NCBI RefSeq assembly: GCF_900129825.1
Contig: NZ_FQWZ01000002.1
Span: forward strand, 490,641 to 554,640
Direction of reading: 5' to 3'
DNA: 64,000 bases
DNA from: Hydrocarboniphaga daqingensis
GTDB lineage: Bacteria > Pseudomonadota > Gammaproteobacteria > Nevskiales > Nevskiaceae
Positions 1 through 64,000 of the stretch are shown in pieces. The notes below the pieces were generated by a model that had not been told where the DNA came from, did no database searches, and saw only the letters and a program-made list of their open reading frames with translations. Numbering within the stretch: position 1 is the first letter of the stretch; every line of letters begins with the position of its first letter. The position numbers were made by a program, and so were the translations under genes.

Positions 1-1013
1 ATCAGCCGCCCGAGATCCAGCGCCACGTCGTCCGGCTTGCGCTCGGTCCAGAAGTAGCGGAGCGAGTCCAGCCCGACCACCGGGATGCCCTCGGCTGCGA
101 GCCGGTCGGCGATCTCTTCATCCAGGCCGGCCCAGCCTCCGTCGCCCGACAGCAGCACCGCCAACAGGTCGCGATGGCTTGGATCATCACGGCTGGCGGC
201 GACCTCGACCAGCGGCAGATCGGGTAAAGCCTCGGGCTTGCGATGGGCCGGGGCGATATTGGCTGCCAGTGTGCCGTAGGCCAGCAGCGCAGCACCGACC
301 GCGCTCGGCGCGCCGGCTTGACGGCGAACCGGCCACCGCAGCTCGGCGCCGTCGACGCGGTTGGTGAAGTCGCGCGCGCCGCAGGCTTCGCTCGCTGGCG
401 TCGCCACGGCAAAGAAGGGCGACTGCAAACGCGACGTTGGCAGGATCGTGCTGCCGCCGCCCGGCTCGTGACGCTGGCGCAGTCCAGTGCCCGCGCACAA
501 AGGCGGCCGCAGCGGGCTGAACGGGCAAAAGCCCACGCCGACGCCGCCCGAAAAGCTCTTCGGCGGCGCTTGCGACAGCGCCCCGAACACCAGTGCGGCG
601 GACTCGTCCAAGCCCATCAGCAGCGGCGGACGGTAGTCGTCCTGGCGTGTGTACGCCTGAACGAATCGGCTCAGGTTGTCGAGGTCGCCGTCGAGAAACT
701 CGCAGTTGTCGCCGTCCTGCGCCAGCACCTTTAGCAACGCCGGCGTGTCGATGCCGGCGACCAGCGTTTTGCTGCTGCGCAGCGCCCTGGCATAAGCGTC
801 CGCTTCGCGGTCCCAGCCCCGCTGGCTGGAAAACAGCAAGGCCGTGCTGCGCGCCGGGCCTTCGGGTTTGTACAGATACAGTGGCTTGAAGCGGCCGTGT
901 TCGATGCGCTCGTCGCGGGCCGGGTCGGGTGGGCGTGACGCCAGTGCTGGCAGTGCCAGCAAGCCGGCAGCCAACGCCAGCGCGATGGCGGCAACCGAAG
1001 CCAAGCACTTCAT
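1..1013 (-). CDS. AcvB/VirJ family lysyl-phosphatidylglycerol hydrolase (3' end cut by window edge)
   Basis: The frame is open from an ATG at 1013 to the window edge, so only about 337 codons are visible. It begins with a signal peptide (MKCLASVAAIALALAAG, cleaved near ALAS), which places the protein in the periplasm. Near residue 287 is an SGDGGW motif, followed near residue 314 by GLDSLRYFW; both are hallmarks of the VirJ domain found in AcvB and VirJ. Characterised AcvB/AtvA proteins hydrolyse lysyl-phosphatidylglycerol in the periplasm. The ATG overlaps the TGA of the upstream mprF gene (ATGA), so the two are translationally coupled. This fits a synthesis-plus-turnover pair for Lys-PG. 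The substrate assignment rests on family and neighbour. Confidence 0.85.
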   Translation of the reverse strand, partial: MKCLASVAAIALALAAGLLALPALASRPPDPARDERIEHGRFKPLYLYKPEGPARSTALLFSSQRGWDREADAYARALRSSKTLVAGIDTPALLKVLAQDGDNCEFLDGDLDNLSRFVQAYTRQDDYRPPLLMGLDESAALVFGALSQAPPKSFSGGVGVGFCPFSPLRPPLCAGTGLRQRHEPGGGSTILPTSRLQSPFFAVATPASEACGARDFTNRVDGAELRWPVRRQAGAPSAVGAALLAYGTLAANIAPAHRKPEALPDLPLVEVAASRDDPSHRDLLAVLLSGDGGWAGLDEEIADRLAAEGIPVVGLDSLRYFWTERKPDDVALDLGRL

Positions 1014-3574
1014 TTACGCACCATCTCGCGCATGCCACCGGCAATCAAGGTTGCGGTGTCGAGCATGATCCGCGGCAGAGCCAAGCCGCCGGGCGATGCC
1101 AGGTAACGGGGCCGCCATACCGGCTGATATTTGTCCTTGTACTTGCGCAAGCCGTCGAAGTTGTAGAACGGCCCCCCGTAGCGGTGCACCAGCAGACCCA
1201 GACGGTGCCATAGCGGCGCCAGCGGATGTTGTTCCAGCCCGGCCAGCGGCGCCATGCCGAGGTTGAACCACTGATAGCCGCGCGCCTTGCCCCATAGCAG
1301 CAACTCGACGAACAGATAATCCATGACGCCCTTGGGTGCGTCCTGGCCGTAACGCATCAGGTCCACCGACAGCTCGGTTCCGTCGCCCGATTGCCACAGA
1401 TTGGCGAAGGCCACGATCTGGTCGCCGCGCCGCGCGACCGCGCATGGAAAGTTCGCCAGATAGGCCGGGTCGAAGCGGCCGACCGAAAAGCTCTTTTCGG
1501 CCGCCGACTTGTCTGCAAGCCAAGCCGAGGAGACGCGTTCAAGCTCGTCGGCGCGCGCCGCGACTTGCCCCGGCTCTAGCACATCGAACACCAGGCCTTC
1601 GCGCGCGCCCTTGCGCTGCGACGTGCGCAATTCGCCACGGGCCTTGCCCTCCAGCGAGAACGTGGTCAGCGGCACTCGCGCTTCTTCGCCCAGCTTCGAC
1701 AGCGACAGGCCGAGATCCAGATAAAGCGGAAGCTTGTCGGCGGTGACCTGATAGAACACGCACCAACCGCTGTGTTTGTCGCAGAGTTCGCGGAAACGCC
1801 ATGCCAGTTCGGCATGACGGGCCGGGTTGCCGACCGGGTTGCCCATCGCGATCCAGCTGCGTCCCGATCGCCGATACATGATGAAGGCATCGCGCTGGTC
1901 GCTGAACAGCAGCTGCTTGTCGCCGAGCAACACCAGGTTGGGCACGCTGTCGGTGCCGTGGCCGAGACATTGACGCGCAGCTTCGATGTCATCGGCAGTC
2001 GGCATTTCGGGCTCGGGGCGGGCCGATCCGAGCAGCGACCACAGCCCGTAGATCAGGCCGACCATCACCGCGACGACGCCCGCGCGCAGCATGCGCGGCG
2101 CGTTCTCGTCGAACGCGAAGCGCCACCAGATTTCATCGTCGTACTGGACGTCACGGAACACCACAAAGCCGATCCAGATCGCCGCGCCGATCACCAGTCC
2201 CACGTTGACCAGCCATAGCGGTGACAGCCGCGCCTCGGTCAGTGGCGCATGGCGGTAGAAGCGGTCGCGCGACACGGCCAGCACGGCCAATACCACCAGC
2301 AGGATCAGCGCCTCCTCGAAGTCGCCGCCCTTGAGCAGCGACGCGGCGATGCCGCCGGCGAGCACGATCAGTGTCAGCCACCAAGCCGCTGCCAGCCGCC
2401 GATAAAGGCCGCGTGCCAGGATCAGCAATCCCACGCCCAGCGCGCTGCCGGCCAGATGCGAGGCTTCGAGCACACCCAGCGGCAGCGCTTGCGCCAGCCA
2501 TTGGACGCGGCTGCCGATCGCCGGCAGCGAGCCGGATACCAGCAGCACGGCGCCGGCGGCGAACACGGCAATGGCAACGGCCTGCGGCACTATCGACTCC
2601 AGCGAGCGTCGCAGTGACGTGGCAGCGCGATGAAGCGGACCGCTGAGCGCCGTGGCTTCGCGCGTGGCCAGCATCAGCAGCGCCAGCGTGAACGGCGCGA
2701 TGTAGTAGACCGCACGAAACAGCAGCAGTGATCCAAGCAGCAGCCCAGGCTCGGGTGTCGGCAGCATCAACAGCAAGGCCGACTCGAACACGCCCAAGCC
2801 GCCGGGCACGTTGCTGACGGCGCCCAAGGTAATCGCGATGACGTAGATGCCGAGGAATGTCGGGTAGTGGATCGCAGCTGATGCCGGCAGCAGCACCCAC
2901 AGCGCGGCCGCCGAGCACGCAATGTCGATCGCGCTGACGAGGAATTGGGAGGCGACTTGAGGGGCGCGCGGCGTTGCGATGCGCCAGTGGCGCAGCTGCA
3001 GCGGACGCTGGCGCAGGCTGGCCACAGCGGCGTAGCCGATCATGCCCGACAGCAGCGTCGCGCCGATCAGATGGATCGTCGGGATGCTCAGGTGCAGCAA
3101 ACGCGCGGCTGCATGCGGCTCCAGCAGCAGGGAGCCGCTCAGCAGTGTGCCGGCGCCGAGCAGGAAGGTCAGCGAAAACAGGCCTTGTACCAGCGCGATG
3201 TCGGCCGCGCTGATGCCTTCGTTGGAATAGGCGCGCAAGCGGACCGATCCGCCCGACAACGACGCCAAGCCCAGTGAGTGGGCCAGCGCACACGCGATGA
3301 ACGAGATCGTCGCCACCCGCCGGTACGGAAGGGGCCGGCCGATGATGTCCAAGGCGAGCGCGTCATATAGTGTTAGGGCGAAGTAGCTGGCGGCCGTCCA
3401 CCCGATCGCGCCAAACAACTGCTGGGCCGACAATTGGCGCAGCGGCACCAGCAAGTCGGCGGGATCGAGGTGGCGCAGGCTGTCGTCGAGCACCCAGAGC
3501 GCGGCCGCGAAGATCCCGAGCGTTAACAGTGCGGCGGCGATCGCGCGCCCTTTTCCCGGTTCCAGTCCTTGCAT
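1010..3574 (-). CDS. mprF: Bifunctional lysylphosphatidylglycerol flippase/synthetase MprF
   Basis: This 854-residue integral membrane protein has the two-part MprF layout. An N-terminal block of many hydrophobic helices (about residues 10-500) carries the conserved flippase segment around SLSGGSVRLRAY (near residue 105). A soluble C-terminal DUF2156 domain (about 530-840) follows, with GDKQLLFS, the FYQV stretch, and NLGMAPLAGL near the end. MprF transfers lysine from Lys-tRNA to phosphatidylglycerol and flips the product outward, lowering the negative charge of the membrane. Length is normal for the family. It is the first gene of an operon with the acvB/virJ-type gene, overlapping it by 4 bp. 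The 241-bp gap to the divergent tetR at 3816 should hold its promoter. Confidence 0.93.
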   Translation of the reverse strand: MQGLEPGKGRAIAAALLTLGIFAAALWVLDDSLRHLDPADLLVPLRQLSAQQLFGAIGWTAASYFALTLYDALALDIIGRPLPYRRVATISFIACALAHSLGLASLSGGSVRLRAYSNEGISAADIALVQGLFSLTFLLGAGTLLSGSLLLEPHAAARLLHLSIPTIHLIGATLLSGMIGYAAVASLRQRPLQLRHWRIATPRAPQVASQFLVSAIDIACSAAALWVLLPASAAIHYPTFLGIYVIAITLGAVSNVPGGLGVFESALLLMLPTPEPGLLLGSLLLFRAVYYIAPFTLALLMLATREATALSGPLHRAATSLRRSLESIVPQAVAIAVFAAGAVLLVSGSLPAIGSRVQWLAQALPLGVLEASHLAGSALGVGLLILARGLYRRLAAAWWLTLIVLAGGIAASLLKGGDFEEALILLVVLAVLAVSRDRFYRHAPLTEARLSPLWLVNVGLVIGAAIWIGFVVFRDVQYDDEIWWRFAFDENAPRMLRAGVVAVMVGLIYGLWSLLGSARPEPEMPTADDIEAARQCLGHGTDSVPNLVLLGDKQLLFSDQRDAFIMYRRSGRSWIAMGNPVGNPARHAELAWRFRELCDKHSGWCVFYQVTADKLPLYLDLGLSLSKLGEEARVPLTTFSLEGKARGELRTSQRKGAREGLVFDVLEPGQVAARADELERVSSAWLADKSAAEKSFSVGRFDPAYLANFPCAVARRGDQIVAFANLWQSGDGTELSVDLMRYGQDAPKGVMDYLFVELLLWGKARGYQWFNLGMAPLAGLEQHPLAPLWHRLGLLVHRYGGPFYNFDGLRKYKDKYQPVWRPRYLASPGGLALPRIMLDTATLIAGGMREMVRK

Positions 3575-3815
3575 GCGCGCATTCTAGGGGCTCGGCGTCC
3601 GGACGGTATGGTGCCGCCGAAAAGTCACAAAAGTTGACGCGAGACCCTGCTGACGCACGATTCACGAGCCGATTTTCTGCTCAAATGTGCCGTCGGTCAG
3701 CGCCCCGGACGCTGTGTCAGCTTCCGTGGGCACCATCCGACCATGTCGTTCGCAAGCCAGGAGGGCAACTCAACCGCGGCCGACGTTCCACGACTAATGC
3801 AAGGGAAGCCATGTC

Positions 3816-4457
3816 ATGAATCAGCCGCTCACTCCACTGATGCTCAAAGCGCTCGTGCCTGCTACTGCACGAGGCGAAGCCACGCGCCGCAAGTTGCTCG
3901 CTGCCGCCGAAATCGAATTCGGCGCCCGCGGGTTCCACGCCGCGTCGGTCAGCTCGATCACGACCCGCGCCGATGTCGGCCAGGGCACGTTCTATCTCTA
4001 CTTCCATAGCAAGGAAGAAATCTTCATCACGCTGGTTCGCGAGATCGGCCGCGCCTTGCGTTCGTATGCAGCCAAGGCCGGGGCCGCCGCGCCGACGCGG
4101 CTGGCCGGCGAGCGCGAGGGCTTGGTTGCGCTGCTGCGTTACACCTTGGAGTTCCCCGGCCGCTACCGGATCGTCCAGGAGTCCCAGTTCGTCGACGAAA
4201 CGGTGTTTCGCGAGTACCACGAGCGTTTGGCCCGTAGCTATGCGCAAACGCTGAGCGAAGGTGCGGACGCCGGCATCTTCAAGCCGGGTGACGCGGATAC
4301 GCGCGCATGGGCCATTCTCGGTATCGGCCAGTTCCTGGCGCTGCGCTACTGCCTGTGGACCGGCCGTATGCCGGCCGACGAAATCATCGACAGCGCGATG
4401 GAGATGATCGAGTCGGGCTTGTTGCCCGACAACAGCCCGGCCCGCGCCACGCCGTAG
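3816..4457 (+). CDS. TetR/AcrR family transcriptional regulator
   Basis: The 213-residue protein has a TetR DNA-binding domain at about residues 20-66. Its signature reads ATRRKLLAAAEIEFGARGFHAAS followed by the GQGTFYLYFHSKEE recognition helix and turn. The rest is an all-helical ligand domain without a recognisable ligand signature. An AAGGGA element lies a little over ten bases before the chosen ATG. It is divergent from mprF and lies 231 bp upstream of a fatty-acid desaturase on the same strand. In pseudomonads the TetR-type protein DesT controls acyl-CoA desaturase genes, so control of the downstream desaturase is a reasonable guess, but a terminator-like hairpin separates the two. Confidence 0.85.
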   Translation: MNQPLTPLMLKALVPATARGEATRRKLLAAAEIEFGARGFHAASVSSITTRADVGQGTFYLYFHSKEEIFITLVREIGRALRSYAAKAGAAAPTRLAGEREGLVALLRYTLEFPGRYRIVQESQFVDETVFREYHERLARSYAQTLSEGADAGIFKPGDADTRAWAILGIGQFLALRYCLWTGRMPADEIIDSAMEMIESGLLPDNSPARATP

Positions 4458-4482
4458 CTCGCACCGCCTCGGCTGCACAGAG

Positions 4483-4508
4483 CGCCGCCTTCGGGCGGCG
4501 TTCTGCTT
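4483..4508 (+). terminator. Hairpin terminator after tetR
   Basis: A perfect 7-bp GC stem (CGCCGCC / GGCGGCG) with a TTCG tetraloop lies 26 bp after the tetR stop and is followed by TTCTGCTTTC, a weak T-rich tail. UUCG loops on GC stems are very stable, so this probably ends or attenuates tetR transcription. Confidence 0.6.
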
Positions 4509-4688
4509 TCAGCCGGACTGCTTGTCGAATCCGGGTATGACCAAGTGACCAGAGTGCCGGTCGAGCCGCTCGACGGCGGCAGCCGACATCACTATTGGCA
4601 ATTTTTTGTCACATGGCGTGGATAATGCCGCTGCTAGAATGCAGTAGCCGGTATTGTTCCGGCGCCTGCCGAGGCCTTTGCTTTTTCT

Positions 4689-5858
4689 ATGTCTTCGTCC
4701 CCTGCTGACGATTCATCCGGTCAGCCCGTTGTCGCCGCAAAGCGGTCTTACAACTGGCCTGCCATCATCCTGTTTTCGCTGACCACGACGCTCGCCGTTA
4801 CGGTGTTCCCGTGGTACGCATGGACCCACGATTTCAGCACCGCGGCCTGGGTCTGGTTCGGCGTGTTCCTGTACGCCAGTGGGCTGTCGATCACGGCCGG
4901 CTACCATCGCCTGTACTCGCACCGCGCCTACCAAGCGCACTGGAGCTTGCGACTGTTCTATGCGCTGTTCGGTGCGCAGGCGCTGCAGAACAGCATCTTG
5001 ATCTGGTGCTCGATGCATCGCGTTCACCATCGCGAAGTCGATGATGTCGAACATGATCCGTACTCCGCTCGCCGCGGCCTGTGGTATTCGCACATGGGCT
5101 GGATGCTCCGCGACGAACCCTGCCACCAGTTCGACGACAAGATCGGTCGCGACATGACCCGCGATCCGATCGTCCGCTGGCAGCACAAGCACTATCTGGC
5201 CATCGCATTGGCAATGAACATCGCGCTGCCCGCGTTGGTCGGCTGGGCGTCAGGTGACTTGTGGGGCACGCTGGTGCTCGCGGGTTTGATGCGGCTGGTG
5301 GTGAACCACCACTTCACGTTCTTCATCAACTCGCTTGCGCACTACTGGGGCCGCCAGCCCTATACGACGGAAAACACGGCGCGCGACAACGATCTGTTGG
5401 CAGTGTTGACCTACGGCGAGGGCTACCACAACTTCCACCACTTGTTTCAGTGGGACTACCGCAACGGCATCCGCTGGTATCAGTGGGATCCGACCAAGTG
5501 GTGGATCGCTGCTTTCTCGTGGGTGGGACTGACCAGCGGTTTGCGCCGCACGCCCGAGTTCCAGATCCAGCGCGCCAAGTTGCAGCGGCAGTTCGAGCGA
5601 GCCAAGGAACGGATCGCCAAGGCCGATGCGGGTGGGCGGATCGCGCACCTCCAGCTGCTGCTCGAGCAGGAGCTTCAGACCTTTTCGGCCACGCTGTCCG
5701 AGTGGGCGCGGCTGCAGCAGGAAAAGTTCGAGCACGCCAAGCAGCAATTGTCTGATCACTGGGAAACCAGCGAGGTCCGTCGCCGCATGCAGGCGCTTGA
5801 GGAATCCCTGCGCTACCAGCAGCGCCGTGTCCGTCTGCTGAGCCTGCAGGCGGCCTGA
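4689..5858 (+). CDS. Membrane fatty-acid (acyl-CoA/acyl-lipid) desaturase, delta-9 type
   Basis: The protein has 389 residues with several membrane segments and all three histidine boxes of the class I desaturases: HRLYSH at 73-78, HRVHH at 110-114 and HNFHH at 247-251. These bind the di-iron centre that inserts a cis double bond into a saturated acyl chain. The DPTKW motif after the third box is typical of stearoyl-CoA-desaturase-like enzymes. The last 100 or so residues (from about 290) form a charged, Gln/Glu/Arg-rich region predicted to be coiled coil, which the catalytic core does not need. The ATG follows a CTTTTTCT stretch and no clear ribosome-binding site is visible. A strong bidirectional terminator follows. 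Whether the substrate is acyl-CoA or a phospholipid chain cannot be read from sequence. Confidence 0.9.
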   Translation: MSSSPADDSSGQPVVAAKRSYNWPAIILFSLTTTLAVTVFPWYAWTHDFSTAAWVWFGVFLYASGLSITAGYHRLYSHRAYQAHWSLRLFYALFGAQALQNSILIWCSMHRVHHREVDDVEHDPYSARRGLWYSHMGWMLRDEPCHQFDDKIGRDMTRDPIVRWQHKHYLAIALAMNIALPALVGWASGDLWGTLVLAGLMRLVVNHHFTFFINSLAHYWGRQPYTTENTARDNDLLAVLTYGEGYHNFHHLFQWDYRNGIRWYQWDPTKWWIAAFSWVGLTSGLRRTPEFQIQRAKLQRQFERAKERIAKADAGGRIAHLQLLLEQELQTFSATLSEWARLQQEKFEHAKQQLSDHWETSEVRRRMQALEESLRYQQRRVRLLSLQAA

Positions 5859-5924
5859 GTTGGCATTGCCCGCGACACGTTCGCGGGCATCTTCGCGGTC
5901 ACGGTTCTAGCGCTTGGCCACAGC

Positions 5925-5960
5925 CAATAAAAAACCCCGCCGAGGCGGGGTTTTTTATTG
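5925..5960. terminator. Bidirectional rho-independent terminator
   Basis: A perfect palindrome: CCCCGC and GCGGGG arms with a short loop, flanked by A6 on the left and T6 on the right and extended by CAAT/ATTG. It lies between the convergent desaturase (plus) and the Tyr/His-rich small protein (minus) and should stop transcription from both sides. Confidence 0.92.
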
Positions 5961-5997
5961 GGCGGGAAAGTAGCGACCGCTACTTAGACGCCTCGCA

Positions 5998-6375
5998 TCA
6001 ATCGCGATAACGGCTTTCGCGCGTGTATTCGACGCGACGCTCGTAACGACCGTCGCCACGCGACACTTCGCGCTGATAGCTGACGTTCCGCTCGTAGCCG
6101 CGATAACCGCCGTGGCCACCGTGATGATGGTGACCATGGTAGTAGCGCGGCGGCGGCGCGTAGTACACCGGAGCCGGCGCGTAGTAAACGCGGCGCGGTT
6201 CGTAATAAACCCGCTCACGGTAATAGACGGGCGGAGGCGGCGGCGCGTAGTAGCGGTCTACGACCACGCCTACCGGCACGCCGACGCCAATGCCGATCGA
6301 GACATCCGTACGGGCATTCGCAACGCCGATGCCGCCGATCATCAACAACGCGGCAGCTAACCATTTGTGTTTCAT
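5998..6375 (-). CDS. Small secreted Tyr/Pro/His-rich protein of unknown function
   Basis: This encodes a 125-residue protein. The ATG at 6375 is chosen because it opens a clear signal peptide (MKHKWLAAALLMIGGIGVANA), whereas the upstream part of the frame is not signal-like. The mature part has a Gly/Val run, then repeated YYAPPP, YYEPRR and YYAPAP units, a GHHHHGGHGG stretch near residue 85, and a charged C-terminus rich in Arg, Tyr and Glu. Such low-complexity proteins are usually periplasmic or outer-membrane associated, and the His run could bind metal ions. I recognise no domain. It is transcribed alone, with a strong terminator just downstream. Confidence 0.75.
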   Translation of the reverse strand: MKHKWLAAALLMIGGIGVANARTDVSIGIGVGVPVGVVVDRYYAPPPPPVYYRERVYYEPRRVYYAPAPVYYAPPPRYYHGHHHHGGHGGYRGYERNVSYQREVSRGDGRYERRVEYTRESRYRD

Positions 6376-6506
6376 CGAAGCACTCCGACTGAAGGGCAAT
6401 GTCGCGAGTGCACGATATCGACGTGCAATGAACCCGATCTGAACCAAGCTGAACGGCAAAATGCAGCAGCGGCTGCATTCTGCCGTTCATCGTGATCCAG
6501 CGTCCG

Positions 6507-8273
6507 TTAGTCGCCGGTGACTTTGAATTCGACGCGACGATTATTTTCGCGGCCGACTTCGGTGTCGTTGCTGTCGATCGGGACCGTTTCGCCGAAACCG
6601 ATCGCCTTGAGACGCGCCGTTTTCGCGCCCTGCTCACCGAGGTAGCGGATCACGGCAATCGCGCGACGCTCCGACAGACTCAGGTTGTACGCATCGGTGC
6701 CGAGGCTGTCGGTGTGACCTTCGACATCGAGCTTGAGGTCGGGATAGGCCGAGAGGGTCGCGGCAACTTCATTCAGCGTTTCCTTGGCGGGTGCCGTCAG
6801 CCGGTCGGAGTCGAACTCGAACTTCACGCCGCGCAGTACGAAGCGACGATCGAGTGCGCAGCCTCGGGCGTCGACCGGCTCACCTGGGCGAGGCTTGCGG
6901 CAGTCGCCAACGGGCGCGCAGCCATCCGGAAGTACCTTGTAACCGGCCGGCGTGTTCGGGCAATCGTCCCGCGAATCGGGGATGCCGTCGCCATCGGAGT
7001 CGAGCGGGCAGCCATCCGGGCCAACCAGTTCGCCGCGCGGCGTGTTCGGGCAACGATCGGCGCTGTCGGGTACACCATCGCCATCCGCATCGCGGAAGTC
7101 GCAGCCGTTGGCATCGACCTTGACGCCTTTCTGCGTGCCGGGGCACTTGTCGAGATAGTCGGGCACCCCATCGCCATCGGCGTCAGCCGGGCAGCCTCGC
7201 GTGTCCACCGGCGTGCCCGGTGGTGTGCCAGGGCACTGATCGGCGTGATCGGGCACGCCATCGCCATCCGAGTCGATCGGGCAGCCGTCGGAGTTGATCG
7301 GCGCGCCGGGCGGGGTGTTGGGGCACTTGTCGAGGTAATCCGGCACGGTATCGCCGTCGACATCGGTCGGGCAGCCGTTGGAATAGACCGTCACGCCGGC
7401 TGGCGTATTCGGGCAGTCATCACGGCGGTCGGGCACGCCGTCACCGTCGGTATCACGTCCCCCGTCGGCACCGAAGGCATAGGTGAGGCCCAGGCCCAGG
7501 TTGTGTGAGCTGTATTCGCTCTCGATCGGCTGATTTAGCGAGGTCCGGTACTTGGGACGATCGGCATCGACGTAGCGATAGTCCAGCGACAGCGTCCAGT
7601 CGTCGCTAAGCAGCAGGCCAACACCACCACCCAGCTGGAAGGCGAAGGTCGTGTCCTTGCCATCGATGAAGTTGCCGATCTGGGTTTCGGTGCGCTGCGC
7701 GCCGATGCCGCCGCCGAGATACGGGATGTACCGACCGAAGTCGAGGTCGTACCAGAGGCTGCTCATCAGCCGCAACGCTTCGACCTTGCCGTCGGCGCCC
7801 GCGGACGGCGTGCCAGCGGTGACGGCGGTGAACGTATCGACGTCGGCCGTGCTGTAGTTCAGCGCCAGCTCCGGGCGCAGGCCATTCTCGAAGCGGTAGC
7901 CGAACGTCAGTCCGCCACCGAAGCCGGTCTTGAAGTCGTACGCGAAGTTTTGCGCCGGAATGCCGGCAATGGGATCGACACCGGGCGTGGCCGGTACGTC
8001 CGGGCCCAGAACGCAGAGACCGGGAATGCCCAAGTCGAGCGTCGCGCCGCCGAGCGACAGCAGGCAGCTTTGCCCAGGCATCGGCTCTACGCCGTTGGAT
8101 CCCGGAATGGCAGACGCACGCGCGTCGGCGTCATCGGGCGCGGTAGCGAAGCCCTCGGCACCAACGTACCAGCCGGGCTGCCCGGCAGCCGTCGCCAATG
8201 TCGACGACAGCGCGAGGCTGACCCCGACGAGCCAATGTGCCGCGCGGCGGGCGGCAAGGCGGTTTGAAACCAT
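6507..8273 (-). CDS. OmpA-family outer-membrane protein with six thrombospondin type 3 repeats
   Basis: The protein has 588 residues in four parts. A signal peptide ends at ATA-AGQ. An eight-stranded OmpA-like barrel follows (about 30-270; WYVGAEGF at its start, a DWTLSLDYRYVDADRP strand near its end). Then come six tandem Ca2+-binding TSP3 repeats (about 275-450) of the form DxDGDGVPDxxDxCPxTPxG. The protein ends in a C-terminal OmpA domain (about 480-585) with the peptidoglycan-binding signature VEGHTDSLGTDAYNLSLSERRA. It should anchor the outer membrane to the cell wall, with the repeats as a stiff Ca2+-dependent spacer. A second, shorter protein of the same design is at 44609-45865. Confidence 0.92.
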   Translation of the reverse strand: MVSNRLAARRAAHWLVGVSLALSSTLATAAGQPGWYVGAEGFATAPDDADARASAIPGSNGVEPMPGQSCLLSLGGATLDLGIPGLCVLGPDVPATPGVDPIAGIPAQNFAYDFKTGFGGGLTFGYRFENGLRPELALNYSTADVDTFTAVTAGTPSAGADGKVEALRLMSSLWYDLDFGRYIPYLGGGIGAQRTETQIGNFIDGKDTTFAFQLGGGVGLLLSDDWTLSLDYRYVDADRPKYRTSLNQPIESEYSSHNLGLGLTYAFGADGGRDTDGDGVPDRRDDCPNTPAGVTVYSNGCPTDVDGDTVPDYLDKCPNTPPGAPINSDGCPIDSDGDGVPDHADQCPGTPPGTPVDTRGCPADADGDGVPDYLDKCPGTQKGVKVDANGCDFRDADGDGVPDSADRCPNTPRGELVGPDGCPLDSDGDGIPDSRDDCPNTPAGYKVLPDGCAPVGDCRKPRPGEPVDARGCALDRRFVLRGVKFEFDSDRLTAPAKETLNEVAATLSAYPDLKLDVEGHTDSLGTDAYNLSLSERRAIAVIRYLGEQGAKTARLKAIGFGETVPIDSNDTEVGRENNRRVEFKVTGD

Positions 8274-8372
8274 TGTGTTCCCCGTATTGGCCCCGTGGGG
8301 GCCTCTTATTGACCTGACAGACGGTTCGTCTGCGGTCCGTATTTACGGGGAACTCCTCAGCAAACGCAAGCC

Positions 8373-8398
8373 ACGACTGAGTAAAAGTCCTCAGTCGT
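8373..8398 (-). other. Inverted repeat downstream of typA
   Basis: A 9-bp perfect stem (ACGACTGAG / CTCAGTCGT) with an 8-nt loop lies 18 bp beyond the typA stop codon. There is no T-run on the minus strand after it, so a terminator role is uncertain. It may instead protect the mRNA 3' end or reduce read-through into ompA. Confidence 0.4.
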
Positions 8399-8415
8399 CG
8401 CTGCACGAGCCTCGA

Positions 8416-10242
8416 TTAGCCCGAACGCTTGCGCTCGTGTTCCTTCAGGAACTTCTTGCGGATGCGGATCGAGGTCGGCGTCAGCTCAACGAGTTCGTCT
8501 TCGTTGATGAACTCCAGCGCCTGCTCCAGCGAGTGCTTCACCGGCGGTGTCAGGATCACGTTTTCGTCCGATCCCGAGGCGCGCATGTTGGTCAGCTTCT
8601 TGCCCTTGAGCACGTTGACGACGAGATCGTTGTCGCGGGAGTGGATACCGACGATCTGGCCTTCGTACACCTCGACGGCGGGGTCCACCATCATGCGGCC
8701 GCGCTCCTGCAGGTTGAACAGCGCGTAAGGCGCCGTCTTGCCCTGCTCATTGGAGATCAGCACGCCGTTGTGGCGCTGGCCGATGTCGGCGTTGTCGGCT
8801 TTGGGGCCGAAGTGGTCGAAGTTGTGGAACAGCAGGCCGGTACCCGAGGTCATCGACATGAACTCGGTCTGGAAGCCGATCAGGCCGCGCGACGGGATCA
8901 TGTACTGCAGGCGGACGCGACCCTTGCCGTCGACGACCATGTCGAGCATCTTGCCGCCGCGCTCGGCCAAGCCTTGGATGGTGCCGCCCTGGTGGGCTTC
9001 TTCCACGTCGGCAACCAGCGATTCGTACGGCTCGCAGATCTGGCCGTCGACTTCCTTGAGGATCACCTGCGGACGCGACACGGCGATTTCGAAGCCTTCG
9101 CGACGCATGTTTTCGAGCAAGATGCCCAAGTGCAGCAGGCCGCGGCCGGACACGCGGAACTGGTCGGGTGAATCACCCGGCTCGACCCGCAGCGCGACGT
9201 TGGTCTGGAGTTCCTTCTGCAGGCGGTCGCCGATCTGGCGGCTGGTGACGAACTTGCCTTCCTTGCCCGCGAACGGCGACTTGTTGACCTCGAACACCAT
9301 GCTCATCGTCGGCTCGTCGACGGTCAGCGTCGGCAGCGCCTCGGGCTTCTTCGGGTCGCAGATGGTCTCGGAAATGCCCAGTTCGGTGATGCCGGTGACG
9401 GCGATGATGTCGCCGGCCTCGGCTTCCGGAACTTCGACCTTGTCCAGGCCCATGAAGCCCAGCACCTGCAGCACGCGGCCCTGGCGGACCTCGCCGTTGC
9501 GGTTGACGACCGACACCGGGGAATTTGCCTTGATCTTGCCGCGCGAAATGCGGCCGGTGCCAATGACGCCGACGTAGCTGGAATAGGCCAGCGAGATCAC
9601 CTGCATCTGGAACGGGCCTTCCGGATCGACGGCCGGCGGGACGACCTTGTCGACGATCGTCTGGAACAGCGGGTCCATGTTGCCTTCGCGGACATCGGCA
9701 GTGTGGCCGGCGTAGCCGTGCAGCGCCGAGGCGTAGACGATCGGGAAATCGAGCTGCGTGTCGTTGGCGCCGAGCTTGTCGAACAGGTCGAACACCTGGT
9801 CGACGACCCAGTCCGGACGTGCGCCGGGGCGGTCGACCTTATTGATGACGACGATCGGGTTCAGGCCCATCGCGAACGCCTTCTGCGTGACGAAGCGCGT
9901 CTGCGGCATCGGACCGTCTTGCGCGTCGACCAGCAGGCAGACGCAGTCGACCATGCTCAGCACGCGCTCGACTTCACCGCCGAAGTCGGCGTGGCCGGGG
10001 GTGTCGACGATATTGATGCGGAAATCGGTGTTGGTGCGCTTGTCCATCCAGCGGATGGCCGTGTTCTTCGACAGGATCGTGATGCCGCGCTCGCGCTCCA
10101 GGTCGTTGGAGTCCATGACGCGCTCGCCGAGGTTTTCGCGCGCGTCCAGCGTCTGCGACTGACGCAGCAGCTTGTCGACAAGGGTGGTTTTGCCATGGTC
10201 GACGTGCGCGATAATGGCGATGTTGCGGAGGTTTTGAATCAC
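8416..10242 (-). CDS. typA: Ribosome-associated translational GTPase TypA/BipA
   Basis: The start is the GTG at 10242, which gives a 608-residue protein beginning [20 protein letters not shown]. Known TypA proteins start at this position, and the longer upstream frame is not conserved-looking. All GTPase motifs are present: AHVDHGKT (G1), [12 protein letters not shown] (G3) and NKVDRPGAR (G4). A beta-barrel domain, an EF-G III/V-like part ([19 protein letters not shown]) and the TypA-specific C-terminal domain ending in a basic tail follow. TypA binds the ribosome and acts in assembly and stress or cold adaptation. It stands alone, divergent from the permease at 10475 across a 232-bp gap. Confidence 0.96.
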
Positions 10243-10474
10243 GAGAAGGGCACCGGGAGAAACAAGCGGAGTACAGGGCGGCGACGCTGCCCCGAGTCGA
10301 CCGTCCGGGCCAAAAAGAGCCCGGCTTTGGCCTGGTATGGCTAAAACGGCCGCGGAGTATACGTGGACGACGATGACACCGCATCTGTCATGCCAATGCC
10401 GGCCAGCTGATGACGCTAGAATCACCGATGGCTTTTGCCCCGCCCGAGTCGCATAACGAGACACCCCGCCCGCG

Positions 10475-12484
10475 ATGACGATCCTGAACAAGGCGCGACG
10501 CCTGCTCGTCGGCGAGAAGCTCGATCCGTTCGACCCCAAGACCCGGCACAACATCGCGCTGGTCGCGATCCTGGCCTGGATCGGGCTGGGCGCCGACGGC
10601 CTGTCATCGTCGTGCTACGGCCCGGAGGAGGCGTTCCTCGCGCTGGGCAGCCACACCGACATTGCGCTGTTTCTGGCCCTCGCAACGGCGGCCACGGTGT
10701 TCATCATCGCGGCCAGCTACAACCAGGTCATCGACCTGTTTCCGTCGGGCGGCGGTGGCTACAAGGCCGCGACCAAGCTGATCGGCCCGCGCGCCGGACT
10801 GATCAGCGGCTCGGCACTGATCGTCGACTACGTGCTGACGATCGCCATTTCCGTCGCCAGCGGCGCCGACGCGCTTTTCAGCTTGTTGCCCCATTCGCTG
10901 GTCGGCTGGAAGCTGGCGACCGAGGCGTTGTTGGTGGTGACGCTGCTGGTGCTCAACCTGCGGGGCATGAAGGAATCGATCCGGGTGCTGGCGCCGATCT
11001 TCCTCGGCTTCGTCGTGTCGCATGTGGCCCTGATCGTCTACGGCGTCAGTGCCCACGCCGACGCGATCGGAACGCTGTGGCCCAACAGCGTCGCCGAAGC
11101 CGAGTCGCTGTCACGCGAAAGCGGCGTGATGTTCGTGATCGCGCTGTTCTTGCGCGCCTACTCGATCGGCGGCGGCACTTATACGGGTATCGAGGCGGTA
11201 TCGAACAACATCAATATGCTGGCCGAGCCGCGCGTCAAAACCGGCCACTACACGATGTTCTACATGGCCGTGTCACTGGCCTTGATGGCCGGCGGCATCA
11301 TCCTGCTGTACTTGCTGTGGGACGCCACGCCGACGCCGGGGCAGACGCTCAATGCCGTGACGTTTCGGCAGATCATTGGCCAGGTGTTCGGTGAAGGGCC
11401 TACCGCCGGCGTCGTGCTCGCGATCGTGCTGCTGCTTGAAGCCGGGCTGTTGATGGTCGCCGCCAACACCGGCTTTCTTGGCGGCCCGGCAGTGCTGGCG
11501 AGCATGGCGTCCGACCGCTGGGTGCCGCGCCAGTTCCGGCAGTTGTCCAATCGCATGGTCACGCAGAACGGCGTGCTGCTGATGGGCATCGCCGCGCTGG
11601 TGATCGTGCTGGCGACCCGCGGCCGCGTGTCGCTGCTGGTGGTGCTGTACAGCATCAATGTGTTCATCACGTTCACACTGACGCTGTTCGGCTTGTCGCG
11701 GCATTGGTGGACGCAGCGCCGCTACATCCTGCGTTGGCGTGGTCCGTTGCTGCTGTCGCTGCTGGGCTTGTCGGTGACCGCTTTCATGCTGGCCGTGATC
11801 GTCGTCGAAAAATTCCTGCTCGGCGGTTGGGTCACGCTGGTGATCACCGGCGCCGTGGCCGCTCTGTGCATCGTCGTGCGTCGTCACTACGACGAAGTCC
11901 GCCGGCTGATGCAGCGGATCGACCAGTACGCGCCGCGCGTGACTTGGATCGAAGATCTGCCGTCACCGCCGTTGGACCCGAAGGGATGCACGGCGATCAT
12001 CTTGGTGGGTGCCAATCGGGGTGCTGGTTATCGCACGCTGGAATGGGTGCTCGACAAGTTTCCCGGCAAGTTCCGCAACTTCGTATTCGTTGCCGTGGGC
12101 GAGGTCGACCGCGACGCATTCGACAGCGAGCGCTCGCTGGTGGCGCTGCAGGCGCGCTTGCAGAATTCGCTGGCGTACTTCGTCGGCTACTGCGCCAGCC
12201 GCAATCTGGCCGCTGTCTCGTATGAGAGTTATGGCGCCGATCCGCAGAGCGAGTTGTTCGCGTTGGTCGACCACGTGTTCGACGAGTATCCCGACAGCGT
12301 CTGCTTCGCCAGCCGCATCGTGTTCCGCAGCGAAAACCTGTTCACCTCGCTGCTGCACAACCAGCTGCCGCTGGCGGTACAGCGTCATCTGCACGAGCGC
12401 AGCCGCGAGATGATCGTGGTGCCGGTCAAGCTGACCGAGACCGACGTGCGGCCGTCGCCGCCGACGCGGGCGCCGGTGCACTAG
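10475..12484 (+). CDS. APC-superfamily permease with C-terminal cytosolic domain
   Basis: The 669-residue protein has about twelve transmembrane segments in the first 470 residues, followed by a soluble domain of about 200 residues. The segment GLGADGLSSSCYGPEEAF after the first basic stretch, and FPSGGGGYKAATKLIGP later, are typical of amino-acid/polyamine/organocation permeases. KUP-type potassium carriers are related alternatives. The soluble part has no recognisable enzyme motif and could be a regulatory domain. The substrate cannot be assigned. It is divergent from typA and convergent with purT, and an 18-bp perfect palindrome lies just after the stop codon. Confidence 0.8.
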   Translation: MTILNKARRLLVGEKLDPFDPKTRHNIALVAILAWIGLGADGLSSSCYGPEEAFLALGSHTDIALFLALATAATVFIIAASYNQVIDLFPSGGGGYKAATKLIGPRAGLISGSALIVDYVLTIAISVASGADALFSLLPHSLVGWKLATEALLVVTLLVLNLRGMKESIRVLAPIFLGFVVSHVALIVYGVSAHADAIGTLWPNSVAEAESLSRESGVMFVIALFLRAYSIGGGTYTGIEAVSNNINMLAEPRVKTGHYTMFYMAVSLALMAGGIILLYLLWDATPTPGQTLNAVTFRQIIGQVFGEGPTAGVVLAIVLLLEAGLLMVAANTGFLGGPAVLASMASDRWVPRQFRQLSNRMVTQNGVLLMGIAALVIVLATRGRVSLLVVLYSINVFITFTLTLFGLSRHWWTQRRYILRWRGPLLLSLLGLSVTAFMLAVIVVEKFLLGGWVTLVITGAVAALCIVVRRHYDEVRRLMQRIDQYAPRVTWIEDLPSPPLDPKGCTAIILVGANRGAGYRTLEWVLDKFPGKFRNFVFVAVGEVDRDAFDSERSLVALQARLQNSLAYFVGYCASRNLAAVSYESYGADPQSELFALVDHVFDEYPDSVCFASRIVFRSENLFTSLLHNQLPLAVQRHLHERSREMIVVPVKLTETDVRPSPPTRAPVH

Positions 12485-12491
12485 CGCCCGC

Positions 12492-12518
12492 GACGCCGAC
12501 GTCGGCGTCGGCGTCGGC
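12492..12518 (+). repeat. Palindrome with GTCGGC tandem hexamers between permease and purT
   Basis: GACGCCGAC is followed directly by its reverse complement GTCGGCGTC, and the last hexamer then repeats (GTCGGC about three times). It sits between two convergent genes and could act as a weak terminator, but there is no T-tract. Simple hexamer repeats like this can vary in copy number. Confidence 0.5.
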
Positions 12519-12519
12519 G

Positions 12520-13713
12520 TTAGACGACCGAGATCGCCGATGCGGCGCGCCGCGCCTTGGCGCGAGCCGCCTCGACATCGGTCGCCAGGGCCAGGGCCAC
12601 GCCCATGCGGCGACGGCCGACGATTTCAGGCTTGCCGAACAGTCGCAGCTGCGTGTCGGGCTCGACCAAGGCGTCGGCAACGCCGGCGAAGCCCGGTGCG
12701 ACCCGATCGCCTTCCAGCAGCAGCGCGCACGAGGCCGCCGCACCGCGCTGGGCGATGTTCGGGACCGGCAAGCCCAGGATCGCGCGAGCGTGCAGCGCAA
12801 ACTGCGACAGGTCTTGCGCGATCAGCGTGACCAGGCCGGTATCGTGCGGGCGCGGCGACACCTCGCTGAAAATCACCTCGTCGCCTTTGACGAACAGCTC
12901 CACGCCGAACACGCCGCGGCCACCGAGGTCGGCGGTGATGGCGCCGGCAATCGCCTGCGCGCGCTCCAGTGCCTTGGCCGACATCGGGTGCGGCTGCCAG
13001 CTTTCGCGGTAGTCACCGTCGATCTGCAAATGGCCGATCGGCGCGCAGAACGAGGTCTGCACCGCATCGCGCTGCGCGCCATGGCGCACGGTCAGCAGCG
13101 TGATTTCGTAATCGAAGTCAACGAAGCCTTCGACGATCACGCGGCCCGCACCGGCGCGACCGCCGGCCTGCGCGTAGTCCCACGCCGGCTGGATGTCGGC
13201 CGCTGACTTGATCACGCTCTGCCCCTTGCCTGACGACGACATCAGCGGCTTGACCACGCACGGGATGCCCAGCGCGGCCACCGCGGCTCGATAGTCGGCT
13301 TCGTTGTCGGCAAAGCGATACGGCGACGTCGGCAGGCCGAGCGTCTCGGCCGCCAGCCGGCGAATGCCTTCGCGGTCCATCGTCAACCGCGCGGCGCGCG
13401 CGGTTGGCACCACGTTCCAGCCCTCGGCTTCCAGCTCGAGCAGCGTCGGCGTGTGGATCGCTTCGATTTCCGGAACGATCAGATGCGGACGTTCCAGCTC
13501 GACGATGCGGCGCAGTTCGGCGCCGTCGAGCATCTTGAACACATGAGAGCGGTGCGCGACCTGCATCGCCGGTGCGTTGTCGTAGCGGTCGCAGGCGATG
13601 CATTCGACGCCCAGCCGCTGCAGCTCGATGACCACTTCCTTGCCCAACTCGCCGGAGCCGAGCATCAGCACGCGGGTGGCTTGTGAGGACAGCGGGGTTC
13701 CGATCGGGGTCAT
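12520..13713 (-). CDS. purT: Formate-dependent phosphoribosylglycinamide formyltransferase PurT
   Basis: The start is the ATG at 13713 (MTPIGTPL), which matches the usual PurT N-terminus; four codons further upstream are possible but not conserved. The 397-residue protein is an ATP-grasp enzyme. It has [11 protein letters not shown]-like residues (here [11 protein letters not shown]) and the VPEIEAIHT loop of the N-terminal domain. The ATP-grasp core reads [13 protein letters not shown], and [24 protein letters not shown] carries the Mg/ATP ligands. It uses formate and ATP to formylate GAR in purine synthesis, by-passing folate-dependent PurN. It is downstream of mutM on the same strand with a 52-bp gap. 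Confidence 0.97.
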
Positions 13714-13765
13714 GTTGCGCGCCAACTCAAAAATGAGCGGCGATGATACCTGTGCGAGGCGGCGG

Positions 13766-14584
13766 TCAGCGTTGGCAGCCGGGGCAGAAAAAACTCGAGC
13801 GTTGTCCGATCACCAATCGACGGATCGGCGTGCTGCATTGCCGGCAGGGCAGGGCTTCACGGCCGTACACGTAAAGGTCCTGCTGGAAGTAACCAGCGGC
13901 ACCGTCGGCGCCAGCGAAATCGCGCAGCGTCGTGCCGCCTTGCGTGATCGCCTCGTCCAGCACGTCGCGGATTTTCTGAGCCAGCACGCGATAGCGTGGC
14001 AGGCTGATGTCGCCGGCCGGTCGCGTCGGCCGGATGCCGGCGCGAAACAGCGATTCGGCGGCGTAGATGTTGCCGGCGCCGACGACGATGCGTCCGTCCA
14101 TGACAAAGGTCTTGACCGCCGCGCTGCGGCCGCGCGATACGCGGTGCAGGTAGTCACCGTCAAATGCGTCCGAAAACGGTTCGGGCCCCATGCCGGTCAG
14201 CAGCGGATGCGTGGGCTCGTCGTGCCGCCACAGCAGTACGGCGCCGAAGCGCCGCGGGTCGTGGAAGCGCAGCAGATGGCCGTCGTCGAGTTCGATATCG
14301 ACGTGGTCGTGCTTGACCAGCGGATGCCCCTGCGCCAACACGAACAGCCGGCCCGACATGCCCAGGTGGATCAGCAGCCGATCGCCGCCATCGAGCGCCA
14401 GCAGCAGGTATTTGCCACGGCGGTCGGTGGACAGCACGCGCTGGCCGGCGACACGGCTGGCGAGATCGTCCGGCACCGGCCAGCGCATCCGCGACTCACG
14501 AACGACGACCCGCGTAATGCGTCGGTCGATCACATGCGGCGTGACACCACGCCGGATCGTTTCGACCTCGGGCAACTCGGGCAT
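13766..14584 (-). CDS. mutM: Formamidopyrimidine-DNA glycosylase (Fpg/MutM)
   Basis: The start is the ATG at 14584, giving 272 residues and the mature MPELPEVE N-terminus in which Pro2 is the catalytic nucleophile and Glu3 the general acid. The middle holds the helix-two-turn-helix region. The C-terminus has a four-cysteine zinc finger (C-x2-C near [12 protein letters not shown], then FFCPGCQR) that enters the DNA groove. The enzyme removes 8-oxoguanine and other oxidised purines and nicks the abasic site. It follows the DUF4340 gene by 10 bp and so probably belongs to the end of the ABC-transporter operon's transcript. Confidence 0.97.
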
Positions 14585-14594
14585 CGATGCGACT

Positions 14595-15494
14595 CTACGG
14601 CGCTGGTGCCGCTGGTGCCGCTGGCGTCGCCGCCGCGTCAGCCGGTGCTGCATCGGCTGGCTTGGGCGCCGGCAGCCGCAGCAGCGTGTCGACATCGGTG
14701 CGCGACAGCGTGTAGCGCACGCCCAGGTCGGCGCGCGCCAGCACCAGCTGCGGATCGCGAGCCACGATCGTGAAGCTCAGCGTGCGGCCGTCGGCCAGCG
14801 TCAGCGTGGCGGCTTCGCCTTGCGCGTCCTCCGGTTGGAGGCTGCCGTTGAACAGCGCCTTGGCCGAGGTCCAAGCATCGGCGATGGCCTTGAGTTGGTC
14901 AGCTTTGGCGTCGGCGTGATCCGGCGAGGCCCAAGCGCCGTCGGCCGACTTTTCCAACGTCAGGCCGGGCACCACGATCCGCGTGATCGCCGCGCCGGCC
15001 GGTACCAGATTCTTGGCAACCAGGTCGGAATAGTCGGCGTCGAACGCCGCGCTGCCGGGGTCGGCGATCAGCGCCAGCTCTTTTTCGTTGACGCGAACGT
15101 AGCGGCGGTACTTCAGCGGCTCTTCACCGCCGAAGTCGATCGTCTGGTCGTTGATCGTGATCCGGTAGCGCGCCGGCACCAAGCCCAGTTCCTTGAGATC
15201 GCCGCTGTCCAGCATCATCTGTACGCCGGTGTCCGACAGCCCCACCAACGCATTGACTTCGAATGGATCGGCGGCAGCCTTCACCGGCTCGGTGATCGCC
15301 CACTGGCCGTCTTGCTTCGCCAGCCGGATCGTCGGCGAACCGGGATGTTCGAGCGCGATGGTCTGCACCATCGACGGCGTCAGCGCCGTCAGCGGTGGTT
15401 TCTTTTCTTCATCGGGTTTCTGGCCGAGCCAAGCGGCCGTGCCGAGACCGGCCACAGCGACCAGCAGGCCGAGATTCAGATGGTTGCGGTTCAT
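14595..15494 (-). CDS. DUF4340 domain-containing membrane-anchored protein
   Basis: The protein has 299 residues, starting at the ATG at 15494 (MNRNHLNLGLL). The N-terminal hydrophobic helix (residues about 5-20) is a signal anchor. The rest is a periplasmic DUF4340 domain, with beta-rich blocks such as WAITEPVKAAADPFEVNALV and LKYRRYVRVNEKE. The C-terminal 25 residues are a low-complexity Ala/Pro tail. DUF4340 proteins regularly follow GldG-like proteins in ABC-transporter operons, as here (16 bp after that gene). The function of the complex in non-gliding bacteria is not established; a surface or export role is possible. Confidence 0.8.
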   Translation of the reverse strand: MNRNHLNLGLLVAVAGLGTAAWLGQKPDEEKKPPLTALTPSMVQTIALEHPGSPTIRLAKQDGQWAITEPVKAAADPFEVNALVGLSDTGVQMMLDSGDLKELGLVPARYRITINDQTIDFGGEEPLKYRRYVRVNEKELALIADPGSAAFDADYSDLVAKNLVPAGAAITRIVVPGLTLEKSADGAWASPDHADAKADQLKAIADAWTSAKALFNGSLQPEDAQGEAATLTLADGRTLSFTIVARDPQLVLARADLGVRYTLSRTDVDTLLRLPAPKPADAAPADAAATPAAPAAPAP

Positions 15495-15510
15495 CGTCAG
15501 CGCTCCGGAG

Positions 15511-16896
15511 TTATTTGCGGCGGCGCGAAATCCAGCGTCCAATGCCGATGCCGATCAGCAGCAGCGGCAGCACCAGCACGAAGCCGCCCGCCAGCAATGC
15601 GATCGCCCAATCCGGCAGGAACAGATTCACGTCCGGCGCTTTGGGGATGTCGATGTTCATCTGGTTGTCGCGCGCGGCGAGCCACTGCACCGCGTTGAGT
15701 CCCAGCTGCTGGTTACCCAGCTGCCCGAGGTAGGCGTTGGAGATGAAGTCGGCGTCGCCGATCACGACCACGCGCTGCTGCGGCTTGGGCGGCGGCGGTG
15801 CATCGGGCGACGTGGGCGCCGCTGCCGGTGCCTCGGCGCCAGGCCGGTCGCGGGTCAGCGTCATGCCGATGTTCAGCGGGCCGGGGACGTCGCCGCTGCT
15901 CTCGTCCATCGATACCGGGCCACCATCGAGCTTGCCGGTTTCCAGCCACGCCGTTTCGGTGGTGACCAGCATCGGCGATGCCGTCCAGCCGCTGCCGCTG
16001 GCCGTGACCGAACGCACCAGCGGGAACAGCGTCACCTGCTGCAGATCGCGCGTCACCGGCGTCGGCGGATAGCCGAGCGCTGCGTAGATGCCCGGGTGGC
16101 CGGTGCCCAGCGCTTCGTACTCGGGAAAGATCGCATAGCCGTTCTGCCAGCGGATGCCGAGCGCGTCGGCCACCGCGTTCAAACCGGGGTCGTTCTCCGG
16201 GTCGGCCAGCCACAGCAGATTGCCGCCCTTCTCGACGTATTGCTGGATCAGCTTGATCTCGCCGTCGAGCAGCGCCGCGCGCGGGCTGGCGATCACCAGC
16301 AGCGAGGTGTTGTCCGGAATCTGCGGGGTCTTGACCAGGTTCAGGCCCTGAACCTTCAGGCCCTTGTCCTTCAGCGCCTGAGCAAACTGCGAGAAATCTT
16401 CGGGGCCATTGGCGGCCGTGCTGCGCTCGCCGTGGCCTTCGAGAAACACGATCCAGCTGTCGCCGGTGTAGCTCAAGCGCTGCAGTGCCGTGGTGATCTC
16501 CTGCTCCGACAAGCCGCGCAGATTTTCGCGGCGGCCCTGGTACTCGAGCACCACTTCGCCTGGCGTGCTGATCTTGTACTCGCGGACTTTCGCCGGCTGG
16601 CTGGCCGGGTCGACAAATTCCACTTCGATGTCCGGCTTGACGCGCTGGTAGCGGCCGACGAAGAAGTCGACCGACGCGCGTTCGTCGGCGCCAGGGTAGG
16701 CAAAGGCGATGAACTTGATCGGCGAGTCCATCGACTGCAACTGCTTCTGGCTGGCCTGCGTCAGCGTGTTGCGCTTGCCCACCGTCCAGTCCCAAACCAC
16801 GTCATAGCGCTTGGACAAGTAGCCGAGCAGGACCAGCACGGCAACGAACAGCAGCGCGCTGATCGCCTGCTGCAACAACAGATTCTTCTTCTTCAT
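15511..16896 (-). CDS. GldG-family ABC-type auxiliary transport protein
   Basis: The 461-residue protein has an N-terminal membrane helix (about 10-28: QQAISALLFVAVLVLLGYLS) and a large periplasmic region typical of the GldG/ABC_transp_aux family. Recognisable blocks include KRNTLTQASQKQLQSMDSP, SWIVFLEGHGERS and LLVIASPRAALLDGEI. A C-terminal membrane helix followed by an Arg/Lys-rich tail ends the protein (about 430-461). In Flavobacteria, GldF and GldG form an ABC transporter needed for gliding. In gammaproteobacteria the family sits in the same gene order with unknown substrate. It lies between the ABC permease (43-bp gap) and the DUF4340 gene. Confidence 0.82.
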   Translation of the reverse strand: MKKKNLLLQQAISALLFVAVLVLLGYLSKRYDVVWDWTVGKRNTLTQASQKQLQSMDSPIKFIAFAYPGADERASVDFFVGRYQRVKPDIEVEFVDPASQPAKVREYKISTPGEVVLEYQGRRENLRGLSEQEITTALQRLSYTGDSWIVFLEGHGERSTAANGPEDFSQFAQALKDKGLKVQGLNLVKTPQIPDNTSLLVIASPRAALLDGEIKLIQQYVEKGGNLLWLADPENDPGLNAVADALGIRWQNGYAIFPEYEALGTGHPGIYAALGYPPTPVTRDLQQVTLFPLVRSVTASGSGWTASPMLVTTETAWLETGKLDGGPVSMDESSGDVPGPLNIGMTLTRDRPGAEAPAAAPTSPDAPPPPKPQQRVVVIGDADFISNAYLGQLGNQQLGLNAVQWLAARDNQMNIDIPKAPDVNLFLPDWAIALLAGGFVLVLPLLLIGIGIGRWISRRRK

Positions 16897-16939
16897 GTTT
16901 CCAGTCTCACCGGTGTTGAGTCGTTGTGTGCCAGCGGCG

Positions 16940-17679
16940 TCAGTTGCGCTCGATATCGAGTCGCAGCACGGTCAGCCACAGGAACAACGCGGTGAACAAC
17001 AGGTAGTAGACGACGTCCGAGCTGTGGAACAAGCCCGAGATCAGGTCTTGGTAGTGACTGATCAGCGACAGATATTCGAGAACGCTCTTGAAGCCGTTAT
17101 CGAACTGCGCCGGCATCCGCAGCAGCCACACCAGCAATAGCAATCCGAAGCTGCCGATCGCGGCGATCGTCGGCTCGCGCGTCAGCGACGAGATGAACAT
17201 GCCGGCCGCGCCGAACGACATCGTGATCAGAAACAAGCCGAGCAGGCCGGCGCCGAGTCGCCCCAAGTCGAGGTTGACCGCCGGCAGCAGCGCCGCCGGC
17301 ATCGCGGCCAGCAGCAGCACCAGCGCGCCGACGAAGCTCAGCAAGCCGAAGAACTTGCCGAGCACGATCTGCGTCAGCGATACCGGTGCTGAAAACAGCA
17401 GCGTCAGCGTGTTGCTTTTGCGCTCTTCGGCGAACAGCCGCATCGTCATCAGCGGCATCACCAGCAGCAGCACGATCGTCGCCGTGCCGTACAAGCCGCC
17501 GCCGATGAAGTCGGACACGCCGGTGTATTGATCGGCGGTCTGATAGTTCTGCAGGTACTGCATCAGCATGCCGATGTAGACCCAGCCGAAGATCACTTGC
17601 GTGACCGCGAGCACGGCCCAGGCCAGCGGCGAGACGAAGATGCGGCGCGCCTCGTGGCGCGCAATGGTCCAGACAGCGT

Positions 17680-17683
<4 letters not shown>
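16940..17683 (-). CDS. ABC transporter permease (GldF-like, ABC-2 type)
   Basis: The protein has 247 residues and about six transmembrane helices in the ABC-2 layout. It begins MNAVWTIARHEARRIFVSPLAW, a typical N-terminal cytoplasmic helix. The MRLFAEERKSNTLTLLFSAPVS motif after the second helix is the conserved ABC-2 coupling segment. Its ATG overlaps the stop of the ATPase gene (ATGA), so the two are translationally coupled and form one exporter. The substrate is unknown. Confidence 0.88.
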
Positions 17684-18615
<932 letters not shown>

Positions 18616-18843
18616 CGTCGTGTCGGGTTCTGGTGAGTAAGGGAATGAGGCCTGCTGGCCGCCGGACCACGCCGTGCGGGGCAAGGCGCGGCTCTGACCG
18701 CGCTCGGCCGGCACGGTTCCATGCCGAGCCGCGCGGCGCCGGCATTGTACGGGCGAAATCATCGCGTGCCGCGTCGCGCGCGTCAGCGCCGTCACCCGAG
18801 GGGTCGCTACACTAGTGGCCCCCGATGTGGCTTGGAGCCGACG

Positions 18844-19110
18844 ATGCTGGACCCGCAAAAGATCGAAGACGTCGCCGCGCGCCTGGCCTCGGTGCTGCCG
18901 CCGGGCTTGCTCGGTCTGCGTCGTGAGTTGGAAGAAAACTTTCGCGCCGTGTTGCGCGCCAATCTCGAACGCTTCGACCTGGTGTCGCGCGAACGCTTCG
19001 ACATCCAGGCGCAGTTGTTGTCGCGCACCCAGGAGCGCTTGCTGCAGCTGGAACAGCGCCTCGCCGCGCTGGAGTCGACCGACGCGAGCGGGCGTTCCAA
19101 CGCCGGCTGA
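18844..19110 (+). CDS. ubiK: Ubiquinone biosynthesis accessory factor UbiK
   Basis: An 88-residue protein that starts at the ATG at 18844 (MLDPQKIEDVAARLASVLPPG). It shows the YqiC/UbiK layout: an amphipathic N-terminal helix, the motif LRRELEENFRAVLRANLERFDLVSR, and a C-terminal leucine-rich coiled coil (RTQERLLQLEQRLAALE). UbiK binds UbiJ and helps the last hydroxylation steps of ubiquinone synthesis under aerobic conditions. It lies 79 bp upstream of comM on the same strand, an arrangement common in gammaproteobacteria. Confidence 0.9.
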   Translation: MLDPQKIEDVAARLASVLPPGLLGLRRELEENFRAVLRANLERFDLVSRERFDIQAQLLSRTQERLLQLEQRLAALESTDASGRSNAG

Positions 19111-19189
19111 GCGCCGGGTTTGACGGCGCTGCTGTTGCACTGAGCGCTGGTTCGCCACGCCGCTGCGGCCTGCGCGGCATGCTTGGTGG

Positions 19190-20707
19190 ATGTCGCTTGC
19201 CACCGTCCTCAGCCGCGCGCAGAACGGCCTTACGTCCGATCTGGTTCGCGTCGAAGTCCATCTCGCCAACGGCCTGCCGGGGCTTGCGATCGTCGGTCTG
19301 CCCGAGGCGGCGGTCCGCGAAGCCAAAGACCGCGTCAAAGCTGCGATCACCACCTGCGGATACGAGTTTCCGCAGCGGCGCATCACCTGCAACCTGGCGC
19401 CGGCCGACCTGCCGAAAGAGGGCGGCCGCTTCGATCTGGCGATTGCGCTCGGCATCCTCGCGGCGTCGGCGCAGATTCCGTCGGCGCTGCTGGATGGCCT
19501 CGAAGTGCTGGGCGAGCTGTCGCTGTCGGGTGAGTTGCGGCCGGTACGCGGCGCATTGCCGGCGGCGCTGCAAGCGCGTCGCGCCGGCCATGCGCTGGTC
19601 GTGCCGGCGGCCAACGCCGACGAGGCCGCGTTAGCCGCCGGCGTCCGTGTGGTCGCTGCAGATCATCTCGGCCGTCTGTGCGGAGCCTTGCACGGCGGAG
19701 TACTCACCGAACACGAACCCGGCGTATCCCTCGCGCCGTCGGCCAGCGCGGTATCGCTGCCCGACCTGGCCGACGTACGAGGTCAAGCCCAAGCGCGCCG
19801 CGCACTCGAAATCGCGGCCGCCGGCGGGCATTCGCTGCTGATGGCGGGGCCGCCGGGCTCGGGCAAAAGCATGTTGGCGGCCCGCCTGCCGGGCGTGCTG
19901 CCGCCGATGAGCGAAGACGAAGCGATCGAAGTTGCGGCCATCGCGTCGGTTGCCAGCAGCGGCTTCGACGCTCGGCACTGGATGCAGCGGCCGTTTCGTG
20001 CGCCCCACCACACCGCATCCGGCGTGGCCCTGGTCGGCGGAGGCTCGTCGCCGCGCCCGGGCGAGATCACGCTGGCCCATCGTGGTGTGCTGTTTCTAGA
20101 TGAGTTGCCGGAGTTCGATCGCCGGGTGCTCGAAGTGCTGCGCCAGCCGTTGGAGACCGGGCAGGTCACCGTGTCGCGCGCGGCTCGCCAGGAGGACTTC
20201 CCGGCTCGCTTCCAGTTGATAGCCGCGATGAACCCCTGTCCCTGCGGGTATCTGGGCGACAACGGCGGGCGGTGCCGCTGCACGCCGGACCAGATCGCGC
20301 GCTATCGCGGGCGCATCTCCGGCCCGTTGCTGGACCGGATCGACTTGCAGATCTTCGTGCCTGCGGTTGATCGCGCGCAGCTGACGCGGCCCGCTGCCAG
20401 TGACGCGGAGCCGAGCGCGATGGTGCGCGAGCGTGTTGTCGTGGCCCGGCAGCGGCAGCTGCAGCGGGCCGGCAAGCGCAATGCGGAGCTACAGCCGGCC
20501 GAGTTGGATCGCGACGCGGCGCTGGACGCCGCGGCCCGAGCGCTGATGGAGTCGGCCATGAGCCGGCTGGCGCTGTCGGCTCGGAGCTATCACCGCGTGC
20601 TGCGGGTGGCCCGGACGATTGCCGACCTGGCGGGTGCCGATCGCGTCAGCTCGGCGCAGGTCGCCGAAGCGCTGCGATACCGCGGCTGGGACTCGGCTGG
20701 GGCTTGA
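19190..20707 (+). CDS. comM: YifB/ComM family Mg-chelatase-like AAA+ ATPase
   Basis: The protein has 505 residues. The N-terminal ChlI-type domain (1-170) reads NGLPGLAIVGLPEAAVREAKDRVKAA. An AAA+ core follows, with Walker A AGPPGSGKS near residue 222, HTASGVALVGGGSSPRPGEI, Walker B FLDELPEF near residue 304 and NPCPCGYLGD. It ends in a C-terminal lid (LALSARSYHRVLRVARTIADL). ComM is a hexameric helicase that promotes branch migration during natural transformation and recombination. Gene order with ubiK supports the call. Confidence 0.93.
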   Translation: MSLATVLSRAQNGLTSDLVRVEVHLANGLPGLAIVGLPEAAVREAKDRVKAAITTCGYEFPQRRITCNLAPADLPKEGGRFDLAIALGILAASAQIPSALLDGLEVLGELSLSGELRPVRGALPAALQARRAGHALVVPAANADEAALAAGVRVVAADHLGRLCGALHGGVLTEHEPGVSLAPSASAVSLPDLADVRGQAQARRALEIAAAGGHSLLMAGPPGSGKSMLAARLPGVLPPMSEDEAIEVAAIASVASSGFDARHWMQRPFRAPHHTASGVALVGGGSSPRPGEITLAHRGVLFLDELPEFDRRVLEVLRQPLETGQVTVSRAARQEDFPARFQLIAAMNPCPCGYLGDNGGRCRCTPDQIARYRGRISGPLLDRIDLQIFVPAVDRAQLTRPAASDAEPSAMVRERVVVARQRQLQRAGKRNAELQPAELDRDAALDAAARALMESAMSRLALSARSYHRVLRVARTIADLAGADRVSSAQVAEALRYRGWDSAGA

Positions 20708-20718
20708 GCGTGCGCCAC

Positions 20719-20750
20719 GAAAAAGGCCCGCAGCTTGCGCTGCGGGCCTT
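20719..20750 (-). terminator. Rho-independent terminator of the porin gene
   Basis: A 12-bp perfect stem (AAGGCCCGCAGC / GCTGCGGGCCTT) with a TTGC loop. On the minus strand it is followed by a T-run (complement of the A's at 20720-20724), so it terminates the porin gene ending at 20791. It may also slow transcription coming out of comM. Confidence 0.9.
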
Positions 20751-20790
20751 GGGTGCAGTCGGCGGACGGGCCGCCGGGCTGCGCTTCGAC

Positions 20791-21840
20791 TTACATGCCG
20801 AAGGTGTAGATCGCCTTCACGCCCAGCGTCGGCTGCGTGCCGGTGAAGTCGGTGCCGTCGATGTAGATGTCGGCATCGGCATCGTCGACGCGGCCTTCAA
20901 AGAACATCTTGAAGTTCGACGCCGGAGCGTAGGTCAGCGCCAGCGTGGCTTCGTTGATCGTCAGATCGGAGCCGGCATCCGGCTCGATGTTGACGTTCTC
21001 GAGGCGCACCGTGGCCGACCACATGTCGTTCAGCTTCAGCGTGGCGTAGCCGGCAACACCGACGACGTCGACCGTGTCTTCCTGAGAGAAGTAGTCGGCG
21101 TTGATGGCGAAGCTCAGCGTGTCCGTCGCGGTCAGCGTGCCGACGAAGTCGAGGTAGTTGGTGTTCTTGCCGGTGTCGCCCGCTTCCACGCCGAAGTAGT
21201 CGTAGATGCCGACCGTGACCGCCGGGCTCAGCGTGAACAGACCGCCGACTTCGATCGTCTTGGGGTCGTTGGCGTCAACCGAGGCGCCCAGCGCGGCGCT
21301 GTTGGCCAGGCCGAGGAACAGCGTGGCAGCGTCCGACGCCTTGTACGCGGCGCGAACGCCGGTGTGGAAGTACGGCTGCGCGTTGATGTAGACCAGCGAG
21401 CGCGACAGCGTGGTGTTGCTCGGATCGGCCAGAACTTCGTAGCCGGCCAGCGAGTTGTAACGGCCGGCGATGACCGTCAGGTCGCCCGCGGCGTAGGACA
21501 GGTAGGCCTGCTGAACGGCCAGCTTGTCGTCGGTGTCGCCATAGGACGGGTTGATCACGTTGGCGGCGTCTTCGCCGGCCAGCAGCATCACGGTGCCGCC
21601 GAAGCCTTCGGTCGGCGCGCTGCTGAGGTTCAGCACGGCCTGGTTCAGGACGAACGAGTCGGCCTGCACGTCAGCGACGCGGCCCTGGATCAGGCCATTG
21701 CTGTCGTTGAAGTTGTAGGCGTAGGAGCCGCTGATCCAGCCGCTGGCCGTAACTTCTTTGGCCAGGTCGGCAAGCGTGGCGGCCGAAGCCGTGGTGCAAC
21801 CAAAAACGGCAGCCGCAGCCGCGAGATAGTGCATCTTCAT
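20791..21840 (-). CDS. Outer-membrane beta-barrel porin-like protein
   Basis: This 349-residue protein starts with a signal peptide (MKMHYLAAAAAVFGCTTASA). The mature part is made of alternating beta strands, for example WISGSYAYNFND, AYLSYAAGDLTVIAGRYNSLAGYEV, ATVRLENVNIEP and FKMFFEGRVDDAD. It closes with YTFGM, an aromatic-rich terminal strand typical of barrels. The layout resembles the putative beta-barrel porin-2 (OmpL-like) family, with Asp-rich loops that may favour cations or small polar solutes. It is a single-gene unit with its own terminator and a long structured upstream region. Confidence 0.75.
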   Translation of the reverse strand: MKMHYLAAAAAVFGCTTASAATLADLAKEVTASGWISGSYAYNFNDSNGLIQGRVADVQADSFVLNQAVLNLSSAPTEGFGGTVMLLAGEDAANVINPSYGDTDDKLAVQQAYLSYAAGDLTVIAGRYNSLAGYEVLADPSNTTLSRSLVYINAQPYFHTGVRAAYKASDAATLFLGLANSAALGASVDANDPKTIEVGGLFTLSPAVTVGIYDYFGVEAGDTGKNTNYLDFVGTLTATDTLSFAINADYFSQEDTVDVVGVAGYATLKLNDMWSATVRLENVNIEPDAGSDLTINEATLALTYAPASNFKMFFEGRVDDADADIYIDGTDFTGTQPTLGVKAIYTFGM

Positions 21841-22254
21841 TATCTGTGCCTCTCCTGAGATGAATAAAAACCCATGGTTGTGGCGCCATCAGCCAACGCG
21901 GGCGGCGACCGACCCGTAGGTCCTTGCAACAAACGGCAGAGTCGATCTGCTCGCGTCCTGCAAGGCCTCCCTTCTGATCGACGGCAGCTGTCGACCCCTT
22001 TCTTTGTATGCCGGTTGCTGAATCGCACGGCATTTCCCTGCACCGGGGGCTAAGCAAGGTCTGTACCGGACTGAGACATTACCCCTGATTTTTCGTCTGC
22101 CAATGCGGTAAGTGGCTCTTGCGTCGGGAATAAAGAGCCGGTGGTGCGCCAGGGCGGGGTCCCTTTTAAGGGATTCGGCGCACCAAGTTGGGGGTTTGCG
22201 CGTGCGCCGCGCCGTTGCGGTGCGTGGTTCTGGTGGATTTCCCGATATCGGGCC
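21841..22254 (-). other. 414-bp non-coding region upstream of the porin with several hairpins
   Basis: No convincing coding frame is present. The region holds a run of inverted repeats: GGCTCTT/AAGAGCC (22114-22139), an 8-bp stem GGTGCGCC/GGCGCACC (22143-22184) enclosing TCCCTT-TT-AAGGGA, and the 12-bp perfect palindrome CCCGATATCGGG (22241-22252). On the minus strand it would be a long leader or hold the porin promoter. It could also encode a small RNA. CTCAGGAGAGGCACAG just before the porin ATG gives a good ribosome-binding site. Confidence 0.5.
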
Positions 22255-22281
22255 AAAAAAAACCCCCGAACGAGTCGGGGG
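22255..22281 (-). terminator. Rho-independent terminator of the protease gene
   Basis: On the minus strand a stem of CCCCCGA and TCGGGGG with a 5-nt loop is followed by T8. It lies 25 bp after the stop codon of the lipoprotein protease gene and is a textbook terminator. Confidence 0.92.
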
Positions 22282-22305
22282 CTGTTCCGCTTCTACCGAT
22301 GGGGC

Positions 22306-23370
22306 TCAGTTGGAGCTCAATGCCGTCCGGACCTGCTTGACGGCGCCGAGCACGACGGCCTGTTCGGTCTCGTTGACGCTGTTGTGGCCGCTGTCGGTCT
22401 GGACCACCAGGCGATCGGTGTCGAGGTCGCGAACCTGGATCGAAAAGTCCTGAAGCCGCGGCAGCTTGTCCTGGACGCTGGTGTAATCGACCGTCGCCAC
22501 CAGGCGTGGCTTGCTCGCCGCATCGGCCTCCGCCTGGCCTGCGCGAACCTTGGCGACCGCACGCGCGGCCTGTTGCATCGAGATCGGTTCGGCGGTCGTG
22601 GTGCCGCCGGCGCTCGCCGGAAGCGCGGTGCGAAGGTAATCGGCGATCAGCGGGCTTCCGACGACGTTGCGGTTGCCGACGGTGTCCGTATCGGTCTGGC
22701 CACGCTGAACCATGCCCACGACCCGGCCGTCGGCCGACAGCAGCGGACTGCCGCCGCTGGCGGCGTGCGCCATGCCGGCGACTTCGGCCTGGTGCGGCGT
22801 ATTGGCCGACCCCGCAACGCTGACCATCGCCGGTGTCAGCTTGGGTTGATGAGCGCTGCTGCCGCGGCCCTGGGCATGTCCGATGGCATAGACCTGCTGC
22901 CCGAGCGCCAGTGGTGACTGATGTTGAACGGCCAGCGGCGCCACGTCGGATGAAAGGGGCGTGCTCAGCTTTAGCATCGCCAGATCGCGATCGTCCGAGC
23001 GGCTCAGCACGTCAGCAGAGTAGCGCACCCCGTCCAGCCAGACGGTGGCCTTGTCGTGGCCTTCGAGCGTGTGGGCTGCCGTTACCAGATGGCCGTCGCG
23101 CGAAACCAAAAAGCCGCTGCCCTCCGCTTTGCCGAGAAACTGCTGAGCCTCGACCGTGTGCACCTTGAAGCCCATGGCTTCGAACTGCTGCGCGACCCGG
23201 GGGAACAGCCCGCGGGGATCTTGCTCGGGCTTGACCAGATAAACGTCCTGGTAGCCCGTCGCGGCAAGCGGAGCTGCAGTCGGTGTCGACGCGCAGCCGG
23301 CGGCCAGGACGGTCGCCAGTGCAGCGCCGATCAGGTTCAGTCGTAGATTCAGGGGTTTGGCAGTTTTCAT
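22306..23370 (-). CDS. Trypsin-like serine protease, predicted lipoprotein
   Basis: The start is the ATG at 23370, preceded by GAGGACTTCC as ribosome-binding site; 354 residues result. The signal peptide ends in the lipobox LAAGC with Cys26 as lipid anchor. A DegP/trypsin-like domain follows with the triad His100 (VTAAHTLEG), Asp129 (DDRDLAML) and Ser205 (ASGGSP, a variant of the usual GNSGGP). The C-terminal part (about 260-354) has no recognised fold and no PDZ domain is apparent. It is likely a periplasmic envelope protease or peptide-binding relative. It is monocistronic with a strong terminator. Confidence 0.8.
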   Translation of the reverse strand: MKTAKPLNLRLNLIGAALATVLAAGCASTPTAAPLAATGYQDVYLVKPEQDPRGLFPRVAQQFEAMGFKVHTVEAQQFLGKAEGSGFLVSRDGHLVTAAHTLEGHDKATVWLDGVRYSADVLSRSDDRDLAMLKLSTPLSSDVAPLAVQHQSPLALGQQVYAIGHAQGRGSSAHQPKLTPAMVSVAGSANTPHQAEVAGMAHAASGGSPLLSADGRVVGMVQRGQTDTDTVGNRNVVGSPLIADYLRTALPASAGGTTTAEPISMQQAARAVAKVRAGQAEADAASKPRLVATVDYTSVQDKLPRLQDFSIQVRDLDTDRLVVQTDSGHNSVNETEQAVVLGAVKQVRTALSSN

Positions 23371-23547
23371 GGAAGTCCTCATTGTGGGGCCCAGTATTAG
23401 TGCGAACGGTCGTTATGGTGCGCACAAGTACGATCATGGGACATTTATGAATTATTCAAGTGCAGACGCACCAAAAAATATGAAGCGCTGCATTTCTTTG
23501 GTGCTTTGGCCCTCAGTCAACTGCCTGGCGCCCAGCGGCTAAACGAA

Positions 23548-23590
23548 AAAAGCCCCGCCCCCGACCAGTGACGGTGGGGGCGGGGCTTTT
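23548..23590 (-). terminator. Long-stem terminator of the cytochrome c gene
   Basis: A 15-bp arm AAAAGCCCCGCCCCC pairs with GGGGGCGGGGCTTTT across a 13-nt loop. On the minus strand the stem is followed by more T residues. It lies 85 bp after the cytochrome stop codon. Confidence 0.9.
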
Positions 23591-23674
23591 GCTTGAGACC
23601 GACGGTGCGGGTCGCGCCGTCGGCTGTTGCCATGCGACCGGGGCGGTGGTGCCCCGGTCGACGGTGCGTCTTCT

Positions 23675-24157
23675 TTAGACGCCGCTTTCCTTCAGCATCA
23701 GGGCGACCGCTGCGTGGATCTCCTCATCCGACAGATCCGGATCACCGCCGCGGGCCGGCATGCTGTTGATGCCAGCGATGGCCGACTTGGTCAGCCCATC
23801 GACGCCGCCCTTGGCCGCGGCACGCGCCGACCAAGTCGCCTTGTCGCCGACCTTCGGCGCGCCCAGCACGCCAGCGCCGTGGCAGGCGGTGCAAACCTGG
23901 GCCAGCACCTGCTCGGCCGCCAGCGGTGCCCGTGCAGGCTTGGCAGTGACTTTCAGCAGCGCGGCCGGGTCGGTGACGACCTGCGTGACCGGCTTGATGC
24001 GATCGCTCAGCACGGCGAGCTGCTCGGGGTCGGCCCCTTCTTTGTCCGGTGTAACCAAAGCGGCAACGCCGGCAATCACCAGGGCGATGCCGGCAAGAAT
24101 GCCGAGCACGACACTGAAATTGACGAAGAAAACCTTGTCGTGATTCTGGTGTTCCAA
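23675..24157 (-). CDS. Membrane-anchored c-type cytochrome (cytochrome c5 family)
   Basis: The preferred start is the TTG at 24157, preceded by GGGAG seven bases upstream, which gives 160 residues beginning MEHQNHDKVFF; a longer frame from 24253 lacks such a site. Residues 10-35 form one transmembrane helix that anchors the protein, with the haem domain in the periplasm. The haem site is CTACH at 89-93 and the likely axial Met is Met133 in INSMPARGG, as in cytochrome c5. The role is electron transfer in the respiratory chain; the partner is unknown. Confidence 0.87.
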   Translation of the reverse strand: MEHQNHDKVFFVNFSVVLGILAGIALVIAGVAALVTPDKEGADPEQLAVLSDRIKPVTQVVTDPAALLKVTAKPARAPLAAEQVLAQVCTACHGAGVLGAPKVGDKATWSARAAAKGGVDGLTKSAIAGINSMPARGGDPDLSDEEIHAAVALMLKESGV

Positions 24158-24291
24158 AGCGAGCTCCCAACGAAAATGTCGCGACCTGTTAGCCGCAGGA
24201 GTATAACGGGCAAGCCGCTGAGCTAGTAAGGCGTATGCAGCAGGAATTTGCATGCCCGTGCGCCACTAGCCGAAGCAGGCAGCGCTTCCTG

Positions 24292-24297
24292 TAGAAT
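24292..24297 (+). promoter_or_regulatory. Putative -10 element of the tRNA-Arg promoter
   Basis: TAGAAT lies 18 bp upstream of the tRNA 5' end, a spacing expected for a -10 box. No good -35 hexamer is seen at the usual distance. Confidence 0.4.
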
Positions 24298-24315
24298 CGC
24301 GGCTCGCAATACGTC

Positions 24316-24392
24316 GCGCTCGTAGCTCAGCTGGATAGAGTACTGCCCTCCGAAGGCAGGGGTCACTGGTTCGAATCCAGTCGAGCGCACCA
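24316..24392 (+). tRNA. tRNA-Arg (anticodon CCG)
   Basis: A 77-nt cloverleaf. The acceptor stem GCGCTCG pairs with CGAGCGC, and the D-arm is GCTC-AGCTGGATA-GAGT. The anticodon stem CTGCC/GGCAG carries loop CTCCGAA (anticodon CCG), and the T-arm is CTGG-TTCGAAT-CCAG. The CCA end is encoded. It reads CGG codons. It stands at the left edge of the accessory region, and tRNA genes are common integration sites. Confidence 0.97.
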
Positions 24393-24599
24393 TCTCAGTA
24401 GCCCGCCCAGGTATTGCCCTGCGGTCGCGGCAATCTTCGGCACTCTCGTAAAGCTCGCTTGTTATTCCGGTTGCCGCCCGGTCTTCAACGCGCCCCGCGT
24501 TCGGGCCCAGCGAGTTTCCATTTGCGCGGATGATGCTGCCGACACAGCGCACCAGTGGGCTCTTCAGGGTTCCGTCTAGAGCGCTGCCGCCGAGTATCG

Positions 24600-24881
24600 C
24601 TATGGGGATTTGACGACGGCGGTGAAGTCGGACCACTGCTCGATGCGGAAGGCCCGGATGTCTAGGACCGACTTCGGGAACCAAGTGCGGGACTTCAGCG
24701 CCTGCATGGCAAGGAACAGAATCGCCATGTCCTCGTTGTCGCTGACATACAAGCTGCCCTATACGCGCCGAAAACCATGCTCACTCAGGATTGACCCGAT
24801 GTCGGCATAGGCTTGCGAGACGCCTTTCGGATGATGCAGTTCGGTATCGGCGACAACGAGGTCGAACGCAACGGCATACAT
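24600..24881 (-). pseudogene. vapD: VapD-family toxin gene with an internal amber codon
   Basis: Read from the ATG at 24881 the frame gives MYAVAFDLVVADTELHH, a run ending EHGFRR-Val, a TAG at 24761-24759 (codon 41), then [19 protein letters not shown] and [17 protein letters not shown] up to a natural stop at 24600. The pattern (MYAxAFDL, a Gln-Gly-Ser-x-Tyr block in the middle, DIRxxRIE) is that of VapD, a Cas2-like ribonuclease of toxin-antitoxin modules. The TAG sits where VapD proteins usually have Gln, so one C-to-T change (CAG to TAG) explains the break. The gene follows its partner with no gap (TAGATG). It is most likely inactive. Confidence 0.8.
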
Positions 24882-25079
24882 CTAACGCGCCTCTGGATCA
24901 TCGTTCACATGCGTCAATCGACACTCAGCTTTCTCGCCTATCTCGACCAGCATCACTTAGACCATCCAGTCGCCGTCATCAAGCGCGCGCAGTGCCTCAC
25001 GCACTTCGTACTTGGGGCCAAAGGCGCTCAAGCTTTTGATTTTCCCGACCGGAACGGGGGGCACGCCCAACTTGCCCAT
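24882..25079 (-). pseudogene. Small antitoxin-like gene (DUF5397-like) with an internal ochre codon
   Basis: The start is the ATG at 25079, with GGAG six bases upstream. The frame gives MGKLGVPPVPVGKIKSLSAF, GPKYEV and DDGDWMV, then a TAA at 24959-24957 (codon 41), then VMLVEIGEKAECRLTHVNDD before a TAG at 24884. Both halves are in one frame and read as one small beta-rich protein resembling DUF5397 proteins. Its position immediately before vapD suggests the antitoxin of the pair. A single base change would restore the reading frame. The family call is by eye and less certain than the VapD call. Confidence 0.6.
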
Positions 25080-25538
25080 GCTCGCTCCTGCGACGATCCC
25101 GAGGAACGATAGCGGTGTCGCAATAGTGACGCGACGGCTTAACACGCTGGCGGCGGTCTGTAGTTGGGTTGGGGCGATCGGCCAGATCGATGGCGACATC
25201 GAGTGGATCCGTCGTCCACCACGCTAAGCAATTCACCCGTACGACATTAGTAACGGGCCGTCAGTGGAAACGCGCCAAGCAGGCCAGTCATGCGGAGCTG
25301 AACAAGCTCGAAGAGCGCGGCATCGACCTTCATGTCTTCACCGAGCGGTTGCTTGGTTGCGACCGTCACATCGCAAACTGTCCAAATGCCGCTTGTCATC
25401 CAGTTCGGTGAACGAGTTCACGCTCCTCGATTGATTCCAGCGGCCGGTTCGTGCGCAGAATTCTGTGCAGATCCCATCTTCTTGATCGCGAAAGCTGCCC
25501 GAGAGTGTGAATGGACCCGATTACGCCCTCCGAGCTGA
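25080..25538. other. Gene-poor stretch between the broken toxin module and cas3
   Basis: About 460 bp without a gene I can support. A short open frame at 25169-25411 (plus) contains AELNKLEERGIDLHVFTERL, which reads like real protein but matches nothing I recognise. A stop codon at 25536-25538 closes the cas3 frame. Neither cas1 nor the Cas2 domain expected before type I-F cas3 is found in any frame here. This is probably a mosaic of remnants around a deletion junction. Confidence 0.5.
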
Positions 25539-25628
25539 AGTCGATCCTCCATCTGGATCCGCGGGCGTGATCACAGCGAGCTGCTATGGGTTGTCGGCGA
25601 CAGCAGTCGCTTCAATGCCCATGGCGCG

Positions 25629-28600
25629 GTGCCGACCAACACCACAACGAGGGACATCTTGCGCAGCGACGATGAAAACGACTGGCATAGCCTGCAGATC
25701 ATTCATCTGCTGTCAGCGCTCGCGTCCCTGCTGCACGATCTCGGCAAGGCCAGCCGCGCGTTCCAAGAGCGGCTCGTCGGTAAGCGTGTGGAGCGCAACG
25801 AGTATCGGCATGAATGGACCTCGCTGCGCTTGTTCCAAGCCTTCGTCGGAATGGATGCGACCGATGAGAGCTGGCTGGCACGGCTGATCGCGCCTTCGGC
25901 TGCCGACGACCAAAGCTGGCTCGTCAGGCTTCAACGTGATGGCTTGGACACGGTGGTCGACAAGCCGCTCGCTAGCCTGCCGCCGCTGGCTCAGGCCGTG
26001 GCTTGGCTGGTGGTGACGCACCATCGGCTGCCGGTGAAGCCGGCGACTGACCGCAGCGGCAAACATTTGTGGTTAGGGGCCAGAGATGACGGGTTCGCTG
26101 CCGGTCAGCTCGACAATCTCCTCAAAAAGATTACTTCCGACTGGAATGAACGCCCTTTGGGCCTCGATCGCAAACAGGTCGAAGCCTACTGGCATTTCCC
26201 GAATGGTTTGCCCGTGACCAGTGCACCGTGGCGCAAGCGTGCCGCGAAGATCGCCGAGCGACTGCTGACACTCACCAGCCGCGCAGGCAGTGAATGCTGG
26301 CTGGACGATCCTTATCTGATGCACCTGTCCCGCCTAGCACTGATGCTCGCCGACCATCACTACTCGGGGCTCACTGCGCTATCGGAACGTGAGAAAGGCG
26401 AAGACGGCCACGCCTTGTATGCCAACACCGATCGAAAGACCGGCCGCTACAACCAGCCGCTAGACGAACACCTGATCGGTGTCGAAAAGCACGCCGGCCT
26501 CATCGTCCACGCTTTGCCGGGCTTCGAGCGCGAACTGCCGCGGCTGGCGCGCCATAAGGGCCTGCGCAAGCGCAGCCAGGACGAGCGCTTTCGCTGGCAG
26601 GACCGCGCAAGCGACACCGCTGCATCGATCCGCGAGCGCGCGTCACGGCAGGGCGCATTCATCGTCAACATGGCCTCTACTGGCTGCGGCAAGACGCTGG
26701 CCAACGCACGGATCATGTATGCGCTGGCCGATCCGAACCAAGGCATGCGCTGTGCGTTCGCGCTTGGCCTGCGTACCTTGACGCTGCAAACGGGTCAGGC
26801 CTTCCGCGACCTGCTCCACGCCTCCGACGAAGAACTGGCGATTCGTGTCGGCGGAGCTGCGAGCCGCGAGCTGTTCGAGCACTTCGAGGCGCTGGCCGAG
26901 CGTTCGGGCTCTGCATCGTCTCAAGATCTGCTCGACGAAGACGGTCGCGTGCTCTATGAGGGCCATCTCGATCAGCCGCTGCTGAAGCGAGCAATGAAGG
27001 ATCCGCAGGTGCGTGCGCTGCTCGCCGCGCCGTTGCTGGTCTGTACGGTTGACCATCTGGTGCCCGCTACCGAGAGCCAGCGCGGCGGCCGGCAGATCGC
27101 ACCGATGCTGCGGCTGATGAGCAGTGACTTGGTGCTCGACGAGTTGGACGACTTCGATATCGGTGACCTGCCGGCGCTGACCAGGCTTGTGTACTGGGCC
27201 GGGCTGCTCGGCACCCGCGTACTGGTGTCTTCAGCGACGCTGCCGCCGACGCTGGTTAAAGGTATGTATGAAGCCTACCGAGCCGGCCGCGCCATTCATC
27301 AACGTCATCGTGGCCAGAGGCGCGGTGAGCCGGTCAACATCTGCTGCGCGTGGTTCGACGAATTCCACCAGCAGGCGCAGGACTGCGCCGCGAGCGACGA
27401 CTTCGAGGCAGCGCACTTGGCCTTTGCCGTAAAGCGGCACGCCCGGCTCGGTCAGGACCTTGTTCGTCGTAGAGGCCGGCTGGAGCCGCTCAATCTAAAG
27501 GGACTGAAAAAGGATGCGATGCGCGAGCGTTTCGCCCTGCAGGCCCGCGACGCGGCGCTGTCGCTGCACGCCGAGCATCACGGGGTGGATCCAAAGAGCG
27601 GGAAGCGGGTCAGCTTTGGGCTGATCCGCATGGCGAATATCGACCCGCTGTTCGACGTCGCGCTGGCGCTGTATCGCCTCGGGGCGCCTCCCGGGTTTCG
27701 TATCCATCTGTGTGTCTACCATTCTCAGTTTCCGCTGCTGATGCGCTCGGCGATCGAACGGCGTCTGGATCAAACCTTGGATCGCCGCAACCCCGATGCG
27801 GTGTTCACGCTGCCGGACATCCGTAGTCGAATCGACGCCTCTGCGGAGGCCGATCAATTGTTCATCGTGCTTGGCTCGCCAGTGACCGAAGTGGGACGGG
27901 ATCACGATTACGACTGGGCGGTGGTCGAACCGTCGTCGATGCGCTCGCTGATCCAGCTTGCCGGCCGCGTGCGGCGACATCGGCCGTCGGCCTGCGAAAC
28001 TCCGAATCTGGCGATCTTCGATCACAACCTTAAATGCTTCGAGGCACCGAACGAGGCCGCGTACTGTCGGCCAGGCTTTGAGGGCGACGAGCCGTTCCGG
28101 CTTAGCGCGCGCAACTTGCAAGCTCTGTTGCGCGAGGACGAGCGCGACGTGATCGACGCCCGCCCGCGCATCGTCGAGCGACCACCATCGGAGCGACTGC
28201 CATTCAACAAACGACTGGTCGATCTGGAACATGAACGACTGCGCCATGCGATGAAGCCGCAGCAGGCGCCGCTCAACGCCAGCAGCTTCTGGGCGAGACC
28301 GCTACTGCATCTGACGGGAGTGGCTGCGCAGCAGCAGCCTTTCCGACAGCAGACAGTTCCGCAAGTCGAAGTCCGTCTTCTGCCGAATGAGGACGAAGAC
28401 GGCTACCAGCTCCATCGATTGCATGAGCAGAAAGGCCAGGACGACCTCTGGGTCGAGGTCGATGGCACCTTGCATCGCATCCGTGAACAGGACGTGCGCG
28501 GTGTCGGCATCGAGGCATGGGCGGCAACCGACTACCTCACCGAACTGTCGGCCTTAGCGGAGGCTATGGAATTGCCATTGCGAGACTGCGCTGCGCGATA

Positions 28601-28676
28601 TGGCGACGCGTCACTGCCGCAATCCCCGCAGGGTTGGAGATTTCATCCTGCACTCGGATTCTCTCGGACGAAGTAA
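25629..28676 (+). CDS. cas3: Type I-F Cas3 nuclease-helicase lacking its N-terminal Cas2 domain
   Basis: The 1015-codon frame (GTG start) encodes the HD nuclease and helicase of the type I-F effector. HD residues are His36-Asp37 (LLHDLGK), RHEWTSLRLF, VTHH and the later ADHHYSG block. Helicase motifs are Walker A STGCGKT near residue 350, VLDELDDFD near 502, SSATLPP near 536 and QLAGRVRRHR near 776. Homology continues upstream of the GTG as WIRGRDHSELLWVVGDSSRF (from about 25554) to a stop at 25536. That is the linker normally found after the fused Cas2 domain, so the first 80 or so residues of Cas2-3 are gone. No good ribosome-binding site precedes the GTG, so the true start and the expression level are open. 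Confidence 0.9.
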   Translation: MPTNTTTRDILRSDDENDWHSLQIIHLLSALASLLHDLGKASRAFQERLVGKRVERNEYRHEWTSLRLFQAFVGMDATDESWLARLIAPSAADDQSWLVRLQRDGLDTVVDKPLASLPPLAQAVAWLVVTHHRLPVKPATDRSGKHLWLGARDDGFAAGQLDNLLKKITSDWNERPLGLDRKQVEAYWHFPNGLPVTSAPWRKRAAKIAERLLTLTSRAGSECWLDDPYLMHLSRLALMLADHHYSGLTALSEREKGEDGHALYANTDRKTGRYNQPLDEHLIGVEKHAGLIVHALPGFERELPRLARHKGLRKRSQDERFRWQDRASDTAASIRERASRQGAFIVNMASTGCGKTLANARIMYALADPNQGMRCAFALGLRTLTLQTGQAFRDLLHASDEELAIRVGGAASRELFEHFEALAERSGSASSQDLLDEDGRVLYEGHLDQPLLKRAMKDPQVRALLAAPLLVCTVDHLVPATESQRGGRQIAPMLRLMSSDLVLDELDDFDIGDLPALTRLVYWAGLLGTRVLVSSATLPPTLVKGMYEAYRAGRAIHQRHRGQRRGEPVNICCAWFDEFHQQAQDCAASDDFEAAHLAFAVKRHARLGQDLVRRRGRLEPLNLKGLKKDAMRERFALQARDAALSLHAEHHGVDPKSGKRVSFGLIRMANIDPLFDVALALYRLGAPPGFRIHLCVYHSQFPLLMRSAIERRLDQTLDRRNPDAVFTLPDIRSRIDASAEADQLFIVLGSPVTEVGRDHDYDWAVVEPSSMRSLIQLAGRVRRHRPSACETPNLAIFDHNLKCFEAPNEAAYCRPGFEGDEPFRLSARNLQALLREDERDVIDARPRIVERPPSERLPFNKRLVDLEHERLRHAMKPQQAPLNASSFWARPLLHLTGVAAQQQPFRQQTVPQVEVRLLPNEDEDGYQLHRLHEQKGQDDLWVEVDGTLHRIREQDVRGVGIEAWAATDYLTELSALAEAMELPLRDCAARYGDASLPQSPQGWRFHPALGFSRTK

Positions 28677-28906
28677 GTAATGCTTTATCAGGCGGCGCAA
28701 TGCCGCTTGATTCGATTCCCCGGCAGTCAGCGCGCGAATAGCAAAACTGTGGTCAATCGGTCGTGCGTCCGGTGTGCATAGCGTCGGGAAGACAGAAGGA
28801 AAGTGTGCGCCACGTCCAATTCGGTCGCTGCTTGCTCGACTAGTGGCGCGCCTCGATGAGTAGGCTTCCTTGCGAGGAGATCCTCAGCCAACCAGAAAGG
28901 TGCCAA

Positions 28907-30271
28907 ATGACAGGAACCGCTCTGGATCGTCGATTGCAGTTTCAGCAAGCCATTGCCCGCTTTCTTCAAGAACGCCGCGATGCCAAGCTCGAAAAACTGC
29001 AAGCCGACGATCCCAAACGTAACGAACTGATTGCGCAGTTCGTCCCCGAAACCTGGCTCGACGATGCAGCGCGGCGCGTCGGCCAGATTCAGGCGGTAAC
29101 GCACTCGCTAAAAGCCATCCACCCGGATGCCCGCGGTTCCAATCTCTATCGGCCGCCTGATCAGCTTCCGGTTCGATCCGAAATTGGCAGCCACTGTCTT
29201 GGGCAGGATTTTGCCGGGGACGTGGTCGGCAATGCGGCAGCCCTCGACGTCTACAAATTCCTGCGTGTAGTGGTGGATGAGCGCAGCCTGCTGGACTGGA
29301 TGCTGGCCGGTGACGTCGATCTGAAGGCGGCGATGAGCCCGGTGTCTGCGGTGGCCGAGGCTTGGACCGAGGCATTCGTTGGCTTGGTCCAGCCACGTGG
29401 AGCGGTCGCCACCCACACGCGAGGCAAGCAGCTGTTCTGGCTCACTGGCGGCAACGCGGCTGATGACGCCGGCTTCCACTTGCTGGCGCCGCTGTATGCC
29501 AGTTCGCTGGCGCACGCGGTCTACCTGAGCATCCAGGAAACCCGATTCGGGGAGCTTGCAAAGGCGGCGCGGCAGGCCAAGCGCGAGCAGCTTCCACACG
29601 ACGACGGCTACGCCGATTACCCGAACCTCGCCGTGCAAAAGCTGGGCGGCACCAAGCCTCAGAACATCAGTCAGCTCAACAGCGAACGGCGTGGCGACAA
29701 CTACCTGCTGGCGTCATTGCCGCCGCGCTGGAAGTCGGAAGCGGTGAAGCCGCCGTTGGGGATCGAATCGGTGTTTCCGCGTTTCGCGCGGCGCGACGAG
29801 GTTCGGCGGTCACTGCGGGCCTTGGCGCTATTCCTCGCCAGCAATCCTGACCCGACGATGGAAACCCGTGACCGCGTCGACGAACTCATCGACGCTATTG
29901 CCGAAGAACTCGCGAGCTTTGCCGCCGAGCTTCATCAAGCCTTGACGCCGGGCTGGAGTGCGGATGATCGCTGCGTCTTGCCAGAGGAGGAATGCCTGTG
30001 GCTTGACCCGGAACGAGGGGATCCGGAACGGGCTGACAGCGATCCTGATTTCCACGGACGCTGGCTCCGCATGGAGTGGCCAGAGAAGATCGGCAAGCGC
30101 TTTGGTAACTGGCTGAACAGCCGGCTGGACGAAAAGCTGCCGGTTGGCAGCGTCGAACAGCGGCAGTGGTCGCGGATGCTATTGCTCGACGAGGAATGGG
30201 CCGGCCAGCTTCACGAGCAGCGATCCCGCCTTAACGCCCCGCATTACATCCCGACGCGAGGCGCGTCATGA
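28907..30271 (+). CDS. cas8f: Type I-F Cascade large subunit Cas8f (Csy1)
   Basis: The start is the ATG at 28907 (MTGTALDRRLQFQQA) with AAGG seven bases upstream; 454 residues. The block GGTKPQNISQLNSERRGDNY near residue 250 is diagnostic of Csy1. Csy1 recognises the CC protospacer-adjacent motif and holds the crRNA 5' handle together with Cas5f. The gene begins 230 bp after cas3, a wider gap than usual that may hold a separate promoter for the Cascade genes. It overlaps cas5f by 4 bp (ATGA). Confidence 0.95.
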   Translation: MTGTALDRRLQFQQAIARFLQERRDAKLEKLQADDPKRNELIAQFVPETWLDDAARRVGQIQAVTHSLKAIHPDARGSNLYRPPDQLPVRSEIGSHCLGQDFAGDVVGNAAALDVYKFLRVVVDERSLLDWMLAGDVDLKAAMSPVSAVAEAWTEAFVGLVQPRGAVATHTRGKQLFWLTGGNAADDAGFHLLAPLYASSLAHAVYLSIQETRFGELAKAARQAKREQLPHDDGYADYPNLAVQKLGGTKPQNISQLNSERRGDNYLLASLPPRWKSEAVKPPLGIESVFPRFARRDEVRRSLRALALFLASNPDPTMETRDRVDELIDAIAEELASFAAELHQALTPGWSADDRCVLPEEECLWLDPERGDPERADSDPDFHGRWLRMEWPEKIGKRFGNWLNSRLDEKLPVGSVEQRQWSRMLLLDEEWAGQLHEQRSRLNAPHYIPTRGAS

Positions 30272-31236
30272 GCCAGTTGCCTGATACCAGTGGCCTGCTG
30301 ATTCTGCCGCGCCTGCGTATCCAAAACGCCAACGCCATTTCCAGCCCGCTGACCCACGGCTTTCCGGCGATGTCCGCGTTCGTTGGTCTTATGTGGGCAC
30401 TGCAGCGAAAGTTGGCGCCCGAAGTTGCATCGGGCTTGCGCTTGCACAGTGTCGGGGTGATCTGCCACGACCACGATGAGCAGGTCACCGAAGACGGCTA
30501 CACCCGCGCGTTTCGCCTCACTCGCAATCCGGTCGACAAAGATGGAACCACGGCGGCGATCGTCGAGGAAGGCCGCATCCACCTCGACATCACATTGGTG
30601 TTTGGCGTCGAGGGCGACCTAGTCAACGAAGCCGATGCGGAACGGGCGGCGCTGGCCAAACAGATTGCCGATGTCGTGGCGCAGTTGCGGGTCGCGGGCG
30701 GCTCGGTACTGCCGCCGGCGCGTTTGGGCCGGTGGTCGCAGCCGCAGTTGTTGCCCGTTCCAGAAGACCCGTCCGATCGCGGGGCGTGGTTCCGCGCGCT
30801 GCGCCGCCGCTGGTTGCCTGGCTATGCGCTGGTCTGTCGTGATGACCTTCTGCCGAGTGCGGCGGCAGCGAGCGATTCGGGGGCCAACGCGGTCGAAGCC
30901 TGGCTCAAGCTGTCGCGCCTGAACTGGTCACCGCCAGCGGAAGCGGACCCGAAAACCGGCAAGTACGAATGGCAGCCTGATCGTAAGCCGGGATGGATCG
31001 TGCCGATCCCGGTTGGTTATGGCGTGCTCGCCGAATACCCAGCCGGCGCCGTTGCCAACGCCCGTGACCCGTCCGTGCCTTTCCGCTTCGTCGAAAGCCT
31101 CTACTCGATAGGCCAGTGGATCGGCCCTCATCGCCTGCAATCGTTCCGAGAACTGCTCTGGTACGCCGATCACGATCCGTCGTCCGGCCTGTATCGCGTT
31201 CGTAACGACTACGCCCCTGTTGCCTCTGTTAACTGA
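30268..31236 (+). CDS. cas5f: Type I-F Cascade subunit Cas5f (Csy2)
   Basis: A 322-residue RAMP-fold protein starting [20 protein letters not shown]. The N-terminal [26 protein letters not shown] region is the typical Csy2 opening, with the TxGFP-like loop and an internal [10 protein letters not shown] segment. Csy2 pairs with Csy1 at the crRNA 5' handle in the surveillance complex. Its ATG overlaps the cas8f stop, and cas7f starts 16 bp after its own stop. Confidence 0.94.
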
Positions 31237-31252
31237 ATCCTGGAGCCACATC

Positions 31253-32281
31253 ATGTCCGACAACAATCTCAAGACCGCTTCCGTCCTCGCCTTCGAACGC
31301 AAGCTCGATCCTTCCGACGCCTTGTTCTTCTCCGGCAACTGGAGCGAACGCACGGCCAGCAAAGCATGGCCCGGTATCGCGCTGAATGAGAAATCCGTGC
31401 GCGGCACCATTTCAAACCGACTCAAGACCAAGGATCAGGACCCCACCAAGCTCGATGCCGCGATCGAGAATCCCAACCTGCAGACCGTCGATGTCGCTGC
31501 CTTGCCCGCCGATGCCGACACACTGAAGGTGCGCTTCACGTTACGCGTGCTCGGCGGTACCGGCACGCCATCGGCCTGTAACGACGCGGCCTATCGGCAG
31601 AAGTTGACCGCCACCGTGGCGACGTATGTAGAGACGCACGGCTTCACCGAACTGGCCCGGCGCTACGCCATCAATCTGGCCAACGGCCGCTTCCTGTGGC
31701 GCAACCGCATTGGTGCGGAGCAGGTGGAGGTACAGATCGCACGGCTGATCGATGGCAAAGCCGACAAGACCTGGACATTCGATGCGCTGGCCTTGTCGCT
31801 GCGGGGCTTCGATATCGATGGCGCTGCATCGGCCTCGCTCGATGAATTGGCGGCGCTGATCGCCGGTGGTTTGGCTGGCCGCCATCATCTACTGCTGGAA
31901 ATCTCCGCCTTTGTCCGGGTTGGCGCGGGCCAGGAAGTGTTCCCATCGCAGGAGCTGATCCTTGATCGTGGCCGCGGTGACAAGAGCAAGACGCTGTATC
32001 ACGTCAACAACGTGGCCGGGATTCACTCGCAGAAGCTCGGCAACGCGATTCGCACGATCGACACCTGGTACCCCGAAGCTGCCGAGCTTGGTCCGATCGC
32101 TGCCGAGCCTTACGGGTCAGTGACGACGCAGGGCAAGGCGTACCGACAGCCGAAAGCGAAGGCGGATTTCTACACGCTGCTGGACAACTGGATGCTCAAG
32201 GACAAGATGCCCGACAAAGGCAATCAGCACTACGTGATGGCAGTGCTGGTGCGTGGTGGTGTGTTCGGTGAGGCAGGCTGA
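31253..32281 (+). CDS. cas7f: Type I-F Cascade backbone subunit Cas7f (Csy3)
   Basis: The start is the ATG at 31253 ([20 protein letters not shown]), preceded by TGGAGCC; 342 residues. The sequence [12 protein letters not shown], the [23 protein letters not shown] strand and the [18 protein letters not shown] block are characteristic of Csy3. Six copies normally line the crRNA spacer. No disruptive change is visible. Confidence 0.95.
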
Positions 32282-32285
32282 TGCC

Positions 32286-32846
32286 ATGGATCACTATCTC
32301 GACCTTCGATTGCGAGCCGATCCGGAGTTTCCGCAGCATCAGTTGATGGACGCCCTGTTTACCCGCCTTCATCGGGTGCTGGTGCAGCGGGGCAGCACAG
32401 CCATCGGACTTAGCTTTCCCGAGGCGCGTGGGCTCCACGGTGGTTTGGGTGCACGAATGCGCCTGCATGGAACCGCGTCCGCGCTGGAGCCGCTCGCTTC
32501 TCCGGCCTGGTTGGTGGGCATGAAAGACCATTTGGAGATTGCGGGCGTGCTGGAAGTGCCGGCGAACACGAGTTGGATTTCCGTTCGGCGGGTCCAGGCG
32601 AAAAGCAATGTCGATCGCCTTCGTCGGCGGCAGATGAAGCGTAAGGGCTGGACCGCAGAGGAAGCAGCCGCCGCCATCCCGGCGGCCGCCGCCGAGCGGC
32701 TCGACCTTCCGTTTCTCAGCATCCGCAGTGCCAGCACCGGTCAGACGTTCCGCCTGTTCATTCGCCAGCAACCGGCCGCCGTTATGCGGGCCGGCAACTT
32801 CAACGCCTACGGATTCAGTACCGAAGCGACGCTCCCAAGCTTCTGA
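32286..32846 (+). CDS. cas6f: CRISPR pre-crRNA endonuclease Cas6f (Csy4)
   Basis: The start is the ATG at 32286 (MDHYLDLRLRADPEFP), which lines up residue for residue with Pseudomonas Csy4; 186 residues. The catalytic His29 (LFTRLHRVL), the arginine-rich helix that reads the repeat stem (RVQAKSNVDRLRRRQMKRK), the Ser in RSASTGQTFRLF and the C-terminal Phe are all kept. Csy4 cuts each repeat below its hairpin and stays bound to the crRNA 3' end. The gene is 5 bp after cas7f and ends 130 bp before the first repeat. Confidence 0.96.
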   Translation: MDHYLDLRLRADPEFPQHQLMDALFTRLHRVLVQRGSTAIGLSFPEARGLHGGLGARMRLHGTASALEPLASPAWLVGMKDHLEIAGVLEVPANTSWISVRRVQAKSNVDRLRRRQMKRKGWTAEEAAAAIPAAAAERLDLPFLSIRSASTGQTFRLFIRQQPAAVMRAGNFNAYGFSTEATLPSF

Positions 32847-32914
32847 CCCAAATTTTTAGAGAGGCGGCACCGGCCAATGATTTCAAAGGCTTGGTGGCCG
32901 CCTCATTTTTTGGG
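32847..32914 (+). terminator. Possible cas-operon terminator inside the leader
   Basis: Long inverted repeat with 8-bp inner stem GAGGCGGC/GCCGCCTC and outer CCCAAA(T)n/(T)nTGGG arms. The descending arm carries ATTTTTT at 32905-32911. It starts at the base after the cas6f stop codon. The loop is large (28 nt), so efficiency is uncertain. Confidence 0.45.
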
Positions 32915-32976
32915 TGTGCTACCGCCTGGCTGCTGATTCCGCTTTAATGTCGAGGCCTTGCCGGAGTTTTGTTCTA
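32847..32976 (+). promoter_or_regulatory. CRISPR leader
   Basis: This 130-bp non-coding stretch between cas6f and the first repeat is the leader, placed here because the repeats are clean on this side and degenerate at the far end. Its first part forms an inverted repeat (GAGGCGGC at 32861-32868 with GCCGCCTC at 32897-32904, and outer CCCAAA/TTTGGG) followed by little T. It may end cas6f transcription while the array is started from within the remaining 60 bp. Confidence 0.7.
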
Positions 32977-35900
32977 GTTCACTGCCGCGTAGGCAGCTCA
33001 GAAAGCACCGCCGCGCCCGCTGTAGCAGATCCGGCAGGTTCACTGCCGCGTAGGCAGCTCAGAAAAGCTCGACCGCGTCAGCATCAGCCGGCGCGGTGTT
33101 CACTGCCGCGTAGGCAGCTCAGAAAGACACGATCCGGAGGCCGCGATGCTCGACCGGCGTTCACTGCCGCGTAGGCAGCTCAGAAAGCAACGCGCTCGGC
33201 GCTGTCGCGCACGCTGCTGTTCACTGCCGCGTAGGCAGCTCAGAAATGAGCGACACGCCTGTCGGCGCACGCCCGAGCGTTCACTGCCGCGTAGGCAGCT
33301 CAGAAATGGTACGACTGGCGCTACAACGCAGACCGTATGTTCACTGCCGCGTAGGCAGCTCAGAAAGCTTGGCCAGCTGCTTGAACGTGCGGCTGATGGT
33401 TCACTGCCGCGTAGGCAGCTCAGAAATCGCGGCCGGTGACGCGCAGCCACAGTACGACGTTCACTGCCGCGTAGGCAGCTCAGAAATGGTAGCCAGCACC
33501 GTCGAGCGCCAATTGCACGTTCACTGCCGCGTAGGCAGCTCAGAAAAGCGGTCGAACGGTGCGGCGACGACGTGCAGAGTTCACTGCCGCGTAGGCAGCT
33601 CAGAAAAGTCGCAGATCGCCGACGCTGCCCCGTCCCTGGTTCACTGCCGCGTAGGCAGCTCAGAAATTGGCGCGCACGGTCTTGGCGTAATGCAGGACGT
33701 TCACTGCCGCGTAGGCAGCTCAGAAATCGCCGCGCAGCCTACCGTGACCACGCTCGAGGTTCACTGCCGCGTAGGCAGCTCAGAAAGCCAGCTACTGCTG
33801 CAGCGGGTAGCGGCTGGCGTTCACTGCCGCGTAGGCAGCTCAGAAAAGACGATCAAACTCGCGGCCAACAGCCTTCCTCGTTCACTGCCGCGTAGGCAGC
33901 TCAGAAAACACGATGCCGCGCATCCAGATGGTCGATCCGCGTTCACTGCCGCGTAGGCAGCTCAGAAAATGAAATGCGCTTGCCTCAGCGGCGTGTTGAT
34001 GTTCACTGCCGCGTAGGCAGCTCAGAAATTGCGCAGCTCGCGCTCGAGCAGCAGCGTGGCGTTCACTGCCGCGTAGGCAGCTCAGAAATTTGCCGACGGC
34101 CGCTTCGCACAGCGCCAAATGTTCACTGCCGCGTAGGCAGCTCAGAAATCGTCCATCTCGGTCACAAGCTGGATGGACAGGTTCACTGCCGCGTAGGCAG
34201 CTCAGAAAGAGCTCAGCATCGTGTTCGACGACCCCGCGATGTTCACTGCCGCGTAGGCAGCTCAGAAATCTGCACCGCCTCGTTGAACTGGCCTTCCAGA
34301 GTTCACTGCCGCGTAGGCAGCTCAGAAATCGAAGGCGACCTCGACATCGACGGCGTTTTGGTTCACTGCCGCGTAGGCAGCTCAGAAACGTCGCATCGTC
34401 CTCCGGCAGCAGGCCGAGCGGTTCACTGCCGCGTAGGCAGCTCAGAAAGGGAACGAAACGAAAGCCGCAGAGAATCCACGGTTCACTGCCGCGTAGGCAG
34501 CTCAGAAATCGAGCAGCACGTCGGCGTGATTCGTCTACGTGTTCACTGCCGCGTAGGCAGCTCAGAAAAGTCGGGCATCGCGGTACTGAGCGAAATGATC
34601 GTTCACTGCCGCGTAGGCAGCTCAGAAAAACGGCTACCGGTCTATCGACGACGTGCGTGAGTTCACTGCCGCGTAGGCAGCTCAGAAAGCCACCGCCTCC
34701 GCTGCCCAGGCCCTGCGCTGGTTCACTGCCGCGTAGGCAGCTCAGAAAACATGCAGATCCGGCCAAGCCAAGGCAAAGCGGTTCACTGCCGCGTAGGCAG
34801 CTCAGAAATATGTCGTGGTCTACGACTGCGGCCGAAACAAGTTCACTGCCGCGTAGGCAGCTCAGAAACTGCATCCGCGAAGCGGGCGGCATTTCAATCA
34901 GTTCACTGCCGCGTAGGCAGCTCAGAAAGTTCGTTGGCCAGCTCGTCGGCCGCTTTCATGGTTCACTGCCGCGTAGGCAGCTCAGAAAGCTTGCACGTCG
35001 GCTCGTGCCTGTTCCGATGCGTTCACTGCCGCGTAGGCAGCTCAGAAATTCAGCGGATCGACCATCTGGATGCGCGGCATGCTCACTGCCGCGTAGGCAG
35101 CTCAGAAATGCGGCCCGTCAAGCAAGACATCGAGTTGTGGGTTCACTGCCGCGTAGGCAGCTCAGAAAAGATCCGGCACACGTGGGGGTCGAGGATGGTC
35201 GTTCACTGCCGCGTAGGCAGCTCAGAAATTCGCCTTCACCATCGCCGCCACCGTCACCGCGTTCACTGCCGCGTAGGCAGCTCAGAAAATACTACGGCGT
35301 CGATCAGGACCCGCGCCTGGAAGTTCACTGCCGCGTAGGCAGCTCAGAAAAGCACCGCGTTGGTGTCGAGCCGGCTCAGCGGGTTCACTGCCGCGTAGGC
35401 AGCTCAGAAAGATGAGACGGTCGCGTGCACGCTGAACATCTAGTTCACTGCCGCGTAGGCAGCTCAGAAATGGACAGGGAACCCCAGGTCACTGGTGACG
35501 CGGTTCACTGCCGCGTAGGCAGCTCAGAAAAACAACGCGGCCGACATCGTCAACAACAACTGGTTCACTGCCGCGTAGGCAGCTCAGAAAAGATAGATGA
35601 TCAGGTCCGTCTCAGACGGCGGGTTCACTGCCGCGTAGGCAGCTCAGAAATGCCGCAGATGCCAGTGCGTCCCCAGCGCGGCGTTCACTGCCGCGTAGGC
35701 AGCTCAGAAAAATATCGGCCCCGCTGAACTCATCAAGCTCTGGTTCACTGCCGCGTAGGCAGCTCAGAAATCATCATCAATCGCATAGATGACCGCGAAG
35801 TAGTTCACTGCCGCGTAGGCAGCTCAGAAAGCAGCAAGCGCTGCCGTTCGTGACCGGCGACGGTTCACTGCCGCGTAGGCAGCTCAGAAACTCAGTTGCG

Positions 35901-37876
35901 TCAAGAAATAAGCGACGTGTGGGTTCACTGCCGCGTAGGCAGCTCAGAAATTGCCTTGCGCCACCGGCGTCAGGCCGAAGTCGTTCACTGCCGCGTAGGC
36001 AGCTCAGAAAGGGAAGTCGGCGACGAATCCGCTGAACGAGATGGTTCACTGCCGCGTAGGCAGCTCAGAAAATCCCACACGCCAGCAGTCCGGTGGTACT
36101 TTTGTTCACTGCCGCGTAGGCAGCTCAGAAATATCCGAAGAGGCCCGGCGCTATGAAGCGTTCGTTCACTGCCGCGTAGGCAGCTCAGAAAAGCACGCCA
36201 GGTTGTGCCCGCGCAGCGGTTTCGTTCACTGCCGCGTAGGCAGCTCAGAAAGCAATGACAACGATCTAGCCGCGCAGCCGACCGTTCACTGCCGCGTAGG
36301 CAGCTCAGAAAAGTTCGCGCGGCGACAGCATGCGCATGCCGATGTTCACTGCCGCGCAGGCAGCTCAGAAGCAGGACAAAGCTCCATGCCTTCGTATCTA
36401 TTCCGTTCACTGCCGCGTAGGCAGCTCAGAAATGAAAGCGCTCCGCGCATGCGGCCTTGAGGACGTTCACTGCCGCGTAGGCAGCTCAGAAATGGCGCAA
36501 AGGCCGCGCTGGACCAGGGCGTCAAGTTCACTGCCGCGTAGGCAGCTCAGAAATGCTGGCGCTGCTGCGGGCCTGATGTCGTCGAGTTCACTGCCGCGTA
36601 GGCAGCTCAGAAAGCGACGCGCACGCCGACGGCCACCGCGTCGAGGTTCACTGCCGCGTAGGCAGCTCAGAAATCGAGGCGATGAGCCCGGCGGATCGGC
36701 TGGGGGTTCACTGCCGCGTAGGCAGCTCAGAAACAGAAAATGGCGCCGCACAGCAACAGGTGCAGGTTCACTGCCGCGTAGGCAGCTCAGAAACGCGACA
36801 GGCGCAGTAGCGCGCAGAAACGTATGTTCACTGCCGCGTAGGCAGCTCAGAAATCTCCGATTGTCTCCGGCACATGCGGCAGTGGGTTCACTGCCGCGTA
36901 GGCAGCTCAGAAACATATGGCCTGCCAGCGGCAGCGCTATGCCGTGTTCACTGCCGCGTAGGCAGCTCAGAAACTTGAGCAGAAGGTCGACACCATCAAT
37001 GCCGAAGTTCACTGCCGCGTAGGCAGCTCAGAAATACCGCGTGAATGTGCACTCGCAACATATTGAGTTCACTGCCGCGTAGGCAGCTCAGAAAATGCAG
37101 GTCGCCAGCTGCAGCGCGTCGCCAGGGTTCACTGCCGCGTAGGCAGCTCAGAAAAGCGCAGCCGCACCGCAACGCGCTCCGCGCTGGTTCACTGCCGCGT
37201 AGGCAGCTCAGAAAAGTCACGGCGGCGTACACGTTCGCTACTCGTCGTTCACTGCCGCGTAGGCAGCTCAGAAATTACCGGAGTTACCCAATGAGTGACC
37301 ATGCCGGTTCACTGCCGCGTAGGCAGCTCAGAAAGACAAGAAGGCCGAGGTAGCGCTGCGCAATCAGTTCACTGCCGCGTAGGCAGCTCAGAAAGCTGCG
37401 GCCCAAGTGGACTTCGCGTTCTTCCGCGTTCACTGCCGCGTAGGCAGCTCAGAAACTCTACCTGCGCCTGAGCGCCAACCAGTTAACGTTCACTGCCGCG
37501 TAGGCAGCTCAGAAACCCGACGCTGCAGCCGCAATCCAGATCAGTCGGTTCACTGCCGCGTAGGCAGCTCAGAAACAGTGCCCGCGCCCAGGCGCTGCGC
37601 CCGGCGAGGTTCACTGCCGCGTAGGCAGCTCAGAAATGACGCCGGCCCACACCCGCGAACTGATCAATGTTCACTGCCGCGTAGGCAGCTCAGAAAAGGG
37701 ACAGACGATGATTTTCCTTTCGCGCGGGGTTCACTGCCGCGTAGGCAGCTCAGAAATCTGCGCGCGCAGCCGCCTCTGCTTGATCTTTGTTTACTGCCGC
37801 GTAGGCAGCTCAGAAAAAGAGTGAAGCCTCGACTTCATCGGTGGTCGAGTTCACTGCCGCATAGCCAGCTCAGAAA
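32977..37876 (+). CRISPR. Type I-F CRISPR array, 82 repeats and 81 spacers
   Basis: The repeat is 28 nt, starting GTTCACTGCCGCG and ending TAGGCAGCTCAGAAA, with the CTGCC/GGCAG hairpin recognised by Cas6f. Spacers are mostly 32 nt, with a few of 33 and one of 34 (35289-35322). I counted 82 repeat starts, from 32977 to 37849. Variants are few: GCTCACTG at 35081, a CGCAGG core and altered end at 36344, GTTTACTG at 37789, and the last repeat at 37849 (CATAGCCAGC). Degeneration at the right end gives the polarity: leader left, oldest spacers right. No repeated spacer was noticed by eye. Transcription is rightwards, in line with the cas genes. Confidence 0.98.
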
Positions 37877-37905
37877 TCGGCAGCAACACGTACCCGATCG
37901 CGGTG

Positions 37906-37995
37906 ATGAACAAGGCCTTGCGTGTGGGCGTCAAGCGGATGGGCGAAATCGCTCATGCTGCTGCGACCACGGGCAAAAGCGAACGCAGCGCCTAG
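37906..37995 (+). other. Short open frame between array and zeta-like gene, possible antitoxin remnant
   Basis: A 29-codon frame (MNKALRVGVKRMGEIAHAAA, ending TGKSERSA) that finishes 3 bp before the GTG of the zeta-toxin-like fragment. The frame continues upstream into the last repeat without a start, so it may be the C-terminal tail of an antitoxin gene cut off when the array was placed. The evidence is position and coding-like composition only. Confidence 0.3.
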
Positions 37996-37998
37996 ATT

Positions 37999-38334
37999 GT
38001 GGCTTCCATTTATGTCATCGCCGGTTTTGACGGCGCTGGAAAGTCATCGATCTTGGGCGAAGCCGTGTTGACTGCTGAGTCTGAATGCTTCAATCGGGAT
38101 CTCGCGGCAAAGCGGCTGATTCAGGACAACCCCGGTCTGCCGCTCGAAGAAGCCAACAGTCGCGCACGGCAACTGGGTTTTGATGGCTTGCTCCGCGCAC
38201 TCGAAAACGGTGGCACTTATGCGTTCGAGAGCACCCTGGGTGCTCGCAGCGTCACTAAGGCATCGATCAGTAGTCCGCCGCCGATTGGGCAACTCGTCGG
38301 CGCTTGGCTCGTTGCCGAGCCAACCCGTCATTGA
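37999..38334 (+). pseudogene. Truncated zeta-toxin-like P-loop kinase gene
   Basis: The frame starts at a GTG (37999) with MASIYVIAGFDGAGKSSIL, which contains a Walker A motif (GFDGAGKS), then FNRDLAAKRL, GLPLEEANSRARQLG and FESTLGARSV. This is the N-terminal pattern of zeta-toxin-like kinases, which usually run 180-200 residues or more. After about residue 88 (ARSVTKAS) the sequence no longer looks like the family and a stop comes at 38334, with no continuation in the other frames. It is a 3'-truncated gene, and its breakpoint near 38262 probably marks the right edge of the island. Confidence 0.7.
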
Positions 38335-38429
38335 CCCTGCTGGTCCAGCCCGCCGCGCCCTTCCACGCCGCTTTGCTATGTTGGGCGTCCTGGCGCTTGG
38401 CGCCGACACCGCGCGTTGGCTGGCAATCG

Positions 38430-39029
38430 ATGGCACAGGCAGCAGATGCAGAGTCAGAGCCCGTAACGCCTCGCGCACGCGGGCAGGGCGTGGAGCAGGC
38501 GATTCTCGATGCCACGCTGCAGGTGCTGGCCGAAGGCGGCTATGAGGCGCTGACGATCGACCGGGTCGCGGCTCGGGCGCGGTCGAGCAAGACGACGATC
38601 TACCGGCGCTGGAAGACCAAGGAGCATCTGGCGCTGGCGCTGCTGGCGGGCATGCCGGCGTTCGAGCCGCCGCTCGACGGCAGTCTCGAACAGAATCTGA
38701 TCGCGCTGTTTGGCCAGTTTTTGCGGGCAATGCGCGACTCGCCGCTGGCCGGCGTGTTGCCCAAGCTGACGGCCGAATGCGTGAACAACCCGGCGTTGTC
38801 GGCGATGTTTGCGCAGGTCAACGACCGCCGCCGTGCGCCGATCCGCGCGGTGCTGCGCCGGGCCATCGAGCGTGGCGAGCTGGCCGCCGATGCCGACATC
38901 GAGCTGACGATCGACGTGATCCAGGGCGCGATCTCGATCCGTGTTTACTTCCTGCTCGACCCGCTGACCGACGACTGGATCGCCGGGCTGGTGCGCTTGC
39001 TGATTCACGGCATCGGCGGGCGACGCTAA
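38430..39029 (+). CDS. TetR/AcrR family transcriptional regulator
   Basis: The start is the ATG at 38430 (MAQAADAESEPVTPRAR), giving 199 residues; the frame is open further upstream but without TetR-like sequence. The DNA-binding domain (about 20-70) reads AILDATLQVLAEGGYEALTIDRVAARARSSKTTIYRRWKTKE. The C-terminal region matches the TetR_C-type ligand domain found with such headers (LPKLTAECVNNPALSAMF). It lies 89 bp before an SDR gene, and the gap contains a TetR-like palindrome, so it probably represses that gene and perhaps the receptor beyond it. Confidence 0.87.
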   Translation: MAQAADAESEPVTPRARGQGVEQAILDATLQVLAEGGYEALTIDRVAARARSSKTTIYRRWKTKEHLALALLAGMPAFEPPLDGSLEQNLIALFGQFLRAMRDSPLAGVLPKLTAECVNNPALSAMFAQVNDRRRAPIRAVLRRAIERGELAADADIELTIDVIQGAISIRVYFLLDPLTDDWIAGLVRLLIHGIGGRR

Positions 39030-39091
39030 GCCGGCGCCGCGCCGCGCGCCTGCCGGCGCTGGAGGGCTCATCCGTTCGGCTGACGTGATGT

Positions 39092-39109
39092 GTACGAAAC
39101 GTATCGTAC
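39092..39109 (+). promoter_or_regulatory. Putative TetR operator upstream of the SDR gene
   Basis: GTACGA-AACGTA-TCGTAC: outer arms are perfect 6-bp inverted repeats and the core is nearly symmetric. It ends 10 bp before the SDR ATG, so a bound regulator would block transcription or initiation. No other palindrome of this quality is seen near the regulator gene. Confidence 0.6.
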
Positions 39110-39118
39110 CGTTGGCGC

Positions 39119-40030
39119 ATGAACCGACACGCCTTCATTACCGGCGGTGCCAGCGGCCTGGGTCTGGGCTGCGCGACCGCGTTCCGCCGGCTCGGCTACG
39201 CGCTGACGCTGGCCGACATCGATGGCGAGGCGGCGCAGCGCGCGGCCGACCGGCTGCGTCGGCAGCTGCCGGGGCCGGCACCGGTCCGCGTCGAGGTCGT
39301 CGACCTGTCCGACCCGGCCAGCATCGCGGCGCTCGGGCAGCGCTGGCACGCCGAGGGCACGCCGATCGACGTGCTGGTCAACAACGCGGGCATCTATCCG
39401 CCATCGCAGCGGCGGCTCACGGCCGAAGGCCATGAGCTGAGCTTTGCGATTGCCCATCTGGGGCACTTTCGGCTCAGCCAAGCGCTGTGGCCGTCGCTGC
39501 AAGCGGCGCCGGCTGCGCGTGTCGTGTCGATCTCCAGCATGGTGCAGCGCCAGGCGCGGTTGAATCTCGACGACCTGAGCCATGCCCAGCGCTACGAGCC
39601 GATCCGCGCCTATCAGGCGTCCAAGCTCGCCTGCCTGCTGTTCGCCCAAGAGCTGCAGCGACGCTTGTTCGCCGAGCGGAGCCCGATCCGCAGCTACGCC
39701 GCGCATCCTGGCGTGTGCCGCACGCAGATCGGCGCGCATCGGCCACGCGCTGCGGATGACCGTTTGTGGCAGCGGCTGTCGTCGGCGGCGCTGCAATGGG
39801 GTTTGCGCTACGTCGGGCAGTCGCCCGAGGCCGGCGCCGCGTCGGTGATCGCCGTCGCCACCACCGAGCGCTTCGCGCCGGGCAGCTTGGTCGGCCCGCG
39901 CTGGCTGGGTGAGAGCGTCGGCGCGCCGGCACTGTCGACGCTCGGGCCTGCGGCCCGCGACGCGGACCTCGCGCTGCGCCTGTGGGCGCGCACCGAGCAG
40001 ATCACCGGATCGATTTGGAATCCGCGCTAG
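39119..40030 (+). CDS. Short-chain dehydrogenase/reductase (retinol dehydrogenase-like)
   Basis: The 303-residue protein has a Rossmann fold with the cofactor motif GGASGLGLG (residues 9-17), the acidic residue of LADID that favours NAD(H), the NNAG motif (VLVNNAGIYPP), catalytic Ser in VVSISSM and YxxxK in AYQASKLA. The AHPGVCRTQIG stretch after the active site is typical of WW-domain-oxidoreductase/retinol-dehydrogenase-like SDRs that act on hydrophobic alcohols or ketones. It sits between a TetR regulator and a TonB-dependent receptor. The substrate is not known. Confidence 0.87.
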   Translation: MNRHAFITGGASGLGLGCATAFRRLGYALTLADIDGEAAQRAADRLRRQLPGPAPVRVEVVDLSDPASIAALGQRWHAEGTPIDVLVNNAGIYPPSQRRLTAEGHELSFAIAHLGHFRLSQALWPSLQAAPAARVVSISSMVQRQARLNLDDLSHAQRYEPIRAYQASKLACLLFAQELQRRLFAERSPIRSYAAHPGVCRTQIGAHRPRAADDRLWQRLSSAALQWGLRYVGQSPEAGAASVIAVATTERFAPGSLVGPRWLGESVGAPALSTLGPAARDADLALRLWARTEQITGSIWNPR

Positions 40031-40092
40031 CAAAAGCGCGGATCGGAATGACCGGTGACCACACCGGCGTCGCGGTATGAGGAGAGCAGACG

Positions 40093-42696
40093 ATGCGGAA
40101 TCAGGGCAGCGCCGGTCGGCGCAGCACAGGGAATGTGCGTGTCGGCGCAGCACCGCCGACGATCGCGATTGGCACCGTGCTGGCCTGTTGCGCCGGCTTG
40201 CACGCCGCGCCTGCTTGCGCGGCCGAGTCCGACGCCGACACCCCGCTGCCGACGATCGCGGTCAGCGTCGAAGCGCCTCCAGCCGAAGCGCTGCCACGCG
40301 ACGACGAGGCGTATCAGCTGGAAGAAATCATCGTCACCGCTCAGCGACGCGCGGCCTCGGTGCAGCAGACGCCGATCTCGATGGAAGCCTTCAGCAGCGA
40401 CAAGCTGCAGCAGCGCGGCATCGACAGCGTCGACGACTTGGCCGGCAACGTGCCGAGCATGGTCATCGAGCCGCATCCGCTGTCGAGCACGACGCTGCGC
40501 ATCACGATCCGCGGCGTCGGCGTGACCGACGCGCAAGTCACGCAGGACCCGGCGGTCGGTATTTATCTGGACGGCGTTTATCTCGCGCGCTCAGCCGGTC
40601 TCGCACTGGACCTCGCCGACCTCGAGCGCGTCGAAGTGCTGCGCGGCCCGCAAGGCGCGTTGTACGGCCGCAACACCACGGGCGGTGCCGTCAACATGAT
40701 CACGCGCCGGCCTTCGGTCGATGGCTTTGCGCTGTCACAAGCGCTGACGGTCGGATCGCGCAATCAGCTCAGTTCCAAGACCTCGATCAACGTGCCGCTG
40801 GGCGACACTTTCGCCGCCAAGCTCGCCGTACTCGGCGCGCGTCGCGACGGCTTCGTCGAAAACACCGGGCCCGGTGGCGACTTCGGTGACCGCCGCGAGC
40901 AGGCTTATCGCTTGGATACGCGCTGGCTCGCCACCGACGCGTTGAACGTCGACTACAGCTACGACTTTAGCGATCTGCGTTACTACAACGCGTTCTTCCA
41001 AGCGATCAGCCCATCCGATGCGCCGCACGGCATGGCCGACCTGTTCAAGCCGTATGCGCAGTCTGAGTCGGTGTTTTCGACACGGCGACTGTCGAGCCTC
41101 GCCACCGGTGCGCCGTATGCCGAATCATCGGCGCGCATTCAGGGCCACACGCTGGTGCTGACGCAGACGCTCGGTGAACAGCTCAGCGCCAAGTACATCG
41201 GATCGTATCGCCGCTTGAACGACCGCCAGTACGCCGATCTGGGCGGTGGTGGCGGCTCGACCGGCTACCGTGTCGACACGCAGTCCTACGATGGGCCGGC
41301 TGGCATCGCGGCGGGTGGGGCCGATGGCACGCCGCTGGTGATCCCCGAGGTCTACCAGCGCCAGTGGTCGCACGAACTGCAGCTGTCCGGCACCGTGTTC
41401 GAGCGCGTCGAGTTCATCGTCGGTGCTTACACGTTCAGTGAAAAAGGCGGTGAGCGTGGCGGCCCGACGCATCACATCTTCAACACCAAGCTCGATCCGT
41501 CGCAGCTGAACTTTGCGCTCGATGCCGTGCCCGGCTTACGGCCGCTGTTGCGCGACACGCTGCTGCCGGGTTTGGCGGCGTTCTGGGATTACGACATCGG
41601 CATCGACAACGAAGCCACCGCATTGTTTGGCCAGCTGACGTGGACGCCGCCGATCCTCGACGACGATCTGCGCGTGACGCTGGGCTTGCGCCAGTCCTGG
41701 GATCGACGCTCGGCGCGCAAGGACTTTCTGCAGACGCAGTACATCGAAGGCACCGTGCTGGGCCAGGGTTTGATCGCGTTGCCGGTCCCGCAGGCGCTGT
41801 TGCCCGGCGTCGATGAGTTCGACAACGTGCGCGCACAGCGGCGCGATCGCAATTTCGCGCCGACCGTGAATCTGCAGTACGACCTCAGCAGCAGCGCGAC
41901 CACGTACGTCTCCTACGCGACCGCCTATAAGAGCGGCGGCTTCAACACGCGCGACCCGCAGGTGTCCGGTGCATCGGGCCCCGCGTCCGACGGCACCAAC
42001 TACGGCTTCGGCTTCGTCGACGGCTTCAAGCCCGAAACCGTGCGCTCGCTGGAAACCGGCTTGAAGAGCGAGTGGTTTCAGCGACGGCTGCGCTTCAACA
42101 CGGCCGTGTTCGACACGCGCTATCGCGACATGCAGACCAACTTCATGATCCCCGGCACGATCTCCGACACCAAGTCGCGCAACTCGGGCAAGGCGCGGAT
42201 ACGCGGCTTCGAGGTCGAAGGCGGCTTTGCAGTCACGCAAGGCTTGATCCTGGGCCTGCAGTACGCGTACCTGGATGCCGTCGTGCAGGAAGTGCTCGAT
42301 ATCAACGGCAACAATGTCGCCAACCTGTATCCGTTCATCGCCGCGCCGCCGCATTCGTACGTCGGCACCGTCGACTGGACGTTCCTGCAGCGCGGCTGGG
42401 GCAATCTGCGCGCTTACCTGAGCTATCAGTACGTCGGCGATCGGCAGGGCTTTGTCATCACCGAAGACAAGCGCGGCCTGACGGCGATCGACGGCTACGG
42501 CTTGTACAACGCGCGCATTACCGCCGGTGAATTGCCGCTGGGCAAAGGCCGGCTCGATCTGTCGGCCTGGGGTCGCAACCTGGCGGATCGCGAGTACCCA
42601 CTGACGGCGATCGACAATCTTCCGCACGCGGACCGCGCCGTGATCTGGGGCGAGCCGCGCGCCTTCGGCGTCGACCTGATTTACCGCTTTCAATGA
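40093..42696 (+). CDS. TonB-dependent outer-membrane receptor
   Basis: The 867-residue protein is preceded by GAGGAGAGCAGACG as ribosome-binding site. After a signal region ending near residue 35-45 (CAAESDAD), the plug domain starts LEEIIVTAQRRAASVQQTPIS, with VTAQRR as the conserved TonB-box-like element. RVEVLRGPQGALYGRNTTGG is the plug signature. A 22-strand barrel follows, ending YRF, the usual terminal aromatic residues. This subfamily is common in sphingomonads and steroid degraders and imports large or hydrophobic substrates. The gene overlaps the DUF2147 gene by 4 bp. Confidence 0.93.
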   Translation: MRNQGSAGRRSTGNVRVGAAPPTIAIGTVLACCAGLHAAPACAAESDADTPLPTIAVSVEAPPAEALPRDDEAYQLEEIIVTAQRRAASVQQTPISMEAFSSDKLQQRGIDSVDDLAGNVPSMVIEPHPLSSTTLRITIRGVGVTDAQVTQDPAVGIYLDGVYLARSAGLALDLADLERVEVLRGPQGALYGRNTTGGAVNMITRRPSVDGFALSQALTVGSRNQLSSKTSINVPLGDTFAAKLAVLGARRDGFVENTGPGGDFGDRREQAYRLDTRWLATDALNVDYSYDFSDLRYYNAFFQAISPSDAPHGMADLFKPYAQSESVFSTRRLSSLATGAPYAESSARIQGHTLVLTQTLGEQLSAKYIGSYRRLNDRQYADLGGGGGSTGYRVDTQSYDGPAGIAAGGADGTPLVIPEVYQRQWSHELQLSGTVFERVEFIVGAYTFSEKGGERGGPTHHIFNTKLDPSQLNFALDAVPGLRPLLRDTLLPGLAAFWDYDIGIDNEATALFGQLTWTPPILDDDLRVTLGLRQSWDRRSARKDFLQTQYIEGTVLGQGLIALPVPQALLPGVDEFDNVRAQRRDRNFAPTVNLQYDLSSSATTYVSYATAYKSGGFNTRDPQVSGASGPASDGTNYGFGFVDGFKPETVRSLETGLKSEWFQRRLRFNTAVFDTRYRDMQTNFMIPGTISDTKSRNSGKARIRGFEVEGGFAVTQGLILGLQYAYLDAVVQEVLDINGNNVANLYPFIAAPPHSYVGTVDWTFLQRGWGNLRAYLSYQYVGDRQGFVITEDKRGLTAIDGYGLYNARITAGELPLGKGRLDLSAWGRNLADREYPLTAIDNLPHADRAVIWGEPRAFGVDLIYRFQ

Positions 42697-43196
42697 CCCG
42701 TGTGCGAATGCGCCCGGCGATCGCCGCGCTGATAGTCGCGGCCTGCATCGCGCCCTGTACCGCAGCGGCCGATGCTGACGCCGATCCGGCGCCGACCGCA
42801 CCCGATCTGCGCGGCATCTGGTATGCCTATGAGGCTGCGGACCAAACGACGTCGACCATCGAGTTGTCTCTCGACGCGGGACGCTTATCCGGACGCATGC
42901 TGGCGATCGCCGGCGCCGACGGCCAGCCGCGCAACTGGCGCTGTGAACGCTGCGATGGCGACCTGCATCAGGCGCCGGTGGTCGGTGCGCGCTTCCTTCG
43001 CGACTTGAAGCCCGACCAAGGCCGCTGGATCGACGGCGACGTCGTCGACCTGCGTCCTGGGCTGACGCAAGGCGTACACGCAAAAGCCGAGCTGGCGCTC
43101 GACGAACAAGGCCGTCTGACGCTGCTCGGCTATCGCGGCTTGCGCAGCCTCGGTCAGTCGCGCGTCTGGACCCGCGACAAAACCGAGCGGCGCTGA
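42693..43196 (+). CDS. DUF2147 domain-containing exported protein
   Basis: The 167-residue protein has a signal peptide (RPAIAALIVAACIAPCTAAAD). The mature part has the DUF2147 outline: DLRGIWYAY at the start, SGRMLAIA in the middle, LRDLKPDQGRWIDGDVVDLRPG and LTLLGYRGLRSLGQSRVWTR at the end, with a Cys-x2-Cys pair (CERC). DUF2147 proteins are secreted beta-rich proteins of unknown role. Its ATG overlaps the receptor stop (ATGA), so the two are co-translated. Confidence 0.8.
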   Translation: MTRVRMRPAIAALIVAACIAPCTAAADADADPAPTAPDLRGIWYAYEAADQTTSTIELSLDAGRLSGRMLAIAGADGQPRNWRCERCDGDLHQAPVVGARFLRDLKPDQGRWIDGDVVDLRPGLTQGVHAKAELALDEQGRLTLLGYRGLRSLGQSRVWTRDKTERR

Positions 43197-43209
43197 TGCA
43201 CGTTACGCG

Positions 43210-44592
43210 CTACACCGCGCCCAGCTTCATCAGTGCGCCTTGCGTCAGATACTTGTTGTAGATCTCCGGATCGTTGGCGCCGCTCTTGTAGCGGGCTTCG
43301 AGTGCCTGCACTTGTTCGAGTCGCGTGATGCGGCCGGTCTGGATATCCGACGCGGTCACGTGCGCCCAACTCCAGTACGGATGCGCGCCGTCCTTGACCG
43401 TCTTGTCGCCGGCTTCGTACAGCGTGTAGGCGCCGTCGAACGAGCGATACGGCTGCCCTTTGCGGTCATAGGTGACCATGCCGACGACGACCTGATTGCG
43501 CGCATCGAACCAGACGCGTTTGCGTGACACCGGCGCACGCGGAAACTTCTGCGGCTCGGCTTCGACGATGATCGCCTCGGGTATCAGCTCGACTTCGGTA
43601 TCCCAGAAGTTGTGACCCTTCGGTCCGCCGTGCGTGCCGCGCTGCCAGTTCGGCTTGTCCGGATTCCAATTGCCCGATACGCCGGCCAGAAACGGCCCAC
43701 GCCCGACGATCCGGTAGTTACCCCAGGTATGCAGCGGGTCGCCTGCGGCCCAGGCATCGGACAGATACAGCGCCGAGCCGGGCACCAGCGGCTCGAAGCG
43801 CTGGTCGGTTGGAAACTGGCGGATGCGGCGGAACTCCGGCACGTAGCCGTACAGCAGCGGGAACGTGCTGTGGTCGTAGTCCCACACATTGAGGAACGAG
43901 GTGCCGCGGAAGCTCTGCGGCGACAAGAAGAACACCGACTGAAAGCGCAGCTTGTTGACGTGATCGGGCCAGTACGGGCGCGGCTCCATGACCACCCGTG
44001 CCACGGGCGACATTTCGGCCCAGCCGCCGTCGTACTGAAACTCCACCAGTCCGCTCGGTGCGACGTCGTACTCCTTGAATGCGTAGAACGAGGCGTCGTG
44101 ACGCCCCCAGCTCAGCGTTTGTGCGGCAAACAACTCGATGCCGTTCGTTGGGTTGGGAAACGGATTGCCACCGATCCACGGTTTGCCGTCGGCCATGTTG
44201 ACGACATTGCCCTTGGCATCGAAGCCCGCCTTGCCCGCGTTCTTCAGCGTGGCTTCGATGTATTCCCACGGCGACAGCCGCATCACGTCGGTGGTCGTCG
44301 CCCGCAGCTTCAGCCGGCGCCCTTGCTTGAGGATCTGCTGGTAGCGCACCGGCTCCAGCAGATCCTTGACCACCTCGACGTTGCTGGCGTCGATCACATC
44401 GCCCGCCTTGAGCCGGCCGCGCGTATACGCTTCGATCGACAGCAGCTCGTCTGGATACGCAGCGCTGACATCGCCCTTGTCGGCGATGGCTTTGGACAGC
44501 GGCATCAGCACGCCGGTGGCGAGCAGGCCGCGTGCGGCGTCGGACAAGAACTTGCGGCGCGAATAGTCGCGTGTGTAGCGGATCGGCGTCAT
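43210..44592 (-). CDS. DUF1329 protein with Tat signal (first copy)
   Basis: The 460-residue protein opens with a Tat signal peptide: the twin-arginine motif SRRKFLSD at residues 11-18, followed by a hydrophobic stretch to about residue 40. The mature part is DUF1329, an LolA/LppX-like fold, with segments WVGG-like GGNPFPNP, FRRIRQFPTDQRFEPLVPGS and EVELIPEAIIVEAEP, and a C-terminus of EIYNKYLTQGALMKLG. DUF1329 proteins occur with DUF1302 proteins and RND transporters and are thought to handle lipid-like molecules in the periplasm. It is the last gene of the aldehyde dehydrogenase operon; a paralogue is at 55754. Confidence 0.85.
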   Translation of the reverse strand: MTPIRYTRDYSRRKFLSDAARGLLATGVLMPLSKAIADKGDVSAAYPDELLSIEAYTRGRLKAGDVIDASNVEVVKDLLEPVRYQQILKQGRRLKLRATTTDVMRLSPWEYIEATLKNAGKAGFDAKGNVVNMADGKPWIGGNPFPNPTNGIELFAAQTLSWGRHDASFYAFKEYDVAPSGLVEFQYDGGWAEMSPVARVVMEPRPYWPDHVNKLRFQSVFFLSPQSFRGTSFLNVWDYDHSTFPLLYGYVPEFRRIRQFPTDQRFEPLVPGSALYLSDAWAAGDPLHTWGNYRIVGRGPFLAGVSGNWNPDKPNWQRGTHGGPKGHNFWDTEVELIPEAIIVEAEPQKFPRAPVSRKRVWFDARNQVVVGMVTYDRKGQPYRSFDGAYTLYEAGDKTVKDGAHPYWSWAHVTASDIQTGRITRLEQVQALEARYKSGANDPEIYNKYLTQGALMKLGAV

Positions 44593-44608
44593 GGCATGGG
44601 GCTCGCGA

Positions 44609-45865
44609 TTAGCCCTGAACCTTCAGCTCGACACGGCGGTTCAGCTCGCGGCCTTCGTCGGTGGCGTTGTCCGACACCGGCTTGCTCTCGCCATAGCCCG
44701 CGCTGCTGAGTCGCGCTGCATCAATCTCCTTGCCGACCAGATACTGCACGACCGCTTCGGCGCGCGCCTGCGACAAGCGAAGGTTGTAGCTATCCGAGCC
44801 GCGGCTGTCGGTGTGGCCGCCGACTTCGACGCGAATCTGCGGTGCCGCCTTCAATGCATCGGCGACGCCGTCGAGAATCACGCGGGCATTGGGCGTCAAG
44901 CGTGCTTGGTCGAATTCGAAGGTCACGCCGTGCAGCACGATCACATCGCCGCTGGCGCAGCCGCTGATGTCCATCGCTTCGCCGGCCTTGGGTGCGTCGC
45001 AAGCCTTCGCCGGTTCTGCTGCCGGCAGCGGGCAGCCGCTGCTGTCGACGGCGGTGCCGGCCGGCGTATCGGGGCAGCGGTCCATGTCATCGGGCACGCC
45101 GTCACCGTCGCTATCGGGTACCGGCACCACTTCGGCGGGCACTTCGGCGACCGGCGCCGGTTCGGGCGCGGCGGCAGCGGGCGCAAACAAGGACACCGCA
45201 AGGCCGGCGCTCAGCACCACGTCTTCGCGAAACTCGGTGCCGTAAGTCTGGTCGAGGTCTTCGTGGCCGTCGATCCGATAGACCGCTTGCAAGCGTGCAG
45301 CGGCCGGTAAGCCGAACAGCGAAAACGGCTGCATCAAACCCAGGCCCGGCTCGAAGCTGACGCCTTCGTAGTCGACGCGCGTGGCCGTGGTGCCGTTGAA
45401 GCCGCCGGTGTTCTCGCCGACGTTCTGATCGCTGACGTCGAGGTACTGCACGCCGAGCGAGAAGTAGAAGTTGGCCAGCGTCGTCTTCAGCGGGAAGAAC
45501 AGCAGGTTTGCGCCATAGCTGAGGATGTCGGCCGTGCCGTCGGTGCGCTGGTTGTCATGCTGGGCGTAGCCGGCCTGCGCTTCGATCGCCATGAACTCGA
45601 ACAGCCGCGTGCCGATCGCCAGTGTGCCGCCCACCGCATCGTCAACATTGCGCGCCTTGTCGGCGAACGTGTAGTTGACCATCGGCGAGACGTAGAACGG
45701 CCGTCCCATCTGCATGATCGCGCGATGCTCGGCTGGTGCTTCGTACGATTCCTGCGCCAGTGCCAGCCCGCTTGCGCCGGTCAGCGTCGCGGCCAGTACA
45801 CCGTTGAATACACCGTTGAATACACCGTTCGATACACCGTTGGATGCGGTTTTGGCTTTGCTCAT
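44609..45865 (-). CDS. OmpA-family outer-membrane protein with one TSP3 repeat
   Basis: The start is the ATG at 45865, preceded by GAGGAGCTAACC; 418 residues. The signal peptide is odd in that its n-region holds SNGVSNGVFNGVFNGV, encoded by tandem 12-bp repeats. A barrel follows (about 45-260), then a single Ca2+-binding repeat DSDGDGVPDDMDRCP near residue 275. The C-terminal OmpA domain reads VEVGGHTDSRGSDSYNLRLSQARAE. It should link the outer membrane to peptidoglycan. Within the operon it lies between the acyl-CoA synthetase (47 bp) and DUF1329 (16 bp), suggesting a role in passing a hydrophobic substrate across the envelope. Confidence 0.9.
   Translation of the reverse strand: MSKAKTASNGVSNGVFNGVFNGVLAATLTGASGLALAQESYEAPAEHRAIMQMGRPFYVSPMVNYTFADKARNVDDAVGGTLAIGTRLFEFMAIEAQAGYAQHDNQRTDGTADILSYGANLLFFPLKTTLANFYFSLGVQYLDVSDQNVGENTGGFNGTTATRVDYEGVSFEPGLGLMQPFSLFGLPAAARLQAVYRIDGHEDLDQTYGTEFREDVVLSAGLAVSLFAPAAAAPEPAPVAEVPAEVVPVPDSDGDGVPDDMDRCPDTPAGTAVDSSGCPLPAAEPAKACDAPKAGEAMDISGCASGDVIVLHGVTFEFDQARLTPNARVILDGVADALKAAPQIRVEVGGHTDSRGSDSYNLRLSQARAEAVVQYLVGKEIDAARLSSAGYGESKPVSDNATDEGRELNRRVELKVQG
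45798..45845 (-). repeat. Four tandem 12-bp repeats in the OmpA signal-peptide region
   Basis: Units TACACCGTTGAA (twice), TACACCGTTCGA and TACACCGTTGGA run head to tail. Copy-number changes keep the frame, adding or losing four residues at a time before the hydrophobic core of the signal peptide. Confidence 0.9.
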
Positions 45866-45912
45866 GGTTAGCTCCTCTTGTCGTTCTAGTTTTTGTGGAC
45901 GTGTCGCGGTGA

Positions 45913-47469
45913 TCAGTTGATCGCGCGCGTGCGTCCCTCCCAATGCGGCTTGCGCAACTCGGTCTTCAACACTTTGCCGGCCGCTGATATCGGCAAGGCC
46001 GGGCGGACTTCAAAGCTGCGCGGGCATTTGTAGCCAGCGATCAGCTCGCGGCAGTGCTGCTGCAGCGAGGCCAGATCCAGCTCGGCGCCCGGCTTGAGCA
46101 CAATCACTGCGTGCACTGTCTCGCCCCATTCGGCGCTGGGTACGCCAATCACCGCGCACGCGGCGATTGCCGGGTGACGCGCCAGCGCGTTCTCGACTTC
46201 GGCGCAGTACACGTTCTCGCCGCCGGAGATGATCATGTCCTTCAGGCGATCGACGATGTACAGATAGCCTTGCTCGTCGAGGTAACCCATGTCGCCGGTG
46301 TGCATCCAGCCGCCGGCCAGTGCGTCATCGCTGGCCTTGGGCTGGTTCAGATAACCGCGCATCACGTTGGGTCCGCGCACGATGATCTCGCCGACGCGGC
46401 CATGCGGCAGATCCTGGCCCTGGCCATCGACGACGCGAATCAATACATGGCTGAAGCTGCGGCCTGCCGAGCGTAGGCGACCGGGCGTGCGAGTGGCGGC
46501 GCGATGCTCCGACGGCGGCAGCGTTGTTGCGGTGGCCGCCAGTTCGGTCATGCCGTAGACCTGATAGAACGCGGTGTTCGCAAACGCAGCCGTCGCGCGG
46601 TCGATCAGCGCTTCGGACGCCGGCGAGGCGCCGTACAGCAGATTGCGAACGCTGTGAGTCTGGTAGCGCGAGAAATCCGGGTGGTCGACGACGGCCTGCA
46701 TCATCGCCGGCACCAGCAGCAGCTCGGTGATCGCATGGCGCTGCACGATGTCGAGCAGCACATCGGGCTTGAACGCCGACAGCATCACGTGCGTGCCGCC
46801 GCGCAGCAGCAGGCAGCAGGTCATCATCATGTCGGCCAGGTGAAACATCGGCGCCGCGTGCAGGCCGATGCAGTTCTCGGCGAACGGACCTTCGGCCATC
46901 AAGCCGAGCGCCGACATCGTCAGGTTGCGATGCGTCAGCAGCACGCCCTTGGGCGCACCGGTCGTGCCACCGGTGTAGAACACGCCGTACAGCTCGTCGT
47001 CGCCGCCGTTGGCCTCGTCGGTCGGCGCACTGCGTTCGATCAGCGCATCCCAGCCGACCATGCCGGCCGGGCATTCCCCGTCGCCGCTGAACAGCAAGGC
47101 CTTCAGCGTCGGGCAGGCGGCGCGCAGTGCGTCGGCGTGCGCAGCAAAGCTGTCGTCGAGCACGATCGCCGTGGCCTGTGAGTCGCGCAGCGCATAGATG
47201 ACTTCCTCGACGCTCCAGCGAAAGTTCAGCGGCACGCAGCGCGCGCCGAGCCAGGGCACCGCGAGATAGAACTCTAGATAGCGGTCGCTGTTGAGTGCCA
47301 GCATCGCCACCGGCTCGCCGGTCTGGATGCCGAGGTCACGCAGACCGCCAGCGAGGCGCTGCACTCGATCGAGCAGCGTATCGAAGCGTGTGCTGCGTCC
47401 GTTGCAGTGGCTGGCGATGGCGGCCGGGCGCTGTTGTACCGCGCGGCGCAGGGCTTGCGTCAGTCGCAT
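45913..47469 (-). CDS. Long-chain fatty-acid-CoA ligase (AMP-binding)
   Basis: The protein has 518 residues and the ANL-family motifs: P-loop YTGGTTGAPKGV (A3) near residue 166, YGMTELAATAT (A5), TGDMGYLDEQGYLYIVDRLKDMIISGGENV (A7/A8), and a C-terminal GKVLKTELRK with the catalytic Lys (A10). It activates a carboxylic acid to an acyl-CoA through an adenylate, most likely the acid made by the neighbouring aldehyde dehydrogenase. It begins 15 bp after that gene. The chain-length or ring specificity is unknown. Confidence 0.92.
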   Translation of the reverse strand: MRLTQALRRAVQQRPAAIASHCNGRSTRFDTLLDRVQRLAGGLRDLGIQTGEPVAMLALNSDRYLEFYLAVPWLGARCVPLNFRWSVEEVIYALRDSQATAIVLDDSFAAHADALRAACPTLKALLFSGDGECPAGMVGWDALIERSAPTDEANGGDDELYGVFYTGGTTGAPKGVLLTHRNLTMSALGLMAEGPFAENCIGLHAAPMFHLADMMMTCCLLLRGGTHVMLSAFKPDVLLDIVQRHAITELLLVPAMMQAVVDHPDFSRYQTHSVRNLLYGASPASEALIDRATAAFANTAFYQVYGMTELAATATTLPPSEHRAATRTPGRLRSAGRSFSHVLIRVVDGQGQDLPHGRVGEIIVRGPNVMRGYLNQPKASDDALAGGWMHTGDMGYLDEQGYLYIVDRLKDMIISGGENVYCAEVENALARHPAIAACAVIGVPSAEWGETVHAVIVLKPGAELDLASLQQHCRELIAGYKCPRSFEVRPALPISAAGKVLKTELRKPHWEGRTRAIN

Positions 47470-47484
47470 CGTGTTCTCCGCGGA

Positions 47485-48969
47485 TCAGTTGCCGATGTTG
47501 ACGATCACCGACTTGTTTTCGAGGTAGTGCGCAAACACGTCCTCGCCGTTCTCGCGACCCCAGCCCGACTGTTTGAAGCCGCCGAACGGGATCGCCGGAT
47601 CGGGCGCCAGTTGGGTGTTGACCCAGATCGTGCCCGCCTGGATCTTGCGCGCCAGTTGGTGTGCGGCCGACAGATCCCGCGTGTAGATGTGGGCGCCGAG
47701 GCCGTAGTCGCTGTCGTTGGCCATCGCGGCCAACTGATCAAGATCGTCGTACGGTGTTGCGGTCAGCACTGGGCCGAACAGCTCTTCGCGATACGCCGGG
47801 TTCTGTGCATCTTCGGTGACCAGGATCGTCGGCTCGATGAAGTAGCCGTCGCGCGACAGCCGCTTGCCGCCGCTGTGCACGCCGGCACCGGCCTTGATGC
47901 CCGCTTGCATCTTGCTCATCACCGACTCGGCCTGGCGTTCGCTGATCACCGGTCCGAGCATCGTGTCGGACTCAAGGCCGGGGCCGATCTTGAAGCTCGC
48001 GCCGACGCCGGCAATGCCGTCGAGCACTTGGTCGAACACTTTACGCGGCGCAAACAGACGCGTGCCGGCAAAGCAGATTTGACCGCTGTTGACGAACACC
48101 GCTTGCGCAGCGCCCGGGATCGCGGTCGCCAGATCAGCGTCGGGCAGGATCACGGTCGGCGACTTGCCGCCCAGTTCCAAAGTCACGCGCTTCAAGTCAC
48201 GCGCGACGCTGCCGAGGATGCGCTTGCCCACTGGCGTCGAGCCGGTGAACGAAATCTTCTGGATGCCGGGGTGATCGACGATCGCCTGGCCGGTGGTCGC
48301 ACCGTCGCCGAGCACAACGTTAAACACGCCCTTGGGGATGCCGGCTTCGTCGGCGAGCTGCGCCAAGCGCAACGCCGAGAACGGCGTTTGCTCGGCGGGC
48401 TTGAGCACGATCGTGCAGCCGGCGGCCAGCGCCGGTGCAAGCTTCCACACGGCCAGCACCAGCGGGAAGTTCCACGGCACGATCAAGCCGACCACGCCGA
48501 CCGGCTCGCGCAAGGTGTAGGCCAGATGCTGGCTGCCCTGGATCGCTGGCGTAATCGACTTGCCGTGCAGCTTGCTCGGCCAGCCGGCGAAGTAGCGCAG
48601 CCACGACACCGAGTACGGCACGTCGAGCATGCTGGAAAACATCAGCGGCTTGCCGTTGTCGAGGCTTTCGATACGCGCGATGTTCTCGGCGTCGGCTTCG
48701 AGGCGGTCGGCGAACCGGTGGATCAAGCGTTCGCGCGCCAGCGGCGACAGGTCGCGCCAGGTCGGGTTGTCGAACGCGCGCCGCGCGGCTTGGACGGCTT
48801 GGTCCACCGCCGCTGGCGTGCTGCAGGGAATCTCGCCGATGACCTGCGCCGTGGCCGGATCGCGGACCTCGATGCGGGCCGCCGCGCTGTCGTCGACCCA
48901 CTGGCCGTCGATGAAGTTCAGAGCGGGCGGCAGCCGGACCTCGGCCGGGGTCGGCACGGGCATGTTCAT
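47485..48969 (-). CDS. NAD(P)-dependent aldehyde dehydrogenase
   Basis: The start is the ATG at 48969, with GAGGAGACC upstream; 494 residues. Cofactor and catalytic motifs of the ALDH superfamily are present: PWNFPL, KPAEQTPFSAL, FTGSTPVGK, the general base Glu in VTLELGGKSP and the nucleophile Cys near residue 300 in NSGQICFAGTR. The N-terminus (NFIDGQWVDD) and C-terminus (GGFKQSGWGRENG) match the PhdK/AldA-type group. It oxidises an aldehyde to the acid for CoA activation. It is first in its operon, divergent from the FadL gene over 180 bp. Confidence 0.95.
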   Translation of the reverse strand: MNMPVPTPAEVRLPPALNFIDGQWVDDSAAARIEVRDPATAQVIGEIPCSTPAAVDQAVQAARRAFDNPTWRDLSPLARERLIHRFADRLEADAENIARIESLDNGKPLMFSSMLDVPYSVSWLRYFAGWPSKLHGKSITPAIQGSQHLAYTLREPVGVVGLIVPWNFPLVLAVWKLAPALAAGCTIVLKPAEQTPFSALRLAQLADEAGIPKGVFNVVLGDGATTGQAIVDHPGIQKISFTGSTPVGKRILGSVARDLKRVTLELGGKSPTVILPDADLATAIPGAAQAVFVNSGQICFAGTRLFAPRKVFDQVLDGIAGVGASFKIGPGLESDTMLGPVISERQAESVMSKMQAGIKAGAGVHSGGKRLSRDGYFIEPTILVTEDAQNPAYREELFGPVLTATPYDDLDQLAAMANDSDYGLGAHIYTRDLSAAHQLARKIQAGTIWVNTQLAPDPAIPFGGFKQSGWGRENGEDVFAHYLENKSVIVNIGN

Positions 48970-49034
48970 CGATGGTCTCCTCGTTATTGTGGGGTGCAGC
49001 CCCTGCAATGTGGCGGCAAGCCCCGTCGCGCTCC

Positions 49035-49054
49035 CCAAACTTTAGGTGAGGGGG
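49035..49054 (+). promoter_or_regulatory. CCAAACT-n3-GGT motif in the ALDH/FadL intergenic region
   Basis: CCAAACTTTAGGTGAGGGGG lies between the divergent aldehyde dehydrogenase and FadL-like genes. Close relatives occur upstream of the AlkB-like gene (63387) and in the ADH/RND gap (52943). It may be a binding site for the LuxR-type regulator encoded at 60472. Confidence 0.35.
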
Positions 49055-49149
49055 TATGGCGCGATGGGCGTCATGCTGCGACCGTGCCGTGCACAAGAGC
49101 GACGCTGACCTATCAGCGTGACGCCAATTCGCGCCGACCAGGGAATGGA

Positions 49150-50400
49150 ATGAAACTGCCTGCTGTATCTCGCTTTGCCGCTGTACTGCTGTTGTCGATG
49201 CCGGTCATCGCACAGGCCACCAACAGCGTTTTTTCCCACGGCTACGGCCAGACCTCTGAGGGCGCCGGCGGTGTCGGCGTCGTGCTCGCTGAAGACAGCG
49301 GCGCACTGGCTGCCAATCCGGCGGTGGCGCTGGCGGTGGCGCCGCGCTGGGACCTCGGCACCGACATCTACAAGGTGTCGATCCGCTCCACGCTGCGCGG
49401 TAATGCGGCCGGTGACGATGCCCGCTATCTGTCGGACGGCCAGGAAGTCTTCATCATTCCGCAAGGCGGCTTCGTGGCGCGCTACAGCGACCGCATCGGC
49501 TATGGCGCCACGCTGTTTGCTGCGGGCCTTGGCACCGACTACCCCGACAACCCGTATCAGCGCTTCGGTGGCTCGCCACGCGGCGGCGTCAAGCTCGGCC
49601 AGTCGATCCTGTCGTCGGCGCTGGCCTATGCACTGACGCCGCGACACACGATCGGCGTCGGCATCAACCTCGCGTACCAGTCGATCAGCGTCGTCGGTAT
49701 CGAGTTTCTCGGCGCGCTGTCGGTGGCACCGCAGCAGGTCAGCAACCAGGGTCGCGAAGGGGCGTTCGGCTACGGCGCACAACTGGGCTATCGCGGCCAG
49801 TTGGCCGACACGCTGACGCTGGGCCTATCGTGGCGGTCGCGCACCAACTTCAGTCGCTTCGACGACTATCGCGGCTTGCTGCCCGACGGCGATCTGGACA
49901 TGCCGACGACGTACAACGCCGGGCTGATGTGGACGCCGGTGCCGGTGCTGGCACTCGCCTTCGAAGCCCAGCGCGCCGAGTACTCCGACCAGAAGGCCAC
50001 CGGCCATCGCGCCGAGCGCCTTGCTCAAGGTGAGGCCTTGGGTAGCCCGAACGGACCGGGCTTCGGCTGGCGCGACCAAACCGTGCTCAAGTTCGGCGCC
50101 GTGTGGACCGCATCGCCGCAATGGACGCTGCGCGCCGGCTACAGCCGCGCCACGCAGCTGCTGCCGCCGTCCGAAACCTTCCTCGGCATGATGGCGCCGT
50201 TGGTGATGCGCGATCACGTCACGGCCGGCCTGACCTGGCGCAGCGCGAACAGCGGCTGGGACTACACCGCGATGCTGGGCGCCGCACTCAGTGGCGCCGT
50301 CGACGGTCGCAATTCGATTCCGCCGGCACTCGGTGGCGGCGAAGCCGACGGCACCGCACAGCAGCGCTTCATCGGCTTGGCGATCGGCCGGCGCTTCTGA
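49150..50400 (+). CDS. FadL/OmpP1/TodX family outer-membrane hydrocarbon transporter
   Basis: The start is the ATG at 49150 (MKLPAVSRFAAVLLLSMPVI), preceded by AGGGAATGGA; 416 residues, although the frame is open far upstream by chance. After the signal peptide ends at AQA-TNS, the N-terminal plug reads FSHGYGQTSEGAGGVGVVLAED with AANPA, the hatch signature of FadL-like channels. Beta strands with aromatic belts continue to the terminal GRRF. These proteins let fatty acids, alkanes or aromatic hydrocarbons diffuse laterally into the outer membrane. It is divergent from the ALDH operon. Confidence 0.88.
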   Translation: MKLPAVSRFAAVLLLSMPVIAQATNSVFSHGYGQTSEGAGGVGVVLAEDSGALAANPAVALAVAPRWDLGTDIYKVSIRSTLRGNAAGDDARYLSDGQEVFIIPQGGFVARYSDRIGYGATLFAAGLGTDYPDNPYQRFGGSPRGGVKLGQSILSSALAYALTPRHTIGVGINLAYQSISVVGIEFLGALSVAPQQVSNQGREGAFGYGAQLGYRGQLADTLTLGLSWRSRTNFSRFDDYRGLLPDGDLDMPTTYNAGLMWTPVPVLALAFEAQRAEYSDQKATGHRAERLAQGEALGSPNGPGFGWRDQTVLKFGAVWTASPQWTLRAGYSRATQLLPPSETFLGMMAPLVMRDHVTAGLTWRSANSGWDYTAMLGAALSGAVDGRNSIPPALGGGEADGTAQQRFIGLAIGRRF

Positions 50401-50421
50401 GCGCCGGCGCGATCGCCGGCA

Positions 50422-51642
50422 TCAGCCGGTGATCTCGCGACCGAACACCTGACGGGCGACGACCCAGCGCTGCACCTCGTTGGCGCCTTCGTAGATTTCG
50501 CCGATCTTGGCGTCGCGGTAGATCGATTCCAGCGGGAATTCCAGGCCTGGACCGCTCAGCGTCTGCACGAAGCCGTAGGCGCCGCAGGCCTGGATCGCGT
50601 CGCGTGACAGGTCCACGGCCAGCTCCGATCCCGCAACCTTGGCCATGGCCGCTTCGGCTTCGGCGTTGCCGGTCTTGTCGTAGACCATCGCCGCTTTCTG
50701 ATACAGGCTGCGGCACATTTCCAGCCGCATCGCGTAGTCGGCAAAGCGGAACTGCCAATGCTGGAAGCTGGCCACCGGCTGGCCGAATACCTTGCGCCGA
50801 CTGATGTAGTCCGACGAATAGTCGAATGCCGCTTGCGCCATCGCCACGCCGATCGCACCGATGCCCATGCGGCCCAGCATCAGCGCACTGAGTGCCGAGC
50901 GCAGACCGCTGTTGGCGGTGCCGATCACATGATCGTCGGGCACGAACACACCATCGAAGTGCACGTCGGCGGTCAGCTGCGCGTGATTGCCCATCTTGCG
51001 GTCCGGATCGCTGACGCGGATGCCGGGCGCCTTCATATCGGCGAACAGGAACGTCTGCCGCTCGCCGCTGCGGCACAGCACGCAGATGTAGTCGGCGGCC
51101 ACCGAATTGGTGATCCAGCGCTTGGTGCCGGTGACGCGATAGCCGCCGTCGACCTTCTCGGCAACGGTCCGCATGTTGCCGGCCGACAAGTCGGTGCTGG
51201 CCTCGGGTTCGCTGGTGGCGAAGCTGCCGACGAACTCGCCGCGCACCAGCGCTGGCAAGTAGCGCATCCGCAGATCACCCCCGGCGCGGTTCAGCGTTTG
51301 TCCGACCAGAATCGCTTGCCCGTCGTACAAGGCCGACGCCAGGCCGCGCGAGTAGTAGGCCAGCTCTTCGAGCACCGTGACCGTCGCCAGCGTCGGAAAC
51401 TCTAGCCCCAGGCCGCCAACATCGGCCGGGAACGGAATCTTGTACAAGCCCGCAGCGCCCATCGCATTGAAGATCGCGCGCGGAAAGCCGTTGCGTGTCT
51501 CCGGTGTCGTGTTCAACGCATGCGCGGCCGGACGCAACACATCATCGGCAAACTGGCGAACTTCGCGGCGGATGCGCCGCGTTTCGTCCGGCAGTAGCAG
51601 GTCGTTGAATAGCGCATCAGCGCGGCGTCGTGCAGCGGTCAT
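50422..51642 (-). CDS. Acyl-CoA dehydrogenase
   Basis: The start is the ATG at 51642, preceded by GGAGAAG; an ATG four codons upstream is also possible. The 406-residue protein has the ACAD fold. Visible motifs are FATSEPEASTDLS (FAD and substrate loop), GTKRWITNS, GRMGIGAIGVAMAQAAFDYS, SRRKVFGQPVASFQHWQFRFADY, and the C-terminal IYEGANEVQRWVVARQVFG, whose Glu is the likely catalytic base. It makes the first double bond in beta-oxidation of the acyl-CoA. It is co-directional with the alcohol dehydrogenase 103 bp upstream. Confidence 0.93.
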   Translation of the reverse strand: MTAARRRADALFNDLLLPDETRRIRREVRQFADDVLRPAAHALNTTPETRNGFPRAIFNAMGAAGLYKIPFPADVGGLGLEFPTLATVTVLEELAYYSRGLASALYDGQAILVGQTLNRAGGDLRMRYLPALVRGEFVGSFATSEPEASTDLSAGNMRTVAEKVDGGYRVTGTKRWITNSVAADYICVLCRSGERQTFLFADMKAPGIRVSDPDRKMGNHAQLTADVHFDGVFVPDDHVIGTANSGLRSALSALMLGRMGIGAIGVAMAQAAFDYSSDYISRRKVFGQPVASFQHWQFRFADYAMRLEMCRSLYQKAAMVYDKTGNAEAEAAMAKVAGSELAVDLSRDAIQACGAYGFVQTLSGPGLEFPLESIYRDAKIGEIYEGANEVQRWVVARQVFGREITG

Positions 51643-51745
51643 CGTCTTCTCCATTGTGTTTTTGTCCGAATCCTTGATGGACGACTCTAGGTGTCGGCCG
51701 CCGCATCGAGGCCGTGCTTTAGTTCGGCGCCGCGCGATACAAGGT

Positions 51746-52861
51746 TTAGAACAACAGCACCGGCTTGATCGCCGCGCCGCTTTCGGTGGCGTGGAACGCG
51801 GCGTCGATCTGGTCGAACGGGAACGTGCTGATCAGCTTGTCGAACGGAAAGCGGCCTTGCTGATACAGCGCCAGCAGACGCGGGATGAACTGCTGCGGCT
51901 GGCTGTCGCCTTCGAGAATCGCCTTGATGCCGATGCCGCGCATGATCATGCTCATGATGTTCACCGGCAGCGTCGCCTCCATCGGCGATACGCCGACCAA
52001 GCCGAGCATGCCATTGGGCAGCAGGGCGTCGGCCGCCGTGGCAATCACCGCCGGGATGCCGGTGGTGTCGAGCGCGCGATGGACACCGCCGCCGCTGATT
52101 TCACGCAGTTGCGTCAGTGCATCACGGTCGGGAGCGCGCGGGTCGATCACCGCGTCCGCGCCCAGCGACAGCGCCAGCTCGCGCCGCGCTGCCAGCGGCT
52201 CGACGACGATCACTTGCGCGGCATCGACGGCCTTGGCGGCCAGCAGTGCCGACAGTCCGACAGCGCCGCCACCGAAGATCGCCAGCGACAGCCCAGGGCC
52301 GATGCCGAGCGAATTGAGCGCAGCACCAGCGCCGGTCTGGATACCGCAGCCGAGCGGGCCCAGCAGCGGCAAGGGCAGGGACGCATCGACCTTGACCACG
52401 TTCGATTCGCGGACGATCGCATAGCTGGCAAACGACGACTGGCCGAAGAAATTGCCGTGAACGACGCTGCCGTTCTGGCTCAGCGGTGAACTGCCGTCAG
52501 CACGCGCGCCACCGAAGTTCAGCGGCATGAACTGGTGACAGTAGGCCGGTGCTTCGTGTTCGCAGTTGTGGCAATGCCCGCAGGCATTGAACGACAGCAC
52601 AACCGCATCGCCGGGGTTGACGGACCGTACCGACGACCCGACCGACTCGACGATGCCGGAGCCTTCGTGCCCCAGCACGATCGGCATCGGCACCGGGAAG
52701 CCGTCGCGGCAGACAATGTCGGTATGGCAGATGCCGACGCCGACCATTCGCACGCGCACCTCATCCGCACGCGGCGGTGCAACATCAATCGATTCCAAGC
52801 TCATTTTGCCGCCGCTGCTGCGCACGATGGCGGCGCGCGCGCTGATCGTCGAAGTCATCAA
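51746..52861 (-). CDS. Zinc-dependent alcohol dehydrogenase, aryl/terpenyl-alcohol type
   Basis: The 371-residue protein is of the medium-chain dehydrogenase group. Catalytic zinc ligands are Cys in GICHTDIVC, His-Glu in GHEGSG and Cys in GPLGCGIQTGAGA. Structural zinc is bound by CGHCHNCEHEAPAYC. The Rossmann motif is IFGGGAVGLSAL. The HTD and the GCGIQTGAGA segment resemble aryl-alcohol, benzyl-alcohol and geraniol dehydrogenases. It should oxidise the alcohol made by the hydroxylase at 63481. It has its own upstream gap with the divergent RND gene. Confidence 0.92.
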   Translation of the reverse strand: MMTSTISARAAIVRSSGGKMSLESIDVAPPRADEVRVRMVGVGICHTDIVCRDGFPVPMPIVLGHEGSGIVESVGSSVRSVNPGDAVVLSFNACGHCHNCEHEAPAYCHQFMPLNFGGARADGSSPLSQNGSVVHGNFFGQSSFASYAIVRESNVVKVDASLPLPLLGPLGCGIQTGAGAALNSLGIGPGLSLAIFGGGAVGLSALLAAKAVDAAQVIVVEPLAARRELALSLGADAVIDPRAPDRDALTQLREISGGGVHRALDTTGIPAVIATAADALLPNGMLGLVGVSPMEATLPVNIMSMIMRGIGIKAILEGDSQPQQFIPRLLALYQQGRFPFDKLISTFPFDQIDAAFHATESGAAIKPVLLF

Positions 52862-53164
52862 TCCCTCTCCTCGTTATCGGTCGCCGTCCGTTGCGGCGGC
52901 GTGGGCGGCATCGTCGTTGGCCGTCGGCCAACCCCGCCTATACCAAAGGTTGGGTTGCCCCAAACCGATTCGACGACACTGCAGACCTCAGGTTGCGGCA
53001 CCTTGACCGGTGTCAATGCATGAGAGGACATCGGGCCCAACGAGAAACCCGACGCCATAGAGCAGGAGGAGAAGCCGAGCGCGCAGGCCAGCAGCCTGCG
53101 GCTTCGGGGCGTGACTGCCCCGAGCCATGCCACTTCCACTCCTCATCGATGCAGCTAATACGAG
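52862..53164. promoter_or_regulatory. Divergent regulatory region between ADH and RND genes
   Basis: 303 bp with no gene. It contains overlapping dyads CCAA-AGG-TTGG and GGTTGGG-TTG-CCCCAAACC (52943-52967), related to the CCAAAC/GGT motif elsewhere in the cluster. Nearer the RND start there is an inverted repeat CGCAGGC-CAGCA-GCCTGCG (53082-53100). Both outward promoters must lie here, and these repeats are candidates for regulator sites. Confidence 0.5.
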
Positions 53165-55648
53165 GTGTGTGTGGACGAGACGAATCAGATTCAGCCGCTG
53201 CGATTCCGGCTGGCCAAATGGATCATGGACCGGCGCGGTGCAGTGGCCATCGCCTTCGTGCTGGTGACGCTGGCGTTTGCTGCCGGCTTCCCGCGCGTCG
53301 AGATTCGCACGATCTTCAAGGATCTGCTGCCGCTCGATGATCCGTTCGTTCAGGTCTACAACGACCACCCGAACTTCGGCAATCCGCTGACCATGTCGAT
53401 CATGGTCAAGCGCAAGGACGGCTCGATTTACAACGCCGAAACGCTCGGCAAGGTCTGGAAGCTGACCCGCGACATCGACTTGGCACCGGGCGTCGACCAC
53501 GACCAGATCATCTCGATCGCCACGGAAAAGCTGCGCTTCGCGGAAGCCACCCCGTTCGGCATCGACATGCGGCCGCTGATGGACGATCACGTGCCGTCCA
53601 CCGCCGAAGAAGTCAGCGACTTCAAGCGCCGCATCGAGCAGTCGCCGAACGCGCGGACGTTCTATGTGTCCGGTGACGAGTCCGCGACGCTGATCAACGC
53701 CACGTTCCTGGACTCTGTCGAGTACGGCGAAGCCTTCGACTACGCGCAGACACTGATCAAAGCCGCCGCCGACGACCAGCACGAAATCTATCTTGCCGGT
53801 CAGCCGGTGCTGACCGGCTGGGTCTACCAGCTGCAGAAGCAGACCTACAAGATCTTCGGCGTCACGCTCGGTCTGCTGACCTTGGCGCTGGTGCTGTACA
53901 TGCGCAACATCGCCGGCGTCGTCACGCCGATCGTCTGCGCAGCGGTGGCCGCGGTCTGGGGGTTTGGCTTCATCGGCTGGTTGGCGCGGCCGATCGAGCC
54001 GCTGCTGATGATCGTGCCGCTGCTACTGGTCGCACGCACGTTCTCGCACTGCATCCAGTACACCGAGCGCTATTACGAAATCCTCGGTCACGTCGGTGAT
54101 CGCCGCAAAGCTGCCGAAATCACGATGGGCGTGATGATGGCGCCGTCGATCCTCGGCATCATGACCGACGTGTTCGGCATCGTGTTCATCGCGATCGCAC
54201 CGATCGAGACGATGTACAACCACGCACTGTTCTGCGGCGCCTGGGCGCTGTGGATCATCCCCACCGGCGTGTTCCTGATTTCGATCTTGCTGTCGTACCT
54301 GCCAGCGCCGCGCAATCTCGAACAGATCGCCGGCGGCGAGGCCAAGGAATCGGGCATCCATCTGTTCCAGAAGCGCGTGCTGCAGAGAACCGCACGGATT
54401 ACCCACGGCCCGATGGCGCGGATCACCACGGCGATCGTCGTCGTGCTGTCGATATGGTCGGTGTGGCAGGCGATGCAGATCAAGATCGGCAACCCGGTCG
54501 AGGGCAGTAACCTGCTGTGGGAAGACAGCGAATACAACACCGCGGTGCGGGCGATCAACGGCCACTTCCCGGGTATGAACACGCTGGAGATCATTCTCGA
54601 AGCCAAGCAGCGTGACCCGAACGATCGCATCGCGCGCACGCCGGAAGTCGCCGCCGTGTCGGCGCAGATCCAGGCCATGGTCGAAGCCGATCCGGTGCTG
54701 CCGCCGCGTGCGACGCTGTCGTTCACCGACTACGCGATGGAAGGCAACCGCCTGTTCTCCGGCGGCAACCCGAAGTTTCTGCCGCTGGACCCGACCGTGT
54801 CATCGGTGCGGGCGGCGGGTACCGCCGTCACGTTTGGCACCAACCCGGTGAACTTCGGGCACATCTCCGACTTCGAGTTCCAGAACTCGACGATCTCGCT
54901 GTGGTATCGCGACAACAAGCAAGAGACGGTTGACGCTGCACTGGCCAGCGCGCAGCGCGCCGTCGATGCGGTCGGCGTCGACCACGAGAAGTTCACGGTG
55001 CGCATGGCCAGCGGCTTCATCGCGCTGCAGCAGGCGATGAACAACGTGGTCACCCGCTATCACTGGCTGATCCTGGGCTTGGTCAACGTTGCGATTCTGG
55101 TGATTTCGGCCTATGCCTACCGGTCGATCGTGGCTGCCGTGATTCTGCTGATCCCGGTCAACCTGTCGAACTTCCTGTTGATGGCGGCGATGGACTTGCT
55201 CGGCATCGGCTTGGACATCAACGCGGTCATCGTTGCGGTAATGGGCGTCGGCGTCGGCATCGACTACGGCATCTACATGCTGTCGCGGATCTGCGAGGAA
55301 TACACGTCGCGCGGCAAGCGTTGGGACCTGGCGATCGATGCAGCGCTGACCACGACCGGCAAGGCGATCATGTTCACGGCCACGATCATGCTGCTCGGCA
55401 TCCTGCCCTGGTACTTCCTGTCCGATCTGAAGTTCATGGCCGACATGGGCCTGCTGCTGGTCGCGATCATGTTGATCAACATGGTGCTGTCTCTGGTCGT
55501 GCTGCCGCTGCTGGTCTGGCTGGTCAAGCCGAGCTTTGCAGGCCGCGAAGACCTGATCGTCGGCGAGAGCGTCGATCTGTCCCAGTACCAGAAAGCAAAA
55601 CCAGATGTCGCGCCAGCGTCAGATCTGCATCTGGCCGCGATCAAGTAG
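53165..55648 (+). CDS. RND-family transporter (MMPL/HpnN-like)
   Basis: The start is GTG at 53165 (a second GTG at 53171 is equally possible); 827 residues. A first membrane helix (about 28-45) is followed by a large periplasmic domain. A block of five or so helices comes next, with TFSHCIQYTERYYEI at about 300, then a second periplasmic domain and a second helix block with VMGVGVGIDYGIYMLSRICEEY, the RND motif. The shape is that of MMPL/HpnN transporters, which move hydrophobic molecules between inner and outer membrane. It heads a run with DUF1329, YCF48-like and DUF1302 genes. Confidence 0.9.
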   Translation: MCVDETNQIQPLRFRLAKWIMDRRGAVAIAFVLVTLAFAAGFPRVEIRTIFKDLLPLDDPFVQVYNDHPNFGNPLTMSIMVKRKDGSIYNAETLGKVWKLTRDIDLAPGVDHDQIISIATEKLRFAEATPFGIDMRPLMDDHVPSTAEEVSDFKRRIEQSPNARTFYVSGDESATLINATFLDSVEYGEAFDYAQTLIKAAADDQHEIYLAGQPVLTGWVYQLQKQTYKIFGVTLGLLTLALVLYMRNIAGVVTPIVCAAVAAVWGFGFIGWLARPIEPLLMIVPLLLVARTFSHCIQYTERYYEILGHVGDRRKAAEITMGVMMAPSILGIMTDVFGIVFIAIAPIETMYNHALFCGAWALWIIPTGVFLISILLSYLPAPRNLEQIAGGEAKESGIHLFQKRVLQRTARITHGPMARITTAIVVVLSIWSVWQAMQIKIGNPVEGSNLLWEDSEYNTAVRAINGHFPGMNTLEIILEAKQRDPNDRIARTPEVAAVSAQIQAMVEADPVLPPRATLSFTDYAMEGNRLFSGGNPKFLPLDPTVSSVRAAGTAVTFGTNPVNFGHISDFEFQNSTISLWYRDNKQETVDAALASAQRAVDAVGVDHEKFTVRMASGFIALQQAMNNVVTRYHWLILGLVNVAILVISAYAYRSIVAAVILLIPVNLSNFLLMAAMDLLGIGLDINAVIVAVMGVGVGIDYGIYMLSRICEEYTSRGKRWDLAIDAALTTTGKAIMFTATIMLLGILPWYFLSDLKFMADMGLLLVAIMLINMVLSLVVLPLLVWLVKPSFAGREDLIVGESVDLSQYQKAKPDVAPASDLHLAAIK

Positions 55649-55753
55649 GACCTGGAGTCACCGCGAGCGCGGGTAATGGACTAAGCCGGATTCGCCCTAC
55701 GGCCACACAGCGGGCGCTAGTCGAACAGTTGCTGCTTATTGCGAGGAGAACCA

Positions 55754-57142
55754 ATGCATATCCGCAAGTACGATTTCAACTACGGCCGCCGTGAGTTGAT
55801 GAAGAAGATCGCCGTCGGTGCCGGTGCCGGCGTACTGATGCCGCTGCACGAAGTCATTGCCGCCGGCAAGGACATCAGCAAGGCGTATCCCGACGAGTTG
55901 ATGTCGATTGAGGCCATCACCAAGGGCAAGGTCAAGACCGGCGACTACATCACCGCCGCCAACGTCGAGCACGTGAAGGACCTGCTCGATCCGATCGTCT
56001 ACGGCCAGATCAAGGACATGGGCCGCAAGATCAAGATCAAGGCCACCGAGCGCACGCCGACCAATCTGTTCCCGGGTCAGTTCTACGAGGCGATGCAGCG
56101 CAACAACGCGTCGGGCACCACGGCCAAGTTCAACGCTGACGGCAACGTCGTCACCCACGATAACAAGCCTTGGGTTGGCGGCCTGCCGTTCCCGGACCCG
56201 AAGAACGGCCTGGAACTGCAAGCCAACATGGCGATGAGCTGGGGTCGCGGCGACTACAACCAGTACGCGATCAAGGAAACCGATATCAATCCGGACGGCA
56301 ACGTCGCCTACAACTACGACTTGGTCTGGGCCGAGTTGCAGACGCAGGCGCGCATGGACGGCAAGATCTTCCGCGACATGAAGGACCTGCTGCGCTTCCA
56401 GACCGTGTACTTCACGTCCACGGCCGACGTCGCCGGCAGCTCGTTCCTGAGCACCTGGTACTACGACCAGCGCAAGTTCCCCGAGCTGTACGGCTACCTG
56501 CCGCAGTTCAAGCGCGTGCGTCAGTTCCCGACCAACCAGCGCTTCGAGCCGCTGATTCCGGGCGTGACCTGGTTCCTCACCGATCCGTGGGCGGCCGGCG
56601 ATCCGATGCTGACCTGGGGCGAGTACAAGATCATCGAGCGCAAGCCGATGCTCGGCGCCTACAACACCACGTGGAGCGGCGATCGTCCGAACTGGGAAAA
56701 GCCGGTGCATGGCGGACCCAAGGGCATCACGTTCTACGACACCGAGTACGAACTGGCGCCGGAAGTGGCGATTCTCGAATCCAAGCCGGTCGGCTATCCG
56801 CGTGCGCCCGTGGGCCGTCGTCTGGCCTATGTCGACGTTCGCAACTCGCTGTACTCCGGCAACATCCGCTTCGACCGTCAGGACAAGCCCTGGGTCAGCT
56901 TCGAAACGGGCTTTGGCCAGTACGTCAACGGCAGCAAGAAGGTCGTCGGTGCCGACGGCACCACGCCGGCGTACTCGTGGATCTACGTGATGAGCTATGA
57001 CTGCCAGAACAAGCGCATGAGCCGCGCCGCGCATGCCGAGCAGTGCTTCGGTGGTTACAAGAGCATCTTCAACGGCGACCACGAGCAGATGTACAACAAG
57101 TTCTTCACGCAGCAGGCGCTGCAGCGTCTCGGCCAGGTTTGA
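55754..57142 (+). CDS. DUF1329 protein with twin-arginine-like signal (second copy)
   Basis: The start is the ATG at 55754 with GAGGAGAACC upstream; 462 residues. The N-terminus MHIRKYDFNYGRRELMKK has an Arg pair before a Gly/Ala-rich hydrophobic segment ending PLHEVIAAG, so Tat export is likely. Conserved DUF1329 blocks are WVGGLPFPDPKNGLELQ, FKRVRQFPTNQRFEPLIPG, EYELAPEVAILESKP and the C-terminal YNKFFTQQALQRLGQV. It is plainly a paralogue of 43210-44592, with matching blocks in the same order. It lies 105 bp after the RND gene. Confidence 0.88.
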   Translation: MHIRKYDFNYGRRELMKKIAVGAGAGVLMPLHEVIAAGKDISKAYPDELMSIEAITKGKVKTGDYITAANVEHVKDLLDPIVYGQIKDMGRKIKIKATERTPTNLFPGQFYEAMQRNNASGTTAKFNADGNVVTHDNKPWVGGLPFPDPKNGLELQANMAMSWGRGDYNQYAIKETDINPDGNVAYNYDLVWAELQTQARMDGKIFRDMKDLLRFQTVYFTSTADVAGSSFLSTWYYDQRKFPELYGYLPQFKRVRQFPTNQRFEPLIPGVTWFLTDPWAAGDPMLTWGEYKIIERKPMLGAYNTTWSGDRPNWEKPVHGGPKGITFYDTEYELAPEVAILESKPVGYPRAPVGRRLAYVDVRNSLYSGNIRFDRQDKPWVSFETGFGQYVNGSKKVVGADGTTPAYSWIYVMSYDCQNKRMSRAAHAEQCFGGYKSIFNGDHEQMYNKFFTQQALQRLGQV

Positions 57143-57157
57143 TCCCAGGCTGATTGA

Positions 57158-57195
57158 CCGGATACAGCGCCGTGTTCGCGCGGCGCTGTATCCGG
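57158..57195 (+). terminator. Perfect 15-bp hairpin between DUF1329 and YCF48-like genes
   Basis: CCGGATACAGCGCCG and its reverse complement CGGCGCTGTATCCGG enclose an 8-nt loop. It starts 15 bp after the DUF1329 stop. Only CTTTG follows, with no real T-run, so it may attenuate transcription or protect the upstream mRNA and lower expression of the next genes. Confidence 0.6.
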
Positions 57196-57237
57196 CTTTG
57201 CAGGATGGATAGCGGGACTGTTCATAAGGCCGTGAAA

Positions 57238-58263
57238 ATGATGATTCGAATTCCTCGCTTGATGCGCTCGGTGCTGCCGCTGTCGGCGGTCGCCGCTGCG
57301 GTGCTGGTCGCCAATGCGTATGCCAATGCCAACGCACCGGCATCGACCGCAACGCAGCCGACCACGCTGCTGCGCGGCATCCCGCATCAAGCTCTGTTTG
57401 ATGTTGATTTTGATGGTCGCAACGGCATCGCCGTCGGTGCCGGCGGCCAGATTGTTGTCAGCGGCGATGCGGGCAAGACCTGGGCGCCGCAGCCGTCGCC
57501 GTCACCGCTGAGTCTGCTCGGCGTGGCCACCCGCGGTGCGCACAGCATCGCCGTCGGCCAGATGGGCTTGGTGCTGACGCGCACCGACAACGGTCCCTGG
57601 ACCGTGGTCAAGACGCCGACGACCGAGCGCTTGCTCAGCGTCGACCTGAATCCCTCGGGCCTTGCCGTGGCCGTCGGTTCGTTCGGCACCGTGCTGCGCT
57701 CCACTGACCACGGTGCGAGCTGGCAGGAAGCCACGCCCGATTGGCATGGCTTGTTCGCGTCCGAATCGGCAACGCTCGGCGATGGCTTTCGTCCGCACGT
57801 GTTTGCGGTGCAGGTGGATGACGACGGTCTGGTGACGATTGCCGGCGAAGTGTCGATGGTGCTGCGTGCCCGCGATGCACTCGGCTGGCGCGTGGTGCAT
57901 CAGGGTGCCGTCAATGAGGGCCGCTTGGACCCGTCGCTGTTCGCGATGCAGATCCGCCGCGACGGTGTCGGCTTCGCGGTCGGCCAGTCCGGCTTGATGC
58001 TGAAGACCACCGATGGCGGCGAGCAGTGGGCACCAATCGCCAGCGGCAGCACCGGCTTGTTGCTGAGCGTGGAGACGCGTGACCGCAACGTGCTGGTCAC
58101 CGGCATGCGCGAGATGCGTCGCAGCCATGACGACGGCCAGACCTGGACGCCGGTCACTGGTGGCGACATCGCCACCGCCTGGTACTCGGCGGCCGTGCAG
58201 CCCGAAGGCAGTCCGCAGGTTCTGGTCGCAGGCCAGGCCGGAACGATTCTGAGCATTCCATAA
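57238..58263 (+). CDS. YCF48-like beta-propeller protein (BNR-type repeats)
   Basis: The start is the first of two ATGs at 57238 (MMIRIPRLMRSVLPLSAVAA), giving 341 residues with a signal peptide. The mature part repeats a pattern of about 45 residues, for example IAVGAGGQIVVSGDAGKTW, IAVGQMGLVLTRTDNGPW, VAVGSFGTVLRSTDHGASW and FAVGQSGLMLKTTDGGEQW. Such repeats form a propeller as in YCF48/HCF136 and BNR proteins. Homologues are often found next to DUF1302, DUF1329 and RND genes; the partner function may be assembly of that complex. Confidence 0.85.
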   Translation: MMIRIPRLMRSVLPLSAVAAAVLVANAYANANAPASTATQPTTLLRGIPHQALFDVDFDGRNGIAVGAGGQIVVSGDAGKTWAPQPSPSPLSLLGVATRGAHSIAVGQMGLVLTRTDNGPWTVVKTPTTERLLSVDLNPSGLAVAVGSFGTVLRSTDHGASWQEATPDWHGLFASESATLGDGFRPHVFAVQVDDDGLVTIAGEVSMVLRARDALGWRVVHQGAVNEGRLDPSLFAMQIRRDGVGFAVGQSGLMLKTTDGGEQWAPIASGSTGLLLSVETRDRNVLVTGMREMRRSHDDGQTWTPVTGGDIATAWYSAAVQPEGSPQVLVAGQAGTILSIP

Positions 58264-58338
58264 CGCCCACGCCGCGACGCTGCACCACGCCAGCGTCGCG
58301 TAGCACGGGTATAGCAAGACACTGGAGAGGAGATCCGC

Positions 58339-60363
58339 ATGAACAATGGGGGTAAGGGGGCACTACGTCGTGCAGGCCTGGCAACGACACTGGCGACGGC
58401 CGCATTGGCCGCGCCGAGCGCGCAGGCCGGCATCTTCGGCGACGACTTCAGCTGGGACATCGGCGGCTTCGTCCGTCAGGAAACGGCGGTCAGTACGGTC
58501 GGTATCGAAAACCCGAACAACCAGGGCGGCAACTTCCTGCAGAACCAGACTGCGACGCGGCAGGCCTTCCTGCCGCCGGGTCTGCTGCCGGGTGGGCAGC
58601 TGATCAACTGGGGTGACATCCCGCTGCCGTATCGCAGCGACGTCAAGCGGTCGGATTTCGTCGACAGCACCGACAACGACTTCAACTGGGTCGTGCTGCG
58701 TGGCGAAGTCGAGCTGGGCGCCAAGTTCGGCGAGCACTGGGACTTCGTCGCCCGACTGCGCGCGCTGTACCAGCCCGACGTCTACGACGACTTCAACGCC
58801 AACAGCCTCGACGGGCTGCAGGGTGGCATCGACGGTGGTGATCCGCGGCTGTATCACGGCAAGGTCAACTACTTCGACTACTTCACCGAGAGCGGCAAGC
58901 GCGGCAATCCGCTGGAGTGGACCGGTCGCAACTACCAGGCCTATTTCCCGGCGATGGTGCTCAACTACCGCGATGGGGGTTTGAACGTCCGCGTCGGCAA
59001 CCAGACCATCGCCTGGGGTCAGTCGATCTACCTGCGCGTATTCGACGTGCCCAACGGTATCGACCTGCGTCGTCACTTGATTCTCGACCGCGGCCTCGAG
59101 GAGTTCTCCGACAAGCGCGTGCCGATGCTGTCAGCGCGCATGACCTACCAGGTCACCGACTCGATCCTCGCTGACGCCTACGTCGGCAAGTTCCAGCCTT
59201 CGGTGTTCGGCAATCCCGGCACGCCGTACAACGTGATTCCGGTGCAGTTCACCGTGCACGACCTGTACGAGCCGAGCTTGAACGACACGCGCTTCAGCGG
59301 CGGCATGCGCTTGAAGGGCGACTATGGTGACTGGGGCTGGCAGGCCGCCTACGTCAACCGCGTCAATCCGGACGGCGTGTTCCGCTGGACCAATAGCAAT
59401 GTCGAAAAACCGCTGCAGGGCGGCCCTGGCAGTCTAGCTTCGCTGGTCAACACCGCGTATGCCGCCAAGTTGCCGGCGGCGGCTTGCGGCGCCAACTACG
59501 ATCCGTCGCTGTGCCGTCGTTACGCCAACACCGGCGAAGCGATTGCCAACAGCCCGCTCGAAGCCTCACCCGGCGGCGTCTATAGCGCCGACGAGTGGTT
59601 TACGTATGCCGGCCACGTGCGCCTCAACGGCGTCACCGGCTTGAACGCGGCGATCAACGACTTCGATGGATCGCAGGACTTGTACGCCACCCCGGTCGAG
59701 AACTACGAGCAGGCCGCAGCCCAGCTCAACACCTTCTTCATCGGTGCCGGCGGCAGCTTGCGCGGCCACATCGCACGCGAGTACTTCCGCGAAGACGTGA
59801 TCATGCTTGGCGGCAGCTACGTCAATTCCAGCGACAACGACTTCCTCAACGAGCTGATCTTCAACCTCGAAGCGCAGTACATCCCGAACCGCACGTTTAC
59901 CGCGACTGACCTCGGCAAGAACTTCAAGCAGACCGACGAGTACACGATCTCGCTGGTGGTCGACAAATGGCACCGCTTCTTCAACGAGTTCCCGGGCACC
60001 TACATCGTGTTCGAGGCGCTGACGAAGAACCGCAGCGACTTGGTCGGCCGTTTGCTGGAAGGCTACGGCGGCACCAAGGAGCGCGCTGCACCCGGCAAGA
60101 AGGGCAATGCCAACTACCTGGTGCTCGGCTTCCTGCAGCCCTGGCCGAACAAGCTCTACGAGCTGGAGTTCGCGACGCTGTTCGACCCGGACGGCGGCAT
60201 CTTCGTGCAGCCGGGCGTGCGCTGGCATCCAGGCGGCGACGTCACCGTCGAAGGTTTCTACAACTACACCAATGGGCACCTCTGGGGTAAGAAGAACAAC
60301 AACCTGATCGACGGTCTGGACTTCGCCCAGGAATTCACGCTGCGCCTGAGCTACCAGTTCTGA
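58339..60363 (+). CDS. DUF1302 outer-membrane protein
   Basis: The 674-residue protein, with a GGAGAGGAG ribosome-binding site, begins with a signal peptide ending APSAQA-GIFG. The DUF1302 body has the segments FSWDIGGFVRQETAV, DFNWVVLRGEVELGAKFGEHWDF, NVRVGNQTIAWGQS and KADAYVGKFQP-like DAYVGKFQPSVF, and ends LRLSYQF as an outer-membrane barrel would. DUF1302 proteins are found in gene sets for growth on terpenoids, sterols and other hydrophobic compounds with DUF1329 and RND partners. It closes the run, with a terminator after it. Confidence 0.88.
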   Translation: MNNGGKGALRRAGLATTLATAALAAPSAQAGIFGDDFSWDIGGFVRQETAVSTVGIENPNNQGGNFLQNQTATRQAFLPPGLLPGGQLINWGDIPLPYRSDVKRSDFVDSTDNDFNWVVLRGEVELGAKFGEHWDFVARLRALYQPDVYDDFNANSLDGLQGGIDGGDPRLYHGKVNYFDYFTESGKRGNPLEWTGRNYQAYFPAMVLNYRDGGLNVRVGNQTIAWGQSIYLRVFDVPNGIDLRRHLILDRGLEEFSDKRVPMLSARMTYQVTDSILADAYVGKFQPSVFGNPGTPYNVIPVQFTVHDLYEPSLNDTRFSGGMRLKGDYGDWGWQAAYVNRVNPDGVFRWTNSNVEKPLQGGPGSLASLVNTAYAAKLPAAACGANYDPSLCRRYANTGEAIANSPLEASPGGVYSADEWFTYAGHVRLNGVTGLNAAINDFDGSQDLYATPVENYEQAAAQLNTFFIGAGGSLRGHIAREYFREDVIMLGGSYVNSSDNDFLNELIFNLEAQYIPNRTFTATDLGKNFKQTDEYTISLVVDKWHRFFNEFPGTYIVFEALTKNRSDLVGRLLEGYGGTKERAAPGKKGNANYLVLGFLQPWPNKLYELEFATLFDPDGGIFVQPGVRWHPGGDVTVEGFYNYTNGHLWGKKNNNLIDGLDFAQEFTLRLSYQF

Positions 60364-60423
60364 TCACTCCGCTTGGCCGGTCCGCGGGTTCTCCCTTCTT
60401 CCCGCGCGACGTCTTCACTCGAT

Positions 60424-60456
60424 GCCGGCTCCTGACGAGCCGGCCGGCCATTTTTC
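60424..60456 (+). terminator. Rho-independent terminator after the DUF1302 gene
   Basis: GCCGGCTC and GAGCCGGC arms with a CTGAC loop, then CGGCCATTTTTCTT with a short T-run. It ends the RND-DUF1329-YCF48-DUF1302 unit and lies just before the regulator gene. Confidence 0.8.
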
Positions 60457-60471
60457 TTGACAGGTAGGACC

Positions 60472-63303
60472 ATGCCGCTACGCATCTCGACGATCGGCTC
60501 GGTATTGCCGACCTCTCGGCGGCTCCCGCTGGCCTTGCGCGGCTTGCCAAGCCGCGGCGGGTCCGCGCAGGCTATGCGCCCCATGTCGATCGCCACGGTC
60601 CATAGCCCGCCGTTTTTCGCCTTTTCGCCGGTGCGCACGCGCATGCTCGACGAACTGGGCGCGGCGCTGCGGCCGCCGGCCAAGCTGCTGGCGGTATCGG
60701 CACCGACCGGATACGGCAAGACGGTTTTTCTGTCGCGGTTGTTCGACCATTACCGCAGCAGCGGCGCCGAATGCCAGTGGCTGGCGCTCGATGACCGCGA
60801 CACCACGGTCGAGCGCCTGCTGACGCTGCTCGAGGGTGTGCTGCTTCCGGGAATCGAATCGGTCGATCCAGGTCAGGCGCTGCATCAGGGAGACCGGTCG
60901 GTCGACGAACGCATCGCGGCTGTCATCGAGTCGCTGTCGCATGCGCACGACCCGGCCGTTTTGTTCATCGACAACCTGAACTACTGCGTCGACGAAACCT
61001 TGTCGGCGTTGATCGATGCACTGGTGTTCAGCACGCCGTCCTGGGTGCATCTGGTGTTGTCGAGCACCACCGACCTTCCGTTCGACCGCGCCCGCGCGCG
61101 ACTCGAAGGGCGTGTGCGCAGCATCGGCTACAACGACCTAAGCCTCAATGCCGGCGAGATCGCGCAGCTGCTCGGCACCGAGTTGAGCGAGCGCATCGGT
61201 GCCGTCGGGCTCAATGCGATCATTGATCAGACCGAAGGCTGGCCTGCAGCGGTGCGGCTGATGCAGATCCTGTTGGCCAGCGCGGTCGATCCGCTGCAAG
61301 CCTTGCAGCAGTTCTCCGGCGCCGATGAGGATCTGGCCGATCTGCTGAATCGGCAGATTCTGCATCAGCTCGACCCGGCATCGCGGCAGTTTCTGCTGGA
61401 GATCGCGCCGCTGCGCGTGTTCGGCGTCAATCTGTGCCGACAAGCCACCGGCGACGACCGTGCCGCCGATCACGTGCGCCGGCTGCTGAAAGACAATCTG
61501 TTTGTGATTCCGCTGGACCGCAACCGCAGCTGGTACCGGCTGCATGCGTTGTTCCGCGAGTTTCTGATCGACGAAGCCGAGCGGCAGGTGCCGGCGGCGC
61601 GGCGCTACGAGGTGCTGTGCCGCGCGGCCGAATGGTGCGAGCACGCCGGACGTTGGCAGGATGCGATCGACTACGCGCTGATGGCCGAGCGCGGCGATCT
61701 GGCGGCCGCCATTCTGGAACGTGTCGCTGCGATGTTCGTCCGCGATCGCGGCGATCTCAACCAGTACATCGAATGGGTCGAGCGTCTGCACCGGATGGGT
61801 GTGCGTGGCGGCTGGGAAGTCGATTACTGGTACGTCTGGGCGCTGGTGTTCCACCGTCGCTACGAGTTTGCGCGGCGCCAGATGGAGCTGGTATCGCAGC
61901 GACTGCGCAGCGAAGCGGCAAGCCAGGGACGCGTCGACGAAGCCGAGCACGTGCAGCGTCGCATCGATGTCATCAGCTTCACGATCGACACCTATACCGA
62001 CCGTCATGAGGATGCGCTGCGCCTGGCGATGCGCTGGCTGCCGCCGCGACCCGACGACGATCCCTTCGATGTCGCCACGGTCGCGGCCGGGTCGTGCTTC
62101 CAGTTGGTCAGCCGTCACCAGCTGACCGAAGCGCGCAGCTTGCTGAGGCTGGCGCAGTCGCACATCGCCCAGGCGCAGAGCGTCTACGGCGAATCCTGGG
62201 TTGCGATCGCCAGCGCATCCGTGGCGATCTACGACGACGACTACTCCCAAGTCCATCAGGACTTGATCGGTGCGCTGGCCAAGAGCCGCGCACAGCTCGG
62301 CGACAACGCGGGCATCAGCGGCACGCTGGCGATCGTCGCGTCCAAGTCGGCCATCGAATCGGGCCGCGACGACGAGGCTCGCGAGCTGTTGATGCTCGGC
62401 ATGCGCCGCATCGAATCGCACGGCATCGTCGAGACGGCGCTGCTGGGCCTGGATGCGGCGATCAAGCTCTGGAACGGCGACGACCTGCCGACGCTGAACC
62501 GCTACCGCGAAATCGCTGCGGCGTATCCGCCGCGAGCGGCGCTGGGGCTGAGCTGCTTCATCGTGCGCCGCTTACTGAGGCTGGGCCGCTACGACGAAGC
62601 ACTGGTGGAAGCCGCGCAGATCGGTTTGGTGCCCGAGCGCGGCATCGAGCAGCTGGCCAGTGCCGAGTTCGAGCAGTTCCACGGCATGCGGGCCATGGCC
62701 GCCGCGGTGCTGATCGAACTCGACATTGCCGGTGGTCGGCTCAAGGCCGCGACCGCGCTGATTGCCGACGAGACGCGCAACGCCAAGGCGGTCAATCGCA
62801 GCGGTCGTCTGGTCGAGCTGGCGCTGGATGAAGCGGCAATCACGCTGTGTTCGCACAATCCGGCGCCGGCGGCACGGCATCTGGCGCGGGCGGTCAGTCT
62901 GGCGGCCAAGCGCCGTTATATCCGGCCATTCCGCGACCGCGCCGAACTGGTGGCCGCGCTGGTCAACGAGACCAAGTCCAAGGACTGGGGATTTGCCGTC
63001 GAAGAAGAGCGGCGCTTCTTTGCCGAAATCTGCCGCGGCTTGCCGCTGGGTCAGCATCGCGACGACGTCGAGCTGGACGCCGACAGCAGCGTCCACACGC
63101 TGGCCGAGACGCCCACTGCGCGCGAGCTGGAGCTGCTGATGCTGGTCGAGGCCGGTTTGTCCAACCAGCAGTTAGCCGATCGGCTGTCGCTGTCGGTGGC
63201 GACCGTCAAATGGCATCTGTACAACCTGTACACCAAGCTCGGTGTGTCCAGCCGCGGCGCCGCATTGGCGCGGGCTCGGGCCTTGAACCTGCTGGTGCGA
63301 TAG
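60472..63303 (+). CDS. MalT-type LuxR family ATP-dependent regulator
   Basis: The ATG at 60472 gives 943 residues; the first 35 or so are poorly conserved and a later start is possible. The NTPase part has a Walker A APTGYGKTVFLSRL near residue 80 and ILFIDNL-type Walker B (AVLFIDNLNYC). TPR-like helices fill the middle. The C-terminal LuxR HTH (about 880-935) reads TARELELLMLVEAGLSNQQLADRLSLSVATVKWHL with YTKLGVSSRGAA. Proteins of this type (MalT, AlkS) activate catabolic operons when bound to inducer and ATP. AlkS, the alkane regulator of Pseudomonas, shares this layout, and an AlkB-like gene follows 177 bp downstream. Confidence 0.9.
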   Translation: MPLRISTIGSVLPTSRRLPLALRGLPSRGGSAQAMRPMSIATVHSPPFFAFSPVRTRMLDELGAALRPPAKLLAVSAPTGYGKTVFLSRLFDHYRSSGAECQWLALDDRDTTVERLLTLLEGVLLPGIESVDPGQALHQGDRSVDERIAAVIESLSHAHDPAVLFIDNLNYCVDETLSALIDALVFSTPSWVHLVLSSTTDLPFDRARARLEGRVRSIGYNDLSLNAGEIAQLLGTELSERIGAVGLNAIIDQTEGWPAAVRLMQILLASAVDPLQALQQFSGADEDLADLLNRQILHQLDPASRQFLLEIAPLRVFGVNLCRQATGDDRAADHVRRLLKDNLFVIPLDRNRSWYRLHALFREFLIDEAERQVPAARRYEVLCRAAEWCEHAGRWQDAIDYALMAERGDLAAAILERVAAMFVRDRGDLNQYIEWVERLHRMGVRGGWEVDYWYVWALVFHRRYEFARRQMELVSQRLRSEAASQGRVDEAEHVQRRIDVISFTIDTYTDRHEDALRLAMRWLPPRPDDDPFDVATVAAGSCFQLVSRHQLTEARSLLRLAQSHIAQAQSVYGESWVAIASASVAIYDDDYSQVHQDLIGALAKSRAQLGDNAGISGTLAIVASKSAIESGRDDEARELLMLGMRRIESHGIVETALLGLDAAIKLWNGDDLPTLNRYREIAAAYPPRAALGLSCFIVRRLLRLGRYDEALVEAAQIGLVPERGIEQLASAEFEQFHGMRAMAAAVLIELDIAGGRLKAATALIADETRNAKAVNRSGRLVELALDEAAITLCSHNPAPAARHLARAVSLAAKRRYIRPFRDRAELVAALVNETKSKDWGFAVEEERRFFAEICRGLPLGQHRDDVELDADSSVHTLAETPTARELELLMLVEAGLSNQQLADRLSLSVATVKWHLYNLYTKLGVSSRGAALARARALNLLVR

Positions 63304-63386
63304 CGCGCGCTTGGCTACGGCGGTTCGCGGTCGCAGCCGCTCGGCTTGGCGTATATCGAAGTTCGACGGCGCGGCCGCGACCCCGA

Positions 63387-63403
63387 CCAAACTAACGGTT
63401 GGG
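63387..63403 (+). promoter_or_regulatory. CCAAAC-TAAC-GGTTGGG dyad upstream of the hydroxylase gene
   Basis: CCAAACTAACGGTTGGG is an imperfect inverted repeat 77 bp before the AlkB-like ATG. It shares CCAAACT-n3-GGT with the site at 49035. It is a candidate operator of the regulator just upstream. Confidence 0.4.
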
Positions 63404-63480
63404 ACCCCCGACACCGCGCTTGTCGACACTACGGTGGCGAGATGGCGACTCAGATCGCCGCAATCACCGGAGGACGACCG

Positions 63481-64000
63481 ATGTTGGATTACCTGAAGTA
63501 CACCGTTTCCACCGTCATTCTGGCCGCGACCACGGCAGGCCTGTGGATCGGTGGCGTTTATGTCTGGCTGGGTCTGGGTGTGCTGCTCGGCGTGCTCGGG
63601 CTCGATGCTTTCCTCAAGCCGGATCATTCGATCCGCGACCAACGCTATCCCTGGCTCTACGACGCGGTCGTTGCGTTCAACATGGCGCTGGGCTTTGCGC
63701 TGATCTGCCAGTACGCGTATCTGGTCGGTCAGGACCACTTCGTCACCACCAGCAGCGCCGTCGGTGCATTCGTCACGATGATGTTCGTGCAGTTCGTCGT
63801 CACCGCGCCGGCGCTGCATGAGATGTTTCACCGCGAGAACACCGGCTTGCGCTGGTACGGCCGCATCGGCCAGGTGCTGATCTTCGATCCGTGGCGCGAG
63901 ATCACCCACGTGGTGACGCACCACATGGCAGTGGCCACGCCCTACGACCCTGACTACGCCCGCCGCGGCGATACCTTGTACGGGCATTTGTTCCGCACGT
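63481..64000 (+). CDS. AlkB-like membrane di-iron hydroxylase (5' part, runs off the window)
   Basis: The frame opens at the ATG at 63481, after CGGAGGACGACC, and stays open for 173 codons to the end of the window. Hydrophobic helices at residues 8-40 and 68-110 precede the first histidine box HEMFHR (113-118) and the second, HVVTHH (143-148). After it comes VATPYDPDYARRGDTLYGHL, which matches the AlkB segment following its second box (VATPxDPxxxRxGxxLY). It therefore looks like an alkane 1-monooxygenase or close relative that uses O2 to hydroxylate a terminal methyl group. The third box lies beyond the window. Confidence 0.82.
   Translation, partial: MLDYLKYTVSTVILAATTAGLWIGGVYVWLGLGVLLGVLGLDAFLKPDHSIRDQRYPWLYDAVVAFNMALGFALICQYAYLVGQDHFVTTSSAVGAFVTMMFVQFVVTAPALHEMFHRENTGLRWYGRIGQVLIFDPWREITHVVTHHMAVATPYDPDYARRGDTLYGHLFRT

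Follow-up and report, generated by a model that had tools for sequence, protein, structure and literature searches.

Several gene sets similar to the one analysed here are in print, namely AmeABCD (monoterpenes), a Tween 20-related set of Pseudomonas putida and the "Nanopod" cluster (benzene), from which the set in the window (the whole 64,000-nucleotide stretch of Hydrocarboniphaga daqingensis DNA that was analysed) appears to form a distinct branch. AmeABCD of Castellaniella defragrans comprises the same four families, DUF1302, DUF1329, YCF48 and RND, as one cassette within a hydrocarbon-degradation island, where, according to the available part of the report, the RND member is assigned to HAE3 and the set is needed for tolerance of and growth on hydrophobic substrates (PMC6394551). 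Cells deleted for ameABCD grow less well on hydrocarbon monoterpenes and, when treated with CCCP, accumulate slightly more Nile Red, with almost identical efflux kinetics, and both composition and organisation are described as conserved within the AmeD lineage (PMC6394551). The composition of the window set is the same, but its order is distinct, with RND-DUF1329-YCF48-DUF1302 (D-B-C-A) replacing DUF1302-DUF1329-YCF48-RND (A-B-C-D); moreover, the window carrier has a twin-arginine N-terminus, whereas AmeB, compared here by description, is only predicted to be periplasmic in the available text (PMC6394551). The preliminary description of the locus regarded the four-family combination as poorly described, which does not hold because AmeABCD, published in 2018, has the same four families. 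An A-B-C-D cassette is also held by Pseudomonas sp. MPC6.

Within the P. putida set, we take PP_2018 to be the counterpart of the YCF48 protein. The PP_0765/PP_0766 and PP_2018/PP_2019 genes resemble the window set in that DUF1302 and DUF1329 proteins cooperate with an RND-type transporter, but are divided over two loci, whereas the window genes are joined (PMC10866462). As far as the available text goes, co-folding predicted the strongest contact between the RND protein and its periplasmic partner PP_2018, while contacts of PP_0766 were termed weak, and the earlier suggestion of an assembly factor for YCF48 is thereby retained as one option only (PMC10866462). By description, the "Nanopod" cluster of the benzene-degrading ORM2a brings together a porin-like protein, DUF1329, YCF48 and MMPL at high expression, and its authors propose that it moves benzene, inward or outward; this cluster is from Desulfobacterota and differs from the window in having two extra genes in between (PMC13101534). 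TOL_3187/TOL_3188 of Thalassolituus oleivorans, likewise compared by description, comprise a single fused protein with MMPL and LolA-like domains next to a predicted porin, YCF48 and DUF1302 being unnamed in the available part of that report (PMC6304351). The same order as in the window, MMPL-DUF1329-YCF48-DUF1302, is present on a plasmid of Methylibium petroleiphilum PM1 (NC_008826), where an IS and another DUF1329 gene follow. The PM1 RND protein is 50% identical to that of the window and belongs to the same clade, and the three PM1 carriers are twin-arginine proteins; unlike in the window, the cassette is plasmid-borne and succeeded by an inverted DUF1329-DUF1302-YCF48 run. MmpL3, HpnN and BstA are lipid movers of the RND superfamily with weak profile matches to the window RND, and we know of no DUF1329/DUF1302/YCF48 cassette that accompanies them.

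The four-gene cassette and its predicted proteins

The ORF list and Pfam place all four genes on the + strand, in agreement with the preliminary description, and each protein matches its family over the cut-off. The cassette opens with D, an MMPL/RND inner-membrane transporter of 825 amino acids (53171..55648, GTG start, alternative start 53165; Pfam MMPL, E 9e-20), and continues with B, the DUF1329 periplasmic carrier with predicted LolA fold (55754..57142, longer ORF from 55739; Pfam DUF1329, E 1e-50, 173.4 bits versus a cut-off of 23.1), C, a YCF48/PSII_BNR beta-propeller with a signal-peptide-like N-terminus (57262..58263, longer ORF from 57154; Pfam PSII_BNR, E 4e-13, 49.6 bits versus 27), and A, the predicted DUF1302 outer-membrane beta-barrel (58339..60363; Pfam DUF1302, E 3e-21, 76.4 bits versus 23.2). 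For D, B and C, the likelier starts at 53171, 55754 and 57262 were preferred over those of the ORF call. The intergenic gaps from D through B, C and A to the regulator that follows are 105, 119, 75 and 210 bases.

The N-terminus of B contains NYGRRELMKK followed by a hydrophobic run, which corresponds to the twin-arginine pattern. The AF2 model of B (mean pLDDT 84.5; B and A were modelled as two single proteins) superimposes, among the chains ranked highest by Foldseek, on LolA3 (9tp6; Z 23.2, rmsd 2.2, 237 aligned) and on a DUF1329 structure (4z48; Z 20.7, rmsd 2.9, 235 aligned). A four-row DUF1329 profile searched against solved structures returned 9tp6 at E 0.038 and the unrelated 2ahq at E 0.69, and the Pfam LolA_like matches in the window are weak and below cut-off. 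By profile and predicted fold, B models as a carrier of the LolA superfamily. Twin arginines occur within the first 30 residues of 32/32 B rows and 56/56 B' rows (88/88 inside the score and length limits, two further DUF1329 rows being skipped for want of a usable start or match), but in 0/6 of the other DUF1329 proteins examined in the same genome (eight over cut-off; one start doubtful). The carrier of this Tat-type subgroup is probably exported in folded form, as judged from the N-termini. B' itself, a second Tat-type carrier encoded apart from the cassette (43210..44592, - strand; Pfam DUF1329, E 4e-51), is 47% identical to B and 65.7% identical to the product of the last DUF1329 gene of a second full cassette, located 22 kb downstream and outside the window.

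The AF2 model of A (mean pLDDT 81.8) resembles Occ/OprD porins and AlgE, with OccK3 (3szv) the best among the chains ranked highest by Foldseek (Z 21.3, rmsd 3.8, 294 aligned), and A models as a porin-like outer-membrane barrel. A DUF1302 protein was also contained in the outer-membrane fraction of Delftia (PMC3110197). The two predicted folds fit the roles proposed earlier, with DUF1302 in the outer membrane and DUF1329 as carrier.

For the RND protein, the best NCBIfam match is TIGR00921 (HAE3; E 3e-33, 114.7 bits, below the cut-off of 351.9), with HpnN and the sterol transporter BstA among the weak matches, and the best solved-structure matches of its profile are MmpL3 lipid exporters. R289 and H293 of TM4 are kept in 87/87 aligned rows and D698-Y699 of TM10 in 86/87, the remaining row having a gap, an arrangement that is consistent with a proton relay. 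In the alignment, two MMPL proteins of the same genome, C5 and C6, which we presume to be HpnN-like, lack Ser-His in TM4 and have Asp-Asp in TM10. The 20 window proteins scanned include no member of a membrane-fusion or TolC-type family, and a tripartite HAE1 pump of the classical type was therefore rejected.

Recurrence of the cassette and the clade of its RND protein

Among the best 80 of 122 relatives of the RND protein, all three partners are encoded within 8.5 kb of the RND gene in 51 loci, and the order D-B-C-A or D-B-C-A-B, counted regardless of strand, is found in 39. Of the 52 loci flanked by 8 kb or more on either side, 39 have all three partners, whereas the other 13 are without one or more nearby partners and in four of these (L027, L034, L035, L036) the RND gene is alone; nevertheless, the genomes behind the incomplete loci encode DUF1302 in 13/13 cases and Tat-type DUF1329 in 13/13. 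The four families therefore co-occur in other genomes, the absence of which had been named beforehand as grounds for giving up the proposal, and a chance row of unrelated genes was rejected on the strength of this recurrence. Across 58 genomes of the family, counted from complete per-genome tables, Tat-type DUF1329 is present in 43/43 whose match to the RND clade is strong (a cut of 1e-150, chosen after inspection of the table) versus 2/15 others (Fisher p 3e-11, which ignores kinship). Over 39 cassettes, the distances of the parts correlate for all six pairs (r 0.68-0.86), each with 0/999 permutations as high in a Mantel test that ignores shared ancestry.

In a tree of 32 rows (29 of 92 RND rows plus three plasmid rows), the window RND falls within a 25-row clade with support 100/100, which combines mostly the RND-DUF1329-YCF48-DUF1302 order with a Tat-type carrier and invariant TM4 Arg/His and TM10 Asp-Tyr residues. 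The RND proteins of MPC6 and of C13, C2 and C9 from the same genome form a separate clade (100/98), with MPC6 and EbN1 long-branched such that false joins are possible. C2 and C9 are RND-YCF48 pairs located apart from DUF1302 and DUF1329; the PSII_BNR search of this genome is an undercount, having missed the window YCF48 gene (Pfam) and the C9 propeller (BLAST). A photosystem link for YCF48 was rejected from the organism names among the relatives, which are presumably not phototrophs.

Catabolic neighbours and the regulator

The oxidation enzymes reported beside the set were found upstream on the - strand, comprising a CoA ligase (45913-47469), an aldehyde dehydrogenase (47485-48969), an acyl-CoA dehydrogenase (50422-51642) and a Zn-alcohol dehydrogenase (51746-52858), and are interspersed with a FadL/TodX-family barrel on the + strand (49198-50400). 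An OmpA-family outer-membrane protein (44609..45865, - strand) adjoins B', and thiolase and FadJ-like genes are also among the cassette neighbours. Downstream, the regulator (60574..63303, + strand) matches the LuxR HTH (GerE) over cut-off and TPR_MalT and AAA below theirs, and scores 208.7 bits with a MalT-like NCBIfam model whose cut-off is 537; the earlier assignment as AlkS/MalT-type holds at the level of a LAL regulator of the LuxR family. It is followed by an AlkB-family membrane hydroxylase, of which the first 520 bases (63481..64000, + strand; whole gene L009:122-1249) lie within the window and which has the His motifs as well as matches to Pfam FA_desaturase (E 2e-19) and to AlkB in the PDB (8f6t, E 2.5e-22). 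The preliminary description had passed over B' and the FadL-family barrel within the window and, beyond its end, the second cassette and the greater part of the hydroxylase gene. A simple AlkS-AlkB alkane operon was rejected: the hydroxylase gene adjoins one for a plant-type ferredoxin reductase, and among the best 80 of 122 related loci AlkB-like hits occur in two and reductase hits in three, other enzymes recurring instead, so that the tie to the hydroxylase is not general. A promoter and terminator scan yielded one and five sites, respectively, with no excess over shuffles.

Proposed mechanism and alternative readings

Co-occurrence, the two predicted folds and the described relatives, as far as their reports are available (PMC6394551, PMC10866462, PMC13101534, PMC6304351), lend good support to the earlier view of a single trans-envelope unit for hydrophobic compounds. 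We suggest, with a probability of roughly 0.75 that covers both an outward and an inward direction, that the products of the four genes make up a single trans-envelope transporter of hydrophobic compounds, driven by protons, which is of the AmeABCD kind but probably belongs to a separate clade. The RND protein would collect a hydrophobic molecule from the outer leaflet of the inner membrane or from the periplasm and, together with the YCF48 propeller on its periplasmic side, pass it on to the Tat-exported DUF1329 protein, whose predicted LolA fold may shield the molecule through the periplasm, with the DUF1302 barrel as putative outer-membrane gate. The cargo would be a hydrophobic compound on which the cell grows, or the toxic load of such a compound; judged by the hydroxylase type only, an alkane, a terpenoid or an alkyl-aromatic is probable. 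From its position, the LAL regulator probably turns on the cassette together with the surrounding genes for the AlkB-family hydroxylase and for the enzymes that act on alcohols, aldehydes and acyl-CoA.

As to direction, we lean slightly towards a net movement that is outward or protective rather than inward, leaving a small share to neither. Uptake, a sub-case of the transporter in which barrel and carrier import the substrate and the RND protein discharges it into the inner membrane or returns the empty carrier for reuse, is a tentative possibility. It is favoured by the degradation enzymes that adjoin the cassette, but known RND pumps carry cargo away from the inner membrane and the neighbouring FadL-family barrel could already perform the task. 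In P. putida, the DUF1302 and DUF1329 genes, with those of the RND protein and its periplasmic partner, are required on Tween 20 (PMC10866462), a phenotype no less compatible with uptake than with export. Similarly, on n-C28 the MMPL protein with the LolA-like domain was up 42-fold and the adjoining porin, proposed to pass long-chain alkanes, was seen only on this substrate (PMC6304351), whereas the ameABCD deletion, in the available account, resembles a toxicity phenotype that is partly relieved by acetate (PMC6394551).

Other readings differ in the cargo. The LolA lipid-binding fold predicted for the carrier, the MmpL3 structures and the weak HpnN and BstA matches would also accommodate an exporter of a cell-made wax ester, modified phospholipid or biosurfactant that primes the surface for oil, yet of ten recurring neighbour clusters, annotated by one representative each after removal of antisense-shadow clusters, none is lipid synthesis and most are catabolic, and we consider such an exporter unlikely. 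The same fold, together with the sub-threshold LolA_like matches, could point to the sorting of outer-membrane proteins or lipoproteins, in which DUF1329 carries proteins instead of small molecules; this is highly improbable, as the carriers are multiplied in a way not expected of a housekeeping sorter (four Tat-type and eight others over cut-off in this genome, 18 of the Tat type in one relative) and AmeABCD deletion phenotypes are described as substrate-specific (PMC6394551). A broader conjecture, which we hold to be doubtful, is that RND protein, LolA-fold carrier and barrel serve Gram-negative degraders in general as an RND-driven importer of hydrocarbons, or as a line that moves them both ways, where the folded Tat carrier docks on the RND protein and the proton relay is reversed relative to AcrB, with TM4 Arg/His facing a single TM10 Asp-Tyr. 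If so, each of the paralogous cassettes within a genome would handle its own class of oily substrate.

The cassette adjoins catabolic genes in more than one group of degraders, is multiplied within single genomes and offers four defined parts for studying how hydrocarbons and other very hydrophobic substrates traverse the Gram-negative envelope beyond FadL/AlkL-type barrels. Its Tat-type subgroup probably provides a carrier that is exported folded and would be amenable to ligand assays, with relevance for bioremediation and for biocatalysis with oily substrates.

The cassette, its neighbours and its copies

Gene positions and Pfam matches, all above cut-off, bear out the four co-directional genes of the preliminary description: on the + strand, an MMPL/RND gene (53171–55648) is followed by genes for DUF1329 (55754–57142), YCF48/PSII_BNR (57262–58263) and DUF1302 (58339–60363). 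With the called starts, the intergenic gaps through this cassette to a LAL-type regulator gene (60574–63303, + strand) are 105, 119, 75 and 210 bases, and the regulator combines a LuxR HTH with an ATPase-like N-terminus and a TPR region resembling that of MalT. A gene for an AlkB-family membrane hydroxylase (Pfam FA_desaturase; PDB AlkB 8f6t, E 2.5e-22) runs from 63481 past the window end, and beyond it lie genes for a plant-type ferredoxin reductase, a thiolase and a FadJ-like enzyme, as well as for an enoyl-CoA hydratase and an acyl-CoA dehydrogenase. On the opposite side of the cassette are genes for three dehydrogenases (Zn-alcohol, acyl-CoA and aldehyde), a FadL-family barrel and a CoA ligase. 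Judged by family, these neighbours could jointly convert a hydrocarbon to acyl-CoA and then degrade it. The window also carries a type I-F CRISPR-Cas set (Cas3, Csy1, Csy2, Csy3; 25629–32278), after which lies an array (32981–37793) with 80 copies of a 20-base repeat core, mostly spaced by 60 bases.

Two features are missing from the preliminary description, namely a second Tat-type DUF1329 gene (hereafter DUF1329'; 43210–44592, − strand) and a second complete cassette of the order RND-DUF1329-YCF48-DUF1302-DUF1329' on contig C4 (572909–581555; 1910–10556 of stretch L010), which starts about 22 kb past the end of the first. The proteins of the second cassette are 65, 59, 46, 50 and 66% identical, in that order, to those of the window. 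Downstream of it lie genes for an alpha/beta-hydrolase, an SDR, a DUF5938 protein and an AMP-binding/ACAS_N ligase. A third set is found on contig C13 (DUF1302-DUF1329-RND-YCF48) and RND-YCF48 pairs on contigs C2 and C9; beside an RND of the window clade on contig C5 no cassette partner was recognised. The genome holds 13 DUF1329 matches, 12 of them above cut-off, and 12 DUF1302 matches.

Conservation across genomes

Scanning the RND alignment against one genome per species (84,980 species) returned 122 relatives, the best 80 of which were kept; by title these include Nevskia, Solimonas, Panacagrimonas, Hydrocarboniphaga, Zhongshania, Spongiibacter, Haliea, Zavarzinia, Parvibaculum and Aromatoleum. 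Co-occurrence of the four families, the check set by the preliminary description, was found, with all three partners at most 8.5 kb from the RND in 51 of these best 80 of 122 loci (39 of the 52 whose two flanks each reach 8 kb or more, and 12 of the 28 with shorter flanks). Irrespective of strand, the order is RND-DUF1329-YCF48-DUF1302-DUF1329 in 28 and RND-DUF1329-YCF48-DUF1302 in 11 of the same best 80. The incomplete loci among the 52 retain two partners (6), one (3) or none (4), and whole-genome searches for these 13 recovered a cassette-type DUF1302 (a partial match in genome G059) and a Tat-type DUF1329 in every case. We note that the window-clade RNDs of loci L027, L034, L035 and L036 (65–77% identical) have no cassette partner within 8.5 kb, and that their genomes do encode DUF1302 and Tat-type DUF1329 elsewhere.

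Within the window family (58 genomes), an RND match at 1e-60 is present in 52 genomes and a strong match (1e-150 or better, a cut chosen after the results) in 43. Tat-type DUF1329 occurs in all 43 strong-RND genomes versus 2 of the 15 others (Fisher p 3e-11, kinship not corrected), the two exceptions being G011 (84% complete, strong carrier match) and G045 (weaker carrier match). Over 39 cassettes the distances of the four proteins are correlated (r 0.68–0.86, a level that none of 999 permutations reached for any pair), part of which shared descent alone can yield.

The Panacagrimonas perspica genome (G063, locus L052) shows a strong expansion, with 18 Tat-type DUF1329 and 7 DUF1302 matches. 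Among the best 80 of 122 relatives, genes recurring near the cassette include a Hydantoinase_A cluster (20 loci), Hydantoinase_B (13) and ACAS_N/AMP-binding ligases (9), each cluster being annotated from one representative; loci with such neighbours include L039, L040, L042, L043, L045, L051, L078, L084, L087 and L091. We read the hydantoinase-type genes as ketone-carboxylase-like and the ligases as acetoacetyl-CoA-synthetase-like, which would suggest ketone catabolism.

Predicted folds, twin arginine and RND clade

AF2 models built on 22-row alignments reached a mean pLDDT of 84.5 for DUF1329 and 81.8 for DUF1302. The DUF1329 model matches P. gingivalis LolA3 (Z 23.2, rmsd 2.2, 237 aligned; for background on LolA3 see PMC13103446 and PMC11885536), the solved structure 4z48 of a DUF1329 protein (Z 20.7, 235 aligned at rmsd 2.9) and additional LolA/LolB proteins (Z about 8–12), and residues 148–462 are therefore predicted to adopt a lipid-carrier fold. 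The DUF1302 model resembles Occ/OprD porins, the best of which scores Z 21.3 (294 aligned at rmsd 3.8), and also AlgE, with Z up to 18.8. The function of neither protein follows from common fold alone.

A twin arginine lies within the first 30 residues of all 32 DUF1329 and all 56 DUF1329' proteins, and in none of six other DUF1329 proteins examined from the window genome, including one of doubtful start for which an upstream reading gives a Sec-like start. It is present in all three DUF1329 proteins of the Methylibium petroleiphilum PM1 plasmid, where MMPL-DUF1329-YCF48-DUF1302 is followed by an IS, a hypothetical gene, DUF1329 and then inverted DUF1329, DUF1302 and YCF48. No twin arginine was seen at the start of the DUF1329 proteins of Aromatoleum aromaticum EbN1 plasmid 2 (YCF48-MMPL-DUF1302-DUF1329, amid beta-oxidation genes) or the Pseudomonas sp. 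MPC6 plasmid (DUF1302-DUF1329-YCF48-RND, close to a LuxR-type regulator).

In a 32-row RND tree, the window clade comprises 25 rows, including the Methylibium plasmid RND (support 100/100), and its sister is the EbN1 plasmid RND (98/96, on a long branch for which the tool warns of false joins). Another clade (100/98) unites the RNDs of C13, C2 and C9 with that of MPC6, whose long branch carries the same warning. Arg289, Ser292 and His293 in TM4 are conserved in 87 of 87 window-clade rows, and Asp698-Tyr699 in TM10 in 86, the remaining row being a gap. The other cassette RNDs read also have the Ser-His pair, and EbN1 shares the Arg as well; two other MMPL proteins of the window genome, on C5 and C6, tentatively labelled HpnN-like, have neither the Ser-His pair nor the Arg. 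AcrB has an acidic pair in TM4 and a lysine in TM10, and we read the residue pattern here as a putative proton relay placed the opposite way round. Term searches of the open-access literature brought up no description of this Tat-type subgroup or of the Arg/His in its TM4.

Published relatives and proposed function

We presume that PP_2018 of P. putida, described as a periplasmic protein in a paper that does not assign it to YCF48, is a YCF48 protein. Growth of P. putida on Tween 20 is reported to need DUF1302 and DUF1329, together with RND-type PP_2019 and PP_2018, and co-folding gave a strong PP_2018-PP_2019 contact and weak contacts of the DUF1329 protein (PMC10866462). The AmeABCD set of Castellaniella defragrans is described as having the identical four families; its deletion lowered growth on hydrocarbon monoterpenes and had no such effect with perillyl alcohol, perillyl aldehyde or perillic acid, although a transposon insertion in ameB is cited as affecting perillic acid too (PMC6394551). 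In that deletion mutant, Nile Red accumulation with CCCP is described as slightly higher and efflux kinetics as almost identical. Of one kind with AmeABCD, the window cassette represents a distinct variant, and we do not file it in the lineage of AmeD, the AmeABCD RND, because the published organisation was not found and AmeD is unplaced in the tree.

In other reports, a highly expressed cluster of a benzene degrader encodes a porin-like protein, DUF1329, YCF48 and MMPL, the direction of transport being left open (PMC13101534), and an MMPL protein that bears a LolA-like domain is 42-fold up on n-C28; the authors of that study suggest that it helps place an adjoining predicted porin, seen on n-C28 only (PMC6304351). 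A DUF1302 protein is reported from a Delftia outer-membrane fraction (PMC3110197), and DUF1302 and DUF1329 genes adjoin a phenol hydroxylase cluster (PMC7012976). That the cassette exports lipid is, in our judgement, unlikely. From the families, order, conservation, predicted folds and conserved residues observed here, the best-supported reading of the window cassette is a trans-envelope transporter, driven by protons and acting on hydrophobic substrates, in which the RND, its propeller partner, the LolA-fold carrier and the barrel would form one complex; its cargo, proton coupling and the regulation of the four-gene set we infer. Such a transporter set, on the best-supported reading, travels with catabolic genes and is multiplied within individual genomes.
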